Shown here in pieces: positions 1-64,000 of a stretch of 64,000 nt of DNA. Under the pieces are notes generated by a model, which did not search any database, was not told where the DNA came from, and saw only the letters and a program-made list of their open reading frames with translations. The position numbers and the translations under genes were made by a program. Numbering within the stretch: position 1 is the stretch's first letter; every line of letters begins with the position of its first letter. The DNA comes from Mycobacterium paraseoulense (GTDB lineage: Bacteria; Actinomycetota; Actinomycetes; Mycobacteriales; Mycobacteriaceae): NCBI RefSeq assembly GCF_010731655.1, contig NZ_AP022619.1:5208001-5272000 (forward strand). The letters run 5' to 3'.

Positions 1-1
1 C

Positions 2-139
2 GCCGGACGCGCCATCGACATCTGCAGCCCCGGTGATCCGGTGTGCGTGGTCGGCGGCCGGGACCGCGATGCCCACCACGATTACGGCGTGCCGCCCTAC
101 CCCGGACAGGCGGCGGGATTCATCTCCGGGCTGGTATAG
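2..139 (+). CDS. Cutinase-family protein, C-terminal fragment
   Basis: Only the last 45 codons of this gene lie in the window; it enters from the left edge and stops at TAG 137-139. The fragment carries ICSPGDPVC followed by HHDYGV and a final QAAGFISGLV. This is the usual cutinase end: Asp in the GDPxC motif, His in the H..Y motif, and a closing helix. Cutinase-like (Culp) proteins of mycobacteria are secreted serine esterases or lipases. The nucleophile Ser and any signal peptide are outside the window, so activity and the particular paralogue cannot be stated. Confidence 0.75.
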   Translation, partial: AGRAIDICSPGDPVCVVGGRDRDAHHDYGVPPYPGQAAGFISGLV

Positions 140-174
140 CCCGGTCCCCGAGGTCGCGGTGGGATACTGCGAGA

Positions 175-1356
175 ATGCCCACCACCGCATTGGATGACGT
201 CGAGGATGTCGTGCGGCGACGTGGCTCCGAGCTGGTTGAGCTGTCCCACGCCATCCACGCCGAGCCCGAGCTGGCGTTCGCCGAGCATCGCAGCTGCGCC
301 AAGGCCCAGGCGCTGGTCGCCGAACGCGGTTTCGAGATCACCGCGCCGGCCGGCGGCCTGGACACCGCGTTTCGCGCCGACTTCGGCAGCGGCCCGCTGA
401 CCGTCGGGATCTGCGCCGAATACGACGCGCTGCCCGAGATCGGGCACGCCTGCGGCCACAACATCATCGCCGCGTCGGCGGTGGGCACCGCGCTGGCGCT
501 CGCCGAGGTGGCCGACGACCTGGGCCTGCGGGTGGCCCTGATCGGCACGCCCGCCGAGGAGGCCGGCGGCGGCAAGGCGCTGCTGCTTCAGGCCGGGGTG
601 TTCGACGACATCGCGGCGGCGGTGATGCTGCACCCCGGGCCCACCGACATCGCGGCGGCCCGCTCGCTGGCGCTGTCGGAGGCGACCGTGCACTACCGTG
701 GCAAGGAATCCCACGCCGCCGTCGCGCCGTATCAGGGGATCAACGCCGCGGACGCCGTGACGGTGGCGCAGGTGGCCGTCGGGCTGTTGCGGCAGCAACT
801 TGCCCCGGGCCAACTGGTGCACGGGATCGTCACCGACGGCGGGCAGGCGGTCAACGTCATCCCCGGGCACGCGGCGCTGCAGTACGCGATGCGGGCGGTG
901 GAATCGGATTCGCTGCGACAGCTGGAGGGCAGGATGTACGCGTGCTTCGCCGCGGGCGCGCTGGCCACCGGCTGCGAATACGACATCGACAACCCGGCAC
1001 CCGCGTACGACGAACTCACGCCCGACGAGTGGCTGGCCGACGTCTTCCGCGAGGAGATGCGCCGGCTCGGGCGCGAGCCCGTGGCCCGCGAGTTCGAGGC
1101 GGCGCTGCCCATGGGCAGCACCGACATGGGCAACGTGACCCAGGTGCTGCCGGGGATCCATCCGGTGGTCGGGGTCGACGCCGGCGGCGCCATGGTTCAC
1201 CAGCGTGCGTTCACCACCGCCGCCGCCAGCCCCAGCGCCGACCGCGCCGTCGTCGAGGGTGCCATCATGCTGGCCCGCACGGTGGTCCAGCTGGCCCAGA
1301 CGCCCGCGGAACGCGACCGCGTGCTGGCCGCGCGGGAACGGCGGGCGTCCGCATGA
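175..1356 (+). CDS. amiB1: M20-family amidohydrolase AmiB1-like
   Basis: This is a zinc-dependent M20 peptidase/amidohydrolase of 393 aa. Metal-ligand signatures are visible: ACGHN near residue 92 and the PAEEAGGG segment near residue 127, with the lid/dimerisation domain in the second half. The ATG at 175 (MPTTALDD) is preferred because the open frame upstream encodes low-complexity Arg/Pro sequence and runs into the preceding cutinase gene. The stop overlaps the next start by 4 bp (ATGA), so it is co-translated with a second M20 enzyme. The pair matches M. tuberculosis amiB1-amiA1 (Rv3306c-Rv3305c) by order and type. Cleavage of N-acyl or aminoacyl amides is known for the family; the substrate here is not known. 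Confidence 0.88.
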   Translation: MPTTALDDVEDVVRRRGSELVELSHAIHAEPELAFAEHRSCAKAQALVAERGFEITAPAGGLDTAFRADFGSGPLTVGICAEYDALPEIGHACGHNIIAASAVGTALALAEVADDLGLRVALIGTPAEEAGGGKALLLQAGVFDDIAAAVMLHPGPTDIAAARSLALSEATVHYRGKESHAAVAPYQGINAADAVTVAQVAVGLLRQQLAPGQLVHGIVTDGGQAVNVIPGHAALQYAMRAVESDSLRQLEGRMYACFAAGALATGCEYDIDNPAPAYDELTPDEWLADVFREEMRRLGREPVAREFEAALPMGSTDMGNVTQVLPGIHPVVGVDAGGAMVHQRAFTTAAASPSADRAVVEGAIMLARTVVQLAQTPAERDRVLAARERRASA

Positions 1357-2531
1357 GCCTCGCCGACGCCGCCACCTCCTGGCTGGCCGCACACCACGAC
1401 GACCTGGTCGACTGGCGCCGGCACATCCACCGCTACCCCGAGCTGGGCCGGCAGGAGTACGCCACCACCCAGTTCGTCGCCGAGCGATTGGCCGACGCCG
1501 GGCTCAACCCCAAGGTGCTGCCCGGCGGCACCGGGCTGGTCTGCGATCTGGGCCCCGAACACGAGCCGAGGATCGCGCTGCGGGCCGACATGGACGCGCT
1601 GCCCATGGCCGAGCGGACCGGCGCGCCCTACACCTCCACCATGCCCAACGTCGCGCACGCCTGCGGGCACGACGCCCACACCGCGATCCTGCTCGGCACC
1701 GCGCTCACCCTGGCGTCGGTGCCCGAGCTGCCGGTCGGGGTCCGGCTGATCTTCCAGGCCGCCGAGGAGCTGATGCCCGGGGGCGCAATCGACGCCATCG
1801 CCGCCGGCGCGATCTCCGGCGTGTCGCGGATCTTCGCCCTGCACTGCGACCCCCGGCTGGAGGTCGGCAAGGTCGCGGTCCGGCACGGCCCCATCACCTC
1901 GGCGGCCGACCAGATCGAGATCACGCTGCACTCCCCGGGCGGCCACACGTCGCGCCCCCACCTGACCGCCGACCTGGTCTACGGCCTCGGCACGCTGATC
2001 ACCGGGCTGCCCGGGGTGCTCTCGCGCCGCATCGACCCGCGCAACGGCACCGTGCTGGTGTGGGGGGCGGTCAACGCGGGGGTGGCCGCGAACGCCATCC
2101 CGCAGGCCGGGGTGCTGGGCGGCACGGTCCGCACCGCGAGCCGGCAGACCTGGGTCGGCCTCGAGGAGATCATCCGGGAGACCGTGTCGGCGCTGCTGGC
2201 GCCGCTGGGCATCGACCACACGCTGCAGTACCGGCGCGGCGTGCCGCCGGTGGTCAACGAGGACGTCTCGACGCGCATCCTCACCCACGCGATCGAGGCC
2301 ATCGGCCCGGACGCGCTGGCCGATACCCGCCAGTCCGGCGGGGGCGAGGACTTCTCCTGGTACCTCGAGGAGATTCCCGGCGCGATGGCGCGCCTGGGGG
2401 TCTGGCCGGGACAGGGGCCGCAGCTGGACCTGCACCAGCCGACGTTCGACCTCGACGAGCGGGCCCTGGCGATCGGGCTGCGCGTGATGGTCAACATCGT
2501 CGAGCAGTCGGCGGCGTTCTCCTTGGCCTAG
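1353..2531 (+). CDS. amiA1: M20-family amidohydrolase AmiA1-like
   Basis: A second M20D amidohydrolase of 392 aa, translationally coupled to the gene before it (ATG 1353 inside ATGA). It shows LRADMDALP near residue 75, the metal motif HACGHDAHTA near residue 97, QAAEELMPGG near 130 and a C-terminal GGEDFSWYLE carrying the last His/Glu ligand region. This resembles IAA-amino-acid hydrolases and N-acyl-amino-acid amidohydrolases. It is a paralogue of the upstream enzyme, so the two may form heteromers or share substrates; that is inference. Assignment to amiA1 rests on the pair and on lpdA and glpD2 downstream. Confidence 0.88.
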   Translation: MSLADAATSWLAAHHDDLVDWRRHIHRYPELGRQEYATTQFVAERLADAGLNPKVLPGGTGLVCDLGPEHEPRIALRADMDALPMAERTGAPYTSTMPNVAHACGHDAHTAILLGTALTLASVPELPVGVRLIFQAAEELMPGGAIDAIAAGAISGVSRIFALHCDPRLEVGKVAVRHGPITSAADQIEITLHSPGGHTSRPHLTADLVYGLGTLITGLPGVLSRRIDPRNGTVLVWGAVNAGVAANAIPQAGVLGGTVRTASRQTWVGLEEIIRETVSALLAPLGIDHTLQYRRGVPPVVNEDVSTRILTHAIEAIGPDALADTRQSGGGEDFSWYLEEIPGAMARLGVWPGQGPQLDLHQPTFDLDERALAIGLRVMVNIVEQSAAFSLA

Positions 2532-2648
2532 GTCGTCCCGGCCGCGAGCGTGCGTGTTTGCACAGGGACACGCCGGACTGACCGGCATTCTGTGCACGGT
2601 CGGCAAGCTGAATTGTCGACCTATCGGTCAGCCCCGACCATTGCCGGC

Positions 2649-3530
2649 ATGCATTCACAGCTCAGCCGCCTGCTCGATGTCCAGGGCGGAGTGGTCACCT
2701 CTGCTCAGGCACTGAGATTCCTCACCAGGCGAGAGCTGGAAGCACACCTGGAATATGGTGCGCTGCACAGGGTTTGGTACGGCATCTACGGTCGCGGTGA
2801 GCCGACCACTGCTTTGCGACTGCGGGGCCTTGACTTGGCTGCCGGTACGAAGGTCGCCGCGTGCATGGGTACTGCCGCCGCTGCCTACGGCTTCGACACC
2901 GAGCGCACCCCCGATATGCACATCCTCAATCCCATCGGCCGGCAGTTGCGATCGACGGAGGGCCTGACAGTGCATCGACGCACCGGTGCGCCGTTGACTG
3001 CGGTCGCGGGCCGGCCGCTGACCACACCGGCATGGACGGCGGTCGAGGTCTCGCGCGCCTTGAGCCGGCCCCGCGCGCTGGCGACCTTGGACGCGGCGCT
3101 GCGCAGCGGCACGTGCAAGCCTGAGCACCTGGAAGACGCAGCGAGGGGCCAATCCGGCCGTCGTGGCATCGCGGCCGTGCGCGACCTCCTCGGGTTGGCC
3201 TCGCCGCTGGCGGAGTCGCCCATGGAAAGCGAAACGCGCCTCGTCATGATCGACGCGGGTTTGCCGCCTCCCGTCCTGCAGTACGAGGTGGTCGACCTGC
3301 AGGGCCGCACGTGGCGGCTCGACTTCGCTTGGCCCGGAATTCGCGTCGGTGCGGAGTACGACGGCGTCGATTGGCACAGTGGGCCCGAGGCTTTCCTGCG
3401 GGATCGCCGTCGCTTATCCGCACTCCAACAGCTCGGGTGGTTGGTGGTGCCCATCGTTGCCGAAGATGTCAGACATCGGCCCCACGAACTCCTCGGCCGA
3501 CTCAGCACGTATTTGCGCCGGGCCGCCTGA
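2649..3530 (+). CDS. AbiEi-type winged-helix protein with C-terminal DUF559 (Vsr-like) domain
   Basis: The 293-aa product has an N-terminal AbiEi-like helix-turn-helix region (residues about 1-60, LLDVQGGVVTSAQALRFL, then LHRVWYGIYG) typical of type IV antitoxin-like proteins. The C-terminal DUF559-type fold (about 190-290) has the nuclease-like pattern ESETR ... RLDFAWP ... VGAEYDG. No AbiEii-type nucleotidyltransferase toxin is next to it, so it is an orphan of unknown role, common in actinobacteria. Start ATG 2649 (MHSQLSRLL) is chosen over an ATG-free extension to 2550. By eye its base composition is less GC-rich than its neighbours. It stands between amiA1 and the Rv3304 homologue, where M. 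tuberculosis has no gene. Confidence 0.75.
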   Translation: MHSQLSRLLDVQGGVVTSAQALRFLTRRELEAHLEYGALHRVWYGIYGRGEPTTALRLRGLDLAAGTKVAACMGTAAAAYGFDTERTPDMHILNPIGRQLRSTEGLTVHRRTGAPLTAVAGRPLTTPAWTAVEVSRALSRPRALATLDAALRSGTCKPEHLEDAARGQSGRRGIAAVRDLLGLASPLAESPMESETRLVMIDAGLPPPVLQYEVVDLQGRTWRLDFAWPGIRVGAEYDGVDWHSGPEAFLRDRRRLSALQQLGWLVVPIVAEDVRHRPHELLGRLSTYLRRAA

Positions 3531-3613
3531 AGCCGCGCGAAGGTGCGTAGATTGCCAGGTGTGCCGGCGTGTCGTCGTACAAACACGCACGCTGGCGGGC
3601 CACGGTCTGGGTC

Positions 3614-4093
3614 CTAGGAGCCGGTTCCCGGGCCGACGTTGTGGGCCGGCCGCGTCCGCAGGCCGTGCACGTAATCCGCTGGGGCCCCGGCGACTTCGGC
3701 GGCGTCGGCCATCACACCGAGATACCGCGCCGACGGCAGGCCGCCCTCCCAGGCGTCGAGCACGTAAAGCCACGCCAGCACGGGGTCGGTGTTGGTGTCC
3801 GACGAGATGCGTTCCACCCGGCAGCGGATCTTCTTGTGGACGCCGAACTCCGAGCCCTCCCAGCGGTCGAGGTTCTTCTCGTCGGCCGGGGTCATGTCGT
3901 ACAGGACGACGAACACCTTCGAGGTGGGGTCTTCGACGACGGTGGCCAGCGCGCCTTCCCAGCCGATGTCCTCGCCGCCGAACGTCAGCCGCCAGCCGTG
4001 CAGCCAGCCGGTTCCGGCCATCGGCGAATGGGGTGCACGCTCGAGCATCTGCTCAGGATCCATGTTCGACCCGTAGGCGGCGTAGAGCGGCAC
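3614..4093 (-). CDS. Gamma-glutamylcyclotransferase-like protein (Rv3304 homologue)
   Basis: This 159-aa product begins MPLYAAYGSNMDPEQM, the YGSN phosphate/substrate loop of the GGCT/AIG2 fold. The later DRWEG segment supplies the family's acidic region. GGCT-like enzymes cyclise gamma-glutamyl groups to 5-oxoproline; whether this one is an active enzyme is not established. The GTG start sits 6 nt after TAAGAT on the same strand, which fits a leaderless mRNA. It lies divergent to lpdA, as Rv3304 does to Rv3303c. Confidence 0.8.
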   Translation of the reverse strand: MPLYAAYGSNMDPEQMLERAPHSPMAGTGWLHGWRLTFGGEDIGWEGALATVVEDPTSKVFVVLYDMTPADEKNLDRWEGSEFGVHKKIRCRVERISSDTNTDPVLAWLYVLDAWEGGLPSARYLGVMADAAEVAGAPADYVHGLRTRPAHNVGPGTGS

Positions 4094-4099
4094 GGGGAA

Positions 4100-4105
4100 A
4101 TCTTA
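4100..4105 (-). promoter_or_regulatory. -10 element (TAAGAT), leaderless promoter
   Basis: TAAGAT on the minus strand lies 6 nt before the GTG at 4093. Mycobacterial -10 boxes follow TANNNT, and a transcript starting 6-8 nt downstream would begin at the start codon. No Shine-Dalgarno sequence precedes the GTG. Confidence 0.55.
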
Positions 4106-4167
4106 GACGTCACCCGCACGAGCGGTCGTGTCCCAAGGATTTCGCCGCCCTGTCCGATGGCGCGGTT

Positions 4168-4187
4168 CTCCCCCGCAAGCGGGGGGA
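4168..4187. terminator. GC-rich hairpin of unknown role
   Basis: CCCCCGC, an AA centre and GCGGGGG form a near-perfect inverted repeat in the 171-bp gap between the divergent Rv3304 homologue and lpdA. A terminator is odd between divergent genes, so this could instead be a dispersed short repeat or a regulatory structure. No T-tract follows. Confidence 0.3.
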
Positions 4188-4252
4188 CCCCCACCTCACG
4201 CCGCCCTGCGGCGTGCATCGTCGCCGCGCTGCGGGGTGCCCGGTCTCCCCGC

Positions 4253-4258
4253 TAGGTT
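4253..4258 (+). promoter_or_regulatory. -10 element (TAGGTT), leaderless promoter of lpdA
   Basis: TAGGTT matches TANNNT and ends 6 nt before the GTG start of lpdA at 4265. There is no Shine-Dalgarno sequence, so a leaderless transcript is the simplest reading. Confidence 0.5.
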
Positions 4259-4264
4259 GGGGCT

Positions 4265-5680
4265 GTGGCGACCCGCATCGTGATCCTCGGTGGCGGCCCT
4301 GCCGGTTACGAAGCCGCGCTGGTGGCCGCGACCTCCCACCCCGACACCACCCACGTGACCGTGATCGACTCCGACGGGATCGGCGGCGCGGCCGTGCTGG
4401 ACGACTGCGTGCCGTCCAAGACGTTCATCGCCTCGACGTGGCTGCGCACCGAGCTGCGCCGCGCGCCGCGGCTGGGGCTGGACATCGACATCGACGACGC
4501 CAAGATCTCGCTGCCGCAGATTCACGCCCGGGTGAAGCAACTGGCCACGGAGCAGTCGGCCGACATCACCGAACAGCTGCTCAGCGTGGGCGTGCACGTG
4601 GTCGCCGGGCACGGCGAGCTGATCGACCCCACGCCGGGGCTGGCCTGCCACCGCGTCAAGGCGACCGCGGCCGACGGCACCGTCAGCGAGTACGCGGCCG
4701 ACGTCGTGCTGATCGCGACCGGCGCCAGCCCCCGTGTCCTGCCGTCGGCCCAGCCCGACGGCGAGCGCATCCTGACCTGGCGGCAGCTCTACAACCTCGA
4801 CGCGCTGCCCGAGCACCTCGTCGTGGTCGGGTCGGGCGTCACCGGCGCCGAGTTCGTGCACGCCTACACCGAGCTGGGCGTGCCGGTGACCGTGGTCGCC
4901 AGCCGGGACCGGGTGTTGCCCTACGAGGACGCCGACGCCGCGCTGGTCCTGGAGGAGGCGTTCTCCGAACGAGGCGTCCAGTTGGTCAAGAACGCCCGCG
5001 CCCAATCGGTCACCCGCACCGACGACGGCGTGCTGGTCACCCTGGCCGACGGGCGCACCGTCGAGGGCAGCCACGCCCTGATGACCATCGGGTCGGTCCC
5101 CAACACCGGCGGCCTCGGCCTGGACCGGGTCGGCATCGAGCTGGGCCGCGGCGGCTACCTGACCGTGGACCGGGTGTCGCGGACCTCGGTGGCCGGCATC
5201 TACGCCGCGGGGGACTGCACAGGCTTGCTGCCCCTGGCGTCGGTGGCCGCCATGCAGGGCCGGATCGCGATGTATCACGCGCTTGGCGAGGGCGTCAGCC
5301 CGATCCGGTTGCGCACGGTGGCGGCCACGGTGTTCACCCGGCCGGAGATCGCGGCCGTCGGCGTGCCGCAGACGATGATCGACGACGGTTCGGTGTCGGC
5401 CCGCACGATCATGCTGCCGCTGCGGACCAACGCGCGGGCCAAAATGTCCGGGCTGCGACAGGGTTTCGTGAAGATGTTCTGCCGCAAGTCCACGGGCGTG
5501 GTCATCGGCGGCGTGGTGGTGGCCCCGATCGCTTCCGAACTCATCCTGCCGATCGCGGTGGCCGTCCAAAACCGCATCACCGTCACCGAGCTGGCGCAGA
5601 CGCTCGCCGTTTATCCGTCGCTGTCCGGGTCGATCACCGAGGCCGCTCGTCGGCTGATGGCCCACGACGATCTGGACTAG
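4265..5680 (+). CDS. lpdA: NAD(P)H quinone reductase / flavoprotein LpdA
   Basis: A two-dinucleotide-binding flavoprotein of 471 aa. The N-terminal FAD motif is ILGGGPAGYEAA, a second Rossmann motif VVGSGVTGAEF lies near residue 185, an FAD segment AAGDCTGLLPLASVA near 315, and a C-terminal dimerisation domain follows. At the usual CxxxxC disulphide it reads GGAAVLDDCVPSK, so only the second Cys remains. It therefore cannot act as a classical lipoamide dehydrogenase. This matches what is known of M. tuberculosis LpdA (Rv3303c), a quinone reductase linked to oxidative-stress defence. It precedes glpD2, as in M. tuberculosis, and the two may be co-transcribed across a 65-bp gap. Confidence 0.92.
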   Translation: MATRIVILGGGPAGYEAALVAATSHPDTTHVTVIDSDGIGGAAVLDDCVPSKTFIASTWLRTELRRAPRLGLDIDIDDAKISLPQIHARVKQLATEQSADITEQLLSVGVHVVAGHGELIDPTPGLACHRVKATAADGTVSEYAADVVLIATGASPRVLPSAQPDGERILTWRQLYNLDALPEHLVVVGSGVTGAEFVHAYTELGVPVTVVASRDRVLPYEDADAALVLEEAFSERGVQLVKNARAQSVTRTDDGVLVTLADGRTVEGSHALMTIGSVPNTGGLGLDRVGIELGRGGYLTVDRVSRTSVAGIYAAGDCTGLLPLASVAAMQGRIAMYHALGEGVSPIRLRTVAATVFTRPEIAAVGVPQTMIDDGSVSARTIMLPLRTNARAKMSGLRQGFVKMFCRKSTGVVIGGVVVAPIASELILPIAVAVQNRITVTELAQTLAVYPSLSGSITEAARRLMAHDDLD

Positions 5681-5745
5681 CCTTGGTTCGACACCGTCCT
5701 ACTGGCGAGTAACCGACAGGAGTTTCCGGTGAGGAGTCCGCTGCC

Positions 5746-7503
5746 GTGAGCAACCCGATACAGGCGCCCGACAGCGCCCAGACCTGGGCGGCTTCCACGT
5801 TGGGACCCCAGCAGCGCGCGCTGGCGTGGGAGCGACTGGGCGCCGAGCAGTTCGACGTCGTCGTCATCGGCGGCGGCGTGGTGGGCTCCGGCTGCGCGTT
5901 GGACGCGGCCACCCGCGGGCTCAAGGTGGCGCTGGTCGAGGCGCGCGATTTCGCGTCGGGCACGTCGAGCCGCTCGTCGAAGATGTTCCACGGCGGGCTG
6001 CGCTATCTCGAGCAGCTGGAGTTCGGGCTGGTGCGCGAGGCGCTCTACGAGCGGGAGCTGTCGCTGACCACCCTGGCGCCGCATCTGGTCAAGCCGATGC
6101 CGTTCTTGTTCCCCCTGACGAATCGGGTGTGGGAGCGTCCCTACGTCGCCGCGGGCATCTTCCTCTACGACCGGATGGGCGGCGCGAAATCCGTTCCCGC
6201 GCAAAAGCATCTGACCCGGGCTGGCGCGTTACGGTTGAGCCCGGGCCTCAAGCGCAGCGCGCTGATCGGCGGTATCCGCTACTACGACACCGTCGTCGAC
6301 GACGCCCGGCACACCATGACCGTCGCCCGCACCGCCGCCCACTACGGCGCGGTGGTGCGGACCTCCACCCAGGTGGTCGCGATGCTGCGCGAGGGCGACC
6401 GGGTGACCGGCGTGCGGGTCCGCGACTCCGAGAACGGCGCCGTCGCCGAAGTTCGCGGCCACGTCGTCGTCAACGCGACCGGAGTATGGACCGACGAGAT
6501 TCAGGCGCTGTCCAAGCAGCGCGGCCGGTTTCAGGTGCGCGCGTCCAAGGGCGTGCACGTGGTGGTGCCGCGCGACCGCATCGTCAGCGACGTCGCCATC
6601 ATCCTGCGCACCGAGAAGTCGGTGATGTTCGTCATCCCGTGGGGCACCCACTGGATCATCGGCACCACCGACACCGACTGGAACCTGGACCTGGCCCACC
6701 CCGCGGCCACCAAGGCCGACATCGACTACATCCTGCAGACGGTCAACACCGTGCTCGCGATCCCGCTCACCCACGCCGACATCGACGGGGTGTACGCCGG
6801 GTTGCGGCCGCTGCTGGCCGGGGAGAGCGAGGAGACCTCCAAGCTGTCCCGCGAGCACGCGGTGGCGGTCCCCGCGCCGGGCCTGGTGGCCATCGCCGGC
6901 GGCAAGTACACCACCTATCGGGTGATGGCCGCCGACGCGATCGACGCCGCGGCCCAGTTCGTCCCGGCCCGGGTGGCACCGTCCATCACCGAGAAGGTCA
7001 GCCTGCTGGGCGCCGACGGCTACTTCGCGCTGGTCAATCAGGCGGAACACGTAGCGGCGCTTCAGGATTTGCATCCCTACCGGGTGCGGCACCTGCTGGA
7101 CCGCTATGGCTCGCTGATCGGCGACGTGCTGGGTTTGGCGGCCGGCAACGCCGACCTGCTCAACCCCATCAAGGAGGCGCCGGGCTACCTCAAGGTGGAG
7201 GCGCTGTACGCCGTCACCGCCGAGGGGGCGCTGCACCTGGAGGACATTCTGGCCCGCCGGATGCGCATCTCCATCGAGTACTCCCACCGCGGCGTCGACT
7301 GCGCCCGCGAGGTCGCCGACGTGGTGGCGCCCGTCCTCGGCTGGAGCGCTGCGGACATCGAACGTGAGGTGGCCAACTACTCCGCGCGGGTGGAGGCCGA
7401 GATCTTGTCGCAGGCCCAGCCCGACGACGTATCGGCCGACGAGTTGCGGGCCAGCGCCCCGGAGGCGCGCGCCGAGATCCTCGAACCGGTACCGCTCAAT
7501 TGA
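5746..7503 (+). CDS. glpD2: Glycerol-3-phosphate dehydrogenase (FAD-dependent) GlpD2
   Basis: At 585 aa it has the length of M. tuberculosis GlpD2. The FAD-binding motif VVIGGGVVGSGCALDAATRG lies near residue 40, followed by the FASGTSSRSSK signature and GGLRYLEQLEFGL of aerobic GlpD. IAGGKYTTYR near residue 384 and a C-terminal helical domain complete the family architecture. It oxidises sn-glycerol-3-phosphate to DHAP at the inner membrane and passes electrons to quinone, linking glycerol use to respiration. GTG 5746 starts the frame. Its stop overlaps the TTG start of the next gene; in M. tuberculosis phoY1 lies at this junction but is missing here. Confidence 0.93.
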   Translation: MSNPIQAPDSAQTWAASTLGPQQRALAWERLGAEQFDVVVIGGGVVGSGCALDAATRGLKVALVEARDFASGTSSRSSKMFHGGLRYLEQLEFGLVREALYERELSLTTLAPHLVKPMPFLFPLTNRVWERPYVAAGIFLYDRMGGAKSVPAQKHLTRAGALRLSPGLKRSALIGGIRYYDTVVDDARHTMTVARTAAHYGAVVRTSTQVVAMLREGDRVTGVRVRDSENGAVAEVRGHVVVNATGVWTDEIQALSKQRGRFQVRASKGVHVVVPRDRIVSDVAIILRTEKSVMFVIPWGTHWIIGTTDTDWNLDLAHPAATKADIDYILQTVNTVLAIPLTHADIDGVYAGLRPLLAGESEETSKLSREHAVAVPAPGLVAIAGGKYTTYRVMAADAIDAAAQFVPARVAPSITEKVSLLGADGYFALVNQAEHVAALQDLHPYRVRHLLDRYGSLIGDVLGLAAGNADLLNPIKEAPGYLKVEALYAVTAEGALHLEDILARRMRISIEYSHRGVDCAREVADVVAPVLGWSAADIEREVANYSARVEAEILSQAQPDDVSADELRASAPEARAEILEPVPLN

Positions 7504-8360
7504 GGCCTGCGCCGCTTCCGGTGCGGGACGGCCTCGGCCCGGCGCGGGTGCGGCTGCGTGGCGGGCCGGTGCTGGACGAGCTGACCGACCGGTTCGGCGC
7601 GTCGGCGCGGTCGAAGGTGCTGGCCGGGGAGGTGGTCGACGCCCGGGGCGCGGTGGTCGACGAGGCCACGGTGCTTGGTGCCGGGTCCTTCGTCTACATG
7701 TATCGGGAACTGCCCGACGAGGTGCCCGTCCCCTTCGATATCCCGGTGCTTCATCGTGACGCGCACATCGTGGTGGTCGACAAGCCGCACTTCCTGGCCA
7801 CCATGCCCCGGGGCCGGCACGTGGCGCAGACGGCGCTGGTGCGGCTGCGCCGGGAGCTGGGCCTGCCCGAGCTGAGCCCGGCCCATCGGCTCGACCGGCT
7901 GACCGCCGGGGTGCTGGTGTTCACGGTGCGCCGCGACATGCGTGGCGCCTATCAGACCCTGTTCTCCCGCGGAGTGGTGCGCAAGACGTATCTGGCGCGC
8001 GCGAGCGTCGACCCGGCCCTGGTGTTGCCGCGCGTGGTGCGCAGCCGGATCGTCAAGCGGCGCGGGGTTTTACAGGCCGTCTGCGAACCGGGCGCCCCCA
8101 ACGCGGAGACGCTGGTGGAGCTCGTCCGCCCGGACGGCCTGTACCGGCTGACCCCACGCACCGGGCGCACCCACCAGCTGCGTGTGCACATGGCCGCGCT
8201 GGGCGTGCCGATCGACGGGGATCCGCTGTATCCCAACGTTATCGACGTGCCGCCCGAGGACTTCAGCACGCCGCTGCGGTTGCTGGCGCAGCGCATCGAG
8301 TTCGACGATCCACTGACGGGCGCTCGGCGCGAGTTCGTCAGCCGTCGAACGCTGGACTGA
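7500..8360 (+). CDS. RluA-family pseudouridine synthase (Rv3300c homologue)
   Basis: The 286-aa product has an N-terminal extension, IVVVDKPHFLATMPRG near residue 90, then the RluA-family catalytic signature HRLDRLTAGVLVF (catalytic Asp in HRLDR). The closing RTGRTHQLRVHMAALG and PIDGDPLYP motifs follow. RluA enzymes isomerise uridine to pseudouridine in rRNA or tRNA; the target is unknown. The TTG at 7500 overlaps the glpD2 stop (TTGA), suggesting coupling; a GTG at 7521 is an alternative. Order glpD2-synthase matches M. tuberculosis Rv3302c-Rv3300c minus phoY1. Confidence 0.85.
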   Translation: MRPAPLPVRDGLGPARVRLRGGPVLDELTDRFGASARSKVLAGEVVDARGAVVDEATVLGAGSFVYMYRELPDEVPVPFDIPVLHRDAHIVVVDKPHFLATMPRGRHVAQTALVRLRRELGLPELSPAHRLDRLTAGVLVFTVRRDMRGAYQTLFSRGVVRKTYLARASVDPALVLPRVVRSRIVKRRGVLQAVCEPGAPNAETLVELVRPDGLYRLTPRTGRTHQLRVHMAALGVPIDGDPLYPNVIDVPPEDFSTPLRLLAQRIEFDDPLTGARREFVSRRTLD

Positions 8361-8387
8361 ACCATTTGTCGGTCCGGGGTGGCATAG

Positions 8388-8403
8388 TCGAATGTATGTT
8401 CGA
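8388..8403 (+). promoter_or_regulatory. LexA-type SOS box spanning the start codon
   Basis: TCGAAT-GTAT-GTTCGA matches the mycobacterial LexA consensus TCGAAC-N4-GTTCGA at 11 of the 12 fixed positions. The ATG of the 13E12 gene (8396) lies inside the box. CATAGT, a -10-like hexamer, ends 9 nt before the ATG and touches the box. LexA control of several 13E12-family genes is known in M. tuberculosis, which supports the reading. Confidence 0.85.
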
Positions 8404-9898
8404 TTCGAGGGGGTCGTCGGTGGAGGTGATCGCGGCGTTCGACGAGCTCTTTGAGCGGCGTTATCCGTCCAGGACGGTCGAGTCGGCGGGGCTGCTGGAG
8501 CGGATCGGCTGTTTTGCGCGGGTGCAGAATCGGGCGGTGGCCGCGCAGTTGGCCGGGATCGGTGAGTTGTTCGCCTATCGGCTCTCACGGTGTGGTGAGA
8601 CCAAGGACTGGGCTATCGATACCGAGGCGGCGGTGGCCGCCGAGGTGGCTGCGCAGTTGGGGATCAGTCAGGGGTTGGCGGCCAGCCGGGTGCGGTATGC
8701 GCGGGCGCTGCGCGAGCGGTTGCCGAAGGTGGCCGAGGTGTTCGTCGCCGGGGACATCGATTTCCGGCTGGTGGCGACGCTGGTGTATCGCAGCGATCTG
8801 ATCACCGACCCCGAGGTGGTGGCGGCGGTGGACGCGCAGTTGGCCGCGCAGGTGGGGCGCTGGCCGGCGCTGACCCCCGCCCGGTTGGCCGCGCGGGTGG
8901 ACAGGATCGTGGCGGCTGCCGATGCCGATGCGGTGCGCCGGCGTCGGGACCGCGCGGCCGGGCGCGAGGTATGGATCGGCGAGATGGGCGAGGGATTGGC
9001 CCGCATCGAGGGCGTCATGTTCAGCCCCGATGCTGCCGCCCTGGATGCGCGCCTGGATGCGGTGGCTGCCACGGTGTGCGCCCACGATCCGCGTAGCCGC
9101 GAGCAGCGCCGCGCCGACGCGCTGGGGGCGCTGGCGGGCGGGGCCGACCGGCTGGCATGCCGGTGCGGACGGGCGGACTGCGCCGCCGGCGCCCGGCCCG
9201 CGGCCGCTCCGGTGGTGATCCATGTGATCGCCGAGCAGGAAACCCTGGCCGGTGACGGCGGCGCGGCGGGCTGCCAGCTGGGCGCTGAGGGATTGATTCC
9301 CCCGGAACTGGTCGCCGAGTTGGCCGCCACCGCGAGGCTGGCGCCGCTGGTCCACCCCGGCGACGCCCCGCCTGAACCAGGGTATGTGCCCTCGCAGGCG
9401 TTGGCCGATTTCGTGCGGTGCCGGGATTTGACCTGCCGCTGGCCGGGCTGTGACTGCCCGGCGGTGTCCTGCGACCTCGACCACACGATCCCCTACAGCC
9501 GGGGTGGCCCCACCCACGCGGGCAACCTCAAGTGTTACTGCCGCACCCATCATTTGGTGAAAACGTTTTGGGGCTGGCAGGAAAAACAGCTCGCCGACGG
9601 CACGCTGATCTTGACGTCCCCGGCCGGGCAAACCTACGTCACCACCCCGGGCAGCGCGCTGCTGTTTCCCAGCCTGTGCCACGCCGTGGGCGGCATGGCG
9701 GCCCCCGAAGCCGACCCCCCGCAGGACTTATGCGCCGAACGCGGCGCCATGATGCCCCGCCGCACCCGCACCCGCACCCAGGACCGCGCCACCCGTATCG
9801 CCACCGAACGCCGACACAACCGCCAGGCCCGGCTCGCCCGCCGAACCGCGAAAACCGGCCCCGCGCCACCTGGCGATAACGACCCACCGCCCTTCTGA
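8396..9898 (+). CDS. REP13E12 family protein with DUF222 and HNH endonuclease domains
   Basis: A 500-aa protein with the DUF222 region (about 20-250) and a C-terminal HNH nuclease centre: CRDLTCRWPGCDCPA, then DLDHTIPYSRGGPT and CYCRTHHLVKTFWGW. The Cys pairs, DHxxP and final HH form a complete HNH site. The tail is rich in Arg/Thr and proline. ATG 8396 (MFDSRGSS) is chosen over 8366 because it is the usual family start and falls inside an SOS box. 13E12 proteins are multicopy in mycobacteria and are tied to mobile DNA and DNA damage. This copy marks the left edge of the block that interrupts the Rv3300c-lpqC synteny. Confidence 0.88.
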   Translation: MFDSRGSSVEVIAAFDELFERRYPSRTVESAGLLERIGCFARVQNRAVAAQLAGIGELFAYRLSRCGETKDWAIDTEAAVAAEVAAQLGISQGLAASRVRYARALRERLPKVAEVFVAGDIDFRLVATLVYRSDLITDPEVVAAVDAQLAAQVGRWPALTPARLAARVDRIVAAADADAVRRRRDRAAGREVWIGEMGEGLARIEGVMFSPDAAALDARLDAVAATVCAHDPRSREQRRADALGALAGGADRLACRCGRADCAAGARPAAAPVVIHVIAEQETLAGDGGAAGCQLGAEGLIPPELVAELAATARLAPLVHPGDAPPEPGYVPSQALADFVRCRDLTCRWPGCDCPAVSCDLDHTIPYSRGGPTHAGNLKCYCRTHHLVKTFWGWQEKQLADGTLILTSPAGQTYVTTPGSALLFPSLCHAVGGMAAPEADPPQDLCAERGAMMPRRTRTRTQDRATRIATERRHNRQARLARRTAKTGPAPPGDNDPPPF

Positions 9899-9916
9899 AG
9901 CCGGTCGTCGTCGCTG

Positions 9917-11227
9917 TCAAGCAGAGGCGACACCGAAGAGACGCCACTGCCCGGGCACGCCCTTGAGTCCATGAGCGCCCCGGTCCTCGAACTCGAGTCC
10001 CGATCCGATCACGAGGTCGCGCAGCGTGCTGGACACCAGTACGTCGTTCGGCCCCGCGAGCGCGCACACCCGCGCGCCGATGTGCACGGCGATCCCACCG
10101 ATGTCGTCGCCACGGACCTCGCACTCGCCGGTGTGCAACCCGGCGCGCACCTCGATGCCCAGTGCCCGCACCGCATCACGAATTGCCATGGCGCAGCGGA
10201 TCGCTCGCTGCGGGCCGTCGAATGTCGCGAGAAATCCGTCGCCCGACGTGTTCACCTCACGGCCACGGAAGCGGTTGAGTTGTGACCGCACGATGGCGTC
10301 GTGGGCATCGAGCAAGGCGCGCCAGTCGCGGTCACCCATCGCTGCGGCGCGCCGCGTCGAGTCCACGATGTCGGTGAACAGCACGGTGGCGAGAACGCGG
10401 TCGTCGGCCACGTCGGGCTGCTCGCCGGTAAGGAACTTGGCGATCTCCTGGAAGGACTCGCGCCACGGTTCGACGACGTGGTAGAAGTTTCGCCCCGGAA
10501 TCTCAACGAATTTCGCGCCCTCGATCTGGTCGGCGACTACCTTGCCCTTCTCGGGCGGCAGGAGGGGATCGTCGCGGTGATGCACCACCAGGGTGGGTAC
10601 GCGGACGGTCGGAAGGATCGCCTGCGCGCTGGCTTCCGAGATCAGCGGCAACATCAGTTCAAACGTCCGCGGGCTCGCCGCCAGGCGCTCGTGTAGCGCC
10701 CACGCGGCCCGGATCTCCTCGTTCCACGGCATGTCCGGATTGAGCATGTGTTCCAATTCGCCGGTGCCCCATAGGACGGGAGCCACGTCGCCGAGTTCCT
10801 GCATCGAAGTCGTGCGGTCTGCCGCGTCAGCGGTGCTCTCGACCAAGACGAGGGCGGTGGTGCGGGACGGGTGCGTGGCCGCGAAGAGCGTCGCCGTCGA
10901 ATTCGCGCCGGCGTACGTGACCAGGGCCGCTTCGGGGATCCCGAGGGCGTCGAGCACCGCGGTGATGCTGTCGGCCCATTGCTCCAAGGTCGGCAGTGCG
11001 CCCGGCTCGACCGGATCGGACGCCCCGGTGCCCGGCTGGTCGAAGAGGATCAGCCGACCGAGCGACGTCATCGCCTCCATCCAGCCTCGAACGCCGGGCA
11101 GCTCCGGGAAGACTTCGCAGTTGGTGAACCAGTTCGGCACGACCACGATGTCGCGCTCGCCCTCACCCGACGTGCGGTAGGCGACGCGCAGATCCCCGTT
11201 CATCGCGTAGCGCGTCTCGCAGAACAC
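9917..11227 (-). CDS. Alpha/beta-hydrolase-like domain fused to class III nucleotide cyclase
   Basis: The 436-aa product has an alpha/beta-hydrolase fold (about 1-260) and a class III cyclase homology domain (about 270-430). Both metal-binding Asp regions of the cyclase are present: VLFTDIVDST and TSGDGFLATFDGP. The position usually Lys before GDG is Asn (EVNTSGDG), and HIGAR stands at the transition-state region. The hydrolase nucleophile elbow, normally GxSxGG, reads TYAGAN (Ala at residue 106), so that domain looks catalytically dead and may be a sensor. GTG 11227 keeps the family-typical ETRYAMNGDLRVAYR start. Cyclase activity is plausible but the substrate-selecting residues are atypical. 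Confidence 0.85.
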   Translation of the reverse strand: MFCETRYAMNGDLRVAYRTSGEGERDIVVVPNWFTNCEVFPELPGVRGWMEAMTSLGRLILFDQPGTGASDPVEPGALPTLEQWADSITAVLDALGIPEAALVTYAGANSTATLFAATHPSRTTALVLVESTADAADRTTSMQELGDVAPVLWGTGELEHMLNPDMPWNEEIRAAWALHERLAASPRTFELMLPLISEASAQAILPTVRVPTLVVHHRDDPLLPPEKGKVVADQIEGAKFVEIPGRNFYHVVEPWRESFQEIAKFLTGEQPDVADDRVLATVLFTDIVDSTRRAAAMGDRDWRALLDAHDAIVRSQLNRFRGREVNTSGDGFLATFDGPQRAIRCAMAIRDAVRALGIEVRAGLHTGECEVRGDDIGGIAVHIGARVCALAGPNDVLVSSTLRDLVIGSGLEFEDRGAHGLKGVPGQWRLFGVASA

Positions 11228-11245
11228 GGGGGCAGTGTTCTCGGC

Positions 11246-11536
11246 TCAGCCGTCGATGTGCGTCGGCGGGTCGGCGAAGGTGAAATCCGAAGGGGGGCGG
11301 CCGGGACCCATCACGTCGCAGTGCCCGTCGGGCACGAGGTAGGAACTGGCGCCGTTGGGGATCAACCGGGCGACTGCCACGCAACGTTGCCAGGTGCCGT
11401 CGGGCTGGACGGGCCCATCGCACCTGCTGAGAACCCCTCCTCCGTACTGGCAGCCGGCCCCCGCCGATGGCGCGAAGGCGATCAGCTCTGCGCCCATCAG
11501 CAGGGCGGCCACTCCTGCGACGACGCCGCGCTTCAT
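11246..11536 (-). CDS. Small secreted CDGP-motif protein
   Basis: A 96-aa protein with a clear signal peptide (MKRGVV, a hydrophobic core, cleavage near SAGA-G). The mature part has four Cys, including CQYGGGVLSRCDGPVQPDG and GHCDVMGP. This matches small mycobacterial exported proteins named for a CDGP motif; their function is unknown. The Cys pattern suggests two disulphides. It sits just downstream of the divergent promoter region shared with the secreted protein at 11703 and ends 18 bp before the cyclase start. Confidence 0.75.
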   Translation of the reverse strand: MKRGVVAGVAALLMGAELIAFAPSAGAGCQYGGGVLSRCDGPVQPDGTWQRCVAVARLIPNGASSYLVPDGHCDVMGPGRPPSDFTFADPPTHIDG

Positions 11537-11702
11537 GGTTGCCTCCCGTCACATCGCCGCTGGGGCGGTGCCGAGCGCATGTGGTGCCAACGCCGTCGAC
11601 AACCCAGCCAGCAACCTTTGACGCTACCGCCTTTGTGGGATCGGTAGCGAACCTTTTGTCGTCTGCTGATTCACGTAGTCCATATCGGAAAGGCGCGAGG
11701 CA

Positions 11703-12059
11703 ATGTCGCACAATCGCAAGATCGGGAATCTTATCGCCGGGGCGCTGCTGGCCGGCGGCATGGCGGCGGCCGGTGTGGGACTGGTCGCGGGCGCCGCAGA
11801 GGCGGAGCCCGGCTTCCTGCCGCAATTCAATCGCCCACTGCCCGTCGACAACTTCACGGTCCCGCACGACTGGTGCCCGGGGCAGCCGCTGCCGATGCCC
11901 GATGTGCGTTGGGACATGGGCGTCTGCCACCACTGGTACTGGGTCCCCGTCGGGGGCATGGGCAACGTCGGCCAATTCGTCTGGGAGGGAGACGCACCCC
12001 GGCGCCCGCTGGGCCCGCCGCCCTGCTACGGAGCCCCCATCTGCCTGCCAGGGCTATAG
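11703..12059 (+). CDS. Small secreted Trp/Pro-rich protein, unknown function
   Basis: A 118-aa exported protein. An N-terminal signal peptide (about 1-35, LIAGALLAGGMAAAGVGLVA, then AEAEP) is followed by an acidic/aromatic mature chain with CPGQPLPMPD, CHHWYWVPV and a final CYGAPICLPGL. Four Cys could form two disulphides. A purine-rich GCGAGG lies just before the ATG. I do not recognise a characterised family, although similar proteins occur in mycobacterial culture filtrates. It is divergent from the CDGP-type secreted protein. Confidence 0.7.
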   Translation: MSHNRKIGNLIAGALLAGGMAAAGVGLVAGAAEAEPGFLPQFNRPLPVDNFTVPHDWCPGQPLPMPDVRWDMGVCHHWYWVPVGGMGNVGQFVWEGDAPRRPLGPPPCYGAPICLPGL

Positions 12060-12294
12060 CGGGCATCGAAGGCGAGCGGGGTCGCCGGCCGCGCGAGCGG
12101 CGCTGGAAAAGGCCCGCTCGGTTAATACTTTGGTTACCCTAACGACACGGGTATATCGTTCGTCACATCCGGGACTCGACGGCGAAGGATATCGGGCGCA
12201 CCCTGGGGGAGAATGCGTAATGTTTCCGGCGTCTTTGCAACCTGGTAAACGAAATTTTCCGGCCGCGTACTCGGCGTAGACAATGTGAGATGTG

Positions 12295-13434
12295 ATGGAC
12301 CTATTCGCGCCACCTGAGGTCACCTCGACGCTCATCCACTCCGGACCGGGAGCGGGTTCGCTGATCGAGGCCGCCGGCGCGTGGCAGCAACTGGCCGTCG
12401 AGCTGGAGAACTCCGTGGCGGGCTACGCGTCGTCCCTCTCGACGCTCATCGAGTCCTGGGATGGCCCCTCCTCCATGGCGATGCTGCAGGCCGTGCAGCC
12501 CTATCTCATCTGGCTGCGCGCCACCGCACAACAGGCCCAGCAAATGGCCACCTCGGCGGAGTCGGCGGCGACGGCATTCGCCGCCGTCCGCTCGGCGGTG
12601 GTCACTCCCGCGCAGGTGACCGCCAACCGGACGCGGCTGGCGCAACTGCTGGCCACCAACCGGTTTGGCCAGAACACGGCGGCCATCGCCGCGACCCAAG
12701 ACGAATACCAGACCATGTGGGCGAACAATTCGGCGGCGATGACGCAGTATCAGGCGGCCACGAACCAGACCACGAGCCAGCTGTCCCAATTCAATTCGCC
12801 GATGGCCGTCACCGACCCGGCGGCGTCGATCAACCAAAACGCCGCGGTCTCCAATGCTTCCTTGCTCAGCACGGCCTCGAGCACGGGGAACGCCATCGAC
12901 CAGCTCGGGGTCACCCCCTTCGACCCCAACGCCGGTTGGTTCAGCTATTTCAGCACCTGGGGCAACCAGTTCATCTCGTCCGGCTTCCCGATCAACATGC
13001 TCAGCTACCTGGCGCAGAACACCTCGGCCCAGGCGCTGCAGGGCGTGGGCAGCGACATCGGCCTGGGCCTCTCGGAGGGCGAGGGGGCGCTGGCGTCGTC
13101 GGTGACCAGGCTGGCAAGTGCCTTGCAAGCCGCCCCGGGGGGCGCGCCCGCGGCCGCGATGGGCGTCGGGGTTTCGCTGGGCAAGCTCACGGCGCCGCCC
13201 GCGGTGGTGGGGCTGCTTCCGGCGACGCAGACACCGGTGCAGCTGGCCTCGTCGGTGTCGCCCCTGCCGGCCGACGCCGGACTGACCGGGATGCCGCTGA
13301 TGCCGATGATGGCGCCGTCGACGAACTCGGCGGGCAGCGGGTGGCGCAAGCGCAAGCAGCAGAAGTTTGAGGACCTTGAATACGGGGCGGAACTCCCGAA
13401 GAAGGTGATTCACCGACCGCCAAGCGGGGGATGA
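12295..13434 (+). CDS. PPE family protein (copy 1 of a tandem pair)
   Basis: The 379-aa product begins MDLFAPPEVTSTLIHSGPGAG, the PPE signature at residues 6-8, followed by the helical PPE domain (about 1-175) with WDGP and ANNSAAMTQYQ, close to the family's WxG-like turn and YxxD/E region. The C-terminal half has GWFSYFSTWGNQ and a closing VSLGKLTAPPAVVGLLP and basic RKRKQQ segment. PPE proteins are exported by ESX systems with PE or EsxA-like partners, but no PE gene is adjacent. ATG 12295 is favoured over GTG 12292. The downstream PPE gene shares long segments, so the pair is a tandem duplication. Confidence 0.9.
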   Translation: MDLFAPPEVTSTLIHSGPGAGSLIEAAGAWQQLAVELENSVAGYASSLSTLIESWDGPSSMAMLQAVQPYLIWLRATAQQAQQMATSAESAATAFAAVRSAVVTPAQVTANRTRLAQLLATNRFGQNTAAIAATQDEYQTMWANNSAAMTQYQAATNQTTSQLSQFNSPMAVTDPAASINQNAAVSNASLLSTASSTGNAIDQLGVTPFDPNAGWFSYFSTWGNQFISSGFPINMLSYLAQNTSAQALQGVGSDIGLGLSEGEGALASSVTRLASALQAAPGGAPAAAMGVGVSLGKLTAPPAVVGLLPATQTPVQLASSVSPLPADAGLTGMPLMPMMAPSTNSAGSGWRKRKQQKFEDLEYGAELPKKVIHRPPSGG

Positions 13435-13559
13435 GAGCCGATGACGGTCCCTCACCACTCCGGAAGTCGAATTTCGCCGCCGGATAGGTCGATGGCGGCG
13501 CGAGCGAGTCGTTGCGCCCGCGCGGCGATTCGGGCGTGGCATGTCTGTCTGGGCGACCC

Positions 13560-14696
13560 GTGATCGATTTTGGGCTGCTGCCGCCCGAAATCACCTCCGC
13601 GCTGATCCATGCCGGACCCGGCGCCTGGTCGATGATCGACGCCGCCGGTGCATGGCAAGAGCTCAGCGCCGAATTGGAGGGGGCCGCAAGCAGCTACGCC
13701 TCGGAGCTGGCGGCGCTGATGGCGACTTGGCGCGGCCCCTCCGCGCTGGCCATGGCGCAGGCCTTCGAGCCCTACCTCGCCTGGTTGCGCACCACCGCGG
13801 CGCAGTGCCAGGAGATCGCCGCCTCGGTGGAAACCGTCACGGCCTCATTCGAATTGACCCACTGGACGGTGGTGCATCCCGCCGTGGTGGCGGCCAACCG
13901 GGCGCGGTTGGCCGTGTTGCTGGCCACCAATTTCTTCGGGATCAACGCTCCGGCCATCGCCGAAACCGAAGCCGAGTACAACGCCATGTGGGTGAACAAC
14001 TCCACGGCGATGTACCGCTACGGCGCGACGTCGCTGAACGCCGTCCGGCTGTCCCAGTTCTCCCCGCCGCCGCAGGTTGCCAACCCCACGGCGGTCTCCA
14101 CCCAGGCCACGATCGTGCCCTCGGCGAACGCGCTGACCAGCTCCTCGACCACCGGCACGGGGTCGGTTCTCGACGCGCTCGGCGCCACCCCCTTCGACCC
14201 CAACAAGGGCTGGTTCGGGTATTTCAGCACCTGGGGCAATCAGACCATCGCGGGCGGACTTCCCGTCAACCTGCTCAGCTATATCGCGCAGGTCAATGCG
14301 GCCCAGGCGCTTCAGGGTGTCAGCAGCGACATCGGCCTGGGCCTCTCGGAGGGGTCGGCCGCCCTGGCATCGGCGGAGGCCAGGCTGGTCGGCGCGATCG
14401 GCTCCGGGGGGCTGGCGCCTCGAGGCGCGTTGGGTGTCTCGGTCCTGGTGGGCAAGCTGAGCATGCCGCCCGCGACGGTGGGGATGCTGCCCGGCGCCCA
14501 GCCGCCGGTGCAGCTGGCCTCGGCGGTCTCCGCGCTCCCGCCGGGGGCGGCGCAGCCACCGGGAGTGCCGGTGGCCCCGATCCGGCCGCCGCTGGGCGGC
14601 AAGGGGGGTCGTGGCGAAGGGCGGGACTACGACGACATCGAAATCGGCGCGGAGCTGCCCGGCACCGTCATGAAGCGGCCGCCGTCAGCGGGATAG
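13560..14696 (+). CDS. PPE family protein (copy 2 of a tandem pair)
   Basis: A 378-aa PPE protein starting VIDFGLLPPEITSALIHAGPG from GTG 13560, with the PPE domain to about residue 175. The C-terminal region is parallel to copy 1: both have FDPN.GWF.YFSTWGNQ, AQALQGV.SDIGLGLSEG, a GKL..PPA motif and a final acidic EDLEYGAELP or DDIEIGAELPG block. The start is placed at GTG because the protein then begins like other PPE proteins; the earlier open frame has no homology. The stop overlaps the end of the convergent P1B-ATPase gene by 12 bp. Cell-surface or secreted location is inferred from the family. Confidence 0.9.
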   Translation: MIDFGLLPPEITSALIHAGPGAWSMIDAAGAWQELSAELEGAASSYASELAALMATWRGPSALAMAQAFEPYLAWLRTTAAQCQEIAASVETVTASFELTHWTVVHPAVVAANRARLAVLLATNFFGINAPAIAETEAEYNAMWVNNSTAMYRYGATSLNAVRLSQFSPPPQVANPTAVSTQATIVPSANALTSSSTTGTGSVLDALGATPFDPNKGWFGYFSTWGNQTIAGGLPVNLLSYIAQVNAAQALQGVSSDIGLGLSEGSAALASAEARLVGAIGSGGLAPRGALGVSVLVGKLSMPPATVGMLPGAQPPVQLASAVSALPPGAAQPPGVPVAPIRPPLGGKGGRGEGRDYDDIEIGAELPGTVMKRPPSAG

Positions 14697-17057
14697 CTCG
14701 TGCCCCAGGGCCTGGCGTGGCTCCGGCGGTGGCGAACCGGGCTCGTCGTCGGCCAGCGTGAAGTAGCTTTCCTCCTCCTGCAGGAAATGCAGGCGTAGCA
14801 GGGCGTGCAGCCCATAAAGGCACGAGAGCAGGTCGTCGACCTGGTCGGCGCCGATCGCTCCGTTGCTTTGGGCCAACGCCAGGTGCGTGCCGATCCGGTC
14901 GGAGAGCCGCTGGATTTCCGCGTGGGTTCGGCTCATCGGGGCCGTCGCTTCGCTGGTGCCCAGCGGGTGGGCCAGCGCGGGATAGAGCTGGGTCTCCTCG
15001 GCGCGTTCGTGCGGGATGATCCGCTCGGTGAGCATGGTGTAGGCGTGGCGGATCCCCTCCATCGCCGGCTGGTCGGGCGCGGCGGCCAATTGGTCGGCGG
15101 CATCGCGCAACAACTCCACGGCGTCGCGCAGTTCGTCGTGTTCGGCGTCGAAACGCCGCAACATCTGTTCGGTCGTCGCGGGGAGGTCGACCTCGATGTC
15201 CGGATTGCCGCGCAGGGCGCGCAGTGCGTTGAGGATCACGGCGACGTCGATGCCCTCCTGCACCAGCGCACCGACGGCCGGAGGGAGCCACCCCACGGCG
15301 GCGACGGCCATCGCGGCCAGCGACAGGGTCATCCCGGCGACCGCGCTCTGCACGGCGATGCGCCGTGACCACCGGGCGATGTCCATCGCATCGGCGAGCC
15401 GCTCCAGCCGGTCGGTGGTCAACACGATGCCGGCGGCCTCCGAGGACGCGGTGGCGCCGCGGGCGCCCATCGCCACGCCGACGCTGGCCGCGGCCAACGC
15501 GGGTGCGTCGTTGACCCCGTCGCCGACCATCACCGTCACCGCGCGGTCCTTCTCGGCGCGCACGGCGGCCACCTTGTCCGCCGGACTCTGTTCCGCGTAC
15601 ACCTCGTCCAACCCCAGCACAGCACCGACCTCCCGGGCGGGCTCGGCGCGGTCTCCGGTGAGCATGACCAGCCGGTTCAGCCCCGCCTCGCGCAGCCGGC
15701 GCACGGTGCGCGGTGCGTGGCGGCGCAGCGGGTCACGCAGCAGCACCGCGCCCGTCGGCCGCTCGTCGACGCACACCCACGCGATGGCGGCGCCGTCGAG
15801 CAGGGCGCGGTTGACTACCGCGCGGGCCCATTCCGCGTTCGCGGTGTCCGACGAGAGCTTGCCGACGTGCACCCGCCGGCCGTCCAGGGTGGCGGTGACC
15901 CCCCGGCCGGGCTCCTCGACCACATCGGCGGGCAACGACAGCTGCAGGCCGCGGGCCCGCGCCGCGGTGACGATCGCCTCGGCCAGCACGTGCGGAGACA
16001 TCTGATCCACCGAGGCCGCCACCCGCAGGATCTCGATGGCGTCGCGGCCGGGCGCGGCGGCGACGTCGATGACGACCGGGCGCCCCATGGTCAGGGTGCC
16101 GGTCTTGTCCATCACCAAAGTGGTTGCGTGGCCGAGGTTTTCCAATGCACCGCCGCCGCGGATCACCACGCCGCGACGCGACGCCCGGGACAGCCCGGAC
16201 ACGATGGCGACCGGCGCGGCCAGCAACAGTGGGCACGGGGTCGCCACCACCAGCACCGCCACCGCCCGCACCGGCGAACCGCTGGCCAGCCATGCCGCGC
16301 CGGCCACCAACAGCGTCAACGGCAGGAACCACGCCGCGTACCGGTCGGCCAGCCGCACGACCGGCGCGTTCTCCGCTCCGGCCTCCGCGGCCAGGCGGAC
16401 GATCTGCGCGTAGGTGCTGTCCGCGGCGGTCGCGGTGGCCTGCATCTCGAAGGCGCTGCCCGCGTTGACCACCCCGCTACGCAGCGGTTCGCCGGCGGTG
16501 CGCTCCACCTGCAGGGGTTCGCCGGTCAGCACCGACTCGTCGAGCACCGCGACCGGGCTGGCCATGCGCCCGTCGACGGGCACCACTTCGCCCGGGCCGA
16601 CCACCAGCAAGTCGTCGACCGCCACGTCCGCCAGCGCGATGACGTCCACCGCCGACCCGACGCGGCGGCGGGCGAACCGCGGCGCGTGCTCCAGCAGCGC
16701 CCGCAGGTCGTGGGACGCGCGGCGTTCGGCCGCCGCCTCCAGGGCCCGCCCGCCGGCCAGCATCACCGCGATCAGCGCGCCCGCGAGATACTCGCCCACC
16801 AGCAGCGTGCCGACCAGCGACAACACCGCGATGAGATCAACCCCGAACCGGCCCCGGCGCAGCGCGGCGAGCACCCACACCACCGCGGGGACCACCGCCG
16901 TTACCGTGCCCGCGATCCAGCAGCCGTCGGCGACCCGCGGCGCACCGGCCAACCAGGCGATCCCGCCGGCGGTGAGGGCGACGGCGGTCAGCGCGGCAAG
17001 GACCGGTTCAACCCGCCGCGCGGACCACCTCCACCGCTCGAGCGCGGGCGCATCCAT
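14685..17057 (-). CDS. P1B-5-like heavy-metal ATPase with C-terminal hemerythrin domain
   Basis: The 790-aa product is a metal P-type ATPase: TGE actuator loop near 178, DKTGT near 317, GDGVND near 512. The transmembrane metal motif is TPCPL (273-277) rather than CPC, with QEGID near 600 in a late helix. TPC plus QExxD and a hemerythrin tail fit the P1B-5 group, linked in the literature to Ni/Fe transport. The tail (about 620-770) has EHDEL (H640), PHERAEE (H683/E687), RTHAE (H712) and LHFLQEEE (H757), the di-iron ligand pattern. The usual SxHP motif reads SPHVLAEA. It is divergent from the CBS protein, sharing a promoter region with a DosR-like box. Iron/oxygen-sensing control of efflux is inference. 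Confidence 0.85.
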   Translation of the reverse strand: MDAPALERWRWSARRVEPVLAALTAVALTAGGIAWLAGAPRVADGCWIAGTVTAVVPAVVWVLAALRRGRFGVDLIAVLSLVGTLLVGEYLAGALIAVMLAGGRALEAAAERRASHDLRALLEHAPRFARRRVGSAVDVIALADVAVDDLLVVGPGEVVPVDGRMASPVAVLDESVLTGEPLQVERTAGEPLRSGVVNAGSAFEMQATATAADSTYAQIVRLAAEAGAENAPVVRLADRYAAWFLPLTLLVAGAAWLASGSPVRAVAVLVVATPCPLLLAAPVAIVSGLSRASRRGVVIRGGGALENLGHATTLVMDKTGTLTMGRPVVIDVAAAPGRDAIEILRVAASVDQMSPHVLAEAIVTAARARGLQLSLPADVVEEPGRGVTATLDGRRVHVGKLSSDTANAEWARAVVNRALLDGAAIAWVCVDERPTGAVLLRDPLRRHAPRTVRRLREAGLNRLVMLTGDRAEPAREVGAVLGLDEVYAEQSPADKVAAVRAEKDRAVTVMVGDGVNDAPALAAASVGVAMGARGATASSEAAGIVLTTDRLERLADAMDIARWSRRIAVQSAVAGMTLSLAAMAVAAVGWLPPAVGALVQEGIDVAVILNALRALRGNPDIEVDLPATTEQMLRRFDAEHDELRDAVELLRDAADQLAAAPDQPAMEGIRHAYTMLTERIIPHERAEETQLYPALAHPLGTSEATAPMSRTHAEIQRLSDRIGTHLALAQSNGAIGADQVDDLLSCLYGLHALLRLHFLQEEESYFTLADDEPGSPPPEPRQALGHELSR

Positions 17058-17111
17058 GCTTGCCAGCCTTCCCTGGCGTCCCCGCGACGGCTAGGGCCGG
17101 ATGGACGCGGA

Positions 17112-17131
17112 TTGAGGACTCAGGTCACTAG
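17112..17131. promoter_or_regulatory. DosR-like palindrome between divergent ATPase and CBS genes
   Basis: TTGAGGACTCAGGTCACTAG agrees with the published DosR consensus (TTSGGGACTWWAGTCCCSAA) at 14 of 20 positions, including GGACT and GTC half-sites. It is central in the 107-bp region between the hemerythrin-ATPase (start 17057) and the CBS protein (start 17165), so one site could serve both. Agreement was scored by eye. Confidence 0.45.
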
Positions 17132-17164
17132 TACGGGGTGAGGTGTCCCCGCCAGCATGGTGAC

Positions 17165-17569
17165 GTGAGCGACAGCAATTGCGCCGGTTCCCTGCCGATC
17201 TCCACCATCACCGGTGACCCCGTGGCCCGCGTTCCCGCCGACGCCACGATCGCCGACGTGGCCAGGGCCATGGTGACCTGCGACGTGGGCGCGATCGCGG
17301 TCGGCGACGACGCGCTGCCCACCGCGCTGGTCAGTGAGCGCGACATCGTGCGGGCGGTGGCGGCCGGGCGAAATCCCGCGACGGCCCCGGTGTCCGCCGT
17401 GGCCAGCACCAAGCTGGTGTGGTGTGACGCCGACGCCACGGTCGACCAGGTCGGCGCCCGGATGATGGACCGCTACATCCGCCACGTACTGGTGGAGCGC
17501 GACGGCGCGCTGCTCGGCATCGTCTCGGCCCGCGACCTGCTGGGCGTGTACGCGGATTCCGATTCTTGA
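17165..17569 (+). CDS. Two-CBS-domain protein (Hrp1-like)
   Basis: A 134-aa protein made of two CBS repeats: residues about 10-65 (GDPVARVPADATIADVARAM, SERDIVRAVA) and 75-134 (WCDADATVDQVGARMMDRY, VSARDLLGVY). Stand-alone CBS pairs bind adenosyl ligands and often work as energy or redox sensors. Rv2626c/Hrp1 is the hypoxia-induced mycobacterial example, and the resemblance in size and layout is clear, but orthology is not shown. GTG 17165 is used. The stop overlaps the TTG start of the next gene, so it is coupled to the FMN protein. A DosR-like box lies upstream. Confidence 0.82.
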   Translation: MSDSNCAGSLPISTITGDPVARVPADATIADVARAMVTCDVGAIAVGDDALPTALVSERDIVRAVAAGRNPATAPVSAVASTKLVWCDADATVDQVGARMMDRYIRHVLVERDGALLGIVSARDLLGVYADSDS

Positions 17570-19122
17570 GGTCGCGAGCGGTGGCCGCGGTGGTCGGCGG
17601 GGGCCTGGCCGGGCTGACGGGATGGGACCTGCTGCAGCGCCGCCACACCATCCTGCGCAACTTCCCGATCATCGGGCACCTGCGGTTCCTGCTGGAAGCG
17701 GTGGGCCCGGAGCTGCGCCAGTACATCGTCACCGACAACGACGCGGAACGGCCGTTCAGCCGCGACCAGCGTCGCTGGGTGTACACGTCGTCGAAGCTGG
17801 CCAACCGCTACTTCGGTTTCGGCACCGACAACGACCTGGAACGGGTGCACAACTATCCCATCATCAAGCACGCGGCGTTCCCCGTCGCCGCGCCGGCCGG
17901 CGAACCCGAGCATCCGGACCCGGCCGTGCCGTTGCCGGCGGCGAAGGTCCTCGGCGGCGCGCGGGGCCGCGCCCGGGCCTTCCGCCCGTCGTCGCTGGTC
18001 AACATCTCCGGCATGAGCTTCGGCGCGCTCGGTGGCGCGGCCACCACCGCCCTGAACAAGGGCGCGGGTATCGCCGGCGCGCTGCACACCACCGGCGAGG
18101 GCGGCGTGTCGCCGTATCACCTGGCCGGCGGCGACCTGGTCTGGCAGATCGGCACCGGCTACTTCGGCTGCCGCGACGACGACGGCAGCTTCAGCCTGCC
18201 CCGCCTGATCGACCGGGTGGCGGCCACTCCGGCGATCCGGGCCATCGAGATCAAGCTGAGCCAGGGCGCCAAGCCCGGCCTGGGCGGCGTGCTGCCGGGG
18301 GCCAAGGTCACCCCCGAGATCGCCGCCATCCGCGGCGTGCCGGCCGGCGTGGACTGCAAGAGCCCCGCCGGGCACTCCGCCTTCGCCGACGTCGACGGGC
18401 TGCTGGAGCTGGTGGAGACCATCGCCGCCGAGACGGGCCTGCCGGTGGGCATCAAGTCGGCGGTCGGACAGGGCCGGTTCTGGTGCGACCTGGCCGCGCG
18501 GATGGCCCGCACCGGCACCGGCGTCGACTTCGTCACCGTCGACGGCGGCGAGGGCGGCACCGGCGCGGCCCCACTGGTGTTCACCGACCACGTCGCCCTG
18601 CCGTTCAAGTGGGCCCTCCCGCGGGTCTACCGGGCCTTCGCCGAGCACGGGCTGCACCACGATGTGGTGTTCATCGGGTCGGGCAAGCTCGGCATCCCGG
18701 AGAACGCGCTGCTGGCGCTGGCCACCGGCTGCGACATGATCAACGTCGGCCGGACGGCCATGTTCGCCATCGGCTGCATTCAGGCCCAGCGCTGCCACAC
18801 CGGCCGCTGCCCCTCGGGCGTGGCCACGCAGTCGCCGTGGCTGCAGCACGGCCTCGACCCGGCCCTGAAGTCGGTGCGCTGCGCCAACTATCTCGCCACC
18901 CTGCGCTTCGAGCTGCTGCAGCTGGCCCGCACCTGCGGCTACGTCCATCCGGCGCTGGTGCCGCTGGAAGCCATCGAACTTCTCGACATCGACATGAAGA
19001 CGGTGCGAGTCGACGAGTTGGTGGACTACCCGCCCGACTGGGGCCTGCCCGGCCCGGCCGACATCGAGGCGATCACGGCCGTGATGTCCACCGGCGCAGG
19101 ACGAGTTTGCGGATCTCGCTGA
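17566..19122 (+). CDS. FMN-binding glutamate-synthase-like protein
   Basis: The 518-aa product has an N-terminal membrane-proximal segment and the GltB central FMN-binding barrel (about 140-480). Typical pieces are SFGALGGAATTALNKGA, LSQGAKPGLGG, GGEGGTGAAPLVF and the 3Fe-4S motif CIQAQRCHTGRCPSG. The glutamine amidotransferase domain of true glutamate synthase is absent, so the reaction is unknown; an FMN/Fe-S redox enzyme is the safe statement. The TTG start overlaps the CBS gene stop; GTG 17581 is an alternative. Its last 50 bp overlap the end of the convergent P2A-type gene. Confidence 0.85.
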   Translation: MRSRAVAAVVGGGLAGLTGWDLLQRRHTILRNFPIIGHLRFLLEAVGPELRQYIVTDNDAERPFSRDQRRWVYTSSKLANRYFGFGTDNDLERVHNYPIIKHAAFPVAAPAGEPEHPDPAVPLPAAKVLGGARGRARAFRPSSLVNISGMSFGALGGAATTALNKGAGIAGALHTTGEGGVSPYHLAGGDLVWQIGTGYFGCRDDDGSFSLPRLIDRVAATPAIRAIEIKLSQGAKPGLGGVLPGAKVTPEIAAIRGVPAGVDCKSPAGHSAFADVDGLLELVETIAAETGLPVGIKSAVGQGRFWCDLAARMARTGTGVDFVTVDGGEGGTGAAPLVFTDHVALPFKWALPRVYRAFAEHGLHHDVVFIGSGKLGIPENALLALATGCDMINVGRTAMFAIGCIQAQRCHTGRCPSGVATQSPWLQHGLDPALKSVRCANYLATLRFELLQLARTCGYVHPALVPLEAIELLDIDMKTVRVDELVDYPPDWGLPGPADIEAITAVMSTGAGRVCGSR

Positions 19123-21733
19123 CCCACAGGACCGTGCTGGCCATCGCGATGCACACCAGCCACTGGCTCAGCGAGAGGGGCGTGGTGGTGAAGGCCGTGT
19201 TGAGCACGGGCAGCTGAACCACGGCTACCTGCAGCAGCGCCGACAACCCGATCGCCGCCCACAGCCACCGGTTGGCGAAGAACCGGTGAAAAGCGGACCG
19301 GGTCTCCGAGCGGGCGTTGATGCAGTTGATCAGCTGGGCGATCACCAGCACGGTGAAGCCGGCGGTGCGGGCGGTGTCCAGGGAGGACGGCAGGGGCCCG
19401 CCGGGCGCGTAGAGCCGGATCGTGAAGAGCGTGGCGGCCGCCACCGCCGCGCCGATCACGATGATGTTGTTCCACATCCGCGCGTCGATCACCCGGTCCG
19501 AGACCGAGCGCGGCGGCCGGCTCATCACCTCTTCGGTCTGCGGGTCCACGCCCAGCGCCAGGGCCGGCGCGCCGTCGGTCAGCAGGTTGATCCACAGGAT
19601 CTGCGTGGCCAGCAGCGGCAGCGCGACGGTACCGCCCTGCGACAGGCCGACGGTCCCGGCCAGCACCACGCCGAAGAAGACCGTGAAGATTTCCCCCATG
19701 TTGGAGGACAGCAGGTAGCGCAGCGACTTCTTGATGTTGGCGAAGATGCCCCGGCCCTCACGAATCGCCTGGACGATCGTCGCGAAGTTGTCGTCGGCGA
19801 GGATCATGTTCGCCGCCTCCCTGGCGACGTCGGTGCCGCTGCGGCCCATGGCGATGCCGATGTCGGCCGACTTCAGCGCGGGCGCGTCGTTGATCCCCTC
19901 CCCGGTGACGGCGACGATCTCATGGTCGGCGTGCAGCGCGTCGATGATGCGCTGCTTGTCCGCCGGATCGACCTGGGTGTACTGCGAGTGCAGGCGCACG
20001 GTTTCGCGCAGCTGCTCGTCGTCCAGCGTCGCGAGCTGAGCGCCGGACACGGCCGACTCGCCGTCTTCGATGCCCAGCTTCCGGGCGATGCGCGCCGCCA
20101 CCCGGGGATGGTCGCCGGTGATCATCACGACCCGGACCCCGGCGCGGCGCGCCTCGGCGATCGCCGCCGCCGCCGCCGGCCGGGGCGGATCGGTGATCCC
20201 CACCATGCCCAGGTACACCAGGTGCCCGTCGGACCGGCAGGCGACCGCCACCGTATGCAGGGCATCGAACGCCAGCCGCTCGGCATCGCTTCGGATCGTG
20301 GCCCGGGCCGGGTCGTCGAGCGGAGCAAGCCGATCACCGGCCTGCAGGTGCGTGCACCGGCCGAGCAGCTCGTCGGGGTCGCCCGTCGTCACGTCGGCCG
20401 GAGTCGGCCGGGGCCCGTCGCCGAGCTTCCCGCGGGCGACCACGAAGGCCGCGTCGACCGGATCGCCGCGGGCCGTCCACCGGCCGTCCTGCACGTCGAG
20501 GGCGGCATCACGGCCGGCGGCGGCGCCGGCGTCGAGCACCAGCGCGGCCTGGCGCCACAGGTCGTCGCCCTCGCCCAGCGGCGCGCCGCCATGCTCGAGG
20601 CGACCCTCGGGCCGATACCCGGCGCCGGTGACCCTCACCTCCCCGAGGAGGGTGATCACCCGCACGATTGTCATCTCCCCGGTCGTGAGCGTGCCCGTCT
20701 TGCCCGAGCACACCACCGACGCCGAGCCCAGGGTCTCGGCTGAGGACAGCTCCTTGACGACGGCATTCAGACCGGCCATCCGCCGCATGCCCAGGGCGAG
20801 CACGACCGACATGATCGCGGGCAGGCCTTCCGGCACCGCCGCCACGGCCAGCGAGACGCCCAGCAGCGCCGCCGTCACCGCGTCGTGGGCGCTGTGAATG
20901 CCGAATACCACGACGATGGTCGCGATCACCACCACGGCGATCACGAGCACGGCGATCCCCAGCAGCCGGCTGGCGCGGGCCACCTCACGCTGCAGCGGCG
21001 TCGGCTCGTGGTCGGCGGTGCGGACCAGGCCGGCGATCTGACCGGTCTGGGTCGCCATCGCCGTCGCGGTCACCACCGCCCGCCCGACGCCCTTGGTGAC
21101 GGCGGTGCCCTTGAACACCATGTCCGCCCGGTCCCCGAGCGCCGCCGGCTCCGCCAGCGTCCGGGCATCCTTGAGGACGGGTTCGCTCAGGCCCGTCAGC
21201 GCCGCCTCCGACACCTCCAGCCCCGCGGACGAGAGCAGCCTGGCATCGGCCGCCACGGCGTCACCCTCGGTGAGCAGCAGCACGTCGCCGGGCACCACCT
21301 CGCTCGCCGGGACGGCGCGACGCGCCCCGTCGCGAACGACCGTCGCCGAGGTCGCGGCCATCCGCGCCAACGCGCCGACCGCGCGCTCGGCCCGCGCCTC
21401 CTGCGCGTAACCCAGGATCGCGTTCAGGACGAGGATGACGGCGATCACCACCGCGTCGACCGGCCAGTCGCCGGCCCCCTCGACGACCCAGACCGCGAGC
21501 GAGGCGACCAGCGCGGCGAGCAGCAGGTAGATCAGGGGGCTGCGGAACTGCGCCAGCAGCCTTCGGTAGGCCGGCGCGGGTGGAACGGTGTCGATATCGT
21601 TCGCGCCCACCACGGCGAGCCGGCGGGCGGCTTCCGCCGTGGTCAGTCCCGCTTCCGGGTCGGTGCGCAGCCTGGCGACGACCGCTGTGACGTCGAGGAG
21701 CGCGGGGTCGGGGTCGAGCAGTGCGGCGTCCAC
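19073..21733 (-). CDS. P2A (CtpF/SERCA-type) P-type ATPase lacking catalytic residues
   Basis: This intact 886-aa frame has the full SERCA-like layout: cation ATPase N-terminus, ten expected helices, PEGLP (301-305) and NLLTDGAPAL, the cation-site helices. Catalytic positions are changed. The phosphorylated Asp of DKTGT is Gly (SGKTGT, residue 344, codon GGC). The TGES Glu is Leu (TGLS, residue 182, codon CTG). The hinge GDGxND is GEGIND (residue 612). The N-domain also skips the usual KGAPE segment between ARGKLGD and DELLGRC. Phosphoenzyme chemistry is therefore predicted to be lost while the membrane core remains. GTG 21733 lies 17 bp after the DUF5994 gene. It may be a channel, sensor or partner subunit; that is inference. 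Confidence 0.88.
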   Translation of the reverse strand: MDAALLDPDPALLDVTAVVARLRTDPEAGLTTAEAARRLAVVGANDIDTVPPAPAYRRLLAQFRSPLIYLLLAALVASLAVWVVEGAGDWPVDAVVIAVILVLNAILGYAQEARAERAVGALARMAATSATVVRDGARRAVPASEVVPGDVLLLTEGDAVAADARLLSSAGLEVSEAALTGLSEPVLKDARTLAEPAALGDRADMVFKGTAVTKGVGRAVVTATAMATQTGQIAGLVRTADHEPTPLQREVARASRLLGIAVLVIAVVVIATIVVVFGIHSAHDAVTAALLGVSLAVAAVPEGLPAIMSVVLALGMRRMAGLNAVVKELSSAETLGSASVVCSGKTGTLTTGEMTIVRVITLLGEVRVTGAGYRPEGRLEHGGAPLGEGDDLWRQAALVLDAGAAAGRDAALDVQDGRWTARGDPVDAAFVVARGKLGDGPRPTPADVTTGDPDELLGRCTHLQAGDRLAPLDDPARATIRSDAERLAFDALHTVAVACRSDGHLVYLGMVGITDPPRPAAAAAIAEARRAGVRVVMITGDHPRVAARIARKLGIEDGESAVSGAQLATLDDEQLRETVRLHSQYTQVDPADKQRIIDALHADHEIVAVTGEGINDAPALKSADIGIAMGRSGTDVAREAANMILADDNFATIVQAIREGRGIFANIKKSLRYLLSSNMGEIFTVFFGVVLAGTVGLSQGGTVALPLLATQILWINLLTDGAPALALGVDPQTEEVMSRPPRSVSDRVIDARMWNNIIVIGAAVAAATLFTIRLYAPGGPLPSSLDTARTAGFTVLVIAQLINCINARSETRSAFHRFFANRWLWAAIGLSALLQVAVVQLPVLNTAFTTTPLSLSQWLVCIAMASTVLWVSEIRKLVLRRWTSRP

Positions 21734-21750
21734 CGAGCGCGCTCAGCCGT

Positions 21751-22371
21751 TCAGTGGTGGCTCGCCGGCAGCGGCGACTGGGCTTGCCTGCGCGACTCCA
21801 CCATCCGGTTGCGCACGATGTGTTCGACCAGGATCGGCACGAAGGTCTGGACCGGGGCGTTGACGAACTGCTCGGCGGCCTCCTCCGACCAGCGCTTGAT
21901 CTGGGCGGTCCGCCGCTCGTCGCCGAGGCCTTCGTGCCGGGCCAGCTTGTCGGCCACGTCGGCCACGGATCGCGCCACGTTCGAACGGCTCTGCGGCAAA
22001 GCTCCGCCGTCGGGGGGCATCCGCGCGTCTTCCAGCGCTTGACGGGCGACCTCTTCGCCGGCGTCCGGACGGATGACGTGCAGTGTGAGGTGGTGGCCGT
22101 CCTCCCCGATCAGGATGACGCTGGACGGCTCGTCGCTGGTGAAGGGCAGCAGTTCGACCGTCTTGCCGCCGATCTGCACCAGCGGAGGGGTCTCTTGCCA
22201 GCCGTTGCGGCGGTAGCCGACCATCACGACCGGGCCGAGCCGCTCGGACACCGACGTCAGCAGTTCCGGCAACTCGTCGACCAGGCTTGTCGTTCGCGGC
22301 CACCAGGCACCGTCGATGTGCTCCGATACGGACCGATAGGGCTTGAGCTGTAAGCGATTATCCATGTGCAC
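21751..22371 (-). CDS. DUF5994-family protein with C-terminal three-helix region
   Basis: A 206-aa soluble protein. The N-terminal part (about 10-105) has DGAWWPRTTSLVDELPELL and GYRRNGWQETPPLV, the Trp-rich pattern of DUF5994 proteins of mycobacteria. The C-terminal part (about 125-190) is helical (ADVADKLARHEG ... EEAAEQFVNAPVQTFVPILVEHIVRNRM). This resembles small three-helix dimerisation domains found in dormancy-related mycobacterial proteins. GTG 22371 or ATG 22365 can start it. It is 3 bp from the ctpI stop and 17 bp from the P2A-type gene, so the three form an operon. The function is unknown. Confidence 0.75.
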   Translation of the reverse strand: MHMDNRLQLKPYRSVSEHIDGAWWPRTTSLVDELPELLTSVSERLGPVVMVGYRRNGWQETPPLVQIGGKTVELLPFTSDEPSSVILIGEDGHHLTLHVIRPDAGEEVARQALEDARMPPDGGALPQSRSNVARSVADVADKLARHEGLGDERRTAQIKRWSEEAAEQFVNAPVQTFVPILVEHIVRNRMVESRRQAQSPLPASHH

Positions 22372-22374
22372 GCC

Positions 22375-25300
22375 TCAATCGTGGTCGGCGTGATCGGAAC
22401 CCGGCAGGGTCCGCCGCACCGAAGGGATGGGACTTTCTGCTCTTTCCGATCCGGTCGCCGGCTCGACCCCGAGCCAGCGCCGCTGCATGCCCTGCGACGC
22501 GCGCAGCAGCAGGCCGGGTGCGACGGCGGACAGGGTGCTGGCCGCCGACGCGGCCAACAGGCCCTGACCCCAGCCCAACGGGTCCAGCGGGGTGCAGCCG
22601 AACAGCTGGCTGAGCCCGGGGGTGCTGATCACCACCGCCAGCGCCCCCAGCGAGCCGATCGACGTCAGCACCACCAGCGGGGCGCGGGAGTCGACCAGGG
22701 TCTGGGTGAGTTGCGCGCCCACCAACGCGACCAGCGCGACCGTCCCGGCGCGGCGCTGCGTGCCGGTCACGCTGGCCATCGCCCAGCCCGCCGTGGCGCC
22801 GACGGTGGTGGCAGCGCCGCGGATACCGATCGCCCGCCACATCGCCGCCTCGTCGCGGTCGACGCCGGCGGTGCTGGTCTGGGGGCTGACCGCCAGTGCG
22901 GCCGCCGGCAGCGCGTCGGTGAGCATGTTGACCAGCAGCATCTGCCGGGCGTTGAGCACCGAACGTCCGGTCAGGATGGTGGTGATCAGGGCGAAGCACA
23001 CCTCGCCGAGGTTGCCGCCCAGCAGCATCGACACCGCGGATTGCACGCGGCGCCACAGCTGCTGACCCTCGTCGAGGGCGTCGAGCAGCGCCTCGATCCG
23101 TTCGTCGAGCAGCACCACGTCGGCCGCGGTGCGGGCCGCGTCGCTGCCGCGCGCCGCCACGCCGATGCCCACGCTGGCCGCCCGGATCGCGGCGGCGTCG
23201 TTGACGCCGTCGCCGACCATCGCGGTCACCAGCCCGGCCCGCTCGAGGGTCTGCACGACGTCGATCTTGTGCTCCGGCGTCATCCGCGCGAACACCACCC
23301 GCGACGCGGCCGCGGCGGCGCGCCCGTCGGCGGACAGCGCCTCCCACTCGCTCCCGGTCATCACCTGGTCGGGCGTGACGTCGAGCCCCAACTCCCGGGC
23401 GATCACCGCCGCGGTCGCCGGGTGGTCACCGGTGATCAGCCGGACGCCGATGCCACGCTCGCCGAGCTCCTTCAGCAACGCAGGGGCGGCGGCCCGCGGG
23501 GTGTCGGCCAGCCCGAGCAGGCCGATCGGGGTGAGCCCGGCGGTGCACAGCGCCTCCAGGTGGTCGGGATCCTTGGCAGCGGCGGCCGCTTCGTCCGGGC
23601 TGAGTTCGCGCTCGGCCACCGCCAGTACCCGAAATCCGTTGGCCGCCATCTCGTCGACCCGTTGCGTCAGGGGGTGGTCGTCGTGCAGCAACGCCGACGC
23701 GAGCACCTCCGGTGAGCCCTTGATGCTCAGCCGGGTGCCGACCAGCGCGGCCGCGAACGGGCGGCCGGACTGGAACGGCAGGAACGCGTCACGGGTCAGC
23801 CGCTGCGGCTTCGAGCCGTCGCCGCGCAGCTCGGGATCGTCGGCGGCCCGGTGTATCGCATCGTCGGTGGCGTGGTCGACCCGGTGGGTGTGCCTGGCAT
23901 AGCTGGTGCTCAACGCCGCGTCCAGCACCGCGCCGGGGGTGTAGCCCGTCAGCGGGTGCACCGCCTTGACCTTCAGCCGGTTTTCGCTGAGCGTGCCGGT
24001 CTTGTCGAAGCACACCACGTCCAGCCGGGCCAGCGCCTCCACCGAGTGGGGGTTGCGGATCAGCACCGATTGTCCGGTGAGCCGGCGGGCGGCGGACAGC
24101 TGGGCCAGCGTCGCCACCAGCGGCAGGCCCTCCGGAATGGCGGCGACGATCAGGGTGACCGCGCTGGACGCCGCCTCGCGCAGCCCGGTGCCCCGCGCCA
24201 CGCTGAGCAGTCCCACCAGTGCGCCGCCGGCCACGCTGAACGGCAGGGCCCGACGGGTGATGTGCCGCAACTGCCGCTGCAGCCCGATCTCCTGCAGCTT
24301 CCTCGGCGCCATCGCCAGCGCCCGGCGCGACTCGGACCGTGATCCCACGGCGGTGACCACGGCCACCGCCGTCCCGGCGACCACCGTGGTGCCGGCGTAG
24401 AGCATGCAGTTCCGTTCGGCCAGCGGCGCGCCCGGCGTGGGCTCGGTCTGCTTGGCCACCGGCAGCGACTCGCCGGTCAGCGTCGACTCGTCGACCTCGA
24501 CGTTCGACGCGTGCAGCAGCCGGGCGTCCGCGGGGACCACCTCGTCGGCGTGGACTTCGATGATGTCGCCCAGCCGCAGCCGCTTGGTCGGCACCTTCTC
24601 GCGGCGCTTGGCCTCCAGCGCGCCCACCCGTCGCCTGGCGGGCGGATCCTGCACGGCCAGTAAGCGATTCAGCGTGCGTTCGGCGTGCAGCTGCTGCTCG
24701 GCCGACAGGGCGGCATTGACCAACAGCACGCTTCCCACCAGCACCGCGTCCAGCGGCGAGCCGAGCAGGGCGCTGGCCGCCGCGCCGGTGGCCAGCAGCG
24801 GGGTGATGGGGTCCGCCAGGTCACCGCGCATCTCCTCGGCGAAGTCGCGGACGGCTCCCCACGACGCCGCGGTCGCGTCGTGCAGCGCGCGCACCGCGGG
24901 CACCTGCTGCCACCACGCGGGCGCCGCCTCGCGGTCCTCCTCGGTCGGGCGGGGCAGCAGCCGCTGCACCTCGGCGACCGGCAACGCGTGCCAGTCGTGG
25001 CTGGTTTCGGGCTCCGGCAGCGGATCCCGCAGGGTTTTGATGGCGGCGCGGTAGCCGAACCACAGGCTGGCGACCATACCGACGTTGACCGAGGCCGAGC
25101 TGCGCCCGGGCACACCGGGAATCAGCATCAACGCGCCGATCGCGGATGCCGAGGCGGACAGCCGGACGGCGCCCTCGGTGGCGGCGCGCGCGGCGGGCAG
25201 CGCGTGCAGCACACGCCAGGCGCCGGTCAGGTCGTCCGCGATCACGTCGGCGGCCCACGGCGGGGCGTGCCCGGGCCGCAGCAGGCCGATCGTGACGTCG

Positions 25301-26850
25301 GAGCGGTGCGCGGCCCGCATGTCGGACGTGGTCAGCAGCGCCACGGTGTTCCCGGCCGCCTTCAATTCCGCCACGGCCGCCGCCACGGCGTGGTCGATCG
25401 ACCCATCCGCGGGATAGAGCTGGTCGAAACCCTGTGCCAGGGAACGCAATCCGTCGTCGTCGAGGGAGTACACGCGCGGTTGCGACCGCCGCGCTTCGGT
25501 GAGCACCGCCGCCGCGAGCGGGTCGCGGACCGGGCTGATGAGCGCCTCGCCGACGTCGCCGGCCCCGGGGATGTCGGCCAGCCGGTGCCATCCCGGCTCC
25601 AGGCCGTCATCGTCGAGCGCGGCCCGCACCGCCTCCCAGGCGTGGGCGCGAGCCGAATTCTCCACTCCGAGAACACGACTGACCGTCAGTTCGTCGGTGT
25701 ACAGCGCTCGCGGGTCGATCATGATCGCGTCAACCCGGTCGAGGGTCCGCAACACGCGGGGGCGCAGCACCAGCGCGTCGTGGCGGCTGGTCAGGCCGCG
25801 GTTCATCGTGCAACCGAACGCTTCCCGCACCGTCCGCAACGGCTTGGGGACGGCGGCCAGCGCGGCGGCGCCGGCCGCGTCGGGGTTGCGGGTGAGCAGC
25901 CCGACCGCCGCGGCGGCGCCGATGCCGGCCAAGCCGGCGCGGTTGGCGTACCGTTCCGCGGGCCCGTCCGGCGGGGCCGGGTTGCCGATGGGTGCCAACG
26001 CCGCACCGTCGGGCACCGGCCGGTCGGCCAACCCGGGCTCGTGCCGGACCCACGCCAGCCTGCCGTTCCACGCCTCGGCGGCCAGCATGGTGCGGGTGAC
26101 GGCCTCGGCGGCCGCCGCCGTCGGCGACAGCGTCAAGGCGGCGGAGGCGGCGTTGACGATGCCGAACAACACGTCGGCGCCCTCCGGCCCGAGGCGTCGC
26201 TCCACCTCTCGTCGCACCCGCGGCAGGTGGTCGGCCACCGTCGTCGGCACGGCCACCAGGTCGGGGAGCCGCGGCAGCCGCAGCAGGCTGCCGGTCAGCG
26301 AAAGGCCGAACCCCACGGAGGCGGCTGTGGCCGCCACCATCCGGCCCATCAAGACCGCGTCGTCGCCCGGCAGGCTGGCCGGCAGCGACCTGCCCGGGCC
26401 CCTTCCGTGGCGTCGTTCCGCATGGGCGACGGCCCGGCACAGCTCGGCCGCCGAGGGTCCGTCGTCGGCCACGGTGACCACCGCCCGCCCGAGGGTGCCG
26501 TTCAGATAGGCCCGCCGCACGCCGGGCATCGCCCGGACGGCCGCCAGCACGTCGGCGGCGATCGCCGCCCCGTGCTCGCCGTCGAGCCCGCGCACCTCGA
26601 TCCAGCGCCTCGGCCCGTTGTCGCTGACCCGCCGGGCCGGTGGGCCGCCCGCGGCCTCCAGCATCGCGCCCGCCGCCGCCCGGGTCAGCGCGGGTACGTC
26701 CGGGGTGGCGTGCGCCAGCGACTTGCCCAGGCTCGCCGCGACATGGCCACCCAACAGGGCGGTGCCGGCGGCGATCTCGGTGCCCAGCACGGCGACGCGC
26801 AATGGCGCCGTCAGCAAGCCCAGGCCGGGCAGGCCCCGTCGTGTGCTCAC
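22375..26850 (-). CDS. ctpI: CtpI-like giant P-type cation ATPase
   Basis: A 1491-aa P-type ATPase with an approximately 700-residue N-terminal extension before the ATPase core. The core is intact: TGESLPV actuator loop, DKTGT with Asp at residue 949, KGSPEVLASA as the nucleotide-site motif, GDGVNDAAAI hinge and a C-terminal six-helix block. The extension holds HMA-like repeats near the N-terminus (VRAMPGVRRAYLNGTLGRAVV) and a degenerate second ATPase-like region (DAIMIDPRALYTDEL, LLTTSDMRAAHR), as in M. tuberculosis CtpI. The transported ion is unknown. GTG 26850 follows a GGAGA sequence. It heads the ctpI-DUF5994-P2A operon, divergent from phoU. Confidence 0.88.
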   Translation of the reverse strand: MSTRRGLPGLGLLTAPLRVAVLGTEIAAGTALLGGHVAASLGKSLAHATPDVPALTRAAAGAMLEAAGGPPARRVSDNGPRRWIEVRGLDGEHGAAIAADVLAAVRAMPGVRRAYLNGTLGRAVVTVADDGPSAAELCRAVAHAERRHGRGPGRSLPASLPGDDAVLMGRMVAATAASVGFGLSLTGSLLRLPRLPDLVAVPTTVADHLPRVRREVERRLGPEGADVLFGIVNAASAALTLSPTAAAAEAVTRTMLAAEAWNGRLAWVRHEPGLADRPVPDGAALAPIGNPAPPDGPAERYANRAGLAGIGAAAAVGLLTRNPDAAGAAALAAVPKPLRTVREAFGCTMNRGLTSRHDALVLRPRVLRTLDRVDAIMIDPRALYTDELTVSRVLGVENSARAHAWEAVRAALDDDGLEPGWHRLADIPGAGDVGEALISPVRDPLAAAVLTEARRSQPRVYSLDDDGLRSLAQGFDQLYPADGSIDHAVAAAVAELKAAGNTVALLTTSDMRAAHRSDVTIGLLRPGHAPPWAADVIADDLTGAWRVLHALPAARAATEGAVRLSASASAIGALMLIPGVPGRSSASVNVGMVASLWFGYRAAIKTLRDPLPEPETSHDWHALPVAEVQRLLPRPTEEDREAAPAWWQQVPAVRALHDATAASWGAVRDFAEEMRGDLADPITPLLATGAAASALLGSPLDAVLVGSVLLVNAALSAEQQLHAERTLNRLLAVQDPPARRRVGALEAKRREKVPTKRLRLGDIIEVHADEVVPADARLLHASNVEVDESTLTGESLPVAKQTEPTPGAPLAERNCMLYAGTTVVAGTAVAVVTAVGSRSESRRALAMAPRKLQEIGLQRQLRHITRRALPFSVAGGALVGLLSVARGTGLREAASSAVTLIVAAIPEGLPLVATLAQLSAARRLTGQSVLIRNPHSVEALARLDVVCFDKTGTLSENRLKVKAVHPLTGYTPGAVLDAALSTSYARHTHRVDHATDDAIHRAADDPELRGDGSKPQRLTRDAFLPFQSGRPFAAALVGTRLSIKGSPEVLASALLHDDHPLTQRVDEMAANGFRVLAVAERELSPDEAAAAAKDPDHLEALCTAGLTPIGLLGLADTPRAAAPALLKELGERGIGVRLITGDHPATAAVIARELGLDVTPDQVMTGSEWEALSADGRAAAAASRVVFARMTPEHKIDVVQTLERAGLVTAMVGDGVNDAAAIRAASVGIGVAARGSDAARTAADVVLLDERIEALLDALDEGQQLWRRVQSAVSMLLGGNLGEVCFALITTILTGRSVLNARQMLLVNMLTDALPAAALAVSPQTSTAGVDRDEAAMWRAIGIRGAATTVGATAGWAMASVTGTQRRAGTVALVALVGAQLTQTLVDSRAPLVVLTSIGSLGALAVVISTPGLSQLFGCTPLDPLGWGQGLLAASAASTLSAVAPGLLLRASQGMQRRWLGVEPATGSERAESPIPSVRRTLPGSDHADHD

Positions 26851-26961
26851 GTGTTCTCCGGGCTCGGGTGGGTTGACGACCAGTGTCGGCTATGCCGCAA
26901 GGGTTACAGCGGCAGCTTAACGGGCGGTGAAGAGCGCGGGAAAAGTCGTTCAGGCCCTTTT

Positions 26962-26981
26962 CGGGTGCCTTTTGTCCCTTG
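26962..26981. promoter_or_regulatory. Weak DosR-like site between ctpI and phoU
   Basis: CGGGTGCCTTTTGTCCCTTG shares 12 of 20 positions with the DosR consensus, with the GTCCC half-site exact and GGG in the other half. It lies in the 163-bp divergent region between ctpI (start 26850) and phoU (start 27014). Alone it would be unconvincing. A better box at the island's other divergent promoter raises its interest. Confidence 0.3.
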
Positions 26982-27013
26982 TCAAAAGCGCTCGCATTGG
27001 CCACCGTTGCGCT

Positions 27014-27679
27014 ATGCGAACCGCTTATCACCACCAGCTGGCCGAGTTGACCGTCCAGCTCGGCGAGATGTGCGGCCTGGCCAACGAAGCCATGCGGCGC
27101 GCAACCCAAGCTTTATTGGAAGCCGACCTCGACGCCGCCGAACGCGTCATCCGGGAGCATGACCGGTTGGTGGAGATGCGGGCCCGGGCGGAACGAGAAG
27201 CGTTCGCCCTGCTGGCGCTGCAACAACCGGTTGCCGGTGAGTTGCGGGCGATTTTCAGCGCCATCCAGATCATCGCCGACATCGAACGCATGGGGGCGTT
27301 GGCGGTGCACATCGCCAAGATCGCCCGGCGGGAGCACCCGAACCGGATACTGCCCGACGACCTCCGCGCGTGCTTCGCCGACATGGCCAAGGTGGCCGTC
27401 GCGCTGGGCGAAAACGCAAAACAGGTGCTGATTACCCGCGACCCCGAGCGGGCCGCCCGGCTCCGCGAACAAGACGACGCGATGGACGAGCTGTACGGGA
27501 ACTTGTTCACCGCGCTGCTGGATGACGACTGGCGGGACAACATTCCCGTCGCCGTGGACGCGGCGTTACTCGGGCGTTTCTACGAGCGCTTTGCCGACCA
27601 TGCCGTGGAAATCGGCCGGCGCATCGTCTTCGTGGTCAGCGGCGATCTCCCCGCGCCGGACGAGATCACGACCTACTGA
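27014..27679 (+). CDS. phoU: PhoU-family phosphate signalling protein
   Basis: The 221-aa product starts [19 protein letters not shown] and has two three-helix PhoU repeats. The metal-cluster acidic motifs appear as [14 protein letters not shown] and later [13 protein letters not shown], with [16 protein letters not shown] and [18 protein letters not shown], the classical PhoU E/DxxxD pattern. Mycobacterial PhoY1/PhoY2 couple phosphate uptake to SenX3-RegX3 signalling and persister formation. The phoY1 position next to glpD2 is empty in this genome, so this gene may be a relocated or additional PhoU. It leads the phoU-corA-mgtA unit; corA follows after 36 bp. ATG 27014 is chosen over 26927 by homology. 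Confidence 0.88.
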
Positions 27680-27715
27680 ACGGCGCTGGTGGGGCCGGGC
27701 TGAGAAGATTGCGCC

Positions 27716-28714
27716 GTGCAGGGCACATCGAACATCCAGGGCCGCGTCTGGCGCCACGGTAAGCCGCAGGAAGACTTCACGTTCGACGACATCTCGGACT
27801 ACCTGCGCGAGCCCGACACCCTCGTCTGGGTGGATCTGTGCGCCCCCGACCATGACGCCTTGTGCGATCTGGCGGCCGAGCTCGGCCTGAACACGTGGGC
27901 CGTCGAGGACGCCGTCGCGGCGGCCGAACGGGTCAAGGCCACCGCGTACGACACGCACACCTTCTTCACCGTCTACGCCGTTCTGGTCGCGGCGGACGCC
28001 GGCGACGAGCCGCGGCGGATGCTGTCCATGCACCGGATTTCGGCGTTCGTGCTTCCCCGCGGGCTGATCACGGTGCGCCTGACGAAGGACTTCGACATGG
28101 CTCAGGTCACGCGGCGCTGGGAGGAGATCGGTGCCCAGCAGTACGGTGTGGGCGCCCTGGTGCACGGGTTGCTCGATGTCGTCGTCGACAGTCACTTCGC
28201 CGCGGTGGAGGCCCTCGACGACTGCGTCGAAGACATCGAGGACGAGCTGTTCGACGGCACGCCCCGGCAGGCCGGCTTCCAGCGCCGCACCTTCCAGATG
28301 AGACGCGACCTGGTGGCGCTGCGGCGGGTGGCGCTGCCCATGCGGGAGGTCGTCAACTCGATCCAGCACCACCGCCACGAGGTCGGCACGGCCCGCGAAC
28401 TGGACCCGCTGTATGCCGACCTCTACGACCACGTGCTTCGCGTGTCGGAGTGGACGGAGTCGTTGCGGGACATGGTCACCACCATCTTCGAAACCAACCT
28501 GTCCCTGCAGGACGCCCGGCTGAACACCATCATGAAGAAGCTGACGGGATGGGCGGCCATCATCGCCGTCCCCACCGCGATCACGGGCTTCTACGGCCAG
28601 AACGTCCCCTATCCGGGCTTCGGCCACCTCGCCGGATTCCTTGCCAGCACCACCTTGATATTCGTTCTGATGGTGGTCATCTACGTGATGTTCAAACGGC
28701 GGGACTGGCTATGA
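27716..28714 (+). CDS. corA: CorA-type Mg2+/divalent cation channel
   Basis: The 332-aa product has a large cytoplasmic N-terminal domain (to about 265) and two C-terminal helices (about 275-293 and 305-325), the CorA topology, ending in basic KRRDWL. The signature YGMN at the end of the first helix reads YGQNVP (ITGFYGQNVPYPGF), a change at the middle position of the filter motif. CorA-like proteins are pentameric passive channels for Mg2+ or other divalent cations. It starts at GTG 27716, 36 bp after phoU, and its stop overlaps the ATG of the MgtA-like gene (ATGA), tying a passive channel to an active pump. Confidence 0.88.
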   Translation: MQGTSNIQGRVWRHGKPQEDFTFDDISDYLREPDTLVWVDLCAPDHDALCDLAAELGLNTWAVEDAVAAAERVKATAYDTHTFFTVYAVLVAADAGDEPRRMLSMHRISAFVLPRGLITVRLTKDFDMAQVTRRWEEIGAQQYGVGALVHGLLDVVVDSHFAAVEALDDCVEDIEDELFDGTPRQAGFQRRTFQMRRDLVALRRVALPMREVVNSIQHHRHEVGTARELDPLYADLYDHVLRVSEWTESLRDMVTTIFETNLSLQDARLNTIMKKLTGWAAIIAVPTAITGFYGQNVPYPGFGHLAGFLASTTLIFVLMVVIYVMFKRRDWL

Positions 28715-31341
28715 CCGTTGACCTGCTGACCGAGTCCGCGGCCGCGAACGCGTCGCTGGTCGCCGCCGCCCCCGTCGACGAGGTGCTGCGCCGGCTGGAC
28801 AGCTCGGCCGCCGGGTTGTCCAGTGCGGAGGCCGCCGCCCGGCTGACGCGCTACGGGCCCAACGCGGTGCGCACCCATCGCGTCAACGTCTTTGCGGTGC
28901 TGGGCCGTCAACTGCGCAACGCCGTGCTCATCCTGCTGGCCGGCACCGCCGTCGTCTCGTACTTTCTGGGCGACAGCATGCAGGCCGTCATCATCGGCAT
29001 CATCCTGGCGGCCAGCATCGGCCTGGGCTTCATCAACGAATACCGCGCCGAGCGGGCCGCCGCCGACCTGCACGCCAGCGTGCACCACAACGCCGTGGTG
29101 CGCCGCGACGGGAAGTTCGTCTCGCTCGCCGTGACCGCGCTGGTGCCGGGCGACGTGATCCGGCTGTCGCTGGGGGAGGCCGTGCCCGCCGACATTCGGC
29201 TGATCGAGGTCAACGGGCTGGAATGCAACGAGAGCATCCTGACCGGGGAATCGACCGGATCGGAGAAATCGGTGCAACCGGTGCCCGCCGGCACCGGCCT
29301 GGCCGACGCCACCGACCTGGCCTTCATGGGCACCATCGTCAGTGCCGGCGAGGGCACCGGGGTGGTGTACGCCACCGGAAGGAACGCCGAATTCGGGCGG
29401 ATCGCCGCGGGTTTGGACGAACACCAGCCCGAAACCGCCTTCCAGGTGGGGCTGCGGCGGTTCTCCTACCTGTTGCTGCAAGTCGCCGTCGCGCTGATGG
29501 TGATCATCTTGATCAGCAACCTGCTGCTGTCCAAGCCGATCATCGATTCCGTGCTGTTCTCACTGGCGATCGCGGTCGGCATCACGCCGCAGCTGCTGCC
29601 CGCCGTGGTCAGCACCGGCCTGGCGACCGGATCACGGCAGCTGGCCAAGGCCAAGGTGCTGGTCAAGCGGCTGGTGTGCATCGAGGACCTCGGCGACATC
29701 GACATCCTGATCACCGACAAGACCGGAACCCTGACCGAAGGCCGGATCCGTCTGGTGGACTCGGTCGAACCCACCGGCGCACCCAGCGACGCGGTCCGTC
29801 GGCTGGGGCTGCTGGCCACCGATGTGGACCCCGAAACCGGTGGCGCCAGCGCCAATTCGCTCGACGCCGCGCTCTGGGAGTCCCCGCAGGCGCACCCCTT
29901 GGTGGCCGGCGCCGCGCGGGTCGCGATGCTGCCGTTCGACCACGAGCGCCGGGCGACGTCGGTGCTGGTCGACGACGACGGCGGCCGGCTGCTGGTGGTC
30001 AAGGGGGCGCCCGAGCAGGTGCTGGCCCAATGCCGGGCGGTCCCGCCGGCGGCCGAGCAGACCCTGTCGGCGTTGTTCGCCGCCGGGCGCCGGGTGGTGG
30101 CCGTGGCCACCAAACCCGCGCCCGCGATGACGACGCTGACTCGGACGGACGAATGCGAGCTCTCGCTCGCGGGATTCCTGGTGTTCGCCGACGAGCCTAA
30201 ATCCGCTGCGCGGCAATCGCTTTCGGAGCTGGCCAACCTGGGCATCGAGCTCAAGATCGCCACCGGCGACAACCCGCGGGTTGCCGAAAAGGTATGCGGC
30301 GAGCTGGGTTTGGCCTCCAAGGGCACCATCACCGGCGCGGAGCTCGACGGGTTGGACGACCACGCGTTCACCCGCATCGCGCAGAACCACACGATCTTCG
30401 CGCGCATCTCGCCCGAGCAGAAGGCGCGGCTGATCGTCGCGCTGCGGCGCGAGGGGCGATCGGTGGGCTTCCTGGGCGACGGTGTCAACGACGCGCTGGC
30501 CCTGCACGCCGCCGACGTGGGGATCTCGGTCGACAGCGCCACCGACGTGGCCAAGGACGCCGCCGACGTGGTGCTGCTGGAAAAGGACCTCGGTGTGTTG
30601 GCCACCGGCGTGGCCGAGGGCCGGCGCATCTTCGCCAACACCATCAAGTACGTGCTGATGGGCACGTCGAGCAACTTCGGCAACATGTTCAGCGCCGCGG
30701 CCGCGTCGGCGCTGTTGCCGTTCCTGCCGATGCTGCCCAGCCAGATCCTGCTCAACAATCTGCTCTACGACACCTCGCAGCTGGCGATCCCGAGCGACCG
30801 GGTCGACGCGGCGCAGCTGCAGGCGCCGTCGCACTGGGACGTCGCGTTCATCCGCCGGTTCATGCTGATCTTCGGTCCGATCAGTTCGCTGTTCGACTTC
30901 CTGACGTTCGGCTTGATGCTGGGAGTGCTGCACGCCGGCGCCATCGAGTTCCGGACCGGCTGGTTCGTGGAATCCCTTGCGACGCAGACGCTGATCATCT
31001 TCGTCATCCGCACCCGCATGGTGCCGTTCTTCCGGAGCCGGCCCAGCGCGCTGCTGGCCTTCACCAGTCTGACCGTGGTCGCGGTCGGCGCCGGGCTGAC
31101 GATTTCACCGCTGGCCCGCACGCTGGGGTTCACGCCGCTGCCGTGGCAGTTCTTCGCCGTGCTGGGCACCTTCGTCGTCTGTTACCTGGTGCTGGTGGAA
31201 CTCGGCAAGCTCCTTTTCTACAGCGAGCCGACGCGCCTCAACGGGCAGCCGCGCCGCACCCGCGGAAGCGCGTACCGCATCCGGCGACGCGCCGCGCGCT
31301 ACCACCACTACGCCGAGCGGGGGATGCGGAAGCGGAACTAG
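28711..31341 (+). CDS. mgtA: MgtA-type (P3B) magnesium-translocating P-type ATPase
   Basis: An 876-aa P-type ATPase. The start ATG 28711 lies in the corA stop. Catalytic motifs are intact: ILTGESTGSEKS, TDKTGTLTEG with Asp at residue 336, KGAPEQVLAQC in the nucleotide domain, GDGVNDALAL at the hinge. The helices include ITPQLLPAVVSTGLATGS, the MgtA-type version of the fourth-helix motif, and LLNNLLYDTSQLAIPSD, typical of P3B Mg2+ importers. The C-terminus is basic (RRAARYHHYAERGMRKRN). It completes the phoU-corA-mgtA transcription unit. Mg2+ import driven by ATP is the family role; no Mg2+ riboswitch was seen upstream. Confidence 0.9.
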   Translation: MTVDLLTESAAANASLVAAAPVDEVLRRLDSSAAGLSSAEAAARLTRYGPNAVRTHRVNVFAVLGRQLRNAVLILLAGTAVVSYFLGDSMQAVIIGIILAASIGLGFINEYRAERAAADLHASVHHNAVVRRDGKFVSLAVTALVPGDVIRLSLGEAVPADIRLIEVNGLECNESILTGESTGSEKSVQPVPAGTGLADATDLAFMGTIVSAGEGTGVVYATGRNAEFGRIAAGLDEHQPETAFQVGLRRFSYLLLQVAVALMVIILISNLLLSKPIIDSVLFSLAIAVGITPQLLPAVVSTGLATGSRQLAKAKVLVKRLVCIEDLGDIDILITDKTGTLTEGRIRLVDSVEPTGAPSDAVRRLGLLATDVDPETGGASANSLDAALWESPQAHPLVAGAARVAMLPFDHERRATSVLVDDDGGRLLVVKGAPEQVLAQCRAVPPAAEQTLSALFAAGRRVVAVATKPAPAMTTLTRTDECELSLAGFLVFADEPKSAARQSLSELANLGIELKIATGDNPRVAEKVCGELGLASKGTITGAELDGLDDHAFTRIAQNHTIFARISPEQKARLIVALRREGRSVGFLGDGVNDALALHAADVGISVDSATDVAKDAADVVLLEKDLGVLATGVAEGRRIFANTIKYVLMGTSSNFGNMFSAAAASALLPFLPMLPSQILLNNLLYDTSQLAIPSDRVDAAQLQAPSHWDVAFIRRFMLIFGPISSLFDFLTFGLMLGVLHAGAIEFRTGWFVESLATQTLIIFVIRTRMVPFFRSRPSALLAFTSLTVVAVGAGLTISPLARTLGFTPLPWQFFAVLGTFVVCYLVLVELGKLLFYSEPTRLNGQPRRTRGSAYRIRRRAARYHHYAERGMRKRN

Positions 31342-31344
31342 GTT

Positions 31345-31557
31345 TCAGTGCTCGACTTGCAGGGTCGGCACGTCCGAAAGGCCTTGCTGGATTCCCCGGT
31401 CGACTTTGTCCATCAGGGTCGTGCTGCCCGCCGGAGCCGTCTCCTGGCAACTGCAGCTGAGGGTGTTGAAAGGGCTTGGGTCGGCGTTGGCCGATGCTGC
31501 CGTCCAGCATGCAGCGCCGATGGTGAGTGCCACGCCGACCAAAAGTTTAGGAATCAT
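31345..31557 (-). CDS. Small secreted Cys-containing protein
   Basis: A 70-aa exported protein from ATG 31557: MIPKLLVGVALTIGAACW, Ala-rich cleavage region (ASANADP), then a short mature chain with SCSCQETAPAG and GIQQGLSDV. The two Cys in CSC could chelate metal or form disulphides. Small mycobacterial secreted proteins of this build exist but have no known function. A longer frame to 31614 adds 19 residues that would displace the signal peptide, so the shorter start is used. It is convergent with the MgtA-like gene, 3 bp apart. Confidence 0.68.
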   Translation of the reverse strand: MIPKLLVGVALTIGAACWTAASANADPSPFNTLSCSCQETAPAGSTTLMDKVDRGIQQGLSDVPTLQVEH

Positions 31558-31639
31558 TTGGCCTTCGAGTTCTCGAGATTTGTTCAGGCTTAATCTTACC
31601 GGCGCGCTTGTCACGGCCCTGTCAACTAGCTGTTAACTT

Positions 31640-31990
31640 TCAGGCCTGGGTGCCGTACTTCGGGCAGTACGCCCGGATGCTCACGCCGACGAAGTAGCCG
31701 GCGTGGTAGCCGTCGAGGTGGCTGTTGGACATGACGTCGTTTGCGACCTGTTGCGGCGCCTCACCGGATTCGAGTTGCTGGCACACCAGGTGGCCGGACC
31801 GGATCGCGGTTTCGGGCGATTCGTAGTTGATGCCCTTGGCCGTCAGCGCCGCGAGGAATGCGTCATCGGCGGCGGTGGCGTGGGCGGTCGGGGCCGCTGC
31901 CAGCGCGCCCAGCAGCCCGACCGCCGGGACGACGCCGGCAGCCACCAGCAACACCAGCAGGCCGGGGTTGCGCACCTGGGTCCTCGTCAT
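31640..31990 (-). CDS. DUF732 secreted protein
   Basis: The 116-aa product has a signal peptide (LLVLLVAAGVVPAVGLLGAL, then APTAHATAADD). The mature domain is DUF732-like: DDAFLAALTAKGINYESPETAIRSG, CQQLESGE, QVANDV and a final YCPKYG, with two Cys likely paired. DUF732 proteins are small exported mycobacterial proteins without known role. Start ATG 31990 (MTRTQVRN) is chosen because the longer frame to 32107 has unrelated sequence before the signal peptide. It is divergent from lpqC across 161 bp. Confidence 0.85.
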   Translation of the reverse strand: MTRTQVRNPGLLVLLVAAGVVPAVGLLGALAAAPTAHATAADDAFLAALTAKGINYESPETAIRSGHLVCQQLESGEAPQQVANDVMSNSHLDGYHAGYFVGVSIRAYCPKYGTQA

Positions 31991-32151
31991 TTCTGATACT
32001 CCCGTGACATCGAAGTGCCGTTGCTCGCTGACAGCGGGGGCTGCCCGAATATTTGCACGCGGCGGGCTCGCACGGTGCAGGATCAATGATATTGCGACCA
32101 TTGCCACACCCAGCTCGGCTCCTGCGCCGGTTCCGTCGGTGTAGCGACGAT

Positions 32152-33069
32152 ATGCCGTATGTGCGTTGGTTGGCGCTGGTCGTCGTGGCGGTGTGCGTGG
32201 CGGGCTGTGGTGTGCGGGATGTGTCGGCGGCCAGCGCTCGGGATGCTTCCGGGACCTTCCGTTCCGGCGGCATGGACCGAACGTACCTGCTGCACGTGCC
32301 GCCGGGTACCCCGGTCGGGCTGGTGTTGAGCCTGCACGGCGGCGGCGGCACCGGCAACGGGCAGCGGGGCCTGACCGGATTCGACGCCGTCGCCGACGCC
32401 CACAACCTGCTGGTGGTGTATCCCGACGGTTACGACAAGAGCTGGGCCGACGGGCGGGGGGCGTCGCCGGCGGATCGCCGCCGCATAGACGATGTCGGCT
32501 TCCTGGTGGGGCTGGTGGACAAGCTGCGGAACGACTACGGCATCGCGCCGGGAGACGTCTTCGTCATGGGGATGTCCAACGGCGCCTTCATGTCCAACCG
32601 GTTGGCGTGTGACCGCGCCGACGTGTTCGCCGCGGTCGCGCCCGTGGCCGGCACCCTGGGCGTGGGCGTGGCATGCCACCCGTCGCGGCCGGTCTCGGTG
32701 TGGGCGGCCCACGGCACCGCCGACCCGCTGGTACCGTTCCGCGGCGGTGTCGTGCGCGGTCGCGGCGGCGTCAGCCACGCCATCTCCGCCGACAGCATGG
32801 TGAACACGTGGCGCTCCGCCGACGGTTGCCAAGGCGACCCGGTGGTGCAGGTGCTGCCCAACGTCGGGGACGGCACCGTGGTGCACCGGTTCGACTCCAC
32901 GTCGTGCGCGGCGTCCACCGAGGTGGTCTTCTACCAGATCGACAGCGGCGGGCACACGTGGCCGGGCGGCAGGCAGTACCTGCCCAAGGCGATCATCGGG
33001 CCCACCACCCGTGCGCTCGACGGGTCGGAAGCCATCGCCCAGTTCTTCCTGGCGCACGCCCGGGGCTAG
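32152..33069 (+). CDS. lpqC: Lipoprotein esterase LpqC (PHB-depolymerase-like)
   Basis: A 305-aa lipoprotein. The signal MPYVRWLALVVVAVCVAGC ends in a lipobox with Cys19. The mature domain is an alpha/beta hydrolase of the polyhydroxybutyrate depolymerase/feruloyl esterase group: LHGGGGTGNGQ oxyanion region, nucleophile motif GMSNGAF, HGTADPLVPF with the Asp, and GGHTWPGG with the His. M. tuberculosis LpqC (Rv3298c) occupies the same place before nei2 and lhr. Its stop codon TAG lies in sequence that is repeated downstream. Location is the outer face of the membrane; the natural ester substrate is not known. Confidence 0.88.
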   Translation: MPYVRWLALVVVAVCVAGCGVRDVSAASARDASGTFRSGGMDRTYLLHVPPGTPVGLVLSLHGGGGTGNGQRGLTGFDAVADAHNLLVVYPDGYDKSWADGRGASPADRRRIDDVGFLVGLVDKLRNDYGIAPGDVFVMGMSNGAFMSNRLACDRADVFAAVAPVAGTLGVGVACHPSRPVSVWAAHGTADPLVPFRGGVVRGRGGVSHAISADSMVNTWRSADGCQGDPVVQVLPNVGDGTVVHRFDSTSCAASTEVVFYQIDSGGHTWPGGRQYLPKAIIGPTTRALDGSEAIAQFFLAHARG

Positions 33070-33288
33070 TGGCGATCGCAAGCGCGGCGGAGCCGGGCGC
33101 TGCGGGTCGCCACCGTGGGGCTGGTGGCGATCGCAAGCGCGGCGTGGCCGGGCGCTGCGGGTCGCCACCGTGGGGCTAGTGGCGATCGCAAGCGCGGCGG
33201 AGCCGGGCGCTGCGGGTCGCCACCGTGGGGCTAGTGGCGATCGCAAGCGCGGCGTGGCCGGGCGCTGCGGGTCGCCACCGTGGGCACC
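33070..33288. repeat. 55-bp x4 tandem repeat with internal hairpin (VNTR-like)
   Basis: Four head-to-tail units start at about 33070, 33125, 33180 and 33235, a 55-bp period. Units 1 and 3 read GCGGAGCCG where units 2 and 4 read GCGTGGCCG, so the array may come from duplication of a 110-bp dimer. Each unit starts GTGGCGATCGC and later has GGGTCGCCAC, so GTGGCGA and TCGCCAC pair, with inner AGCGC/GCGCT, giving a stem-loop. The array lies exactly between convergent lpqC and nei2. A bidirectional terminator that expanded as a minisatellite fits. Confidence 0.9.
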
Positions 33289-33291
33289 GCC

Positions 33292-34047
33292 TCAGCGCTG
33301 GCAGGATGGGCACCAGTACGTCACGCGTTCCCCGGCGCCGTCGTAACCGATGGGGGTGCCGCAGCGACGGCAACTGTGCCCGGCCCGCCCGTAGACCCAC
33401 AGCTGCCGCCCGGTCCGGGTGTCGCCGGTGGTGCAGCGGTTCCAACGGAACCGGTTCAGCCACAACATGTCTCGGGCACGCGAGACCAGCCGGTGCGGGT
33501 CGGAGACCGCGCTCACCGGCGTGCTGGGCAGGTGTCCGCTCACGAAGCACAGCTCGTTGCAGTAGACATTGCCGATGCCGGCCAGCACCCGCTGGTCGAG
33601 CAGCGCCTCGGCGAGCGTCCGATCCGTCTCAGCCGCCAGGTTGGCGGCGGCGAGCCCCGGGTCCCAGTCCTGGCCCAGCAGATCGGGTCCCAGATGCGCG
33701 ACGGCGTCGCCGTCGCGGTCACGCTCGAGAATCTCCAGGACGCCCAGGTCCACGCCGACGGCGCGGACGGCGCCGGCTTCCAAGACGATGCGCGCACGGT
33801 GGTCGACCCGGACCGGCCGGCCGGCGACCCGCCAGCTGCCGTCCATCTTCAGGTGCGAGTGGATGCTCGCCTGGCCCACCCGGATGAACAGATGCTTCCC
33901 CCGGCTGAGCACCTCGTCGACCGCCTGCCCGGTGAGGTCGACGGTGGCGTACCGCGGCACGCGGACGTCGCAGCGCGTCAGGGTGCGCCCCACCAGGTGC
34001 TCTCGCAGGACGGCCGCGGTGTGAAAGACGGTGTCTCCTTCGGGCAT
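33292..34047 (-). CDS. nei2: Endonuclease VIII-type DNA glycosylase Nei2
   Basis: A 251-aa Fpg/Nei enzyme. It begins [11 protein letters not shown], giving catalytic Pro2 and Glu3 after Met removal, with the conserved HLKMDGSW Lys near residue 66 and the helix-two-turn-helix [12 protein letters not shown]. The C-terminal zinc finger is [12 protein letters not shown] ... WCPSCQR. It removes oxidised bases, preferentially pyrimidines, and nicks the abasic site. It is 12 bp from lhr on the same strand, as Rv3297-Rv3296, so glycosylase and helicase are likely co-expressed. The downstream end lies only 3 bp from the tandem repeat. Confidence 0.92.
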
Positions 34048-34059
34048 GGCTACCCGGCC

Positions 34060-37000
34060 TTACCGCAGCCGCAGCCCGCGCGGGGTGCGGGCGAACCCGG
34101 CTTCCTGCAACGCGTTCGCCACCTGGCCGGGTCCATCCTGGGGCTGCAGCGCCGGCGCCCCGTCGATGCGTTCGATGAGGATCGACGCGACGCGCCGGGT
34201 GGCGACCAGGTCGGCCAGCGCCGCGGCCGCCGCGTGGTGGGCGGCGGGGTCGCCGGTGAAGGTGAGCAGGGACCGCCCGCCGCGCTCGAGGAACCAGGCC
34301 AGGTGCCCGTCCACCAGCGCGACGAGCGCGCCGGCCTTGCGGCCCGGCCGGGCGCCGACCCCGACGCCTTCGCCGCCGGGCGTCGGCCATGGCAGGGCGG
34401 CGCCGTACGGGTTGGCCGGGTCTGCGGCGGCCAGCACCACCGCCCGGTATTCGGGGCGCTCGGGGTCGACGTCGTCGCTGTAGGTGCGCAGCCGGTCGAC
34501 GGTCGAGGCGACGGCGAACTGGGCGCCGCCCAGCGACTCGACGAAGTAACCGCGCTGGCACCGGCCGGCTTCCTCGAAGCCGCTCAGCACCTTGTAGAGC
34601 GTGGCGAACCCGCCGGTGACGCCCTCGGCCGCCACCGCGCCCCGGGTCAGCACGCCGTGGCGGCCCAACAGCAGCTCCGCCTGGTAGTGGGCGCGCACGG
34701 TGGAGTCGGGCTCGGGAGCGGGCAGGGCGGACCAGCGGCCCGCCACCGTCGGGTCGGCCGGGCGGGATTGCGCGTGGGCGACGCTGTAGCGGCTCAGGCG
34801 TGGCGGCCGGTGTGACCGGTGCGCCGGCGCCGCGCGCCTGCGGCTGCCCACGCCGCCGCCCAGCACGGCCCGCACCGGGGCGAACGTGTCACCGGTGACC
34901 CAGCCGGCCCAGACCAGTTCCCACAGCGCGGCTTTCAGTTCGGCGTCGGGGATCCCGCTCTGGGCCAGCTGGCGGAAGAAGTACGCACCCCCGCCGGCCA
35001 GCGTGTCCAGGATCGCGCGATGGGCGTCGGTGAAGTCGATCTCGGCGGGCCCGGCCAGGGTCAAGGGCGCGGAATCGCTCACGTGCAGGGCGACCCAGCC
35101 GTCGCCGGCCGAAATCGGCCCGGCGCCCGACCAGGTCACCTCCCCGGTGGCGAGCAGCTCGTCGAGCATGGCGGGGGAGTAGTCCCGGACCCGGGGGCCC
35201 AGCACCAGCGGTTCGATCGCCGAGGCCGGCATCCGGACACCGGCCAGTTGGTCGACCACCGACATCAGCCCGTCCAGCCCCGAAGGGCCCGGCGAACCGG
35301 GGGAGGCCACCCGGTGCCAGGCCGGCAGGAACCGCCCGTACGCGGCGGTGCTCACCGGTTCCACCTGCGCGCGCAGCGCGGCCAGCGAGCGGCGCCGCAA
35401 CACGCGCAGCACGTCGGCGTCGCACCACTGCTCGCCGCCGGACGCGCCGGAAATCTCGGCGGCGGCGACGAAGTCGCCGCGTACCAGCCGGCCGTCGGCG
35501 GCCAGCCGGCCCAGCACGTCGGCCGTCACCCGCAGCCCCAGCCCGAACCGGGCGGCGGCGTCGGCGGTGGTGAACGGGGTGCGGGTGCGCGCGTAGCGGC
35601 CCAGCAGCTCGCCCAGCGGGTCGGCCACCGCCGCGGTGAAGGCGGCGGGCACGCCCAGCGGGACCGGCGCGCCCACCCCGTCGCGCAGCCGGCCGATGTC
35701 CTCGATGGCCACCCACCAGCTGCGGCCGGCGAACGACACGGTCAGCGCCCGCCGGGCCGCGAGCAGGCCTTCGAGCCAGCCGCCCACCTCGGCCCCGCCG
35801 GCGCGGGCGGCGATCTCGTCCTCGGTCATCGGGCCCAGCAGCCGCAGCAGGTCCGCGACGCCTTCGGCGTCGCGCGCGGCCCGGTCCTCCGACAGGTGCT
35901 GCAGCTGGCGACCGGTCGCGGCGATGACGTCCGGGTCGAGCAGCTCGCGCAGCTCGACGCGGCCGAGCAGCTCGGCCAGCAGCGTGCTGTCCAGCGACAG
36001 CGCGGCGGCCCGGCGCTCGGCCAGCGGCGAGTCGCCCTCGTACATGAACGCGCCGACGTAGCCGAACAGCAGGGACGCGGCGAACGGGGACGGCCGCGCC
36101 GTCTCCGTTTCGAGCATCCGCACCTTGCGCTGGGCGATGCCGGCCATCAGCGCGACCAGGGCGGGGACGTCGTAGACGTCCTGCAGGCATTCGCGGACGG
36201 TCTCCAGCACCACGGGGAAGTCGGGGTATTTGCGCGCCACTTCCAGCAGCTGCGCCGCGCGCCGGCGCTGCTGCCACAGCGGCGAGCGGCGCCCGGGGTG
36301 GCGGCGCGGCAGCAGCAGCGCCCGGGCCGCGCACTCCCGGAACCGCGATGCGAACAGCGCCGAACCGCCCACCTCGGCGGTGACGACGGGGTCGATCTCG
36401 TCGGGGTCGAAAACGAACAGTTCGGCGCCGGGCGGGGTCTCGCCGGAATCCGAAAGCGTGTCGGGCAACCGCACCACGATGCCGTCGTCGGACGCGGTCG
36501 GCTTCTCGTCGAGGCCGTAGCGCTCCCGCAGCCGGCGGCCCACCGCCAGCGCCAGCGGCCCGTTGACGCGCAGCCCGTAGGGCGAGTGCAGGATCACCCG
36601 CCAATCGCCCAGCTCGTCGCGGAACCGCTCGACCAGCAGGGTGGTGTCGGTGGGAACCACCCCCGCGGCGGTCCGCTGCTCGTCCAGCAGCGCCCACATG
36701 TTGTCCGTCGCGTAGGCGTCGAAGCCCAGGCCGGCGCAGCGGGCATTGAACGCCTCGCGGCCCAGCCCGGCCAGCTCGCCGGTGAACGCGCCGAGCGCGG
36801 CACCCAGCTCGGCCGGCCGTCCCACGCCGTCGCCCCGCCAGAACGGCAACCGGGCCGGCTGCCCGGGCGCGGGAATCACCAGCACCCGGTCGTGGGTGAT
36901 CTCGGTGATCCGCCAGCTGGTGGCGCCCAGCGAGATCACGTCGCCGGGCCGGGACTCGTACACCATCTCTTCCTCGAGCTCACCCACCCGCGTGGGCTTT

Positions 37001-38631
37001 TCGGCCTCGGACGCGAGGTACACGGTGAACAGCCCGCGGTCGGGGATGGCGCCGCCGGAGGTGACGGCCAGCCGCTGCGCGCCGGGCCGCGCGGTCAGCG
37101 TGCCGGTGTCGCGGTCGTAGACCAGGCGCGGCCGCAGCTCGGCGAACTCGGTCGACGGGTACTTGCCCGACAACAGGTCCAGGGTGGCCTCGTACACACT
37201 GCGCGGCAGCGTCGCGAACGGGGCGCTGCGGCGCACGGTGTCGAACCACCGGTCGGCGTCCAGCGGCTCCAGCGCGGCGGCCGCCACCGTCTGTTGCGCG
37301 AGGATGTCCAGCGGGTTGGCGGGCACCCGCATCGTCTCGATCTGGCCGGCCAGCATCCGCTGCACGGTCACCGCGCAGCCGATCAGGTCGGTGCGGTGCT
37401 TCGGGAACAGGATGCCCTGGGAGACCTCGCCGACCTGGTGGCCGGCCCGCCCGATGCGCTGCAGGCCGCTGGCCACCGACGGCGGCGCCTCCACCTGGAT
37501 CACCAGGTCGACCGCGCCCATGTCGATGCCCAGCTCCAGGCTCGAGGTCGCCACCACAGCCTTGAGCAGCCCGCGCTTGAGGTCCTCTTCCACCAGGGCC
37601 CGCTGCTCCTTGCTCACCGAGCCGTGGTGGGCGCGCGCCAGTATCGGGTCGGCGCCGTAGGTCTGGCCGCTGCCCATGATGTGCGCGGGCGCCCCGCCCG
37701 GCACCCCGCGGTTGGCGTCCGAGGCCAGTTCGATCCCGCAGCGTTCGGCGTGGATCTCGTTGAGCCGCGCGGTCAGCCGCTCGGCCAGCCGCCGCGAATT
37801 GGCGAACACGATGGTCGAATTGTGCGCCTCGATCAGGTCGACCAGCCGGGCCTCGACGTCCGGCCAGATGCTGTTGTTGGCCAGGTTGGCCATGTCGGGC
37901 ACCGGCACCTGCACCGCCAGCTCCACGGTCTTGGCCGCTTGGGGCGCCACGATGGTCGTCGGTTGCTGACCGGACAGGAACCGGGCGAGCTCTTCGGGCG
38001 GGCGCACCGTCGCCGACAATCCGATGCGCTGGGCCGGCGGAGCTTCCCGCAGTTCGTCGAGCCGCTCCAGTGACAGCGCCAGGTGGGCGCCGCGCTTGCC
38101 CGCGGCGATGGCGTGGATCTCGTCGACGATCACCGTCTGCACGCCGGCCAGGGTCTCGCGCGCGGCCGAGGTGAGCATCAAGAACAGCGACTCCGGCGTG
38201 GTGATCAGCACGTCGGGTGGCCGCGCGATGAGCTGGCGGCGCTCGGCGGCCGGGGTGTCGCCCGAGCGGACGCCGACGCTGATGTCCGGTGGCGGCCGGC
38301 CGTGGCGCTCGGCGATGCGGGTCAGGCCGGCCAGCGGGGTGCGCAGGTTGCGCTCGACGTCGACCGCCAGCGCCTTGAGCGGCGACACATACAGCACCCG
38401 GGTGCCGCCCGGCCTGTCGCCGGAGCCGGCACCTGCGGCCAGGGAGTCCAGGGCCCACAGGAACGCCGCGAGTGTCTTGCCGGAGCCCGTCGGCGCGATC
38501 ACCAGCGTGTTGTCGCCGTCGGCGATGGCGTCCCAGGCTTCGGCCTGCGCGGTGGTGGGCCCGGCGAACGTGCTGGTGAACCATTCGCGGGTGGTCGCGC
38601 TGAACCGGCCTAGCGGGTCACGGGTGGTCAC
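34060..38631 (-). CDS. lhr: ATP-dependent helicase Lhr
   Basis: A 1523-aa SF2 helicase. The N-terminal core (about 1-850) has APTGSGKTLAAFLW (motif I), IVDEIHAI (DEVH-type motif II), SATV (motif III) and QRIGRAGHQ (motif VI), followed by the winged helix and Lhr-specific domain. The C-terminal half (about 870-1523) is the Lhr-C-terminal domain typical of full-length bacterial Lhr. Mycobacterial Lhr is a 3' to 5' DNA translocase and RNA:DNA helicase induced by DNA damage. GTG 38631 (MTTRDPLGRF) is the start; an upstream ATG is followed at once by a stop. It pairs with nei2. Confidence 0.94.
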   Translation of the reverse strand: MTTRDPLGRFSATTREWFTSTFAGPTTAQAEAWDAIADGDNTLVIAPTGSGKTLAAFLWALDSLAAGAGSGDRPGGTRVLYVSPLKALAVDVERNLRTPLAGLTRIAERHGRPPPDISVGVRSGDTPAAERRQLIARPPDVLITTPESLFLMLTSAARETLAGVQTVIVDEIHAIAAGKRGAHLALSLERLDELREAPPAQRIGLSATVRPPEELARFLSGQQPTTIVAPQAAKTVELAVQVPVPDMANLANNSIWPDVEARLVDLIEAHNSTIVFANSRRLAERLTARLNEIHAERCGIELASDANRGVPGGAPAHIMGSGQTYGADPILARAHHGSVSKEQRALVEEDLKRGLLKAVVATSSLELGIDMGAVDLVIQVEAPPSVASGLQRIGRAGHQVGEVSQGILFPKHRTDLIGCAVTVQRMLAGQIETMRVPANPLDILAQQTVAAAALEPLDADRWFDTVRRSAPFATLPRSVYEATLDLLSGKYPSTEFAELRPRLVYDRDTGTLTARPGAQRLAVTSGGAIPDRGLFTVYLASEAEKPTRVGELEEEMVYESRPGDVISLGATSWRITEITHDRVLVIPAPGQPARLPFWRGDGVGRPAELGAALGAFTGELAGLGREAFNARCAGLGFDAYATDNMWALLDEQRTAAGVVPTDTTLLVERFRDELGDWRVILHSPYGLRVNGPLALAVGRRLRERYGLDEKPTASDDGIVVRLPDTLSDSGETPPGAELFVFDPDEIDPVVTAEVGGSALFASRFRECAARALLLPRRHPGRRSPLWQQRRRAAQLLEVARKYPDFPVVLETVRECLQDVYDVPALVALMAGIAQRKVRMLETETARPSPFAASLLFGYVGAFMYEGDSPLAERRAAALSLDSTLLAELLGRVELRELLDPDVIAATGRQLQHLSEDRAARDAEGVADLLRLLGPMTEDEIAARAGGAEVGGWLEGLLAARRALTVSFAGRSWWVAIEDIGRLRDGVGAPVPLGVPAAFTAAVADPLGELLGRYARTRTPFTTADAAARFGLGLRVTADVLGRLAADGRLVRGDFVAAAEISGASGGEQWCDADVLRVLRRRSLAALRAQVEPVSTAAYGRFLPAWHRVASPGSPGPSGLDGLMSVVDQLAGVRMPASAIEPLVLGPRVRDYSPAMLDELLATGEVTWSGAGPISAGDGWVALHVSDSAPLTLAGPAEIDFTDAHRAILDTLAGGGAYFFRQLAQSGIPDAELKAALWELVWAGWVTGDTFAPVRAVLGGGVGSRRRAAPAHRSHRPPRLSRYSVAHAQSRPADPTVAGRWSALPAPEPDSTVRAHYQAELLLGRHGVLTRGAVAAEGVTGGFATLYKVLSGFEEAGRCQRGYFVESLGGAQFAVASTVDRLRTYSDDVDPERPEYRAVVLAAADPANPYGAALPWPTPGGEGVGVGARPGRKAGALVALVDGHLAWFLERGGRSLLTFTGDPAAHHAAAAALADLVATRRVASILIERIDGAPALQPQDGPGQVANALQEAGFARTPRGLRLR

Positions 38632-38670
38632 CTACACCATGGTGCCAAGCTGCACCGACAAGAGCGCGAC

Positions 38671-39342
38671 CTAGCGCGGCTGGATGCGGGCCGTCGCCAT
38701 CGCGTGGGACAGTTCCTCGGGTATCTCGGGAACCCGTTCGATGGCGTCGAACAGCGAGTGCGCGCACGCGTCGGCGAGGCGGTCGGCGTCGATCGTGGGA
38801 TCGATGATGCGCTGGCGGCACAGCTCGAAGGTGAACGCCAGCCAGCCGTGACAGATCACCCGGAGGTCCCGCTCGACGTCGCCTTCCAACTTGGCCCCCG
38901 AGATGTTGGCCACCAGGTCGTGGATGCGGCTCATGATGTGTTCGAGCTGGCGGTTCTTGGCTTCGTCGTCGACGCCCAGCAGAACCGGGTCGGACCGGCC
39001 CAGGCCGACGTACGCGGCCCACGCGGCCTCCGGGTTCTGCTCGTGGTACGCCATGTATGCCATGACCCCCATCCGCACCTCTTCGTACATGGTCAGGCCG
39101 GTGGCGTCGTCCATGTTGGTGGTCTCGTACAGCCGGTCGGCCTCGTCCTTGACCACGGCGGCGAAGAAGGCCCGCTTGTCGGGAAAGTAGTGATACATCA
39201 GCGCCCGCGACACTCCGGCGCGCTCGGCGATCTCGTCGATGCGCACCTCGTCGTAGGGCCGCTTTCCGAAGACTTCTGCCCCCAAAGCGAGCAGCTCAGC
39301 GCGTCGATCCTCGGGGGATAACCGCCTTCTGGCTGTCGGCAT
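38671..39342 (-). CDS. TetR-family regulator (Rv3295 homologue)
   Basis: A 223-aa TetR protein. The helix-turn-helix is at about 15-60 (AELLALGAEVFGKRPYDEV, then RIDEIAERAGVSRALMYHYF), followed by an all-helical ligand domain. ATG 39342 is preferred over GTG 39360 because TACTAT (39350-39355) fits a -10 box 7 nt before the ATG, giving a leaderless mRNA, and the inverted repeat GTGAG-N8-CTCAC would then overlap the promoter. Autorepression is the natural reading. It lies 39 bp upstream of the lhr start on the same strand, so read-through into lhr-nei2 is possible. The ligand is unknown. Confidence 0.85.
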   Translation of the reverse strand: MPTARRRLSPEDRRAELLALGAEVFGKRPYDEVRIDEIAERAGVSRALMYHYFPDKRAFFAAVVKDEADRLYETTNMDDATGLTMYEEVRMGVMAYMAYHEQNPEAAWAAYVGLGRSDPVLLGVDDEAKNRQLEHIMSRIHDLVANISGAKLEGDVERDLRVICHGWLAFTFELCRQRIIDPTIDADRLADACAHSLFDAIERVPEIPEELSHAMATARIQPR

Positions 39343-39360
39343 GTGAGAGATAGTACTCAC
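39343..39360 (-). promoter_or_regulatory. TetR promoter and operator-like inverted repeat
   Basis: GTGAG and CTCAC flank an 8-bp spacer that contains TACTAT, a TANNNT -10 hexamer. Transcription would begin at or next to the ATG 39342. A repressor bound here would block its own promoter. Confidence 0.5.
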
Positions 39361-39695
39361 CGGTCCTGAGACACCGACCGGATTGTGTTCATCCGGGCTC
39401 CGCGCCCTGTGCCAGCGACAATAGGTGGAGTAATTGACGGTGGCGTCGGCGGCCCCCGCGCGTCGGGGGCCGGGGCCCGCGCCGGAACCGGGCTCTGCAG
39501 CACGGCGCCGGCCGTGGCAACGTGGCCCGGTTTCACCGCTTTTACCGGTGGGTATCTGTCCCCATGCGTATTCCGCTGGTGCCAGCGCGATCGCAGCGCC
39601 GAGTTTCGTCGCCCATTTGTCATCGCGCGGTAACTATTGCGACGCAGCAAACGATGAAGAAAGCGTTGACGACGCGGGGGACATTAGGGGTAGGG
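39361..39695. other. Non-coding gap upstream of the Rv3289c homologue
   Basis: This stretch holds the SigF-type promoter at 39529-39555 and otherwise no protein-coding signal that I can support. A frame-compatible ATG at 39564, 8 nt after the -10, would add 44 residues to the next protein, but those residues look non-homologous and basic. Confidence 0.5.
39529..39555 (+). promoter_or_regulatory. SigF-type promoter upstream of the Rv3289c homologue
   Basis: GGTTT at 39529-39533 and GGGTAT at 39550-39555 are separated by 16 nt, matching the mycobacterial SigF consensus (GGTTT, 16-18 nt, GGGTA). It points toward the membrane protein and usfY and fits the known SigF control of this locus. Confidence 0.75.
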
Positions 39696-40079
39696 ATGCA
39701 CAAAGCGGAGGAGCGATCGGGTGGTGATCGCTTGGGGCAGGAAGACGGCGAAGTGCGCGCCGCCGTCCGGTTCGCGGCGCTGTCCGCCGCGGCGGCGGTG
39801 GGGTTTCTGGTCATGGCGGCGCTGTGGGTGAGCACCTGCCCGGGCACCGGAGTGGACACCGCGGCCTGCGGCGCTCCGCAGCGCACGCTGCTGGCGCTGG
39901 GGGGGCCGCTGATTCTGCTGGTGGCCGGACTCTGGGCGTTCCTGCGCACCTACCTGGTCTGGAAGTCGCAGGGCACGTGGTGGGGATGGCACGGTGCCGG
40001 CTGGTTCTTGTTCACCCTGATGGTGCTGATGGTGGCCCTGGGGGTGGCTCCGATCGCCGGTCCGGCGCTGGCGCTCTGA
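39696..40079 (+). CDS. Membrane protein, Rv3289c homologue
   Basis: A 127-aa protein with three predicted helices: FAALSAAAAVGFLVMAALWV near residue 25, GGPLILLVAGLWAFLRTYLV near 65 and WFLFTLMVLMVALGVAP near 105. Cys pairs in TCPGTGVDTAACG lie in the first external loop. It has no assigned function but is the usual first gene of the SigF locus. ATG 39696 with a purine-rich AGGGGTAGGG before it is chosen. The SigF-type promoter lies about 140 bp upstream. Confidence 0.75.
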   Translation: MHKAEERSGGDRLGQEDGEVRAAVRFAALSAAAAVGFLVMAALWVSTCPGTGVDTAACGAPQRTLLALGGPLILLVAGLWAFLRTYLVWKSQGTWWGWHGAGWFLFTLMVLMVALGVAPIAGPALAL

Positions 40080-40173
40080 GCGGGTCTCGCCAAAGCCTTC
40101 CGGTGGATCTACCGTTGATGGTGCAACCCGTATTGAGCTGCGCACGAGTACGAAATCTCCACGAGGAGCAGCC

Positions 40174-40485
40174 ATGGGAGACACATTTCATGACCCTGTC
40201 GACCATCTGAGGACCACGCGGCCGCTCGCCGGCGAGTCATTGATCGACGTATTGCACTGGCCCGGGTATCTGCTGGTGTTGGCCGGCGTGGTCGGGGCGT
40301 GCGGAAGTCTGGCGGCCTTCGGAAGCGGACATCATCACGAGGGCGTGACCGCGGGCGTGCTGGCCGTGATCGCCGCGGTCGTCGGGCTGGCGTGGGTGGC
40401 GATCGAACACCGGCGGATCCGCCGGCTGGCGGATCGCTGGTACGCCGAGCATCCCGAGGTGCGGCGGCAGCGGCCCGCCAGCTAG
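40174..40485 (+). CDS. usfY: UsfY, SigF-locus membrane protein
   Basis: The 103-aa product starts MGDTFHDPVDHLRTTRPLAG, a UsfY-like N-terminus. Two helices follow (YLLVLAGVVGACGSLAAFG and GVTAGVLAVIAAVVGLAWVA) around a His-rich loop GHHHEG, then a basic tail. ACGAGGAG before the ATG is a good ribosome site. UsfY homologues are always near rsbW-sigF and are SigF-dependent, but their role is unknown. M. tuberculosis UsfY is annotated somewhat longer; no upstream in-frame extension is convincing here. Confidence 0.85.
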   Translation: MGDTFHDPVDHLRTTRPLAGESLIDVLHWPGYLLVLAGVVGACGSLAAFGSGHHHEGVTAGVLAVIAAVVGLAWVAIEHRRIRRLADRWYAEHPEVRRQRPAS

Positions 40486-40547
40486 CGGGCGCGACGGCCG
40501 CGCTCCGGGTGAGCGCCAGACCATTTTTCGGGTGAGCAGATACGGGG

Positions 40548-40573
40548 GGTTACCAGCCCCGTCGAGTGGGTAT
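40548..40573 (+). promoter_or_regulatory. SigF-type promoter upstream of rsbW-sigF
   Basis: GGTTA at 40548-40552 and GGGTAT at 40568-40573 lie 15 nt apart (16 if the element is read as GGTT). The element points toward rsbW, about 300 bp downstream. Autoregulation of rsbW-sigF by SigF is known in mycobacteria. The spacing is slightly short and the leader would be long and antisense to the small gene at 40619-40768. Confidence 0.55.
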
Positions 40574-40618
40574 CAGGTGTGCACCATGATGAGTGCCGGA
40601 AGGGTTGCGTCTGCGTGG

Positions 40619-40768
40619 TCACCCCAGCATGGGGGACAAGATCACGAAGACACCGACATAGATGCTTACCGCCAGAACCACCACTACGGCCAGCGGGGTC
40701 CCGGCTGCCATCGCCACGCGCCTGAGCCGTCGCGTCCGGAGCGTTTCGGTGGTTTCCGGCCCGTCCAT
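40619..40768 (-). CDS. 49-aa single-pass membrane protein in the SigF locus
   Basis: Read on the minus strand, ATG 40768 opens MDGPETTETLRTRRLRRVAM, a basic cytoplasmic segment. A hydrophobic helix follows (AVVVVLAVSIYVGVFVILSP) and the protein ends MLG-stop. The positive-inside pattern and helix are convincing for a real small membrane protein. An in-frame ATG at 40780 would add MRPV. It is too short for usual gene calling. It is antisense to the presumed rsbW leader and lies between usfY and rsbW. I recognise no family. Confidence 0.6.
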   Translation of the reverse strand: MDGPETTETLRTRRLRRVAMAAGTPLAVVVVLAVSIYVGVFVILSPMLG

Positions 40769-40875
40769 AACGGGTCGCATACCCGGCGGCAAACATGACT
40801 AATCGGCTCGAACGCACGGTCCACGGCGGTCTGCCGGGCGGTAGTACTGTCAGTCAATCATTGCCGGGAGACCAG

Positions 40876-41313
40876 ATGAACGATGCGGGATTGCGCACCA
40901 ACCAGCGTCAGCGCGGGCATCGCGCCGTCGAACTGCACGTCGCGGCGCGCCTGGAAAACCTCGCGATGCTGCGGACGCTGGTCGGTGCGATCGGCACCTT
41001 CGAGGACCTGGACTTCGACGCGGTGGCGGATCTGCGGCTCGCGGTCGACGAAGTGTGCACCCGGTTGATCCGCTGCGCCACCCCCGACGCCGTCCTGGTC
41101 GTCGTGGTGGACCCGCAAGACGATCAATTGGTGGTGGAGGCGTCCGCGGCGTGCGACACCCACGACGTGGTGGCGCCCGGCAGCTTCAGTTGGCACGTGC
41201 TGACGTCCTTGGCCGATGACGTCCAGACCTTCCACGATGGTCGTGAACCCAACCAAACCGGCAGCGTATTCGGTATCACGCTGACGGCGCGACGGGCGGC
41301 CTCCAGCAGGTGA
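40876..41313 (+). CDS. rsbW: RsbW (UsfX), anti-sigma factor of SigF
   Basis: At 145 aa it matches the M. tuberculosis RsbW length. It has a GHKL/HATPase-type fold: VADLRLAVDEVCTRLI is the N-box helix, followed by VVVDPQDDQLVVEASA and a C-terminal GSVFGITLTA strand. It binds SigF and holds it inactive; anti-anti-sigma STAS proteins release it. ATG 40876 is chosen with GGGAG upstream over the longer frame at 40795. Its TGA overlaps the GTG of sigF, giving equal expression of sigma and anti-sigma. Confidence 0.92.
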   Translation: MNDAGLRTNQRQRGHRAVELHVAARLENLAMLRTLVGAIGTFEDLDFDAVADLRLAVDEVCTRLIRCATPDAVLVVVVDPQDDQLVVEASAACDTHDVVAPGSFSWHVLTSLADDVQTFHDGREPNQTGSVFGITLTARRAASSR

Positions 41314-42098
41314 CACCACCAGCTGCCGGCGGCTCGGTCTCGCGTCCGAACGAGTACGCCGATGTCCCGGACATGTTCCGCGAGTTGGCTACCGTGACCG
41401 CCGGCTCGATGGAATTCCAGCGCCAACGGGACAAGATCGTCGAGCGTTGCCTGCCGCTGGCCGACCACATCGCCCGCCGGTTCGAGGGTCGCGGCGAACC
41501 GCGCGACGACCTCGTCCAGGTGGCGCGGGTCGGACTGGTCAACGCGGTGGTCCGTTTCGACGTGGAGACGGGCTCCGACTTCGTGTCGTTCGCGGTGCCC
41601 ACGATCATGGGCGAGGTCCGTCGGCACTTCCGCGACAACAGCTGGTCGGTCAAGGTGCCGCGGCGCCTGAAGGAACTGCACCTGCGCCTGGGCACCGCGA
41701 CGGCCGATCTGTCGCAGCGGCTCGGCCGGGCGCCCACCGCAACCGAACTCGCCGCCGAACTCGGCATGGACCGCGAGGAGGTCGTCGAGGGGCTGGTGGC
41801 GGGGAGCTCGTACAACACGCTGTCCATCGACAGCGGCGGCGGCAGCGACGAGGATGAGGCCCGCGCCATCGCCGACACCCTGGGTGACGTGGACACCGGT
41901 CTGGACCGGATCGAGGACCAGGAGTCGCTGCGCCCGCTGCTCGAGGCGCTGCCCGAACGGGAGCGAACGGTGTTGGTGCTCAGGTTCTTCGAGTCGATGA
42001 CGCAGACACAGATTGCCGAACGGGTGGGCATCTCGCAGATGCACGTCTCCCGGCTGCTGGCGAAGTCGCTAGCGCGGCTGCGTGACCAATTGCAATAG
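41310..42098 (+). CDS. sigF: RNA polymerase sigma factor SigF
   Basis: A 262-aa group 3 sigma factor of the SigB/F/G family. Region 2 is near 45-115 (LADHIARRFEGRGEPRDDL, VRFDVETGSDFVSFAVPTIM, GEVRRHFRDNSWSVKVPRRL), region 3 lies at about 130-190, and the region 4 helix-turn-helix near the end is MTQTQIAERVGISQMHVSRL. It directs stress and stationary-phase genes in mycobacteria. The GTG start overlaps rsbW. The last 30 bp overlap the end of the convergent STAS gene, so the sigma factor and a likely antagonist-pathway gene share a 3' boundary. Confidence 0.95.
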   Translation: MTPPAAGGSVSRPNEYADVPDMFRELATVTAGSMEFQRQRDKIVERCLPLADHIARRFEGRGEPRDDLVQVARVGLVNAVVRFDVETGSDFVSFAVPTIMGEVRRHFRDNSWSVKVPRRLKELHLRLGTATADLSQRLGRAPTATELAAELGMDREEVVEGLVAGSSYNTLSIDSGGGSDEDEARAIADTLGDVDTGLDRIEDQESLRPLLEALPERERTVLVLRFFESMTQTQIAERVGISQMHVSRLLAKSLARLRDQLQ

Positions 42099-42488
42099 GG
42101 ACAGCGACTCTTCGCCTTCCGCCCGCAGCGGTTCCAGCAGCGGCTCGGCCGTGGGCGTCGTCACGGGCAGCGTGCCGTCGGGGTCGCAGATACGCAGCAG
42201 CCGCGACACGGCCGGGCTCGGCGCCATGGCCCAATCGACCTGGGCGCCCGAGCACATGACGTTGATCCGGTGCAGTGCCGAAAAGCCCGCTGTACCAATG
42301 AATTTCAGGCCACGAAGGTCGAGGACCGCGCGGCGCGAGGAACCGATGCTTTGGCGGACGTACGCCGCCAGCTGGTCGGCGTTGGCGGCGTCGAGCTCAC
42401 CGTCGACCGTGATCAGGGTTCCCGAGGGTTCGCCGCGCGCGGTGAACTGCGCCGCGCGGCTGTGCTGCCAAGATTGGGCCACAGGCAT
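42069..42488 (-). CDS. STAS-domain anti-anti-sigma factor-like protein
   Basis: A 139-aa STAS protein: ITVDGELDAANADQLAAYV is the first strand-helix, followed by the switch-loop segment VLDLRGLKFIGTAGFSAL. In SpoIIAA-type proteins a phosphorylatable Ser stands in this loop; here it is Thr66 (IGTAGF), which can also be phosphorylated. Its position beside rsbW-sigF suggests it controls RsbW, a role played by RsfA/RsfB in M. tuberculosis. ATG 42488 is preferred because GGATGGAG precedes it; longer starts exist at 42500 and 42566. It is convergent with sigF and not present at this point in M. tuberculosis. Confidence 0.82.
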   Translation of the reverse strand: MPVAQSWQHSRAAQFTARGEPSGTLITVDGELDAANADQLAAYVRQSIGSSRRAVLDLRGLKFIGTAGFSALHRINVMCSGAQVDWAMAPSPAVSRLLRICDPDGTLPVTTPTAEPLLEPLRAEGEESLSLLQLVTQPR

Positions 42489-42626
42489 GGCTGACTCCAT
42501 CCATAGAGGAGGATGTGCTGCGGAATGGGCCAGGCGTGGACCCAAGGGAGAGAGCTGTGAGTTCAAAATCCCGGCGCCCGTCGACTGATCCGCACGGCTG
42601 TGAACTCAACCTGACCTGACCCTACC

Positions 42627-42642
42627 CGCGGTGCTGCGGGCC
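42627..42642 (-). terminator. Hairpin downstream of accA3
   Basis: CCCGC, a 6-nt loop and GCGGG form a stem about 40 bp after the accA3 stop on the minus strand. No T-run follows, which is common for mycobacterial terminators, so the assignment is tentative. Confidence 0.4.
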
Positions 42643-42679
42643 GACAACGATTCCTGTGGTAATTCTCAGGAACGCCGGA

Positions 42680-44476
42680 TCACTTGATCTCGGCGAGTAC
42701 CGTGCCCTGGGTGATGGCGGCGCCGGCCTCGACCGCGAGTCCGGTGATCACTCCGTCCTTGTGTGCGGTGACCGGGTTCTCCATCTTCATCGCCTCGAGG
42801 ACCACGACCAGGTCGCCGCTGGCGACCTCCTGCCCCTCCTCGACAGCGACCTTGACCACGGTGCCCTGCATCGGGGCGGTCACCGCGTCACCGGAAGCCG
42901 CGGCGCCCGCGTGCGCACCGCGCTTGCGCGGCTTGGGCTTCGTGCGGATGACACCGGCCGGATCGGCGGCGGAACCGTTACCCAGTGCCAGGTCAGCCGG
43001 CAGCGACACCTCGAGCCGGCGGCCGCCGACCTCCACGACCACCTTCTGGCGGGGACGGGCGTCGTCCTCGTCGAGGGGCTCGCCACCGGTGAAGGGTTCG
43101 ATCGTGTTGTTCCATTCGGTCTCGATCCAGCGGGTGTGCACCGAGAAGCCGTCGCCGTCGCCGATGAACGCCGGGTCGGACACCACGGCGCGATGGAACG
43201 GGATGACGGTGGCCAGCCCTTCGACGTGGAATTCAGAAAGAGCACGGCGGGCGCGTCGTAATGCCTCTTCGCGGGTGGCGCCGTACACGATGAGCTTGGC
43301 CAGCATCGAGTCGAACTGGCCGCCGATCACCGAACCGGCCTCGACACCGGAATCCAGCCGGACCCCGGGTCCGCTGGGGGTGTCATAGCGGGTGACGGGG
43401 CCGGGCGCCGGCAGGAAGCCGCGCCCGGCGTCCTCGCCGTTGATCCGGAACTCGATGGCGTGGCCGCGCGGCGTGGGATCCTCGGTGAGGTCCAGCTTTT
43501 CGCCGTTGGCGATCTTGAACTGCTGCAACACCAGGTCGATGCCCGCGGTCTCCTCGGTGACCGGGTGCTCGACCTGCAGGCGGGTGTTGACCTCCAGGAA
43601 CGAGATCAGGCCGTCCTGGCCGACCAGGTACTCGACGGTCCCGGCGCCGTAGTAGTGCGCCTCCTTGCAGATGCGCTTGGCCGACTCGTGGATCTCCTTG
43701 CGCTGCGCGTCGGTCAGGAACGGCGCGGGCGCCTCCTCCACCAGCTTCTGGAAGCGACGCTGCAGGGAGCAGTCGCGGGTGCCGGCCACGATGACGTTGC
43801 CGTGCTGGTCGGCGATCACCTGCGCCTCGACGTGGCGGGGCTTGTCCAGGTAGCGCTCGACGAAGCACTCGCCGCGGCCGAACGCGGCGACCGCTTCGCG
43901 CACCGCCGACTCGTAGAGGTGCGGAATCTCTTCGATGGTGCGCGCCACCTTCATGCCGCGCCCGCCGCCGCCGAAGGCCGCCTTGATGGCGATCGGCACG
44001 CCGTACTCCTTGGCGAAGGCGACCACCTCGTCGGCGTCCTTGACCGGGTCGGGGGTGCCGGGCACCAGGGGGGCCTGGGCGCGGGCGGCGATGTGGCGGG
44101 CGGTGACCTTGTCACCGAGGTCGCGGATCGACTGGGGGCTCGGGCCGATCCAGATCAGCCCGGCGTCGATCACCGCCTGCGCGAAATCGGCGTTCTCCGA
44201 GAGGAAGCCGTAGCCCGGGTGCACGGCGTTGGCGCCCGACTTGGCCGCCGCGTCGAGCAGCTTGCCGAAGTCCAGGTAGGACTCCGCGGAGGTCTGGCCA
44301 CCGAGGGCGAACGCCTCGTCGGCGAGGCGCACGTGTGGCGCGTCGGCGTCGGGTTCGGCGTACACCGCCACGCTGGGCAGGCCCGCGTCGCGGGCCGCCC
44401 GGATCACCCGGACAGCGATCTCGCCGCGGTTGGCGACAAGCACTTTGGAGATCCTCGAGCTGGCGTGATTAGCCAC
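42680..44476 (-). CDS. accA3: Acyl-CoA carboxylase alpha chain AccA3 (biotin carboxylase + BCCP)
   Basis: A 598-aa fusion of biotin carboxylase (about 10-455; [19 protein letters not shown], the GGGGRGMK glycine loop, [34 protein letters not shown]) and a C-terminal biotin carrier domain whose biotinylation motif is EAMKMENP (about 554-561). It carboxylates biotin with ATP and bicarbonate and passes CO2 to AccD-type carboxyltransferases. GTG 44476 follows a strong AGGAGG. BirA at 48673 can attach the biotin, and AccD5/AccE5 are the partners 2.2 kb upstream on the same strand. Confidence 0.95.
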
Positions 44477-44575
44477 TGCGCCTCCTGTTTGGCATATCTG
44501 AAGCGGACGTGTTTCCGCCGTGGGCTTCTTTAAGAGAGTTTCTTACACTGATCGGGAAGTCTATGCGCCGCGCCG

Positions 44576-45022
44576 TCAGGCCGGTGAGGCGGTGCCGGTA
44601 TTTTGACCGGATTCGCGCAGCCGCCGCTTGATGCGCGCGAGCATCGCCGACATGCCGCGCAACCGCAGCGGGCTGATCAGCGCGGCCAACCCCAGTTCGG
44701 CGTAGAAATCCTCGGGCACCGCCAGAATATCGGCGGCCGGCTGCTCGTCGAGACCGGCGGCCAGGATCGCGGCGAACCCCCGCGTGGTCGGCGCCTCGGC
44801 GGGCGCGCTGAAATGCAACCGCACCCGGTTCGGGTCGGAGGCGTCGACGTGCAGGAACAGCGGGGTCTGGCACTCGGGCACCGGCTCCATGGCGTGCTCT
44901 TCCAATTCGGCGGGCAGGGCCGGGAGCTCGTTGGCGAACTCCAGCAGCAGCGCAAGCTTGTCCTGGCCCTCGACCTCCGCGAAGTCGGACACCACCTCAG
45001 CCAGCGGGGCGGGCAGGGTCAT
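44576..45022 (-). CDS. SufE-family sulfur acceptor protein (Rv3284 homologue)
   Basis: The 148-aa product has the SufE fold. The reactive Cys is in [13 protein letters not shown] (about residue 50), followed by [21 protein letters not shown] and the helix [14 protein letters not shown]. SufE-like proteins accept persulphide from a cysteine desulphurase for Fe-S assembly. Its ATG overlaps the sseA stop (ATGA), coupling a rhodanese-like sulfurtransferase to a sulfur acceptor; sulfur relay between them is inference. Order sseA-sufE-accA3 is as in M. tuberculosis. Confidence 0.88.
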
Positions 45023-45912
45023 CGGGCGGGAACGTCCCCCGGCTCTTCGCCCCCGACGATCGGCGTGCGCACGGTGTTGCCCCACTCCGTCCACGATCCG
45101 TCGTAGTTGCGCACCCCGGGCTTGCCCAGCAGGTAGGTGAGCACGAACCAGGTGTGACTGGATCGTTCCCCGATGCGGCAGTACACCACGGTCTTGTCGT
45201 CGGGGGTGATGAAGTCGTAGAGCTCCTCGAGCTCCTCGCGGCTGCGGAAGCGCCCGCTCTCGTCGACCGCCTTGGCCCACGGTATGGACCGGGCGGTGGG
45301 GATGTGGCCGCCGCGCAGCACGCCCTCCTCGGGGTAGTCGGGCATGTGGGTGCGCTTGCCCGTGTACTCGTCCGGCGAGCGCACGTCGATCAGCGGCTGG
45401 GTGCCCAGAATGGCCAGCACGTCGTCCTTGAAGGCCCGGATGGGTTCGTCGTTGCGCGCGACGACGGGGTAGCCGGTGGAGGTCTTGGTCGGCACGTCCA
45501 GGGTGGTCTCCCGGCGCTCGGCCAGCCACAGGTCGCGGCCGCCGTTGAGCAGGCGCACGTCGGGGTGGCCGAACAGCGTGAAGACCCACAACGCGTAGGC
45601 GGCCCACCAGTTGCTCTTGTCGCCGTAGATCACCACGGTGTCGTCGCGCGAGATGCCCTTGCGGTCCATCAACTCGGCGAACTGCTCGCCGTTGATGTAG
45701 TCGCGGACCCTCGGGTCGTTGAGGTCGGTGTGCCAGTCGATCTTGACCGCACCGGGGATGTGGCCGACGTCGTAGAGCAGGACGTCCTCGTCGGATTCGA
45801 CGATCACCAGGCCGGGGGTGCCCAGGTGGGCGGAGACCCAGTCGGCCGTGACCAGCCGTTCGGGGTGGGCGTAGTCGCTCAGCGTCGGGCTTGGGTCGGG
45901 GGGTAATGCCAC
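45019..45912 (-). CDS. sseA: Thiosulfate/3-mercaptopyruvate sulfurtransferase SseA
   Basis: A 297-aa enzyme, the same length as M. tuberculosis SseA (Rv3283). It has two rhodanese domains: an inactive N-terminal one ([20 protein letters not shown]) and a C-terminal catalytic one ([13 protein letters not shown], then the active-site loop [16 protein letters not shown] with Cys near residue 243). It transfers sulfane sulfur to thiol acceptors. GTG 45912 is the start. The stop overlaps the sufE start. It is 91 bp downstream of the maf gene on the same strand. Confidence 0.92.
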
Positions 45913-46003
45913 GCAACCGAGCCTACCGTCAGGGCCGGAAGCGCCGTTTGCCGCCGCGACACTTACGCCATGGCGACGAGACGCCGGATCGGGCCGCCGT
46001 GGT

Positions 46004-46660
46004 TCACGTCTCGGGGATGTCGGCTGCCCGGTTTGCCGCCCACAACGCGGCGACCGACAGGCCGACGCGGCCCAACATCGACCGCAGCAGCGGCAGGCTC
46101 ACGCCGATCACGTTCGACGGGTCGCCGTCGATGCCGTCGACGAACCAGCCGCCGAGCCCGTCGAGGGTGAACCCGCCGGCGACGTGCAGCGGCTCGCCGC
46201 CGCCGACGTAGGCCCGCAGGTCCGCGTCCGAGGGGTCGGCGAAACGCACTGTGGTGCAAGCCGATTGCACTTCGCGGCCGGTGATCGCGCCGCCGCTCAG
46301 CCGCAACAGGCAGTGCCCGGTGTGCAGCCGGCCCGACCGGCCGGCCATGCCCCGCCACTGGGCCATCGCAGCGTCGGCCGAGCCGGGCTTGCCGCACAGC
46401 TCGCCGTCGAGGTGCAGCATCGAATCGCAGCCGAGCACAACGCAATCCGCGGCGACGGCGCCGCCCAGTTCGCCCGCCACCCGTGCGGCCTTGGCGTCCG
46501 CCAGCGCGCACACCACCTCGGCCGGCTCGGCGCCCGGCCCCAGCTCGGCGACGACGGCGTCCTCGTCCACACCGGAGACCACGACCAGCGGATCGACGCC
46601 GGCCTGCCGCAACACCTTGCGGCGGCCCGACGAGGCCGACGCGAGGACCAGGCGGGTCAA
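46004..46660 (-). CDS. maf: Maf-family nucleoside triphosphate pyrophosphatase (Rv3282 homologue)
   Basis: A 218-aa Maf protein: [16 protein letters not shown] is the N-terminal substrate loop, [11 protein letters not shown] the acidic region and [17 protein letters not shown] the central signature with the catalytic Asp. Maf enzymes hydrolyse dTTP/UTP-like or modified nucleotides and prevent their incorporation. The TTG start at 46660 overlaps the accE5 stop (TTGA), so translation is coupled. The extra residues around [20 protein letters not shown] are usual in this family. Confidence 0.88.
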
Positions 46661-46983
46661 CGCTTCATGTGTGTCATTTGCTGCATGGTGAGCCGCTGGT
46701 AGTTGGACATCGCGAACCGCAGCCGGTCCACCGGCAGGCCCCAGCGGGTGGGCTCGGGCTCGGTGGGCTCGGGGACGCCGCCGCCGACCAGGCCGAGCGC
46801 GGTGACCAGCGCGGCCAGCTCCTCGTCGGTGGGATGCCCCTTGACGATGTGGATGTGCGGCTCGTGCGACTCGTGTGCCTCGTGCGCGGGTTGGGTTGGC
46901 GCGGAACCGTTTTTGTCTGTCACAGCCCGATTGTTCGCCTTACTCCCGTCGCTCACTGCGTTCGCTCCGCTCGTTCGGCTCAC
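46657..46983 (-). CDS. accE5: Acyl-CoA carboxylase epsilon subunit AccE5
   Basis: The conserved part is the last 65 residues: [21 protein letters not shown], then [19 protein letters not shown], a typical AccE C-terminus that bridges AccD5 and AccA3. Upstream is a His/Glu/Pro linker. The first GTG (46983) lies in the accD5 stop (GTGA), giving 108 aa. A GTG at 46923 (VTDKNG) would give 88 aa and skip the residues encoded by the 33-bp repeat. M. tuberculosis AccE5 has a longer N-terminal extension, so this form is short. AccE5 raises the activity of the AccA3-AccD5 complex. Confidence 0.85.
46951..46983 (-). repeat. 33-bp GAGC/GAACG repeat at the accD5-accE5 junction
   Basis: The element begins and ends with GTGAGC and contains CGAACG and GAACGCA between them, a short GC-rich sequence of the kind scattered through mycobacterial genomes. 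It covers the accD5 stop and the first 11 codons of the longest accE5 frame. It keeps the frame open, so it can have been inserted without harm. Confidence 0.5.
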
Positions 46984-48620
46984 AGCGGAATGTTCCCGTG
47001 CTTCTTGGGGGGCAGGTGCGAGATCTTGCGTTCCAGCAGCCGCAGCGCCGTGCCGATATAGCCGCGGGTGTGCGACGGCGGGATCACCGCGTCGACGTAA
47101 CCCCGCTCGGCGGCGACGTAGGGGTTGACCAAGGTGTCCTCGTACTCCTGCTGCAGCTCCAGCCGCAGCGCGTCGACGTCCTTGCCCTCCTTGGCCGCCT
47201 CGGCCAGCTGCTTGCGGTAGACGAAGCCGACGGCCCCGGAGGCGCCCATGACCGCGATCTGCGCGGTCGGCCAGGCGATGTTGACGTCGCAACCCATGTC
47301 CTTGGAGCCCATGACGCAGTACGCGCCGCCGTAGGCCTTGCGGGTGATCACGGTGATCTTCGGGACGGTGGCCTCGCCGTAGGCGAACAGCAGTTTGGCG
47401 CCGCGCCGGATGATGCCGTTGTATTCCTGGCCGGTGCCCGGCAGGAAGCCCGGGACGTCCACCAGCATGATGATCGGGATGTTGAAGCAGTCGCAGGTCC
47501 GCACGAACCGGGCCGCCTTCTCCGAGGCGTTGATGTCCAGGCAGCCGGCGAACTGCGTGGGCTGATTGGCCACGATGCCGACCGGCCGGCCCTCGATGCG
47601 GCCGAACCCGACGACGATGTTGGTGGCGTAGCCGTTCTGGATCTCCAGGAACTCGTCGTCGTCGAGGATGCGGGTGATCACCTCGTGCATGTCGTAGGGC
47701 TGGTTGGCCGAGTCCGGGATCAACGTGTCCAGCTCGAGGTCCTCCTCGGTGAGGTTGTCCTCGATCGCGCCCTCGGGAATGGGCACGGCGTAGCGCGGGG
47801 CGTCGGTGGCGTTGTTGGGCGGCAGGTAGCTCAGCAGGTCGCGCACCCAGTCGAAGGCGTCCTGCTCGCCGGAGGCGACGTAGTGCAGGGTGCCCGACTT
47901 GGCCATGTGGGTGTGGGCGCCGCCGAGCTCCTCCATCGTGACGTCCTCGCCCGTGACGGTCTTGATGACGTCCGGCCCGGTGATGAACATCTGGCTGGTC
48001 TGGTCGACCATCACGACGAAGTCGGTCAGGGCGGGGGAGTAGACGTGCCCGCCGGCGGCCGCCCCCATGATCAGCGAGATCTGCGGGATCACGCCCGAGG
48101 CCAGGATGTTGTTGCGGAAGATCTTGCTGTACAGGCCGAGCGAGACCACGCCCTCCTGGATCCGCGCGCCGGCGCCGTCGTTGATGCCGATCAGCGGGCG
48201 GCCGGTCTTGATCGCCAGCTCCTGGACTTTGACGATCTTCTCGCCGTACACCTCGCCGAGGCTCCCGCCGAACACCGTGGCGTCCTGGCTGAAGATGCAG
48301 ACGTCGCGGCCGTCGATGGTGCCGTAGCCGGTGATCACGCCGTCGCCGAGCGGTCGGTTGTGCTCCAGGCCGAAGTTCTTGCTGCGGTGCCGCGCCAGGG
48401 CGTCGAGCTCGACGAACGAGTCCTCGTCGAGCAGGGCGAGGATGCGCTCGCGGGCGGTCAGCTTGCCCTTGGCGTGCACCTTCTCGACCGCCTCTTCGCC
48501 CACCGGGTGCAGCGACTCTTCCCGGCGCTTGTGCAGTTCGGCCAGCTTGCCTGCGGTGGTGTGAATGTCGATGGTGTGCTCGGCGGCCGGCTCCGCGGTG
48601 TGGTCGGTAACGCTTGTCAT
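46980..48620 (-). CDS. accD5: Acyl-CoA carboxylase beta chain AccD5
   Basis: A 546-aa biotin-dependent carboxyltransferase with two crotonase-like halves. The N-half has [19 protein letters not shown] and [14 protein letters not shown] with the acyl-CoA oxyanion Gly loop. The C-half has [34 protein letters not shown] and the biotin-site [18 protein letters not shown]. AccD5 is the propionyl/acetyl-CoA carboxylase beta subunit that makes methylmalonyl-CoA for branched lipids. ATG 48620 (MTSVTDHT) is set 8 nt after a TACCAT -10-like box, a leaderless arrangement. It is divergent from birA, which biotinylates its partner. Confidence 0.95.
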
Positions 48621-48625
48621 GGGAT

Positions 48626-48638
48626 CCGATGGTATCGG
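48626..48638. promoter_or_regulatory. Inverted repeat and -10 box in the accD5-birA divergent promoter
   Basis: CCGAT-GGT-ATCGG is a perfect palindrome in the 52-bp space between accD5 and birA. TACCAT (48629-48634 on the minus strand) lies in it, 8 nt before the accD5 ATG. A regulator binding here could act on both genes. Confidence 0.45.
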
Positions 48639-48672
48639 CCGCCGTCGGGGCGGAGTTTTAGGCTGGGCGGTG

Positions 48673-49482
48673 ATGGACACCGATGAGCTCCGGGCACCGC
48701 TGGATGAGGCCGCGCTGCGTGCCGAACTGATCGGCGCCGGGCTGGGTTGGCGCCGGCTGGACGTCGTCGAACAGACCGGCTCCACCAACGCCGACCTGCT
48801 CGCGCAAGCGGCGTCGGGGACCGACGTGGCCGGCGCCGTGCTGATCGCCGAGCACCAGACCGCCGGTCGCGGGCGCCACGGCCGCGACTGGTCGGCCACC
48901 CCGCGGGCCCAGATCACGATGTCGGTCGGCGTCAGCATCGTCGACGTGCCGACCGCCGGGTGGGGGTGGCTGCCCCTGGCCACCGGGGTGGCGGTGGTCG
49001 ACACGGTCGCCCCGCTGCTCGACGGGCTTCGGGTCGGGCTCAAGTGGCCCAACGACGTGCTGGCGGGTCCCCCGGAGTCGCCGGGCAAGCTGGCGGGCAT
49101 CCTGGCCGAGGTGGCCAAGCCGGTGGTGGTCATCGGCTTGGGGCTCAACGTATTCCAGGCCCCTGACGGCATCGAGGGGGCCACCTCGCTGCTCGACCTG
49201 GGGGTGCCGGTGCCCGACCGCACCCGGCTGGTGTGCGGGCTGCTGTCCGAGCTCGGCCGGCGGATCGTGGCCTGGCGCGCCGCGCGCGGGGCCGACTGGG
49301 CGCTGGCGGCCGACTACCGCGCGCGCAGCCTGACCCTCGGCAACCGGGTGCGCGCACACCTGCCCGGCGGCAAGGAGGTCGTCGGCCTGGCGAGCGCCGT
49401 CGACGACCAGGGCCGGCTGTGCATCGAGGCCGGGGGACAGACCGTCGTCGTTTCCGCCGGTGACGTGGTGCATTTGCGGTAG
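48673..49482 (+). CDS. birA: Biotin-protein ligase BirA
   Basis: A 269-aa ligase without the N-terminal DNA-binding domain of E. coli BirA (group I). The class motifs are [10 protein letters not shown] near residue 37, GRGRHGRDW near 68 (biotinyl-AMP loop), KWPNDVL near 122 and GLGLNVFQ near 157, then a small C-terminal SH3-like domain. It forms biotinyl-5'-AMP and biotinylates the AccA subunits. ATG 48673 is chosen over the longer frame, which runs into accD5. It is followed by the PH-domain membrane protein after 10 bp. Confidence 0.92.
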
Positions 49483-49492
49483 CTTCGGGCGA

Positions 49493-50011
49493 GTGAGCTA
49501 TCCGGATAACGTCCTGGCGGCCGGCGAGCAGGTGATCGTCCACCGCCACCCGCACTGGAAGCGGCTGATCTGGCCGGTGGTGGCTCTCCTGCTGGCGACG
49601 GCGCTGGCGTCGTTCGGCTCCGGCTACCTCAACTCGACGCATTGGGGCCAGCTGGCCAAGAACGTCATCTACGGCGTCATCTGGGGCGTCTGGCTGGTGA
49701 TCGTCGGCTGGCTGACGCTGTGGCCGTTCCTGTCCTGGCTGACCACGCACTTCGTCGTGACGAACCGGCGGGTGATGTTTCGGCACGGGGTGCTGACCCG
49801 CAGCGGAATCGATATCCCGCTGGCGCGGATCAACAGCGTGGAATTCCGCGACCGGATTACCGAACGGATGTTTCGCACGGGAACGCTGATTATCGAATCG
49901 GCGTCACAAGATCCGTTGGAGTTCTCCGACATTCCGCGGCTGCGCGACGTGCACGCGCTGCTGTATCACGAAGTTTTCGACACCCTCGGCTCGGAGGAGT
50001 CGCCCAGCTGA
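49493..50011 (+). CDS. PH-domain (DUF304/YdbS-type) membrane protein, Rv3278c homologue
   Basis: The 172-aa product starts MSYPDNVLAAGEQVIVHRHPHWK and has two helices (LIWPVVALLLATALASFGSG near 30 and VIYGVIWGVWLVIVGWLTLW near 60). The bacterial PH domain follows (FVVTNRRVMFRHGVLTRSG, INSVEFRDRITERMFRTGTL). The length equals M. tuberculosis Rv3278c. The function is unknown; the PH domain faces the cytoplasm by inference. GTG 49493 is used. Its last 46 bp overlap the convergent GtrA gene. Confidence 0.85.
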   Translation: MSYPDNVLAAGEQVIVHRHPHWKRLIWPVVALLLATALASFGSGYLNSTHWGQLAKNVIYGVIWGVWLVIVGWLTLWPFLSWLTTHFVVTNRRVMFRHGVLTRSGIDIPLARINSVEFRDRITERMFRTGTLIIESASQDPLEFSDIPRLRDVHALLYHEVFDTLGSEESPS

Positions 50012-50625
50012 GTCAACCGGCTGGCCCGGTTGCGCCAGGCCCGCAGCGGCGTGACGTTCCCGCCCTCGATCTCGTCCTCGAGCATCTCGGCGATGCCGCC
50101 GGCGGTCAGCGCGGACTCCAGCGCCTTGTCGGGGTTGCGCGCGAACTCGTCGGGGAACACCCAGCGCCGGAACGCCCAGAAGCGGAACGCCATCTGCAGC
50201 AGGTTGCCGATGACGTAGGCCGAGATGAAGTCGGCGATGTTCTCCACGGTCAGCGACACCGTGGGCTCCCGCAGCTGCAGGACGTAGCTGGAGAACCACA
50301 GCGGCGCCATCGAGAGCAGCACCCCCACGCCGCTGAAGGCGAAGAACAGCAGCGCCTCGTGGTGGCGTTCACGGCCGCCGCGGTCGCGGAAGCTCCATTC
50401 GCGGTTCAACACGTAGGACGCGATCACCGCGACGATGCCGGCGATGACCTTCGCGGTGACCGGCTTGTAGTCCAGAATTGTCAGCTTCAGCGTGTAGAAA
50501 ATCGCCGAGTCGATCACGAACGTCGTTCCGCCGACGATGGCGAATTTGATCAGTTCGTGGTGGCGCAGCAAATAGGGCTGAATAAACCCGGGCAGACGCT
50601 CGATTGCGGCTTCGGCGAAGGGCAC
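49966..50625 (-). CDS. GtrA-family membrane protein (Rv3277 homologue)
   Basis: A 219-aa protein with a four-helix GtrA domain: LIKFAIVGGTTFVIDSAIFY, AGIVAVIASYVLNREWSF (NREWSF is the GtrA hallmark), HEALLFFAFSGVGVLLSM and FISAYVIGNLLQMAFRFWAF. A C-terminal 60-residue cytoplasmic tail follows. GtrA proteins move polyprenyl-linked sugars across the membrane or anchor glycan enzymes; Rv3277 has been discussed in arabinogalactan work but the substrate here is not known. GTG 50625 lies 8 nt after TACACT, a leaderless layout. Its end overlaps the Rv3278c homologue. Confidence 0.86.
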   Translation of the reverse strand: MPFAEAAIERLPGFIQPYLLRHHELIKFAIVGGTTFVIDSAIFYTLKLTILDYKPVTAKVIAGIVAVIASYVLNREWSFRDRGGRERHHEALLFFAFSGVGVLLSMAPLWFSSYVLQLREPTVSLTVENIADFISAYVIGNLLQMAFRFWAFRRWVFPDEFARNPDKALESALTAGGIAEMLEDEIEGGNVTPLRAWRNRASRLTQLGDSSEPRVSKTS

Positions 50626-50633
50626 AAGTCGTC

Positions 50634-50639
50634 AGTGTA
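50634..50639 (-). promoter_or_regulatory. -10 element (TACACT) of the GtrA gene
   Basis: TACACT on the minus strand ends 8 nt before GTG 50625 and matches TANNNT. No ribosome site intervenes. Confidence 0.45.
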
Positions 50640-50722
50640 CGGATGCACACAAAATCGACGCAAAATGGTACATAACGATTCGGCGTCACCGCCGGTCAAC
50701 ACGCCGCCGGTGCCATGACACC

Positions 50723-51944
50723 ATGATGGCCGTGCCGAGTACACGCCCGCCCGGGCCCGTCCCCGCAGTATCGCCGTTGGTCGCCATGGTCGGCGGCGGT
50801 CAACTGGCCCGGATGACCCATCAGGCCGCGATCGCCCTCGGGCAGACCCTGCGGGTGCTGGCCACCGCCGCCGACGAGTCGGCCGCGCAGGTCACCCCCG
50901 ACGTCGTGATCGGCTCGCACACCGACCTGGAAGACCTGCGCCGGGTCGCGGCCGGTGCCCACGTGTTGACGTTCGACCACGAGCACGTGCCGGCCGAGCT
51001 GCTGGACAAGCTGGTCGCCGAAGGCGTCAACGTCGCGCCGCCGCCGCAGGCGCTGGTGCACGCCCAGGACAAGCTGGTCATGCGCCGGCGGCTGGAGGCG
51101 CTGGGCGTTCCCGTGCCCAGCTATGCGGAGATCCGGAGCCTCGACGAACTCGATGCCTTCGCGCACCGCATCGCCGGTCCCGTGGTCGTGAAGGCGGTCC
51201 GCGGCGGTTACGACGGGCGCGGGGTGCGGATGGCGCGCGACCCGTTGCACGCCCGAGAGATCGCGGCCACTTTCCTGGCCGACGAGGTGCCGGTGATGGC
51301 CGAGGAGCAGGTCTACCTGCGCCGCGAACTCTCGGCGCTGGTGGCGCGGTCCCCGTTCGGCCAGGGCGCGGCGTGGCCGGTGGTCGAGACCGTGCAACGG
51401 GACGGGATCTGCGTGCAGGTGATCGCGCCCGCGCCCGAGCTGCCCGACGACATGGCCGCGGCCGCCCAGCAGCTGGCGTTGCGCTTGGCCGCCGAGCTCG
51501 GCGTGGTCGGGGTGCTCGCCGTCGAGCTCTTCGAGACCACCGACGGCGCCCTGCTGGTCAACGAGCTCGCGATGCGGCCGCACAACTCCGGGCACTGGAC
51601 CATGGACGGCTCGCGCACCGGCCAGTTCGAGCAGCACCTGCGCGCGGTGCTGGACTATCCGCTCGGCGACACCGACGCCGTCGCGCCGGTCACGGTGATG
51701 GCCAACGTGCTCGGCGCGCCGCAGCGGCCGGCGATGACGATCGACGAGCGGCTGCACCACCTGTTCGCGCGGATGCCAGACGCCCGGGTTCACCTGTACG
51801 GCAAGGACGAACGGCCCGGTCGCAAGGTCGGCCACATCAACTTCCTGGGCACCGATATGGCGGAGGTGGCCGCGCTGCGGACGCGCGCCGAGCTGGCGGC
51901 ACACTGGTTGTCACACGGGCAGTGGACGGACGGATGGGATCCGC

Positions 51945-51952
<8 letters not shown>
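50723..51952 (+). CDS. purK: N5-carboxyaminoimidazole ribonucleotide synthase PurK
   Basis: A 409-aa ATP-grasp enzyme. The N-terminal Rossmann-like motif is [17 protein letters not shown], then [10 protein letters not shown], the ATP-grasp loop [17 protein letters not shown] near residue 155, [18 protein letters not shown] and the metal/ATP segment [18 protein letters not shown] near 280. It makes N5-CAIR from AIR, ATP and bicarbonate in purine synthesis. ATG 50723 and 50726 are both possible. Its stop overlaps the purE start by 8 bp, so product can pass to PurE through coupled expression. Confidence 0.94.
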
Positions 51953-52466
<514 letters not shown>

Positions 52467-52482
52467 CTATAGGAGGCTCGAG

Positions 52483-53652
52483 ATGGCTGGTTGGGCCGGA
52501 GACCCCACGTTCGATCTGTTCCAGTTGCCCGAGGAACACCAGGAACTGCGGGCCGCGATCCGTGCGCTGGCGGAGAAGGAGATCGCCCCGCACGCCGCCG
52601 ACGTTGACGAGAATTCCCGGTTCCCGGACGAGGCGCTCGAGGCGTTGAACGCCTCGGGGTTCAACGCGGTGCACGTGCCCGAGGAGTACGGCGGCCAGGG
52701 CGCCGATTCCGTCGCCGCGTGCATCGTGATCGAGGAGGTCGCCCGCGTCGACGCCTCGGCGTCGCTGATCCCCGCGGTGAACAAGCTGGGCACCATGGGG
52801 CTGATCCTGCGCGGCTCCGACGAGCTCAAGAAGCAGGTGCTGCCGTCGATCGCCGACGGCACCGCGATGGCGTCCTACGCGCTCTCCGAGCGGGAAGCAG
52901 GCAGCGACGCCGCCTCGATGCGCACCCGGGCCAAGGCCGACGGTGACGACTGGATCCTCAACGGCGCGAAGTGCTGGATCACCAACGGCGGCAAGTCGTC
53001 CTGGTACACGGTGATGGCGGTCACCGACCCGGACAAGGGCGCCAACGGCATCTCGTCGTTCATGGTGCACGCCGACGACGAGGGTTTCACCGTCGGTCCC
53101 AAGGAACGCAAGCTGGGCATCAAGGGCTCGCCGACCACCGAGCTGTACTTCGAGAACTGCCGCATCCCGGGCGACCGGATCATCGGCGAGCCCGGCACCG
53201 GTTTCAAGACCGCGCTGGCGACCCTGGACCACACCCGGCCCACGATCGGCGCCCAGGCGGTGGGCATCGCCCAGGGCGCGCTGGACGCCGCGATCGCCTA
53301 CACCAGGGATCGCAAGCAGTTCGGCCGTCCGGTCAGCGACAACCAGGGTGTGCAGTTCATGCTCGCCGACATGGCGATGAAGCTCGAGTCCGCCCGGCTG
53401 ATGGTCTACCACGCGGCCGCCCGCGCCGAGCGCGGCGAATCCAACCTGGGCTTCATCTCCGCGGCGTCCAAGTGCTGGGCCTCCGACGTCGCGATGGAGG
53501 TGACCACCGACGCGGTGCAGCTCTTCGGCGGCGCCGGCTACACCGTCGACTTCCCGGTCGAGCGGATGATGCGCGACGCCAAGATCACCCAGATCTACGA
53601 GGGCACCAATCAGATTCAGCGCGTGGTCATGTCGCGGGCGTTGCTGCGCTGA
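52483..53652 (+). CDS. fadE25: Acyl-CoA dehydrogenase FadE25
   Basis: A 389-aa acyl-CoA dehydrogenase of the usual three-domain fold. It shows YALSEREAGSDAASM near 125 (FAD/substrate loop), CWITNGGKSSWYTVMAVTD, the C-terminal DRKQFGRPVSDNQGVQFMLADMA and QLFGGAGYTVDFPVERMMRD. The catalytic Glu is in IYEGTNQIQR near residue 370. It oxidises acyl-CoA thioesters to enoyl-CoA. AGGAGG sits 7 nt before ATG 52483. M. tuberculosis fadE25 (Rv3274c) follows purE in the same way. Confidence 0.93.
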   Translation: MAGWAGDPTFDLFQLPEEHQELRAAIRALAEKEIAPHAADVDENSRFPDEALEALNASGFNAVHVPEEYGGQGADSVAACIVIEEVARVDASASLIPAVNKLGTMGLILRGSDELKKQVLPSIADGTAMASYALSEREAGSDAASMRTRAKADGDDWILNGAKCWITNGGKSSWYTVMAVTDPDKGANGISSFMVHADDEGFTVGPKERKLGIKGSPTTELYFENCRIPGDRIIGEPGTGFKTALATLDHTRPTIGAQAVGIAQGALDAAIAYTRDRKQFGRPVSDNQGVQFMLADMAMKLESARLMVYHAAARAERGESNLGFISAASKCWASDVAMEVTTDAVQLFGGAGYTVDFPVERMMRDAKITQIYEGTNQIQRVVMSRALLR

Positions 53653-53699
53653 CCGATAGGATCTCCGACGGTTGACCATTCGGGGTGGTAGGCCGGACG

Positions 53700-53705
53700 T
53701 AGAGT
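53700..53705 (+). promoter_or_regulatory. -10 element (TAGAGT) of the signalling operon
   Basis: TAGAGT matches TANNNT and ends 6 nt before ATG 53712, the start of a 25-codon ORF. A TTGACC is present at 53672-53677, but 22 nt is longer than the usual spacing. Confidence 0.45.
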
Positions 53706-53711
53706 CGTGCG

Positions 53712-53789
53712 ATGGGTCTTGCCCGCGGCAGGGGGTCTGAAGTGAACAGAGTGGCTACCTCTGCGCATCCTCGAATGACCGGGAATTGA
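53712..53789 (+). CDS. 25-codon leaderless upstream ORF coupled to the receiver-PP2C gene
   Basis: ATG 53712 opens MGLARGRGSEVNRVATSAHP, then RMTGN and TGA at 53787-53789. The final A of the stop is the A of the next ATG (TGATG), a classic termination-reinitiation junction. The peptide is basic and shows no homology that I recognise. A promoter hexamer 6 nt upstream would make it leaderless. Whether it is translated or is a regulatory leader is not shown by the sequence. Confidence 0.45.
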   Translation: MGLARGRGSEVNRVATSAHPRMTGN

Positions 53790-54979
53790 TGCCCGTGCGC
53801 GCTCCGATGACACCGGCGGCTTGGCAGTCATTGTCGTTGCTGTTGGTCGAGGACGACCGCGCCGACGCGGTCCTGGTGGAAGACCTGATCGCCGACGCGG
53901 TCGCCGACATCCGGGTGGTGTGGGCGCAGTCCATGGCGCACGCCGAGCGCGAGCTGGCCTCCGCCCGGCCCGACTGTGTGCTGCTGGACCTGCACCTGCC
54001 CGACGCCAACGGCATGGACGCGCTGGACCGCATCGCCAAGCGCGACGCCACCGTCCCGATCGTCGTGCTGACCGGCCTGAACGACGAGTTCTTCGGGGCC
54101 TCCGCGGTCGCGGCCGGCGCCCAGGACTACCTGGTGAAGGGCCGCGTCGAGCCCGAGATGCTGCGGCGCGCGCTGCTGTACGCGATCGAGCGCAAGCGCG
54201 CCGAGCTGATCGCCGCCGATTTGCACGCGACCCGGCTGCGGGCCCGCGAGAACGCGCTACTCGAGCGCGGGTTGCTGCCCTCCCCGCTGCTGCTGGACAA
54301 CCCGGGCGTCGACATCGTCGCCCGGTACCGGCCGAGCCGGGAGGACGCGCTGCTGTGCGGGGACTTCTACGACGTGGTGCAGACGCCCGACCGTGTCGTC
54401 CACGTCCTGATCGGCGACGTCGCCGGGCACGGGCCGCACGAGGCCGCCCTGGGCGCGGCGCTGCGGATCGCCTTTCGCGCGCTCACCTTCGCCGGTGTGC
54501 ACGGGGTGGAACTGATGCGGCAACTCGAGCGGGTGCTGCACTCCGAACGAACGGGCACAGGGGTTTTCGCGACGGTGCTCAGTCTGGAGATCCCGCCCGA
54601 CGGCTCGCGCATCACCGCCATCCGGGCCGGCCATCCCGGGATGCTGTTACAGCGCGACGGTTCCGTGGAATGGGTGGAGCCGCCGGGGGGCCCGGCGCTG
54701 GGCCTGCGCGCCGATGACGACTGGCCGCTACACGAGATGGATCTGCCCGCGGGGCACGGCCTGCTGCTGCTCACCGACGGGCTGTTCGAGGGATATGCGG
54801 GGCAGGGCGCCCGCCGCCTCGGCGAGGAGGGCCTGCTCGAGCTCGCCCGCTCGCACGCGGACCGGCCGGGTCCGGAGTTCGTCGACGCGCTCATCGACGG
54901 GGCCCAGCGCCTCGCTCAGCCCCAAGGCGGGCTGACCGACGACATCGCCGTGCTGCGGGTCGAAAGGACCACCAGGTGA
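53789..54979 (+). CDS. Response regulator with PP2C (RsbU-type) phosphatase output
   Basis: A 396-aa protein. The receiver (about 15-135) has EDD at 21-23, phospho-accepting Asp67 (CVLLDLHLPDANG), TG near 93 and Lys near 118 (YLVKG). A short helical linker follows, then a SpoIIE/RsbU PP2C domain (about 190-395) with all metal Asp motifs: GDFYDVV, IGDVAGHGPHEA, LLLTDGLFEGY and TDDIAVL. Such proteins dephosphorylate anti-anti-sigma factors when the receiver is phosphorylated. Its likely kinase is the next gene (ATG/GTG overlap), and the STAS protein at 42069-42488 is a candidate target; both links are inference. Confidence 0.88.
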   Translation: MPVRAPMTPAAWQSLSLLLVEDDRADAVLVEDLIADAVADIRVVWAQSMAHAERELASARPDCVLLDLHLPDANGMDALDRIAKRDATVPIVVLTGLNDEFFGASAVAAGAQDYLVKGRVEPEMLRRALLYAIERKRAELIAADLHATRLRARENALLERGLLPSPLLLDNPGVDIVARYRPSREDALLCGDFYDVVQTPDRVVHVLIGDVAGHGPHEAALGAALRIAFRALTFAGVHGVELMRQLERVLHSERTGTGVFATVLSLEIPPDGSRITAIRAGHPGMLLQRDGSVEWVEPPGGPALGLRADDDWPLHEMDLPAGHGLLLLTDGLFEGYAGQGARRLGEEGLLELARSHADRPGPEFVDALIDGAQRLAQPQGGLTDDIAVLRVERTTR

Positions 54980-56592
54980 CCCCCAGGTTGCGCCGCCTGC
55001 GGCTGTCGCAGCTCACCGTGCGCGGATGGCAGGCCCTCATCCTGGTCAGCATGGGCGTGATGGTGCTGGCCGGCGCGTTGATCGGCGCGGCACTGCTGAA
55101 CCGCACGGACGAGATGACGCACCAGCTCGTCGACAACATCCAGCCGGCGCGCGTGGCGGCCTTCCAGTTGCAGGCCGCGTTGCGCGACCAGGAGACCGGA
55201 ATCCGCGGCTACCTGATCGCCGGGGACCGGCAATTCCTCACGCCGTACTACGACGGGCAGCACGCCGAACAGGTGGCGGCGGAAGAGATCCGGCGCCGCC
55301 TGGGCCAGCGCCCGGACCTCATCGTCGACCTGGTGGCGATCGAGGACGCCGCGGCCAACTGGCGGGCGAGCTACGCCGAACCGGTCATCGCCACGGTGAT
55401 GCCCACCGGCAAGAACGTCACAAGCAAGCCGTCGGCGGAGCGCGGAAAGAACGAATTCGACCATCTGCGAACGCTTTTCGATCGGCAGAACGCGAACCTG
55501 TCCGCGGCCCGGGTGACCGCCGCCTACGAACTCAAACACACCGACGCCTGGCGCAACCGGGTGCTCGGCGCCATGGTGTTGCTGTTCTTCGTCACCGCCG
55601 GGCTGCTGGGCTTCCTGGTCCGGGACACGGTCGCCCGTCCGCTCGCGGCGCTGGCCGCGGCGTGCAGGCGGATCACCCAGGGCAGCTTCGATGAGAGCAT
55701 CACACCGCCGAGGCGGCCCAAGGACGTTCGCGACATGGCGATCGACGTGGAGAACATGCGCAAACGGATGGTCGAGGAGCTCGAGGTGTCGCGTTCGGCC
55801 CAGGCGCAACTGGACGAGCAGGCGGCCGAATTGCGCCGGTCCAACGCCGAACTCGAGCAGTTCGCCTACGTCGCGTCGCACGACCTGCAGGAGCCGCTGC
55901 GCAAGGTCGCCTCGTTCTGTCAGCTGCTGGAGCGTCGCTACGGCGACAAGCTCGACGAGCGCGGCATCGAATACATCGGGTTCGCGGTCGACGGGGCCAA
56001 GCGGATGCAGGCGCTGATCAACGACCTGCTCACCTTCTCGCGCGTCGGCCGGCTGGGCACCACGGAAACCGATGTGAACGTCGACGCGACGCTGGATTCG
56101 GCCCTGGCCAACCTGGCCCTCGCGGTCGAGGAGTCCGAGGCCGAGATCGTGCGACCCGACGCCCTGCCGCGTATCAAGGGCGATCCGATGCTGCTGACGA
56201 TGCTGTGGCAGAACCTCATCGGCAACGCGGTGAAGTTCCGGCACAAGGATCGCCGGCCTCGCGTCGTCATCGAGTGTGTGCCGGGCGCCGGCAACCACGA
56301 CGGCGAATGGGTGATCACCGTGTCGGACAACGGCATCGGCATCCCGGCGGAATTCGCCGACAAGGTCTTCGTCATCTTCCAGCGCCTGCACGGCCGCGAG
56401 GTGTACGCCGGGACCGGCGTCGGCCTCGCGCTGGTCAAGAAGATCGTCGAGCACCATGGCGGCACCATTCGGATCGACACGCCCCGCACCGAGGGAACGC
56501 GGTTCGAGTTCACCCTGCCCATGGCCGGGCCCGAGCCCGACCCGGACGCGGACGCGTCACGCCCAGCCGCTTTGGAAGGAGCGCATGAATGA
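54976..56592 (+). CDS. CHASE3-domain sensor histidine kinase
   Basis: A 538-aa membrane kinase. The first helix is at about 18-40, the extracytoplasmic CHASE3 region at 45-195 (LRDQETGIRGYLIAGD is typical) and the second helix at about 200-220. HAMP follows, then a HisKA with SHDLQEPLRKV (phospho-His302) and an HATPase domain with QNLIGNAVKF (N box), SDNGIGIP (G1) and GTGVGLALVKKIVEHHGG (G2). The H-box type resembles kinases of cyanobacterial phytochrome-like systems that pair with Rcp1-type receivers, and an Rcp1-like gene follows. GTG 54976 overlaps the previous stop. Confidence 0.9.
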   Translation: MTPRLRRLRLSQLTVRGWQALILVSMGVMVLAGALIGAALLNRTDEMTHQLVDNIQPARVAAFQLQAALRDQETGIRGYLIAGDRQFLTPYYDGQHAEQVAAEEIRRRLGQRPDLIVDLVAIEDAAANWRASYAEPVIATVMPTGKNVTSKPSAERGKNEFDHLRTLFDRQNANLSAARVTAAYELKHTDAWRNRVLGAMVLLFFVTAGLLGFLVRDTVARPLAALAAACRRITQGSFDESITPPRRPKDVRDMAIDVENMRKRMVEELEVSRSAQAQLDEQAAELRRSNAELEQFAYVASHDLQEPLRKVASFCQLLERRYGDKLDERGIEYIGFAVDGAKRMQALINDLLTFSRVGRLGTTETDVNVDATLDSALANLALAVEESEAEIVRPDALPRIKGDPMLLTMLWQNLIGNAVKFRHKDRRPRVVIECVPGAGNHDGEWVITVSDNGIGIPAEFADKVFVIFQRLHGREVYAGTGVGLALVKKIVEHHGGTIRIDTPRTEGTRFEFTLPMAGPEPDPDADASRPAALEGAHE

Positions 56593-57029
56593 CATCGGCC
56601 GGTAGAGCCATCGACATCCTGCTCGTCGAAGACGACCCGGGAGACGAGCTCATCACGCGAGAAGCCTTCGAGCACAACAAACTCCAGAACCGGCTGCACG
56701 TGGCGCACGACGGCGAGGAGGGTCTCGACTACCTCTACCGGCGCGGCCAGTTCACCGACGCGCCGCGGCCCGACCTCATCCTGTTGGACCTCAACCTGCC
56801 CAAGTACGACGGCCGCCAGCTGCTGGAGAAGATCAAGTCCGACCCGGACCTGGCCCGCATCCCGGTGGTCGTGCTGACCACCTCCTCGGCGGAGGAGGAC
56901 ATCCTGCGCAGCTACAAGCTGCACGCCAACGCCTACGTGACCAAACCCGTTGACCTGGACCAGTTCATGAAGGCGGTCCGGCAGATCGACGAGTTCTTCG
57001 TCCAGGTGGTGCGCCTGCCCAGCCTGTGA
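56589..57029 (+). CDS. Single-domain response regulator, Rcp1-like
   Basis: A 146-aa stand-alone receiver: LLVEDDPGDE (acidic pair at 15-16), phospho-Asp67 in LILLDLNLPKYDG, TTSSAEEDI with the switch Thr and VTKPVD with Lys119. It has the C-terminal extension DQFMKAVRQIDEFFVQVVRLP characteristic of Rcp1-type receivers, which dimerise and act as phosphate relays. ATG 56589 overlaps the kinase stop (ATGA). The three genes form one phosphorelay operon. Confidence 0.9.
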   Translation: MTSAGRAIDILLVEDDPGDELITREAFEHNKLQNRLHVAHDGEEGLDYLYRRGQFTDAPRPDLILLDLNLPKYDGRQLLEKIKSDPDLARIPVVVLTTSSAEEDILRSYKLHANAYVTKPVDLDQFMKAVRQIDEFFVQVVRLPSL

Positions 57030-57039
57030 CGGTGTCCGC

Positions 57040-58236
57040 CTAGCCCGCCGTCTGCGGCGCGCTCAGGAACTCGTCGTTGTGCTGCCCGGGCGCCGGCGGG
57101 GGATCGGTGGTCACCGCGTCGAAGCTCGAGTAGCGCGCGGGCATGCGCACCACGGTGATCGGGTCCTCGCCGCCAACCCGCAGGGCCAGCTCGTTCTCCG
57201 CGAACAGCGGGGTGTCCACCACCTGCTTCCAGGTGTAGGCCAGGCAGGCCATCAGGCCGCCTTCTTGAAGCAGCTCAACCCATTCGGCCGCGGTCTTGGT
57301 CGCCAGCGCCGACTCGAGCTCCTCGGTCAGCTCGGGGTAATTCATTGCGCGCGAACGCTGGTCGATGAATCGCTCGTCGGTCAGCAGGTCCGGCCGGCCG
57401 ATGATCCGGCACAGCTTGGCCCAGTGCTTGGGCACGTACGCGCTGATCACCAGGTACCCGTCGGCGGCCCGGAACGCGTCCGACGGTTGGGTCGCGAAGC
57501 CGACACCCTTGCGCTTCTTGGGTTTCGGCTCGGAGTCCGGCTTCGGCTTGGCCGCCTCCGTCGGCTTGTTCAGGTGGATGGTGAGCTGGCCGGCCTGCAG
57601 GTTGACCGCGACGTCGTACATGGCGACCCGCACCACGTCGGCCACGCCGTGGCGCTCGCGGTTGAGCAGGGCGGCCAGCACCGCCTGGGCCAGCACGTGC
57701 CCGCTCGCGGCGTCCACCAGCTGGAAGGGGATGATCTGCGGCTTGCCGGTCGGCGTCGGCATCCCGGTGGTCATGCCCGACTCGGCCGCGACCATCAGGT
57801 CGACGCCGGGCCGGCTGCCGTGCGGGCCGTTGCCGCCGTAGGCCGACAGCCGCGCGTAGATCAGCCTGGGGTTGCGGGCGCGCAGGTCGTCGGGGCCCAG
57901 ACCCATGCGTTCCATCACGCCGGGGCGAAACCCCTCCAGCACGACGTCGGCGGTGTCGACCAGCCGCAGGATCTGCTGCTTGGCGGCGTCGTCGGTGAGG
58001 TCGACCGCCACCGATTTCTTGCCCCGGTTGTGCGGCAGGAACAGCGTGGGCAGCGGCGGGCGCCCGGGCAGCACCGCGGTGATCTGCCGGGCCGCCTCGC
58101 CGTGGGGCGCCTCGACCTTGATCACCTCGGCACCGAGGTCGGCCAGCACCTGCCCGGCCAGCGGCCCGGCGATGTTCTGGGTGAAATCGAGTACCCGGAA
58201 TCCGTCCAGGGGCTTGGCCGGGGTGCTGTTTGCCAT
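57040..58236 (-). CDS. CaiB/BaiF (family III) CoA-transferase, Rv3272 homologue
   Basis: A 398-aa enzyme of the formyl-CoA transferase/L-carnitine CoA-transferase family. The N-terminal motif is GFRVLDFTQNIAGPLAGQVL, then LGAEVIKVEAPHGEAAR, NRGKKSVAVDL and RPGVDLMVAAESGM, whose Asp is the family's catalytic residue (near 155). The Lys-rich linker PKPDSEPKPKKRKG is unusual and low in complexity. It moves CoA between carboxylic acids; the substrate is unknown. ATG 58236 is chosen over the longer frame. It is convergent with the signalling operon, 10 bp apart. Confidence 0.88.
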   Translation of the reverse strand: MANSTPAKPLDGFRVLDFTQNIAGPLAGQVLADLGAEVIKVEAPHGEAARQITAVLPGRPPLPTLFLPHNRGKKSVAVDLTDDAAKQQILRLVDTADVVLEGFRPGVMERMGLGPDDLRARNPRLIYARLSAYGGNGPHGSRPGVDLMVAAESGMTTGMPTPTGKPQIIPFQLVDAASGHVLAQAVLAALLNRERHGVADVVRVAMYDVAVNLQAGQLTIHLNKPTEAAKPKPDSEPKPKKRKGVGFATQPSDAFRAADGYLVISAYVPKHWAKLCRIIGRPDLLTDERFIDQRSRAMNYPELTEELESALATKTAAEWVELLQEGGLMACLAYTWKQVVDTPLFAENELALRVGGEDPITVVRMPARYSSFDAVTTDPPPAPGQHNDEFLSAPQTAG

Positions 58237-58249
58237 GGGTGGCCTTCCG

Positions 58250-59191
58250 TCAACGGGCAGCGCGCTCGGCCCTGGGCAAAATGGCCGTGCAGTAGTAGTT
58301 CTCGGCGAACGGCGCACCGGGGTCGGTGCGCTGCAAAGGTAACCCGTTGTCGGCCAACAGCCGATTCAGGGGGGTTCGAACCGCGCGCCAGCCGCGCCGC
58401 TGCAGGTAGGCCGCCGCGTCGTTGCGCTCGCCGGGGAAGCCCAGGTCGCCCAGCGCGATGTCCAGGCCGTTGTCCCGCCACTTCTGGCTGGCGGCGTTCA
58501 GGGCGTCCCCACTGGTCCCGGAGTTGACGAAGACCTCGGCCACCAGCCGGCTGCCGTCGGCGCTGAGCGCGGTGATGTCGTCGAGCAGCCGGTCCTGCGC
58601 CTCGGGCGGCAGGAAGCCGAGCAGTCCCTCGGCGGCCCAGGCGGCGGGCCGCCCGGTGTCGAACCCGGCCCTGCGCAGCGCCGACGGCCAGTCGTGGCGC
58701 AGGTCGATCGGGACGGCCCGGACCTCGGCGGTGGGCTCGGCGCCGAGCGCGGCGATGGTGGCGTTCTTGAATTCGATGACCTGCGGCTGGTCGATCTCGA
58801 AGACGGTGGTGCCCGCCGCCCACGGCAGCCGGTAGGCGCGCGCGTCCAGGCCGGAGGCCAGGATGACGACCTGGCGGATGGCCGGGTCTTGTTGGGCGCC
58901 GGCCTCGGCGAAGAACGCGTCGATGTAGCGCGTGCGGGCGGCCAGCATGTCGGTCATGCGCTGCATGCCCCACGGGGCGCCCGGCTCGTCGACGGCGGCG
59001 GAGCTCAATTCACCGGCGGCCCACCGGGTCATGAAGTCGACGCCGACGGCGCGCACCAGTGGCTCGGCGAACGGGTCGTCGATGAGCCCGTCGCGGGTGG
59101 CCCGGGCCCGTCCGGCGGCCACCATGGTCGCGGTGGCCCCCACACTGGTGGCCAGGTCCCAGGTGTCGTCCTCGGTACGCGTCATCGGCAC
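58250..59191 (-). CDS. SAM-dependent methyltransferase of the mycobacterial LCMT-like family
   Basis: A 313-aa protein of the large mycobacterial paralogue family (pattern [35 protein letters not shown]). The SAM motif is [17 protein letters not shown] near residue 108, followed by [11 protein letters not shown] and [17 protein letters not shown]. The substrate is unknown. GTG 59191 or ATG 59185 starts it. It is 14 bp upstream of the CoA-transferase gene and divergent from the FadD-type ligase, sharing an operator-like palindrome. Confidence 0.87.
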
Positions 59192-59207
59192 CGCCCCTTC
59201 CGTCTAG

Positions 59208-59226
59208 TCGTTAGCCAGAATAACGA
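59208..59226. promoter_or_regulatory. Operator-like inverted repeat TCGTTA-N7-TAACGA
   Basis: A perfect 6-bp inverted repeat with a 7-bp spacer is located between the divergent methyltransferase and FadD-type ligase, 17 bp from the methyltransferase start. It has the size of a TetR-family operator; no matching regulator gene is adjacent. Confidence 0.45.
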
Positions 59227-59300
59227 TGGTGACCAAAGGCCCCACCCGGTAGTGGCGTTGCGCCCTTACCCCGGACCGGGCCGGGCGGCAGCATCGACGT

Positions 59301-60956
59301 GTGCAAATCGTCCGGCGCGCGGGTCTGGAAGCCCGGTCGCTGCTTCTTTATGCCCGGTCCGGGGGCCTGCGGTGGATCGCGCCCGGACAAATCCCCTCGG
59401 TGCTGCGCGCCCTGGAGCGCTTCGGCCTGCTCGGGGCGGCGACGGCCATCGCGGCCGGGCGAGACCGCGACGGGCTGGCGCTGATCGACGAGCGGGGCCC
59501 CCTGACGTTCGGCGAGCTGGACGAGCGCACCAACGCGTTGGCCAACGAGTGGCGGCGGCGCGGCCTCGGACCGGGGGCCGGCGTGGCGATCCTGGTGGGC
59601 AACCACCGGGGCTTCCTGGAAGCCGTGTACGCCGCCGCCAAGTGCGGCGCCGGTGTCCTGCTGCTCAACACCGGGTTCGGCGCCGCGCAGCTGGCCGAGA
59701 TGCTGTCCCGTGAACGCGCCGACCTGCTGGTGTACGACGAGGAGTACGACGCCGTCGTCGCCGACGTCCGGCCGAGGCTGGGCCGGATCCGGGCCTGGAC
59801 CCAGACCCCCGCCCCCGACAGCCTCGACGCGCTGATCGAACGCGGTGACCCCGGTCCGCCGCCCCCGTCGGGTGGGCGGCCCAAGATCGTCATCGCGACC
59901 AGCGGTACCACGGGTACGCCGAACGGCGCCGCGCGTTCCGAACCCAGTTCGCTGATACCGGTCGGCGGATTGCTCGGCAAGGCACCGTTCCGCGGCCGGG
60001 AGGTCACCGAATGCTGTGTGCCGCTGTTCCATTCGATGGGGTTCAGCCACGCGATGTACGCGATGGTGCTGGGCTCGACCCTGGTGCTGCGCCGCCAGTT
60101 CGACGCCCGCCAAGCGCTGGCCGGCGTGGCCGCGCATCGGGCCAGCGCCATGATCGTCGTGCCGATCATGTTGCGGCGCATCCTCGATCTGGGGCCGGCG
60201 GCCCTGGCCGAGCACGACCTGTCCTCGTTGCGCATCGTGTTCGTCGGCGGCTCGCAGCTCGGTGCCGCGCTGGCCACCCGGGCGCTCGAGGCGCTCGGTC
60301 CCGTGGTCTACAACATGTACGGGTCCACCGAGGTGGCCTATGCCACCATCGCCACGCCCGCCGACCTGGCCGCCGCGCCCGGATGCGTGGGTGCGGTGGT
60401 GCCCGGATCGGTCGTCAAGATCCTCGGCGACGACGGCCATGAGGTTGCGCCGGGGACGCCGGGCCGGATCTTCGTCGGTAACGTGCTGGCCTTCGAGGGC
60501 TACACCGGCGGCGGCACCAAGGAGTCGATCGGGGGTCTGATGTCGACCGGCGACATCGGCCATTTCGATTCCGAGGGAAGGCTTTTCATCGACGGCCGCG
60601 ACGACGAGATGATCGTCTCCGGCGGGGAGAACGTGTACCCCGGCGAGGTCGAAGACGCGCTCGCGCATCATCCCGACGTCGTCGAGGCCGCAGTCCTCGG
60701 CGTGGACGACGAGCAGTTCGGCCAACGGTTGCGCGCGTACGTGGTGGTCCGGCCGGGCGCGGCGCTGACCGAGGACGACGTCAAGGAGTACGTGCGGAAC
60801 CGGTTGGCCCGCTTCAAGGTTCCCCGCGACGTCCTGTTCGTCGACGCACTGCCCCGCAACGCGGGCGGCAAGGTGCTCAAGCGGGTGCTGGCCGCGGGCG
60901 GATCAGTCCAGGCGGTAGCGGATCAGCCGGGAGCTGTTGGCCACCACGGCAACTGA
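59301..60956 (+). CDS. Acyl-CoA synthetase/ligase (FadD type)
   Basis: A 551-aa adenylating enzyme. The P-loop motif is TSGTTGTPNGAARSE near 197 (the usual GxPKGV Lys is Asn), with VPLFHSMGFSHAM, NMYGSTEVAYATIA (motif II), STGDIGHFD near 414, and SGGENVYPGEVEDAL plus the catalytic C-terminal Lys in GGKVLKRVL near 532. It activates a carboxylic acid to acyl-AMP and then to CoA thioester. The last 17 residues extend beyond the normal C-terminus and overlap the end of ctpC by 54 bp. GTG 59301 is the start; RBS is weak. The substrate cannot be read from sequence. Confidence 0.87.
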   Translation: MQIVRRAGLEARSLLLYARSGGLRWIAPGQIPSVLRALERFGLLGAATAIAAGRDRDGLALIDERGPLTFGELDERTNALANEWRRRGLGPGAGVAILVGNHRGFLEAVYAAAKCGAGVLLLNTGFGAAQLAEMLSRERADLLVYDEEYDAVVADVRPRLGRIRAWTQTPAPDSLDALIERGDPGPPPPSGGRPKIVIATSGTTGTPNGAARSEPSSLIPVGGLLGKAPFRGREVTECCVPLFHSMGFSHAMYAMVLGSTLVLRRQFDARQALAGVAAHRASAMIVVPIMLRRILDLGPAALAEHDLSSLRIVFVGGSQLGAALATRALEALGPVVYNMYGSTEVAYATIATPADLAAAPGCVGAVVPGSVVKILGDDGHEVAPGTPGRIFVGNVLAFEGYTGGGTKESIGGLMSTGDIGHFDSEGRLFIDGRDDEMIVSGGENVYPGEVEDALAHHPDVVEAAVLGVDDEQFGQRLRAYVVVRPGAALTEDDVKEYVRNRLARFKVPRDVLFVDALPRNAGGKVLKRVLAAGGSVQAVADQPGAVGHHGN

Positions 60957-63080
60957 CGACGCGTTGTGCAGGATGGCGGCCAGCACGGGGGACAGCGCCC
61001 CGCCGGCGCCGATGATCAGCCCGGCGGCGTTGACCGCGATGGACATGCCGTAGTTCTCCCGGATGACGTCGACGGCCCGGGCGCCCAGGTCCCGCACGTC
61101 GAGCAGGCGGTGCAGGTCGTCGTTGGCCAGCGCCACGTCGGCGGTCTCGACGGCGACGTCGGTCCCGGCCAGGCCCATGGCGATCCCGATGTCGGCGGCG
61201 GCCAGGGCCGGCGCGTCGTTGATGCCGTCGCCGACCATGCCGACCACGTAGCCGTCGTTCTGCAGCCCGCGCACCACCTCGAGCTTGTCCTCGGGCATCA
61301 CCTCGGCGCGCCACTCGTCGATCCCCAGCTCCTCGGCGACCACCTCGGCGATGTCGGGGTGGTCGCCGGTGAGCATGACGATCCGGCGGATGCCGTTGTC
61401 GCGCAACTCCTTCAGTACCTCGACCGCCTCGGGCCGCACCTCGTCGCGCAGGCTGATCAGCCCCACCAGCTTGCCGTCGACCGCGAGCAACAGCGGGGTC
61501 TCGGCCTGGCGCCGCAGCCTGCCCACCCACTCCGACGCCTTCTTCGACACCCGCACCTTTTCGGCGCGCAGCAGCCCGGGACTGCCGAGGAGCAGGGTGC
61601 GGCCGTCGGCCCAGGTCCGCATGCCCAGGCCCACCAGCACCTCGCACTCCTCGTGCGGCGGGATGGTGATGTGGCGCTCCTCGGTCGAGCGGATCACCGC
61701 CTCGGCCAGCGGGTGCCGCGAGTGGATCTCCGAGCTCGCCGCGTACGCCAGCACCTGCTCGGGCTCCCAGTCCTTGTGCAGGGCAATGATATTGGTGACC
61801 ACCGGGCGGCCGACGGTCAGCGTCCCGGTCTTGTCGAACACGATCGCGTCCACCCTGCCGGCCTGTTCGAGGTGGGAGCCGCCCTTGATCAGGATGCCGC
61901 GGCGGGCGCCGTTGCCGATCGCGGCGCTGATCGCGGTCGGGGTGGACAGGCCCACCGCGCAGGGGCAGGCGATCAGCAGCATGGTCATCGCGCGGCGCAC
62001 GTCGCCGGTGACCGCCAGGGTCAGGGCCGAGACGACGAACGAGGTGGGAACGAAACGGCGGGAGAAGTTCTCGCCGACGGTCTGGATGGGCGCCCGGTCG
62101 TGTTGGGCCTCCTCGACCCGGCTGATGATGCGCCCGATCGCGGTCTGGTTCCCGACGGCCTGCGCGCGTACCACCAGCCGTCCGCGCACCACGACGGACC
62201 CGGCGTGTACGTGCGCGCCGACCACCACGCTGACCGGCAGGTTCTCGCCGGTGATCGCGGACTGGTTGACGATCGCCTCGCCGTCGACCACCTCGCCGTC
62301 CACCGGGATCGCGACGTGGTCGTGAATGACCACCTCGTCGCCGATCTGCACGCCGTCGATGGGCACCTGGACTTCCGTCCCGTCGGTCAGCCGGATCCAC
62401 GCCGTGTCCTGGCTGCCGCGCAGCAGTTCGGAGATGGCGCGCCGGGTCCGGCGCAGCGTGAGGTCTTGCAGGTACTCGCCGATGTTGAGCAGCCAGAGCA
62501 CGGTGAGCGCCACCACGTTCTCGCGCAGCACCAGGCTCGCCACGGTCGCGGCCGACACCAGGGCATCGGTGCCGGCCCGGCCGGAGCGCAATGAGCGCAG
62601 CGCGCCGCGCAGGAACGGGTAGCCGGTGAAGACGGTGACGCCGGTGGCCAGCGCCCGGCCGTTCGGGCCGAGCAGCGGCGGCCGGGCGAACACGTAGCGG
62701 CGCACGCCGAGCAGGGCCAGCGCCGCACCGCCGACGACCATCCGCAACACGTCGGTGTTGCGGATCTCCGACGAATGCGGCGCCCGCGCCGGGATCAGCT
62801 CGGCGGCGACGTGCGCGGCCGACCCGATCGCCGCCAGCACCGCGGAGCGGTCGCAGCGCCGCGGCGAATACCAGACGACGACGGATCCGGTGCGCGGGTA
62901 GGCGTGCACCACGCGCACGCCGTCGCACGTGGCGACGGCCTCCTCGACCGCCACCGCGCGCCGCGAGTTGCACCGGACCCATTCGACGGACACCCGCATG
63001 CGCCCCGCCGCGTCCGAAACGATCTGCAGCGCGGGGTCTTCCGTGGTGATGTCGGGGAGCGCGACCGTACCGGGGGACAT
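60903..63080 (-). CDS. ctpC: P1B-type Mn2+/Zn2+ ATPase CtpC
   Basis: A 725-aa metal ATPase with an N-terminal heavy-metal-like domain lacking a CxxC pair (RVVHAYPRTGSVVVWY), the membrane CPC motif at 372-374 (ACPCAVGL), TGENLPV actuator loop, DKTGTLTVG with Asp416, SRHPLAEAV with the SxHP motif, and GDGINDAPALAAAD. All catalytic residues are present. CtpC of M. tuberculosis (Rv3270) exports Zn2+/Mn2+ and is needed for zinc resistance, with PacL1 as chaperone encoded next to it. pacL1 lies 10 bp upstream here as well. Confidence 0.94.
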   Translation of the reverse strand: MSPGTVALPDITTEDPALQIVSDAAGRMRVSVEWVRCNSRRAVAVEEAVATCDGVRVVHAYPRTGSVVVWYSPRRCDRSAVLAAIGSAAHVAAELIPARAPHSSEIRNTDVLRMVVGGAALALLGVRRYVFARPPLLGPNGRALATGVTVFTGYPFLRGALRSLRSGRAGTDALVSAATVASLVLRENVVALTVLWLLNIGEYLQDLTLRRTRRAISELLRGSQDTAWIRLTDGTEVQVPIDGVQIGDEVVIHDHVAIPVDGEVVDGEAIVNQSAITGENLPVSVVVGAHVHAGSVVVRGRLVVRAQAVGNQTAIGRIISRVEEAQHDRAPIQTVGENFSRRFVPTSFVVSALTLAVTGDVRRAMTMLLIACPCAVGLSTPTAISAAIGNGARRGILIKGGSHLEQAGRVDAIVFDKTGTLTVGRPVVTNIIALHKDWEPEQVLAYAASSEIHSRHPLAEAVIRSTEERHITIPPHEECEVLVGLGMRTWADGRTLLLGSPGLLRAEKVRVSKKASEWVGRLRRQAETPLLLAVDGKLVGLISLRDEVRPEAVEVLKELRDNGIRRIVMLTGDHPDIAEVVAEELGIDEWRAEVMPEDKLEVVRGLQNDGYVVGMVGDGINDAPALAAADIGIAMGLAGTDVAVETADVALANDDLHRLLDVRDLGARAVDVIRENYGMSIAVNAAGLIIGAGGALSPVLAAILHNASSVAVVANSSRLIRYRLD

Positions 63081-63090
63081 GCCCGCCCGA

Positions 63091-63372
63091 TCAGTGCTCG
63101 TGCTGGTGGGCGTCGGTGACCGACGGCGTCGGGGACTCCTCGCCGATGCGTTCGCGGGCCTCGGCCATGACGTCGGCGATCTTCAGGCGGGCCGACTCGG
63201 CGGCCTCCTCGGCCCTGCGTGTCCCCCGCAGCCCCAGTTCGGCGGCCGACACGGCGGTCTCGTGCAGCGGCGCCTTGGCCACGGCCTTGCGCACCACCTC
63301 GTAGGCCGTCACGCCGACGAGGCCGGTGACCACCGTCGATGCCGCCTTTGCCAAGAGCGCGTACCCCGCCAT
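63091..63372 (-). CDS. pacL1: PacL1 (DUF1490) metal chaperone of CtpC
   Basis: A 93-aa protein, the same length as M. tuberculosis PacL1 (Rv3269). It has an N-terminal helix (ALLAKAASTVVTGLVGVTAY), then the soluble helix EVVRKAVAKAPLHETA ... LRGTRRAEEAAESARL, and ends in the His-rich metal-binding tail DAHQHEH, corresponding to the acidic His motif known to bind Zn2+. PacL1 assembles with CtpC in membrane patches and helps zinc detoxification. ATG 63372 has AGGGAGG upstream and is co-directional with ctpC. Confidence 0.92.
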   Translation of the reverse strand: MAGYALLAKAASTVVTGLVGVTAYEVVRKAVAKAPLHETAVSAAELGLRGTRRAEEAAESARLKIADVMAEARERIGEESPTPSVTDAHQHEH

Positions 63373-63432
63373 GTGCCCGGACCTCCCTGTCGTCGCGGCG
63401 TCAGTTGATGCTCGCTCGACGTTAACATCGAA

Positions 63433-63450
63433 ATATTGCGATATCAATAT
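63433..63450. promoter_or_regulatory. ATATTG-N6-CAATAT inverted repeat upstream of pacL1-ctpC
   Basis: A perfect 6-bp palindrome with AT-rich centre stands in a short AT-rich stretch that is exceptional in this GC-rich region, 61 bp upstream of the pacL1 ATG. AT-rich ATA...TAT repeats are typical of ArsR/SmtB-type metal-repressor operators. A zinc-responsive site is a plausible reading. Confidence 0.5.
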
Positions 63451-63472
63451 GAATCGGGGCGGGACGGCGGCC

Positions 63473-64000
63473 CTACAGCACCCGGGTGACCTTCTCGGTC
63501 TCGACCCGGCGCTGCAGCGCCGACGGGTCGGGATTGGCCACCTGCACCAGCGACCCGCCGACTGCCAGGATCGCGAGCAGGCCGTCCACCAACTCGTCGG
63601 GCCCGGACCACGCCGCGGTGGAAAGCACCCTGTCGGCGGCCGTCAATTCCCTTGCGGCGGCTGAACTTTGACAATCGGCCAGGACCTCGTCGACCGATCG
63701 GCCTTCGAGCGCCGGGCCGGGATGGCGTTCGGCGACGATCTGGTCGCCGTGCACCCGCACGGCCGTGGCGTAGTCGGTGACCCCGATCGGCAGGTCGGGG
63801 ACCGGGCGCCCGAACGGATCCAGCGACAGCACCGCGACCTCCCCGGCCACCGCCGAGTCCGCCTCGTCCAGCCGTTCGGCGGTGCACATGGCGATGTCCC
63901 CCGCGCCGGAGAGCACCGCCTCGGCGCCGATCCACCACACCCCGAACAGCACGGCCGCGGTCTGCCAGTGCGCCGGCAGCAGGATCGCGACCCGGCTGCC
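63473..64000 (-). CDS. TIGR03089-type protein, Rv3268 homologue (5' end off window)
   Basis: The last 175 codons are present and the frame runs open to the right edge of the window, so the start lies outside. The visible sequence has VAILLPAHWQTAAVLFGVWW, then ERLDEADSAVAGEVAVLSL and a helical C-terminus with RVLSTAAWSGPDELVDGLLAILAVGGSLVQVAN. It resembles a short adenylating-enzyme-like fragment common in actinobacteria (Rv3268). It lacks the ATP-binding motifs in the visible part and may not be an enzyme. It lies upstream of pacL1-ctpC on the same strand, 100 bp away. Confidence 0.75.
   Translation of the reverse strand, partial: GSRVAILLPAHWQTAAVLFGVWWIGAEAVLSGAGDIAMCTAERLDEADSAVAGEVAVLSLDPFGRPVPDLPIGVTDYATAVRVHGDQIVAERHPGPALEGRSVDEVLADCQSSAAARELTAADRVLSTAAWSGPDELVDGLLAILAVGGSLVQVANPDPSALQRRVETEKVTRVL

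What the first reader, a model, noticed from the sequence alone, without database searches (positions are those of the whole stretch)
19073..21733. A full-length P2A-type P-type ATPase with three catalytic positions and the nucleotide loop destroyed
Seen directly: DKTGT reads GKTGT (Gly344), TGES reads TGLS (Leu182) and GDGxND reads GEGxND (Glu612), and the KGAPE segment of the N domain is missing, yet the 886-codon frame is open and the cation-site helices (PEGLP, NLLTDG) are kept. Known for the family: the Asp carries the phosphate, TGES Glu drives dephosphorylation and the GDG Asp helps bind Mg2+. Inference: a pseudo-pump retained as a channel, sensor or regulatory partner of CtpI or the DUF5994 protein. 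Several independent hits in frame argue against a sequencing error and against simple decay.
Basis: partly seen in the sequence, partly recalled or inferred. Interest (0 to 1): 0.88.

Follow-up and report, generated by a model that had tools for sequence, protein, structure and literature searches.

The report
Conserved dead calcium pump in mycobacteria
Some mycobacteria keep a full-length relative of calcium pumps that has lost the parts needed to burn ATP yet is still protected by evolution, which suggests that a dead pump has been given a new job.

Summary
The gene lies on the MINUS strand (19073-21733, 886 codons, open). GKTGT, TGLS and GEGIND are there; KGAPE is eroded to TGDPD and about 30 residues before it are deleted. 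It is neither a sequencing error nor, on the evidence, a decaying copy: of 396 genomes of the genus searched, 19 carry the GKTGT/GEG form. In 80 distinct main-clade proteins Gly344 and Glu612 are invariant, while the TGES Glu is free (14/80). Six membrane cation residues and seven phosphate-pocket residues checked are 80/80. Median dN/dS is 0.23 (no pair reaches 1), somewhat above the intact CtpI-like neighbour (0.19); the N domain is relaxed (0.39). Early-branching members with Gly344 still have GDG or a full N domain, so losing the Asp came first; a single origin is favoured, not shown. In all 19 the order is CtpI-DUF5994-pump on one strand, but CtpI-DUF5994 also exists without the pump. Best reading: a P2A pseudo-pump, no longer ATP-driven, kept for its cation-binding membrane domain and emptied P-domain pocket, probably as a non-pumping cation-responsive accessory; the job is inferred. 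New variant of a known kind.

The parts
19073..21733 (-). P2A-type pseudo-pump, 886 aa, GTG start; G344 for the phosphorylated Asp, L182 in TGES, E612 in GDGxND, Q587, N domain shortened
20702..20704 (-). codon of Gly344 (GGC; Asp codon in intact relatives)
   Evidence: position computed from the gene start 21733; codon
21751..22371 (-). DUF5994 protein, 206 aa, with a C-terminal three-helix-bundle dimerisation domain; its stop codon ends 17 bases before the pump start
22375..26850 (-). CtpI-like P-type ATPase, 1491 aa, catalytic motifs intact; first gene of the apparent operon
26965..26978 (.). DosR-box-like element GGGACAAAAGGCAC upstream of the CtpI-like gene; found at the same aligned place in 17 of 17 assessable pump-bearing loci, weak in any single sequence
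17566..19122 (+). convergent FMN-binding glutamate-synthase-like gene; its end overlaps the end of the pump gene

Best explanation
The gene encodes a P2A (SERCA/PMR1-like) pseudo-pump: a complete P-type ATPase fold that cannot form the aspartyl-phosphate and very probably no longer handles ATP, kept under purifying selection in a clade of mycobacteria. Shown by sequence: the acceptor Asp is replaced by an invariant Gly, the first GDG Asp by an invariant Glu, the TGES Glu position is free, Arg587 is lost and the nucleotide domain is cut down, while the cation-site residues checked and the rest of the HAD phosphate pocket stay invariant. Inferred: the protein still binds a divalent cation in the membrane and switches conformation with it (or with a ligand held non-covalently in the emptied pocket), and acts as a non-pumping, cation-responsive accessory encoded with the active CtpI-like ATPase and the DUF5994 protein, tuning their activity. 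That it is a conserved pseudo-pump: about 0.93. That its job is regulatory/accessory to the operon rather than a passive conductance: about 0.4.
For: G344 80/80, E612 80/80 and E182 only 14/80 in distinct main-clade sequences; E302, N678, E681, N716, T719, D720 and K345, T346, T539, G540, D541, K593, D616 all 80/80. The TGES column needs at least 15 changes on the 88-row tree, whereas Gly344 does not change within the main clade (61 tips, 6.2 substitutions per site in total). NG86 dN/dS median 0.234 (55 near pairs, range 0.169-0.318, none >=1) against 0.194 for the adjacent intact CtpI-like ATPase; P-domain pieces 0.139 and 0.152, M3-M4 0.132, M5-M10 0.179, N domain 0.390. Frames open over the whole match in 22 pump genes. 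Order CtpI-DUF5994-pump on one strand in 19 of 19 genomes (CtpI cut by the contig end in G001); gaps here of 3 and 17 bases. The Asp loss is the oldest step: P0065, P0070, P0155 and G384 have Gly344 with GDG, P0065, P0070 and G384 also keep TGES, and 7 of 7 early members keep the N-domain stretch.
Against: CtpI-DUF5994 occurs without the pump in G158, G057, G058, G236 and G324, so it is no obligate subunit. The other 15 of 20 fetched DUF5994 loci show no CtpI orthologue beside DUF5994. Neighbouring genes (P1B ATPase, CBS, FMN, PhoU, CorA) are syntenic too, so linkage may be inherited passively. The pump evolves a little faster than CtpI in near pairs (median ratio 1.23; 0.99 over all 171 pairs). 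DUF5994 is split between two frames in G062 and has a stop inside the match in G051, both pump carriers. Conserved pocket residues could be structural.
Confidence: 0.5

Rival explanations
1. Passive conductance: without the ATP-driven gate the retained membrane domain works as a leak, channel or gradient-driven carrier for Ca2+ or another cation.
For: Cation-site residues 80/80; membrane parts among the most constrained (dN/dS 0.13-0.18).
Against: A passive pore would not obviously need the HAD pocket kept 80/80; nothing measured.
Confidence: 0.22
2. Ligand sensor: with the Asp gone, the Lys/Thr/Mg-site pocket binds phosphate, Mg2+ or another ligand non-covalently and passes its occupancy to the membrane cation site.
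For: K345, T346, T539, G540, D541, K593 and D616 80/80 although phosphorylation cannot occur; Gly344 and Glu612 invariant; P-domain dN/dS 0.14-0.15; PhoU and CorA genes lie next to the operon.
Against: Those residues may only hold the fold together; no ligand known.
Confidence: 0.13
3. Slow decay of a dispensable pump.
For: N domain eroded and relaxed (0.39), the TGES position drifting; no match at E <= 1e-170 in 374 of 396 genomes; dN/dS slightly above that of CtpI in near pairs.
Against: dN/dS 0.23 overall and 0.13-0.18 in the P and membrane parts; Gly344/Glu612 never change in the main clade over 6.2 substitutions per site; open frames in 22 genes.
Confidence: 0.06
4. Still an active ATPase using another acceptor residue.
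For: The rest of the DKTGT loop is intact.
Against: No substitute acidic residue in the loop CSGKTGTLT; R587 and most of the nucleotide-binding stretch are lost as well.
Confidence: 0.03

Closest known systems
LMCA1 (lmo0841) and SPCA1/SERCA, P2A Ca2+-ATPases with solved structures
   Same: Closest chains in the PDB by sequence (9euq_A, lmo0841, E 4.5e-138; 6zhf_A 4.4e-138; then ATPase type 2C member 1 and SERCA); same A, P and membrane domains and cation-site motifs
   Different: Asp, TGES Glu, GDG Asp, Arg587 and most of the nucleotide-binding stretch are lost here
CtpF, Ca2+ P2A ATPase of M. tuberculosis (PMC9180918, PMC7525011; search listing and abstract starts only)
   Same: Same pump class, same genus
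   Different: Reported as a Ca2+ transporter; the pump here cannot form a phosphoenzyme. I did not compare the CtpF sequence itself
Intact sister pumps in mycobacteria (G037, G185, P0060, P0063, P0064, P0066, P0067, P0076, P0078)
   Same: About 65% identical, same architecture; in G185 also next to a CtpI-like gene
   Different: DKTGT, TGES and GDG intact; in G185 CtpI is divergent and no DUF5994 lies beside it
Regulatory dead paralogues such as trypanosome AdoMetDC prozyme (PMC5201418, abstract start in listing only)
   Same: Catalytically dead paralogue kept beside an active enzyme
   Different: Different fold; its effect on the active partner is studied there, only inferred here
Plasmodium GC-alpha P4-ATPase domain (PMC7858053, passages read)
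   Same: P-type ATPase fold thought to serve signalling
   Different: The authors find the Asp conserved and could not obtain parasites with it substituted, so it is not a pseudo-pump
Truncated SERCA1 (S1T; PMC6953121, listing only; its leak role and its structure recalled)
   Same: Non-pumping SERCA derivative with a proposed leak role
   Different: A truncated isoform, not a full-length conserved gene

Membership tests
P2A Ca2+-ATPase (TIGR01116 / TIGR01522) | N-terminal, actuator, HAD and C-terminal cation-ATPase domains in order | tested here: met
   PF00690, PF00122, PF00702 and PF00689 above gathering scores
P2A Ca2+-ATPase (TIGR01116 / TIGR01522) | NCBIfam equivalog score | tested here: not met
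   585.1 against 703.4 and 580.8 against 798.3 bits; general P-type model TIGR01494 met, 271.6 against 62.3
P2A Ca2+-ATPase (TIGR01116 / TIGR01522) | Asp of DKTGT | tested here: not met
   Gly344 in 80/80 main-clade and 7/7 early members; Asp in 130/130 intact relatives
P2A Ca2+-ATPase (TIGR01116 / TIGR01522) | TGES Glu, GDG Asp and nucleotide-binding stretch of the N domain | tested here: not met
   L182, E612, deletion after 443, TGDPD for KGAPE
P2A Ca2+-ATPase (TIGR01116 / TIGR01522) | Membrane cation-site residues (M4 Glu, M5 Asn/Glu, M6 Asn/Thr/Asp; assignment recalled) | tested here: met
   E302, N678, E681, N716, T719, D720 80/80
P2A Ca2+-ATPase (TIGR01116 / TIGR01522) | ATP-driven cation transport | not testable with these tools
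   needs the purified protein
Pseudoenzyme | Fold kept, essential catalytic residue lost | tested here: met
   domains by family models, residue loss; no structure model could be made
Pseudoenzyme | Conserved under purifying selection in the inactive state | tested here: met
   median dN/dS 0.234, 0 of 55 near and 0 of 171 pairs >= 1
Pseudoenzyme | Demonstrated non-catalytic function | not testable with these tools
   no experiment here
Obligate subunit of the CtpI-like ATPase | CtpI never occurs without it | tested here: not met
   CtpI-DUF5994 without pump in 5 of 20 fetched loci; 14 of 34 genomes with listed CtpI hits >=73% have no pump match at E <= 1e-170

The most novel reading that the evidence does not exclude
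A P-type ATPase fold rebuilt into an ATP-free receptor: losing the acceptor Asp left a Lys/Thr/Mg pocket that holds a ligand such as phosphate non-covalently, and its occupancy gates or reports the still intact membrane cation site, so the old pump now senses instead of transports and sets the activity of the CtpI-like ATPase encoded with it.
Probability: 0.14. Interest if true: 0.87.

Novelty: new variant of a known kind. Interest (0 to 1): 0.63.

Why it matters
P-type ATPases are defined by the phosphorylated Asp. A clade that lost it first, kept the replacement Gly without exception in every sequence seen, then mostly shed the nucleotide-binding stretch while keeping cation site and phosphate pocket, is a natural experiment on what the fold can do without ATP. 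No title or abstract start in five searches of the held papers describes a P-type pseudo-pump (4 of 4, 10 of 10, none, 12 of 27 and 2 of 2 hits listed); subscription literature is not covered. It also bears on annotation: 'cation-translocating P-type ATPase' is misleading for these records.

Tried and rejected
Sequencing error: rejected, the altered motifs recur in 19 genomes. Simple decay: disfavoured by dN/dS and by invariant Gly344/Glu612. Origin of Gly344: in the first tree (88 rows = 65 Gly and 23 of 55 intact, LG+G4) P0065 sat among intact rows and starred branches forced at least two changes; in the second (37 of 217 rows chosen by me, with outgroups and a mixture model) all 19 Gly rows form one side of a branch (support 79, not starred). 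The shared Gln587 (7/7 early members) favours one origin; it is not shown. GDG to GEG: GDG and GE rows are mixed in the early lineage (P0070 and G384 D; P0079, P0082, P0166 E), so repeated change or reversal is open. I first took G384 for intact (note) and corrected it after (note). DosR-box scan: at or below chance in the window alone (8 found, 14.8 expected); per locus the best score was reached by 0 to 174 of 200 shuffles among the 17 loci; only its recurrence at one aligned place makes it worth noting. CtpI dN/dS over all 19 genomes (median 0.264; 18 of 171 pairs >= 1) is spoiled by G076, where my naive reading frame breaks; about the first 300 residues of G100 are off too, which touches 10 of the 55 near pairs, so I use the near-group median. 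Plasmid search: none of the 20 listed records (of 44) matched the pump part of the query. Single-codon check: GGC at Gly344 in all 19 main-clade genomes, GGT in G384; 4 of 42 invariant Gly columns have a single codon, so codon diversity adds little. Domain borders for dN/dS were set by eye. SERCA residue meanings and equivalences (including Arg587 as a nucleotide contact) are recalled, not from a call.
Full report
What is there. The gene at 19073-21733 lies on the minus strand, starts with GTG and codes for 886 aa without a stop. Pfam finds the four domains of a cation ATPase in order. By sequence the nearest solved chains are Ca2+-ATPases, lmo0841 (LMCA1) first, then ATPase 2C1 and SERCA; NCBIfam scores are highest for the SERCA-type and PMR1-type models but below their cut-offs. 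The KGAPE motif is eroded to TGDPD, and about 30 columns before it, including invariant P, F and R of intact relatives, are missing.

It is a conserved form. A search of 396 genomes of the genus gave 22 with a match at E <= 1e-170: 19 carry GKTGT and GEG, one (G384) carries GKTGT with GDG, and two (G037, G185) are intact. In the other P-type ATPase loci compared, 98 of 98 have the Asp, the TGES Glu and the GDG Asp (117 loci, the 18 of this pump and L005, which overlaps it, set aside). The protein search scored only the 7989 candidates sharing most words and listed the best 120, and searches likewise, so rarer forms may be missed.

What stayed and what went. In 80 distinct main-clade proteins (some from one species, differing in length) Gly344 and Glu612 are 80/80, Gln587 is 79/80 (Arg in 130/130 intact), and the TGES Glu is only 14/80. 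The cation-site residues E302, N678, E681, N716, T719 and D720 and the pocket residues K345, T346, T539, G540, D541, K593 and D616 are 80/80. Of 288 columns at least 97% conserved in intact relatives, 38 are kept in under 90% of the main clade. The N-domain stretch before KGAPE is short in 70 of 80, intermediate in 3 and nearly full in 7. So the membrane site and the frame of the phosphate pocket are protected, while the nucleotide side is not.

Order of events. With the motif columns and the N domain left out, 37 proteins gave a tree in which all 19 Gly344 rows are one side of a branch (SH-aLRT 79); an earlier tree with a simpler model had P0065 among intact rows and forced two changes. Either way the early rows show the order: P0065, P0155, P0070 and G384 have Gly344 but GDG; P0065, P0070 and G384 still have TGES (P0155 lacks that part of the protein); and 7 of 7 early members keep the N-domain stretch at full length, though its invariant Phe is Trp or Tyr in 6 of the 7. 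So the acceptor Asp was lost before the other catalytic residues, together with Arg587 (7/7 early members have Gln). On the 88-row tree the TGES column needs at least 15 changes, while Gly344 does not change in the main clade (61 tips, 6.2 substitutions per site in total).

Selection. Median NG86 dN/dS over 55 pairs of near genomes is 0.234 for the pump, 0.194 for the CtpI-like ATPase, 0.168 for the P1B ATPase, 0.233 for PhoU (45 pairs) and 0.351 for DUF5994. No pump pair reaches 1 in 55 or in 171; the median pump/CtpI ratio is 1.23 in near pairs and 0.99 over all. By part: P domain 0.139 and 0.152, M3-M4 0.132, M5-M10 0.179, M1-M2 0.174, A domain 0.205, N domain 0.390, N-terminus 0.339. The intact pair G037/G185 gives 0.212. 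NG86 corrects poorly for codon bias and saturation, but the controls share the species pairs. The CtpI value over all 19 genomes is unreliable (see Tried and rejected).

Context. In all 19 genomes the order is CtpI-like ATPase, DUF5994, pump, on one strand (CtpI runs off the contig in G001); gaps here are 3 and 17 bases. CtpI shows DKTGT, TGES, GDGxND and KG[SA]P in 21 of 21 sequences read. In G384 and G185 CtpI is adjacent but divergent, without DUF5994 beside it; in G037 it is elsewhere. Against an obligate link, 5 of 20 DUF5994 loci fetched (G158, G057, G058, G236, G324) have CtpI-DUF5994 without the pump, with 35 to 81 bases between the matched ends of DUF5994 and the FMN gene; the other 15 show no CtpI orthologue beside DUF5994, and one of them (G142) holds an intact pump at 52% identity some 7 kb away. 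Of 34 genomes with a listed CtpI hit of at least 73% identity, 17 carry the main-clade pump, 1 the early form, 2 an intact one and 14 none at E <= 1e-170 (a capped list). G031 and G076 carry the pump but fall outside those 34, their matches there being weaker. DUF5994 homologues occur in 78 of 392 genomes, so they are far commoner than the pump. Upstream of CtpI a DosR-box-like element is found at the same aligned place in 17 of 17 assessable loci (14 with at least 10 of 14 positions), but not in G185 or G384; G001 (contig end) and G100 (start misjudged) could not be assessed. In the window alone such matches are at chance level.

How it most likely works. Shown: no acceptor Asp, altered Mg site, truncated nucleotide domain, conserved cation site and pocket, purifying selection, shared gene order. 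Established for the family (recalled): without the Asp there is no phosphoenzyme and no active transport. Inferred: the protein still takes up a cation in the membrane and serves as a non-pumping accessory of the operon; a passive conductance and a phosphate/Mg sensor are the main rivals. The invariance of the pocket in a protein that cannot be phosphorylated is the least expected fact and the reason for the novel reading.

Literature. Those for pseudo or inactive P-type ATPases listed nothing describing one. I read passages of one paper (PMC7858053), where the Asp is conserved; all other papers named were seen only in search listings.

Noticed in passing
14685-17057 (-): P1B-type ATPase with a C-terminal hemerythrin domain (PF01814, residues 633-769) in the same gene island.
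   Followed up: partly
14685-31341: Four P-type ATPases (P1B-hemerythrin, pseudo-pump, CtpI-like, and one on the + strand ending at 31341) plus CorA and PhoU within about 17 kb; parts of this island recur in the loci.
   Followed up: partly
26850-27014: DosR-box-like palindrome in the CtpI/PhoU divergent promoter, recurring across pump-bearing genomes although at chance level in the window alone.
   Followed up: partly
L160, L163, L162, L154, L152: Pump absent between DUF5994 and the FMN gene in five genomes, with 35 to 81 bases between the matched ends, so the pump behaves as an optional module.
   Followed up: partly
G237 pump, residue 587: One main-clade member has Arg (CGT) at the position that is Gln in the other 79.
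   Followed up: no
21751-22371 (-) and its homologues: DUF5994 homologues in 78 of 392 genomes; several matches carry in-frame stops (G203, G047, G383 and others) and the G062 copy is in two frames. A search for the word DUF5994 found no held paper.
   Followed up: no
P0070, P0079, P0082, P0155, P0166, G384: In six of seven early Gly344 members the Phe that is invariant in the N-domain stretch of intact relatives is Trp or Tyr, an early hint of altered nucleotide binding.
   Followed up: no
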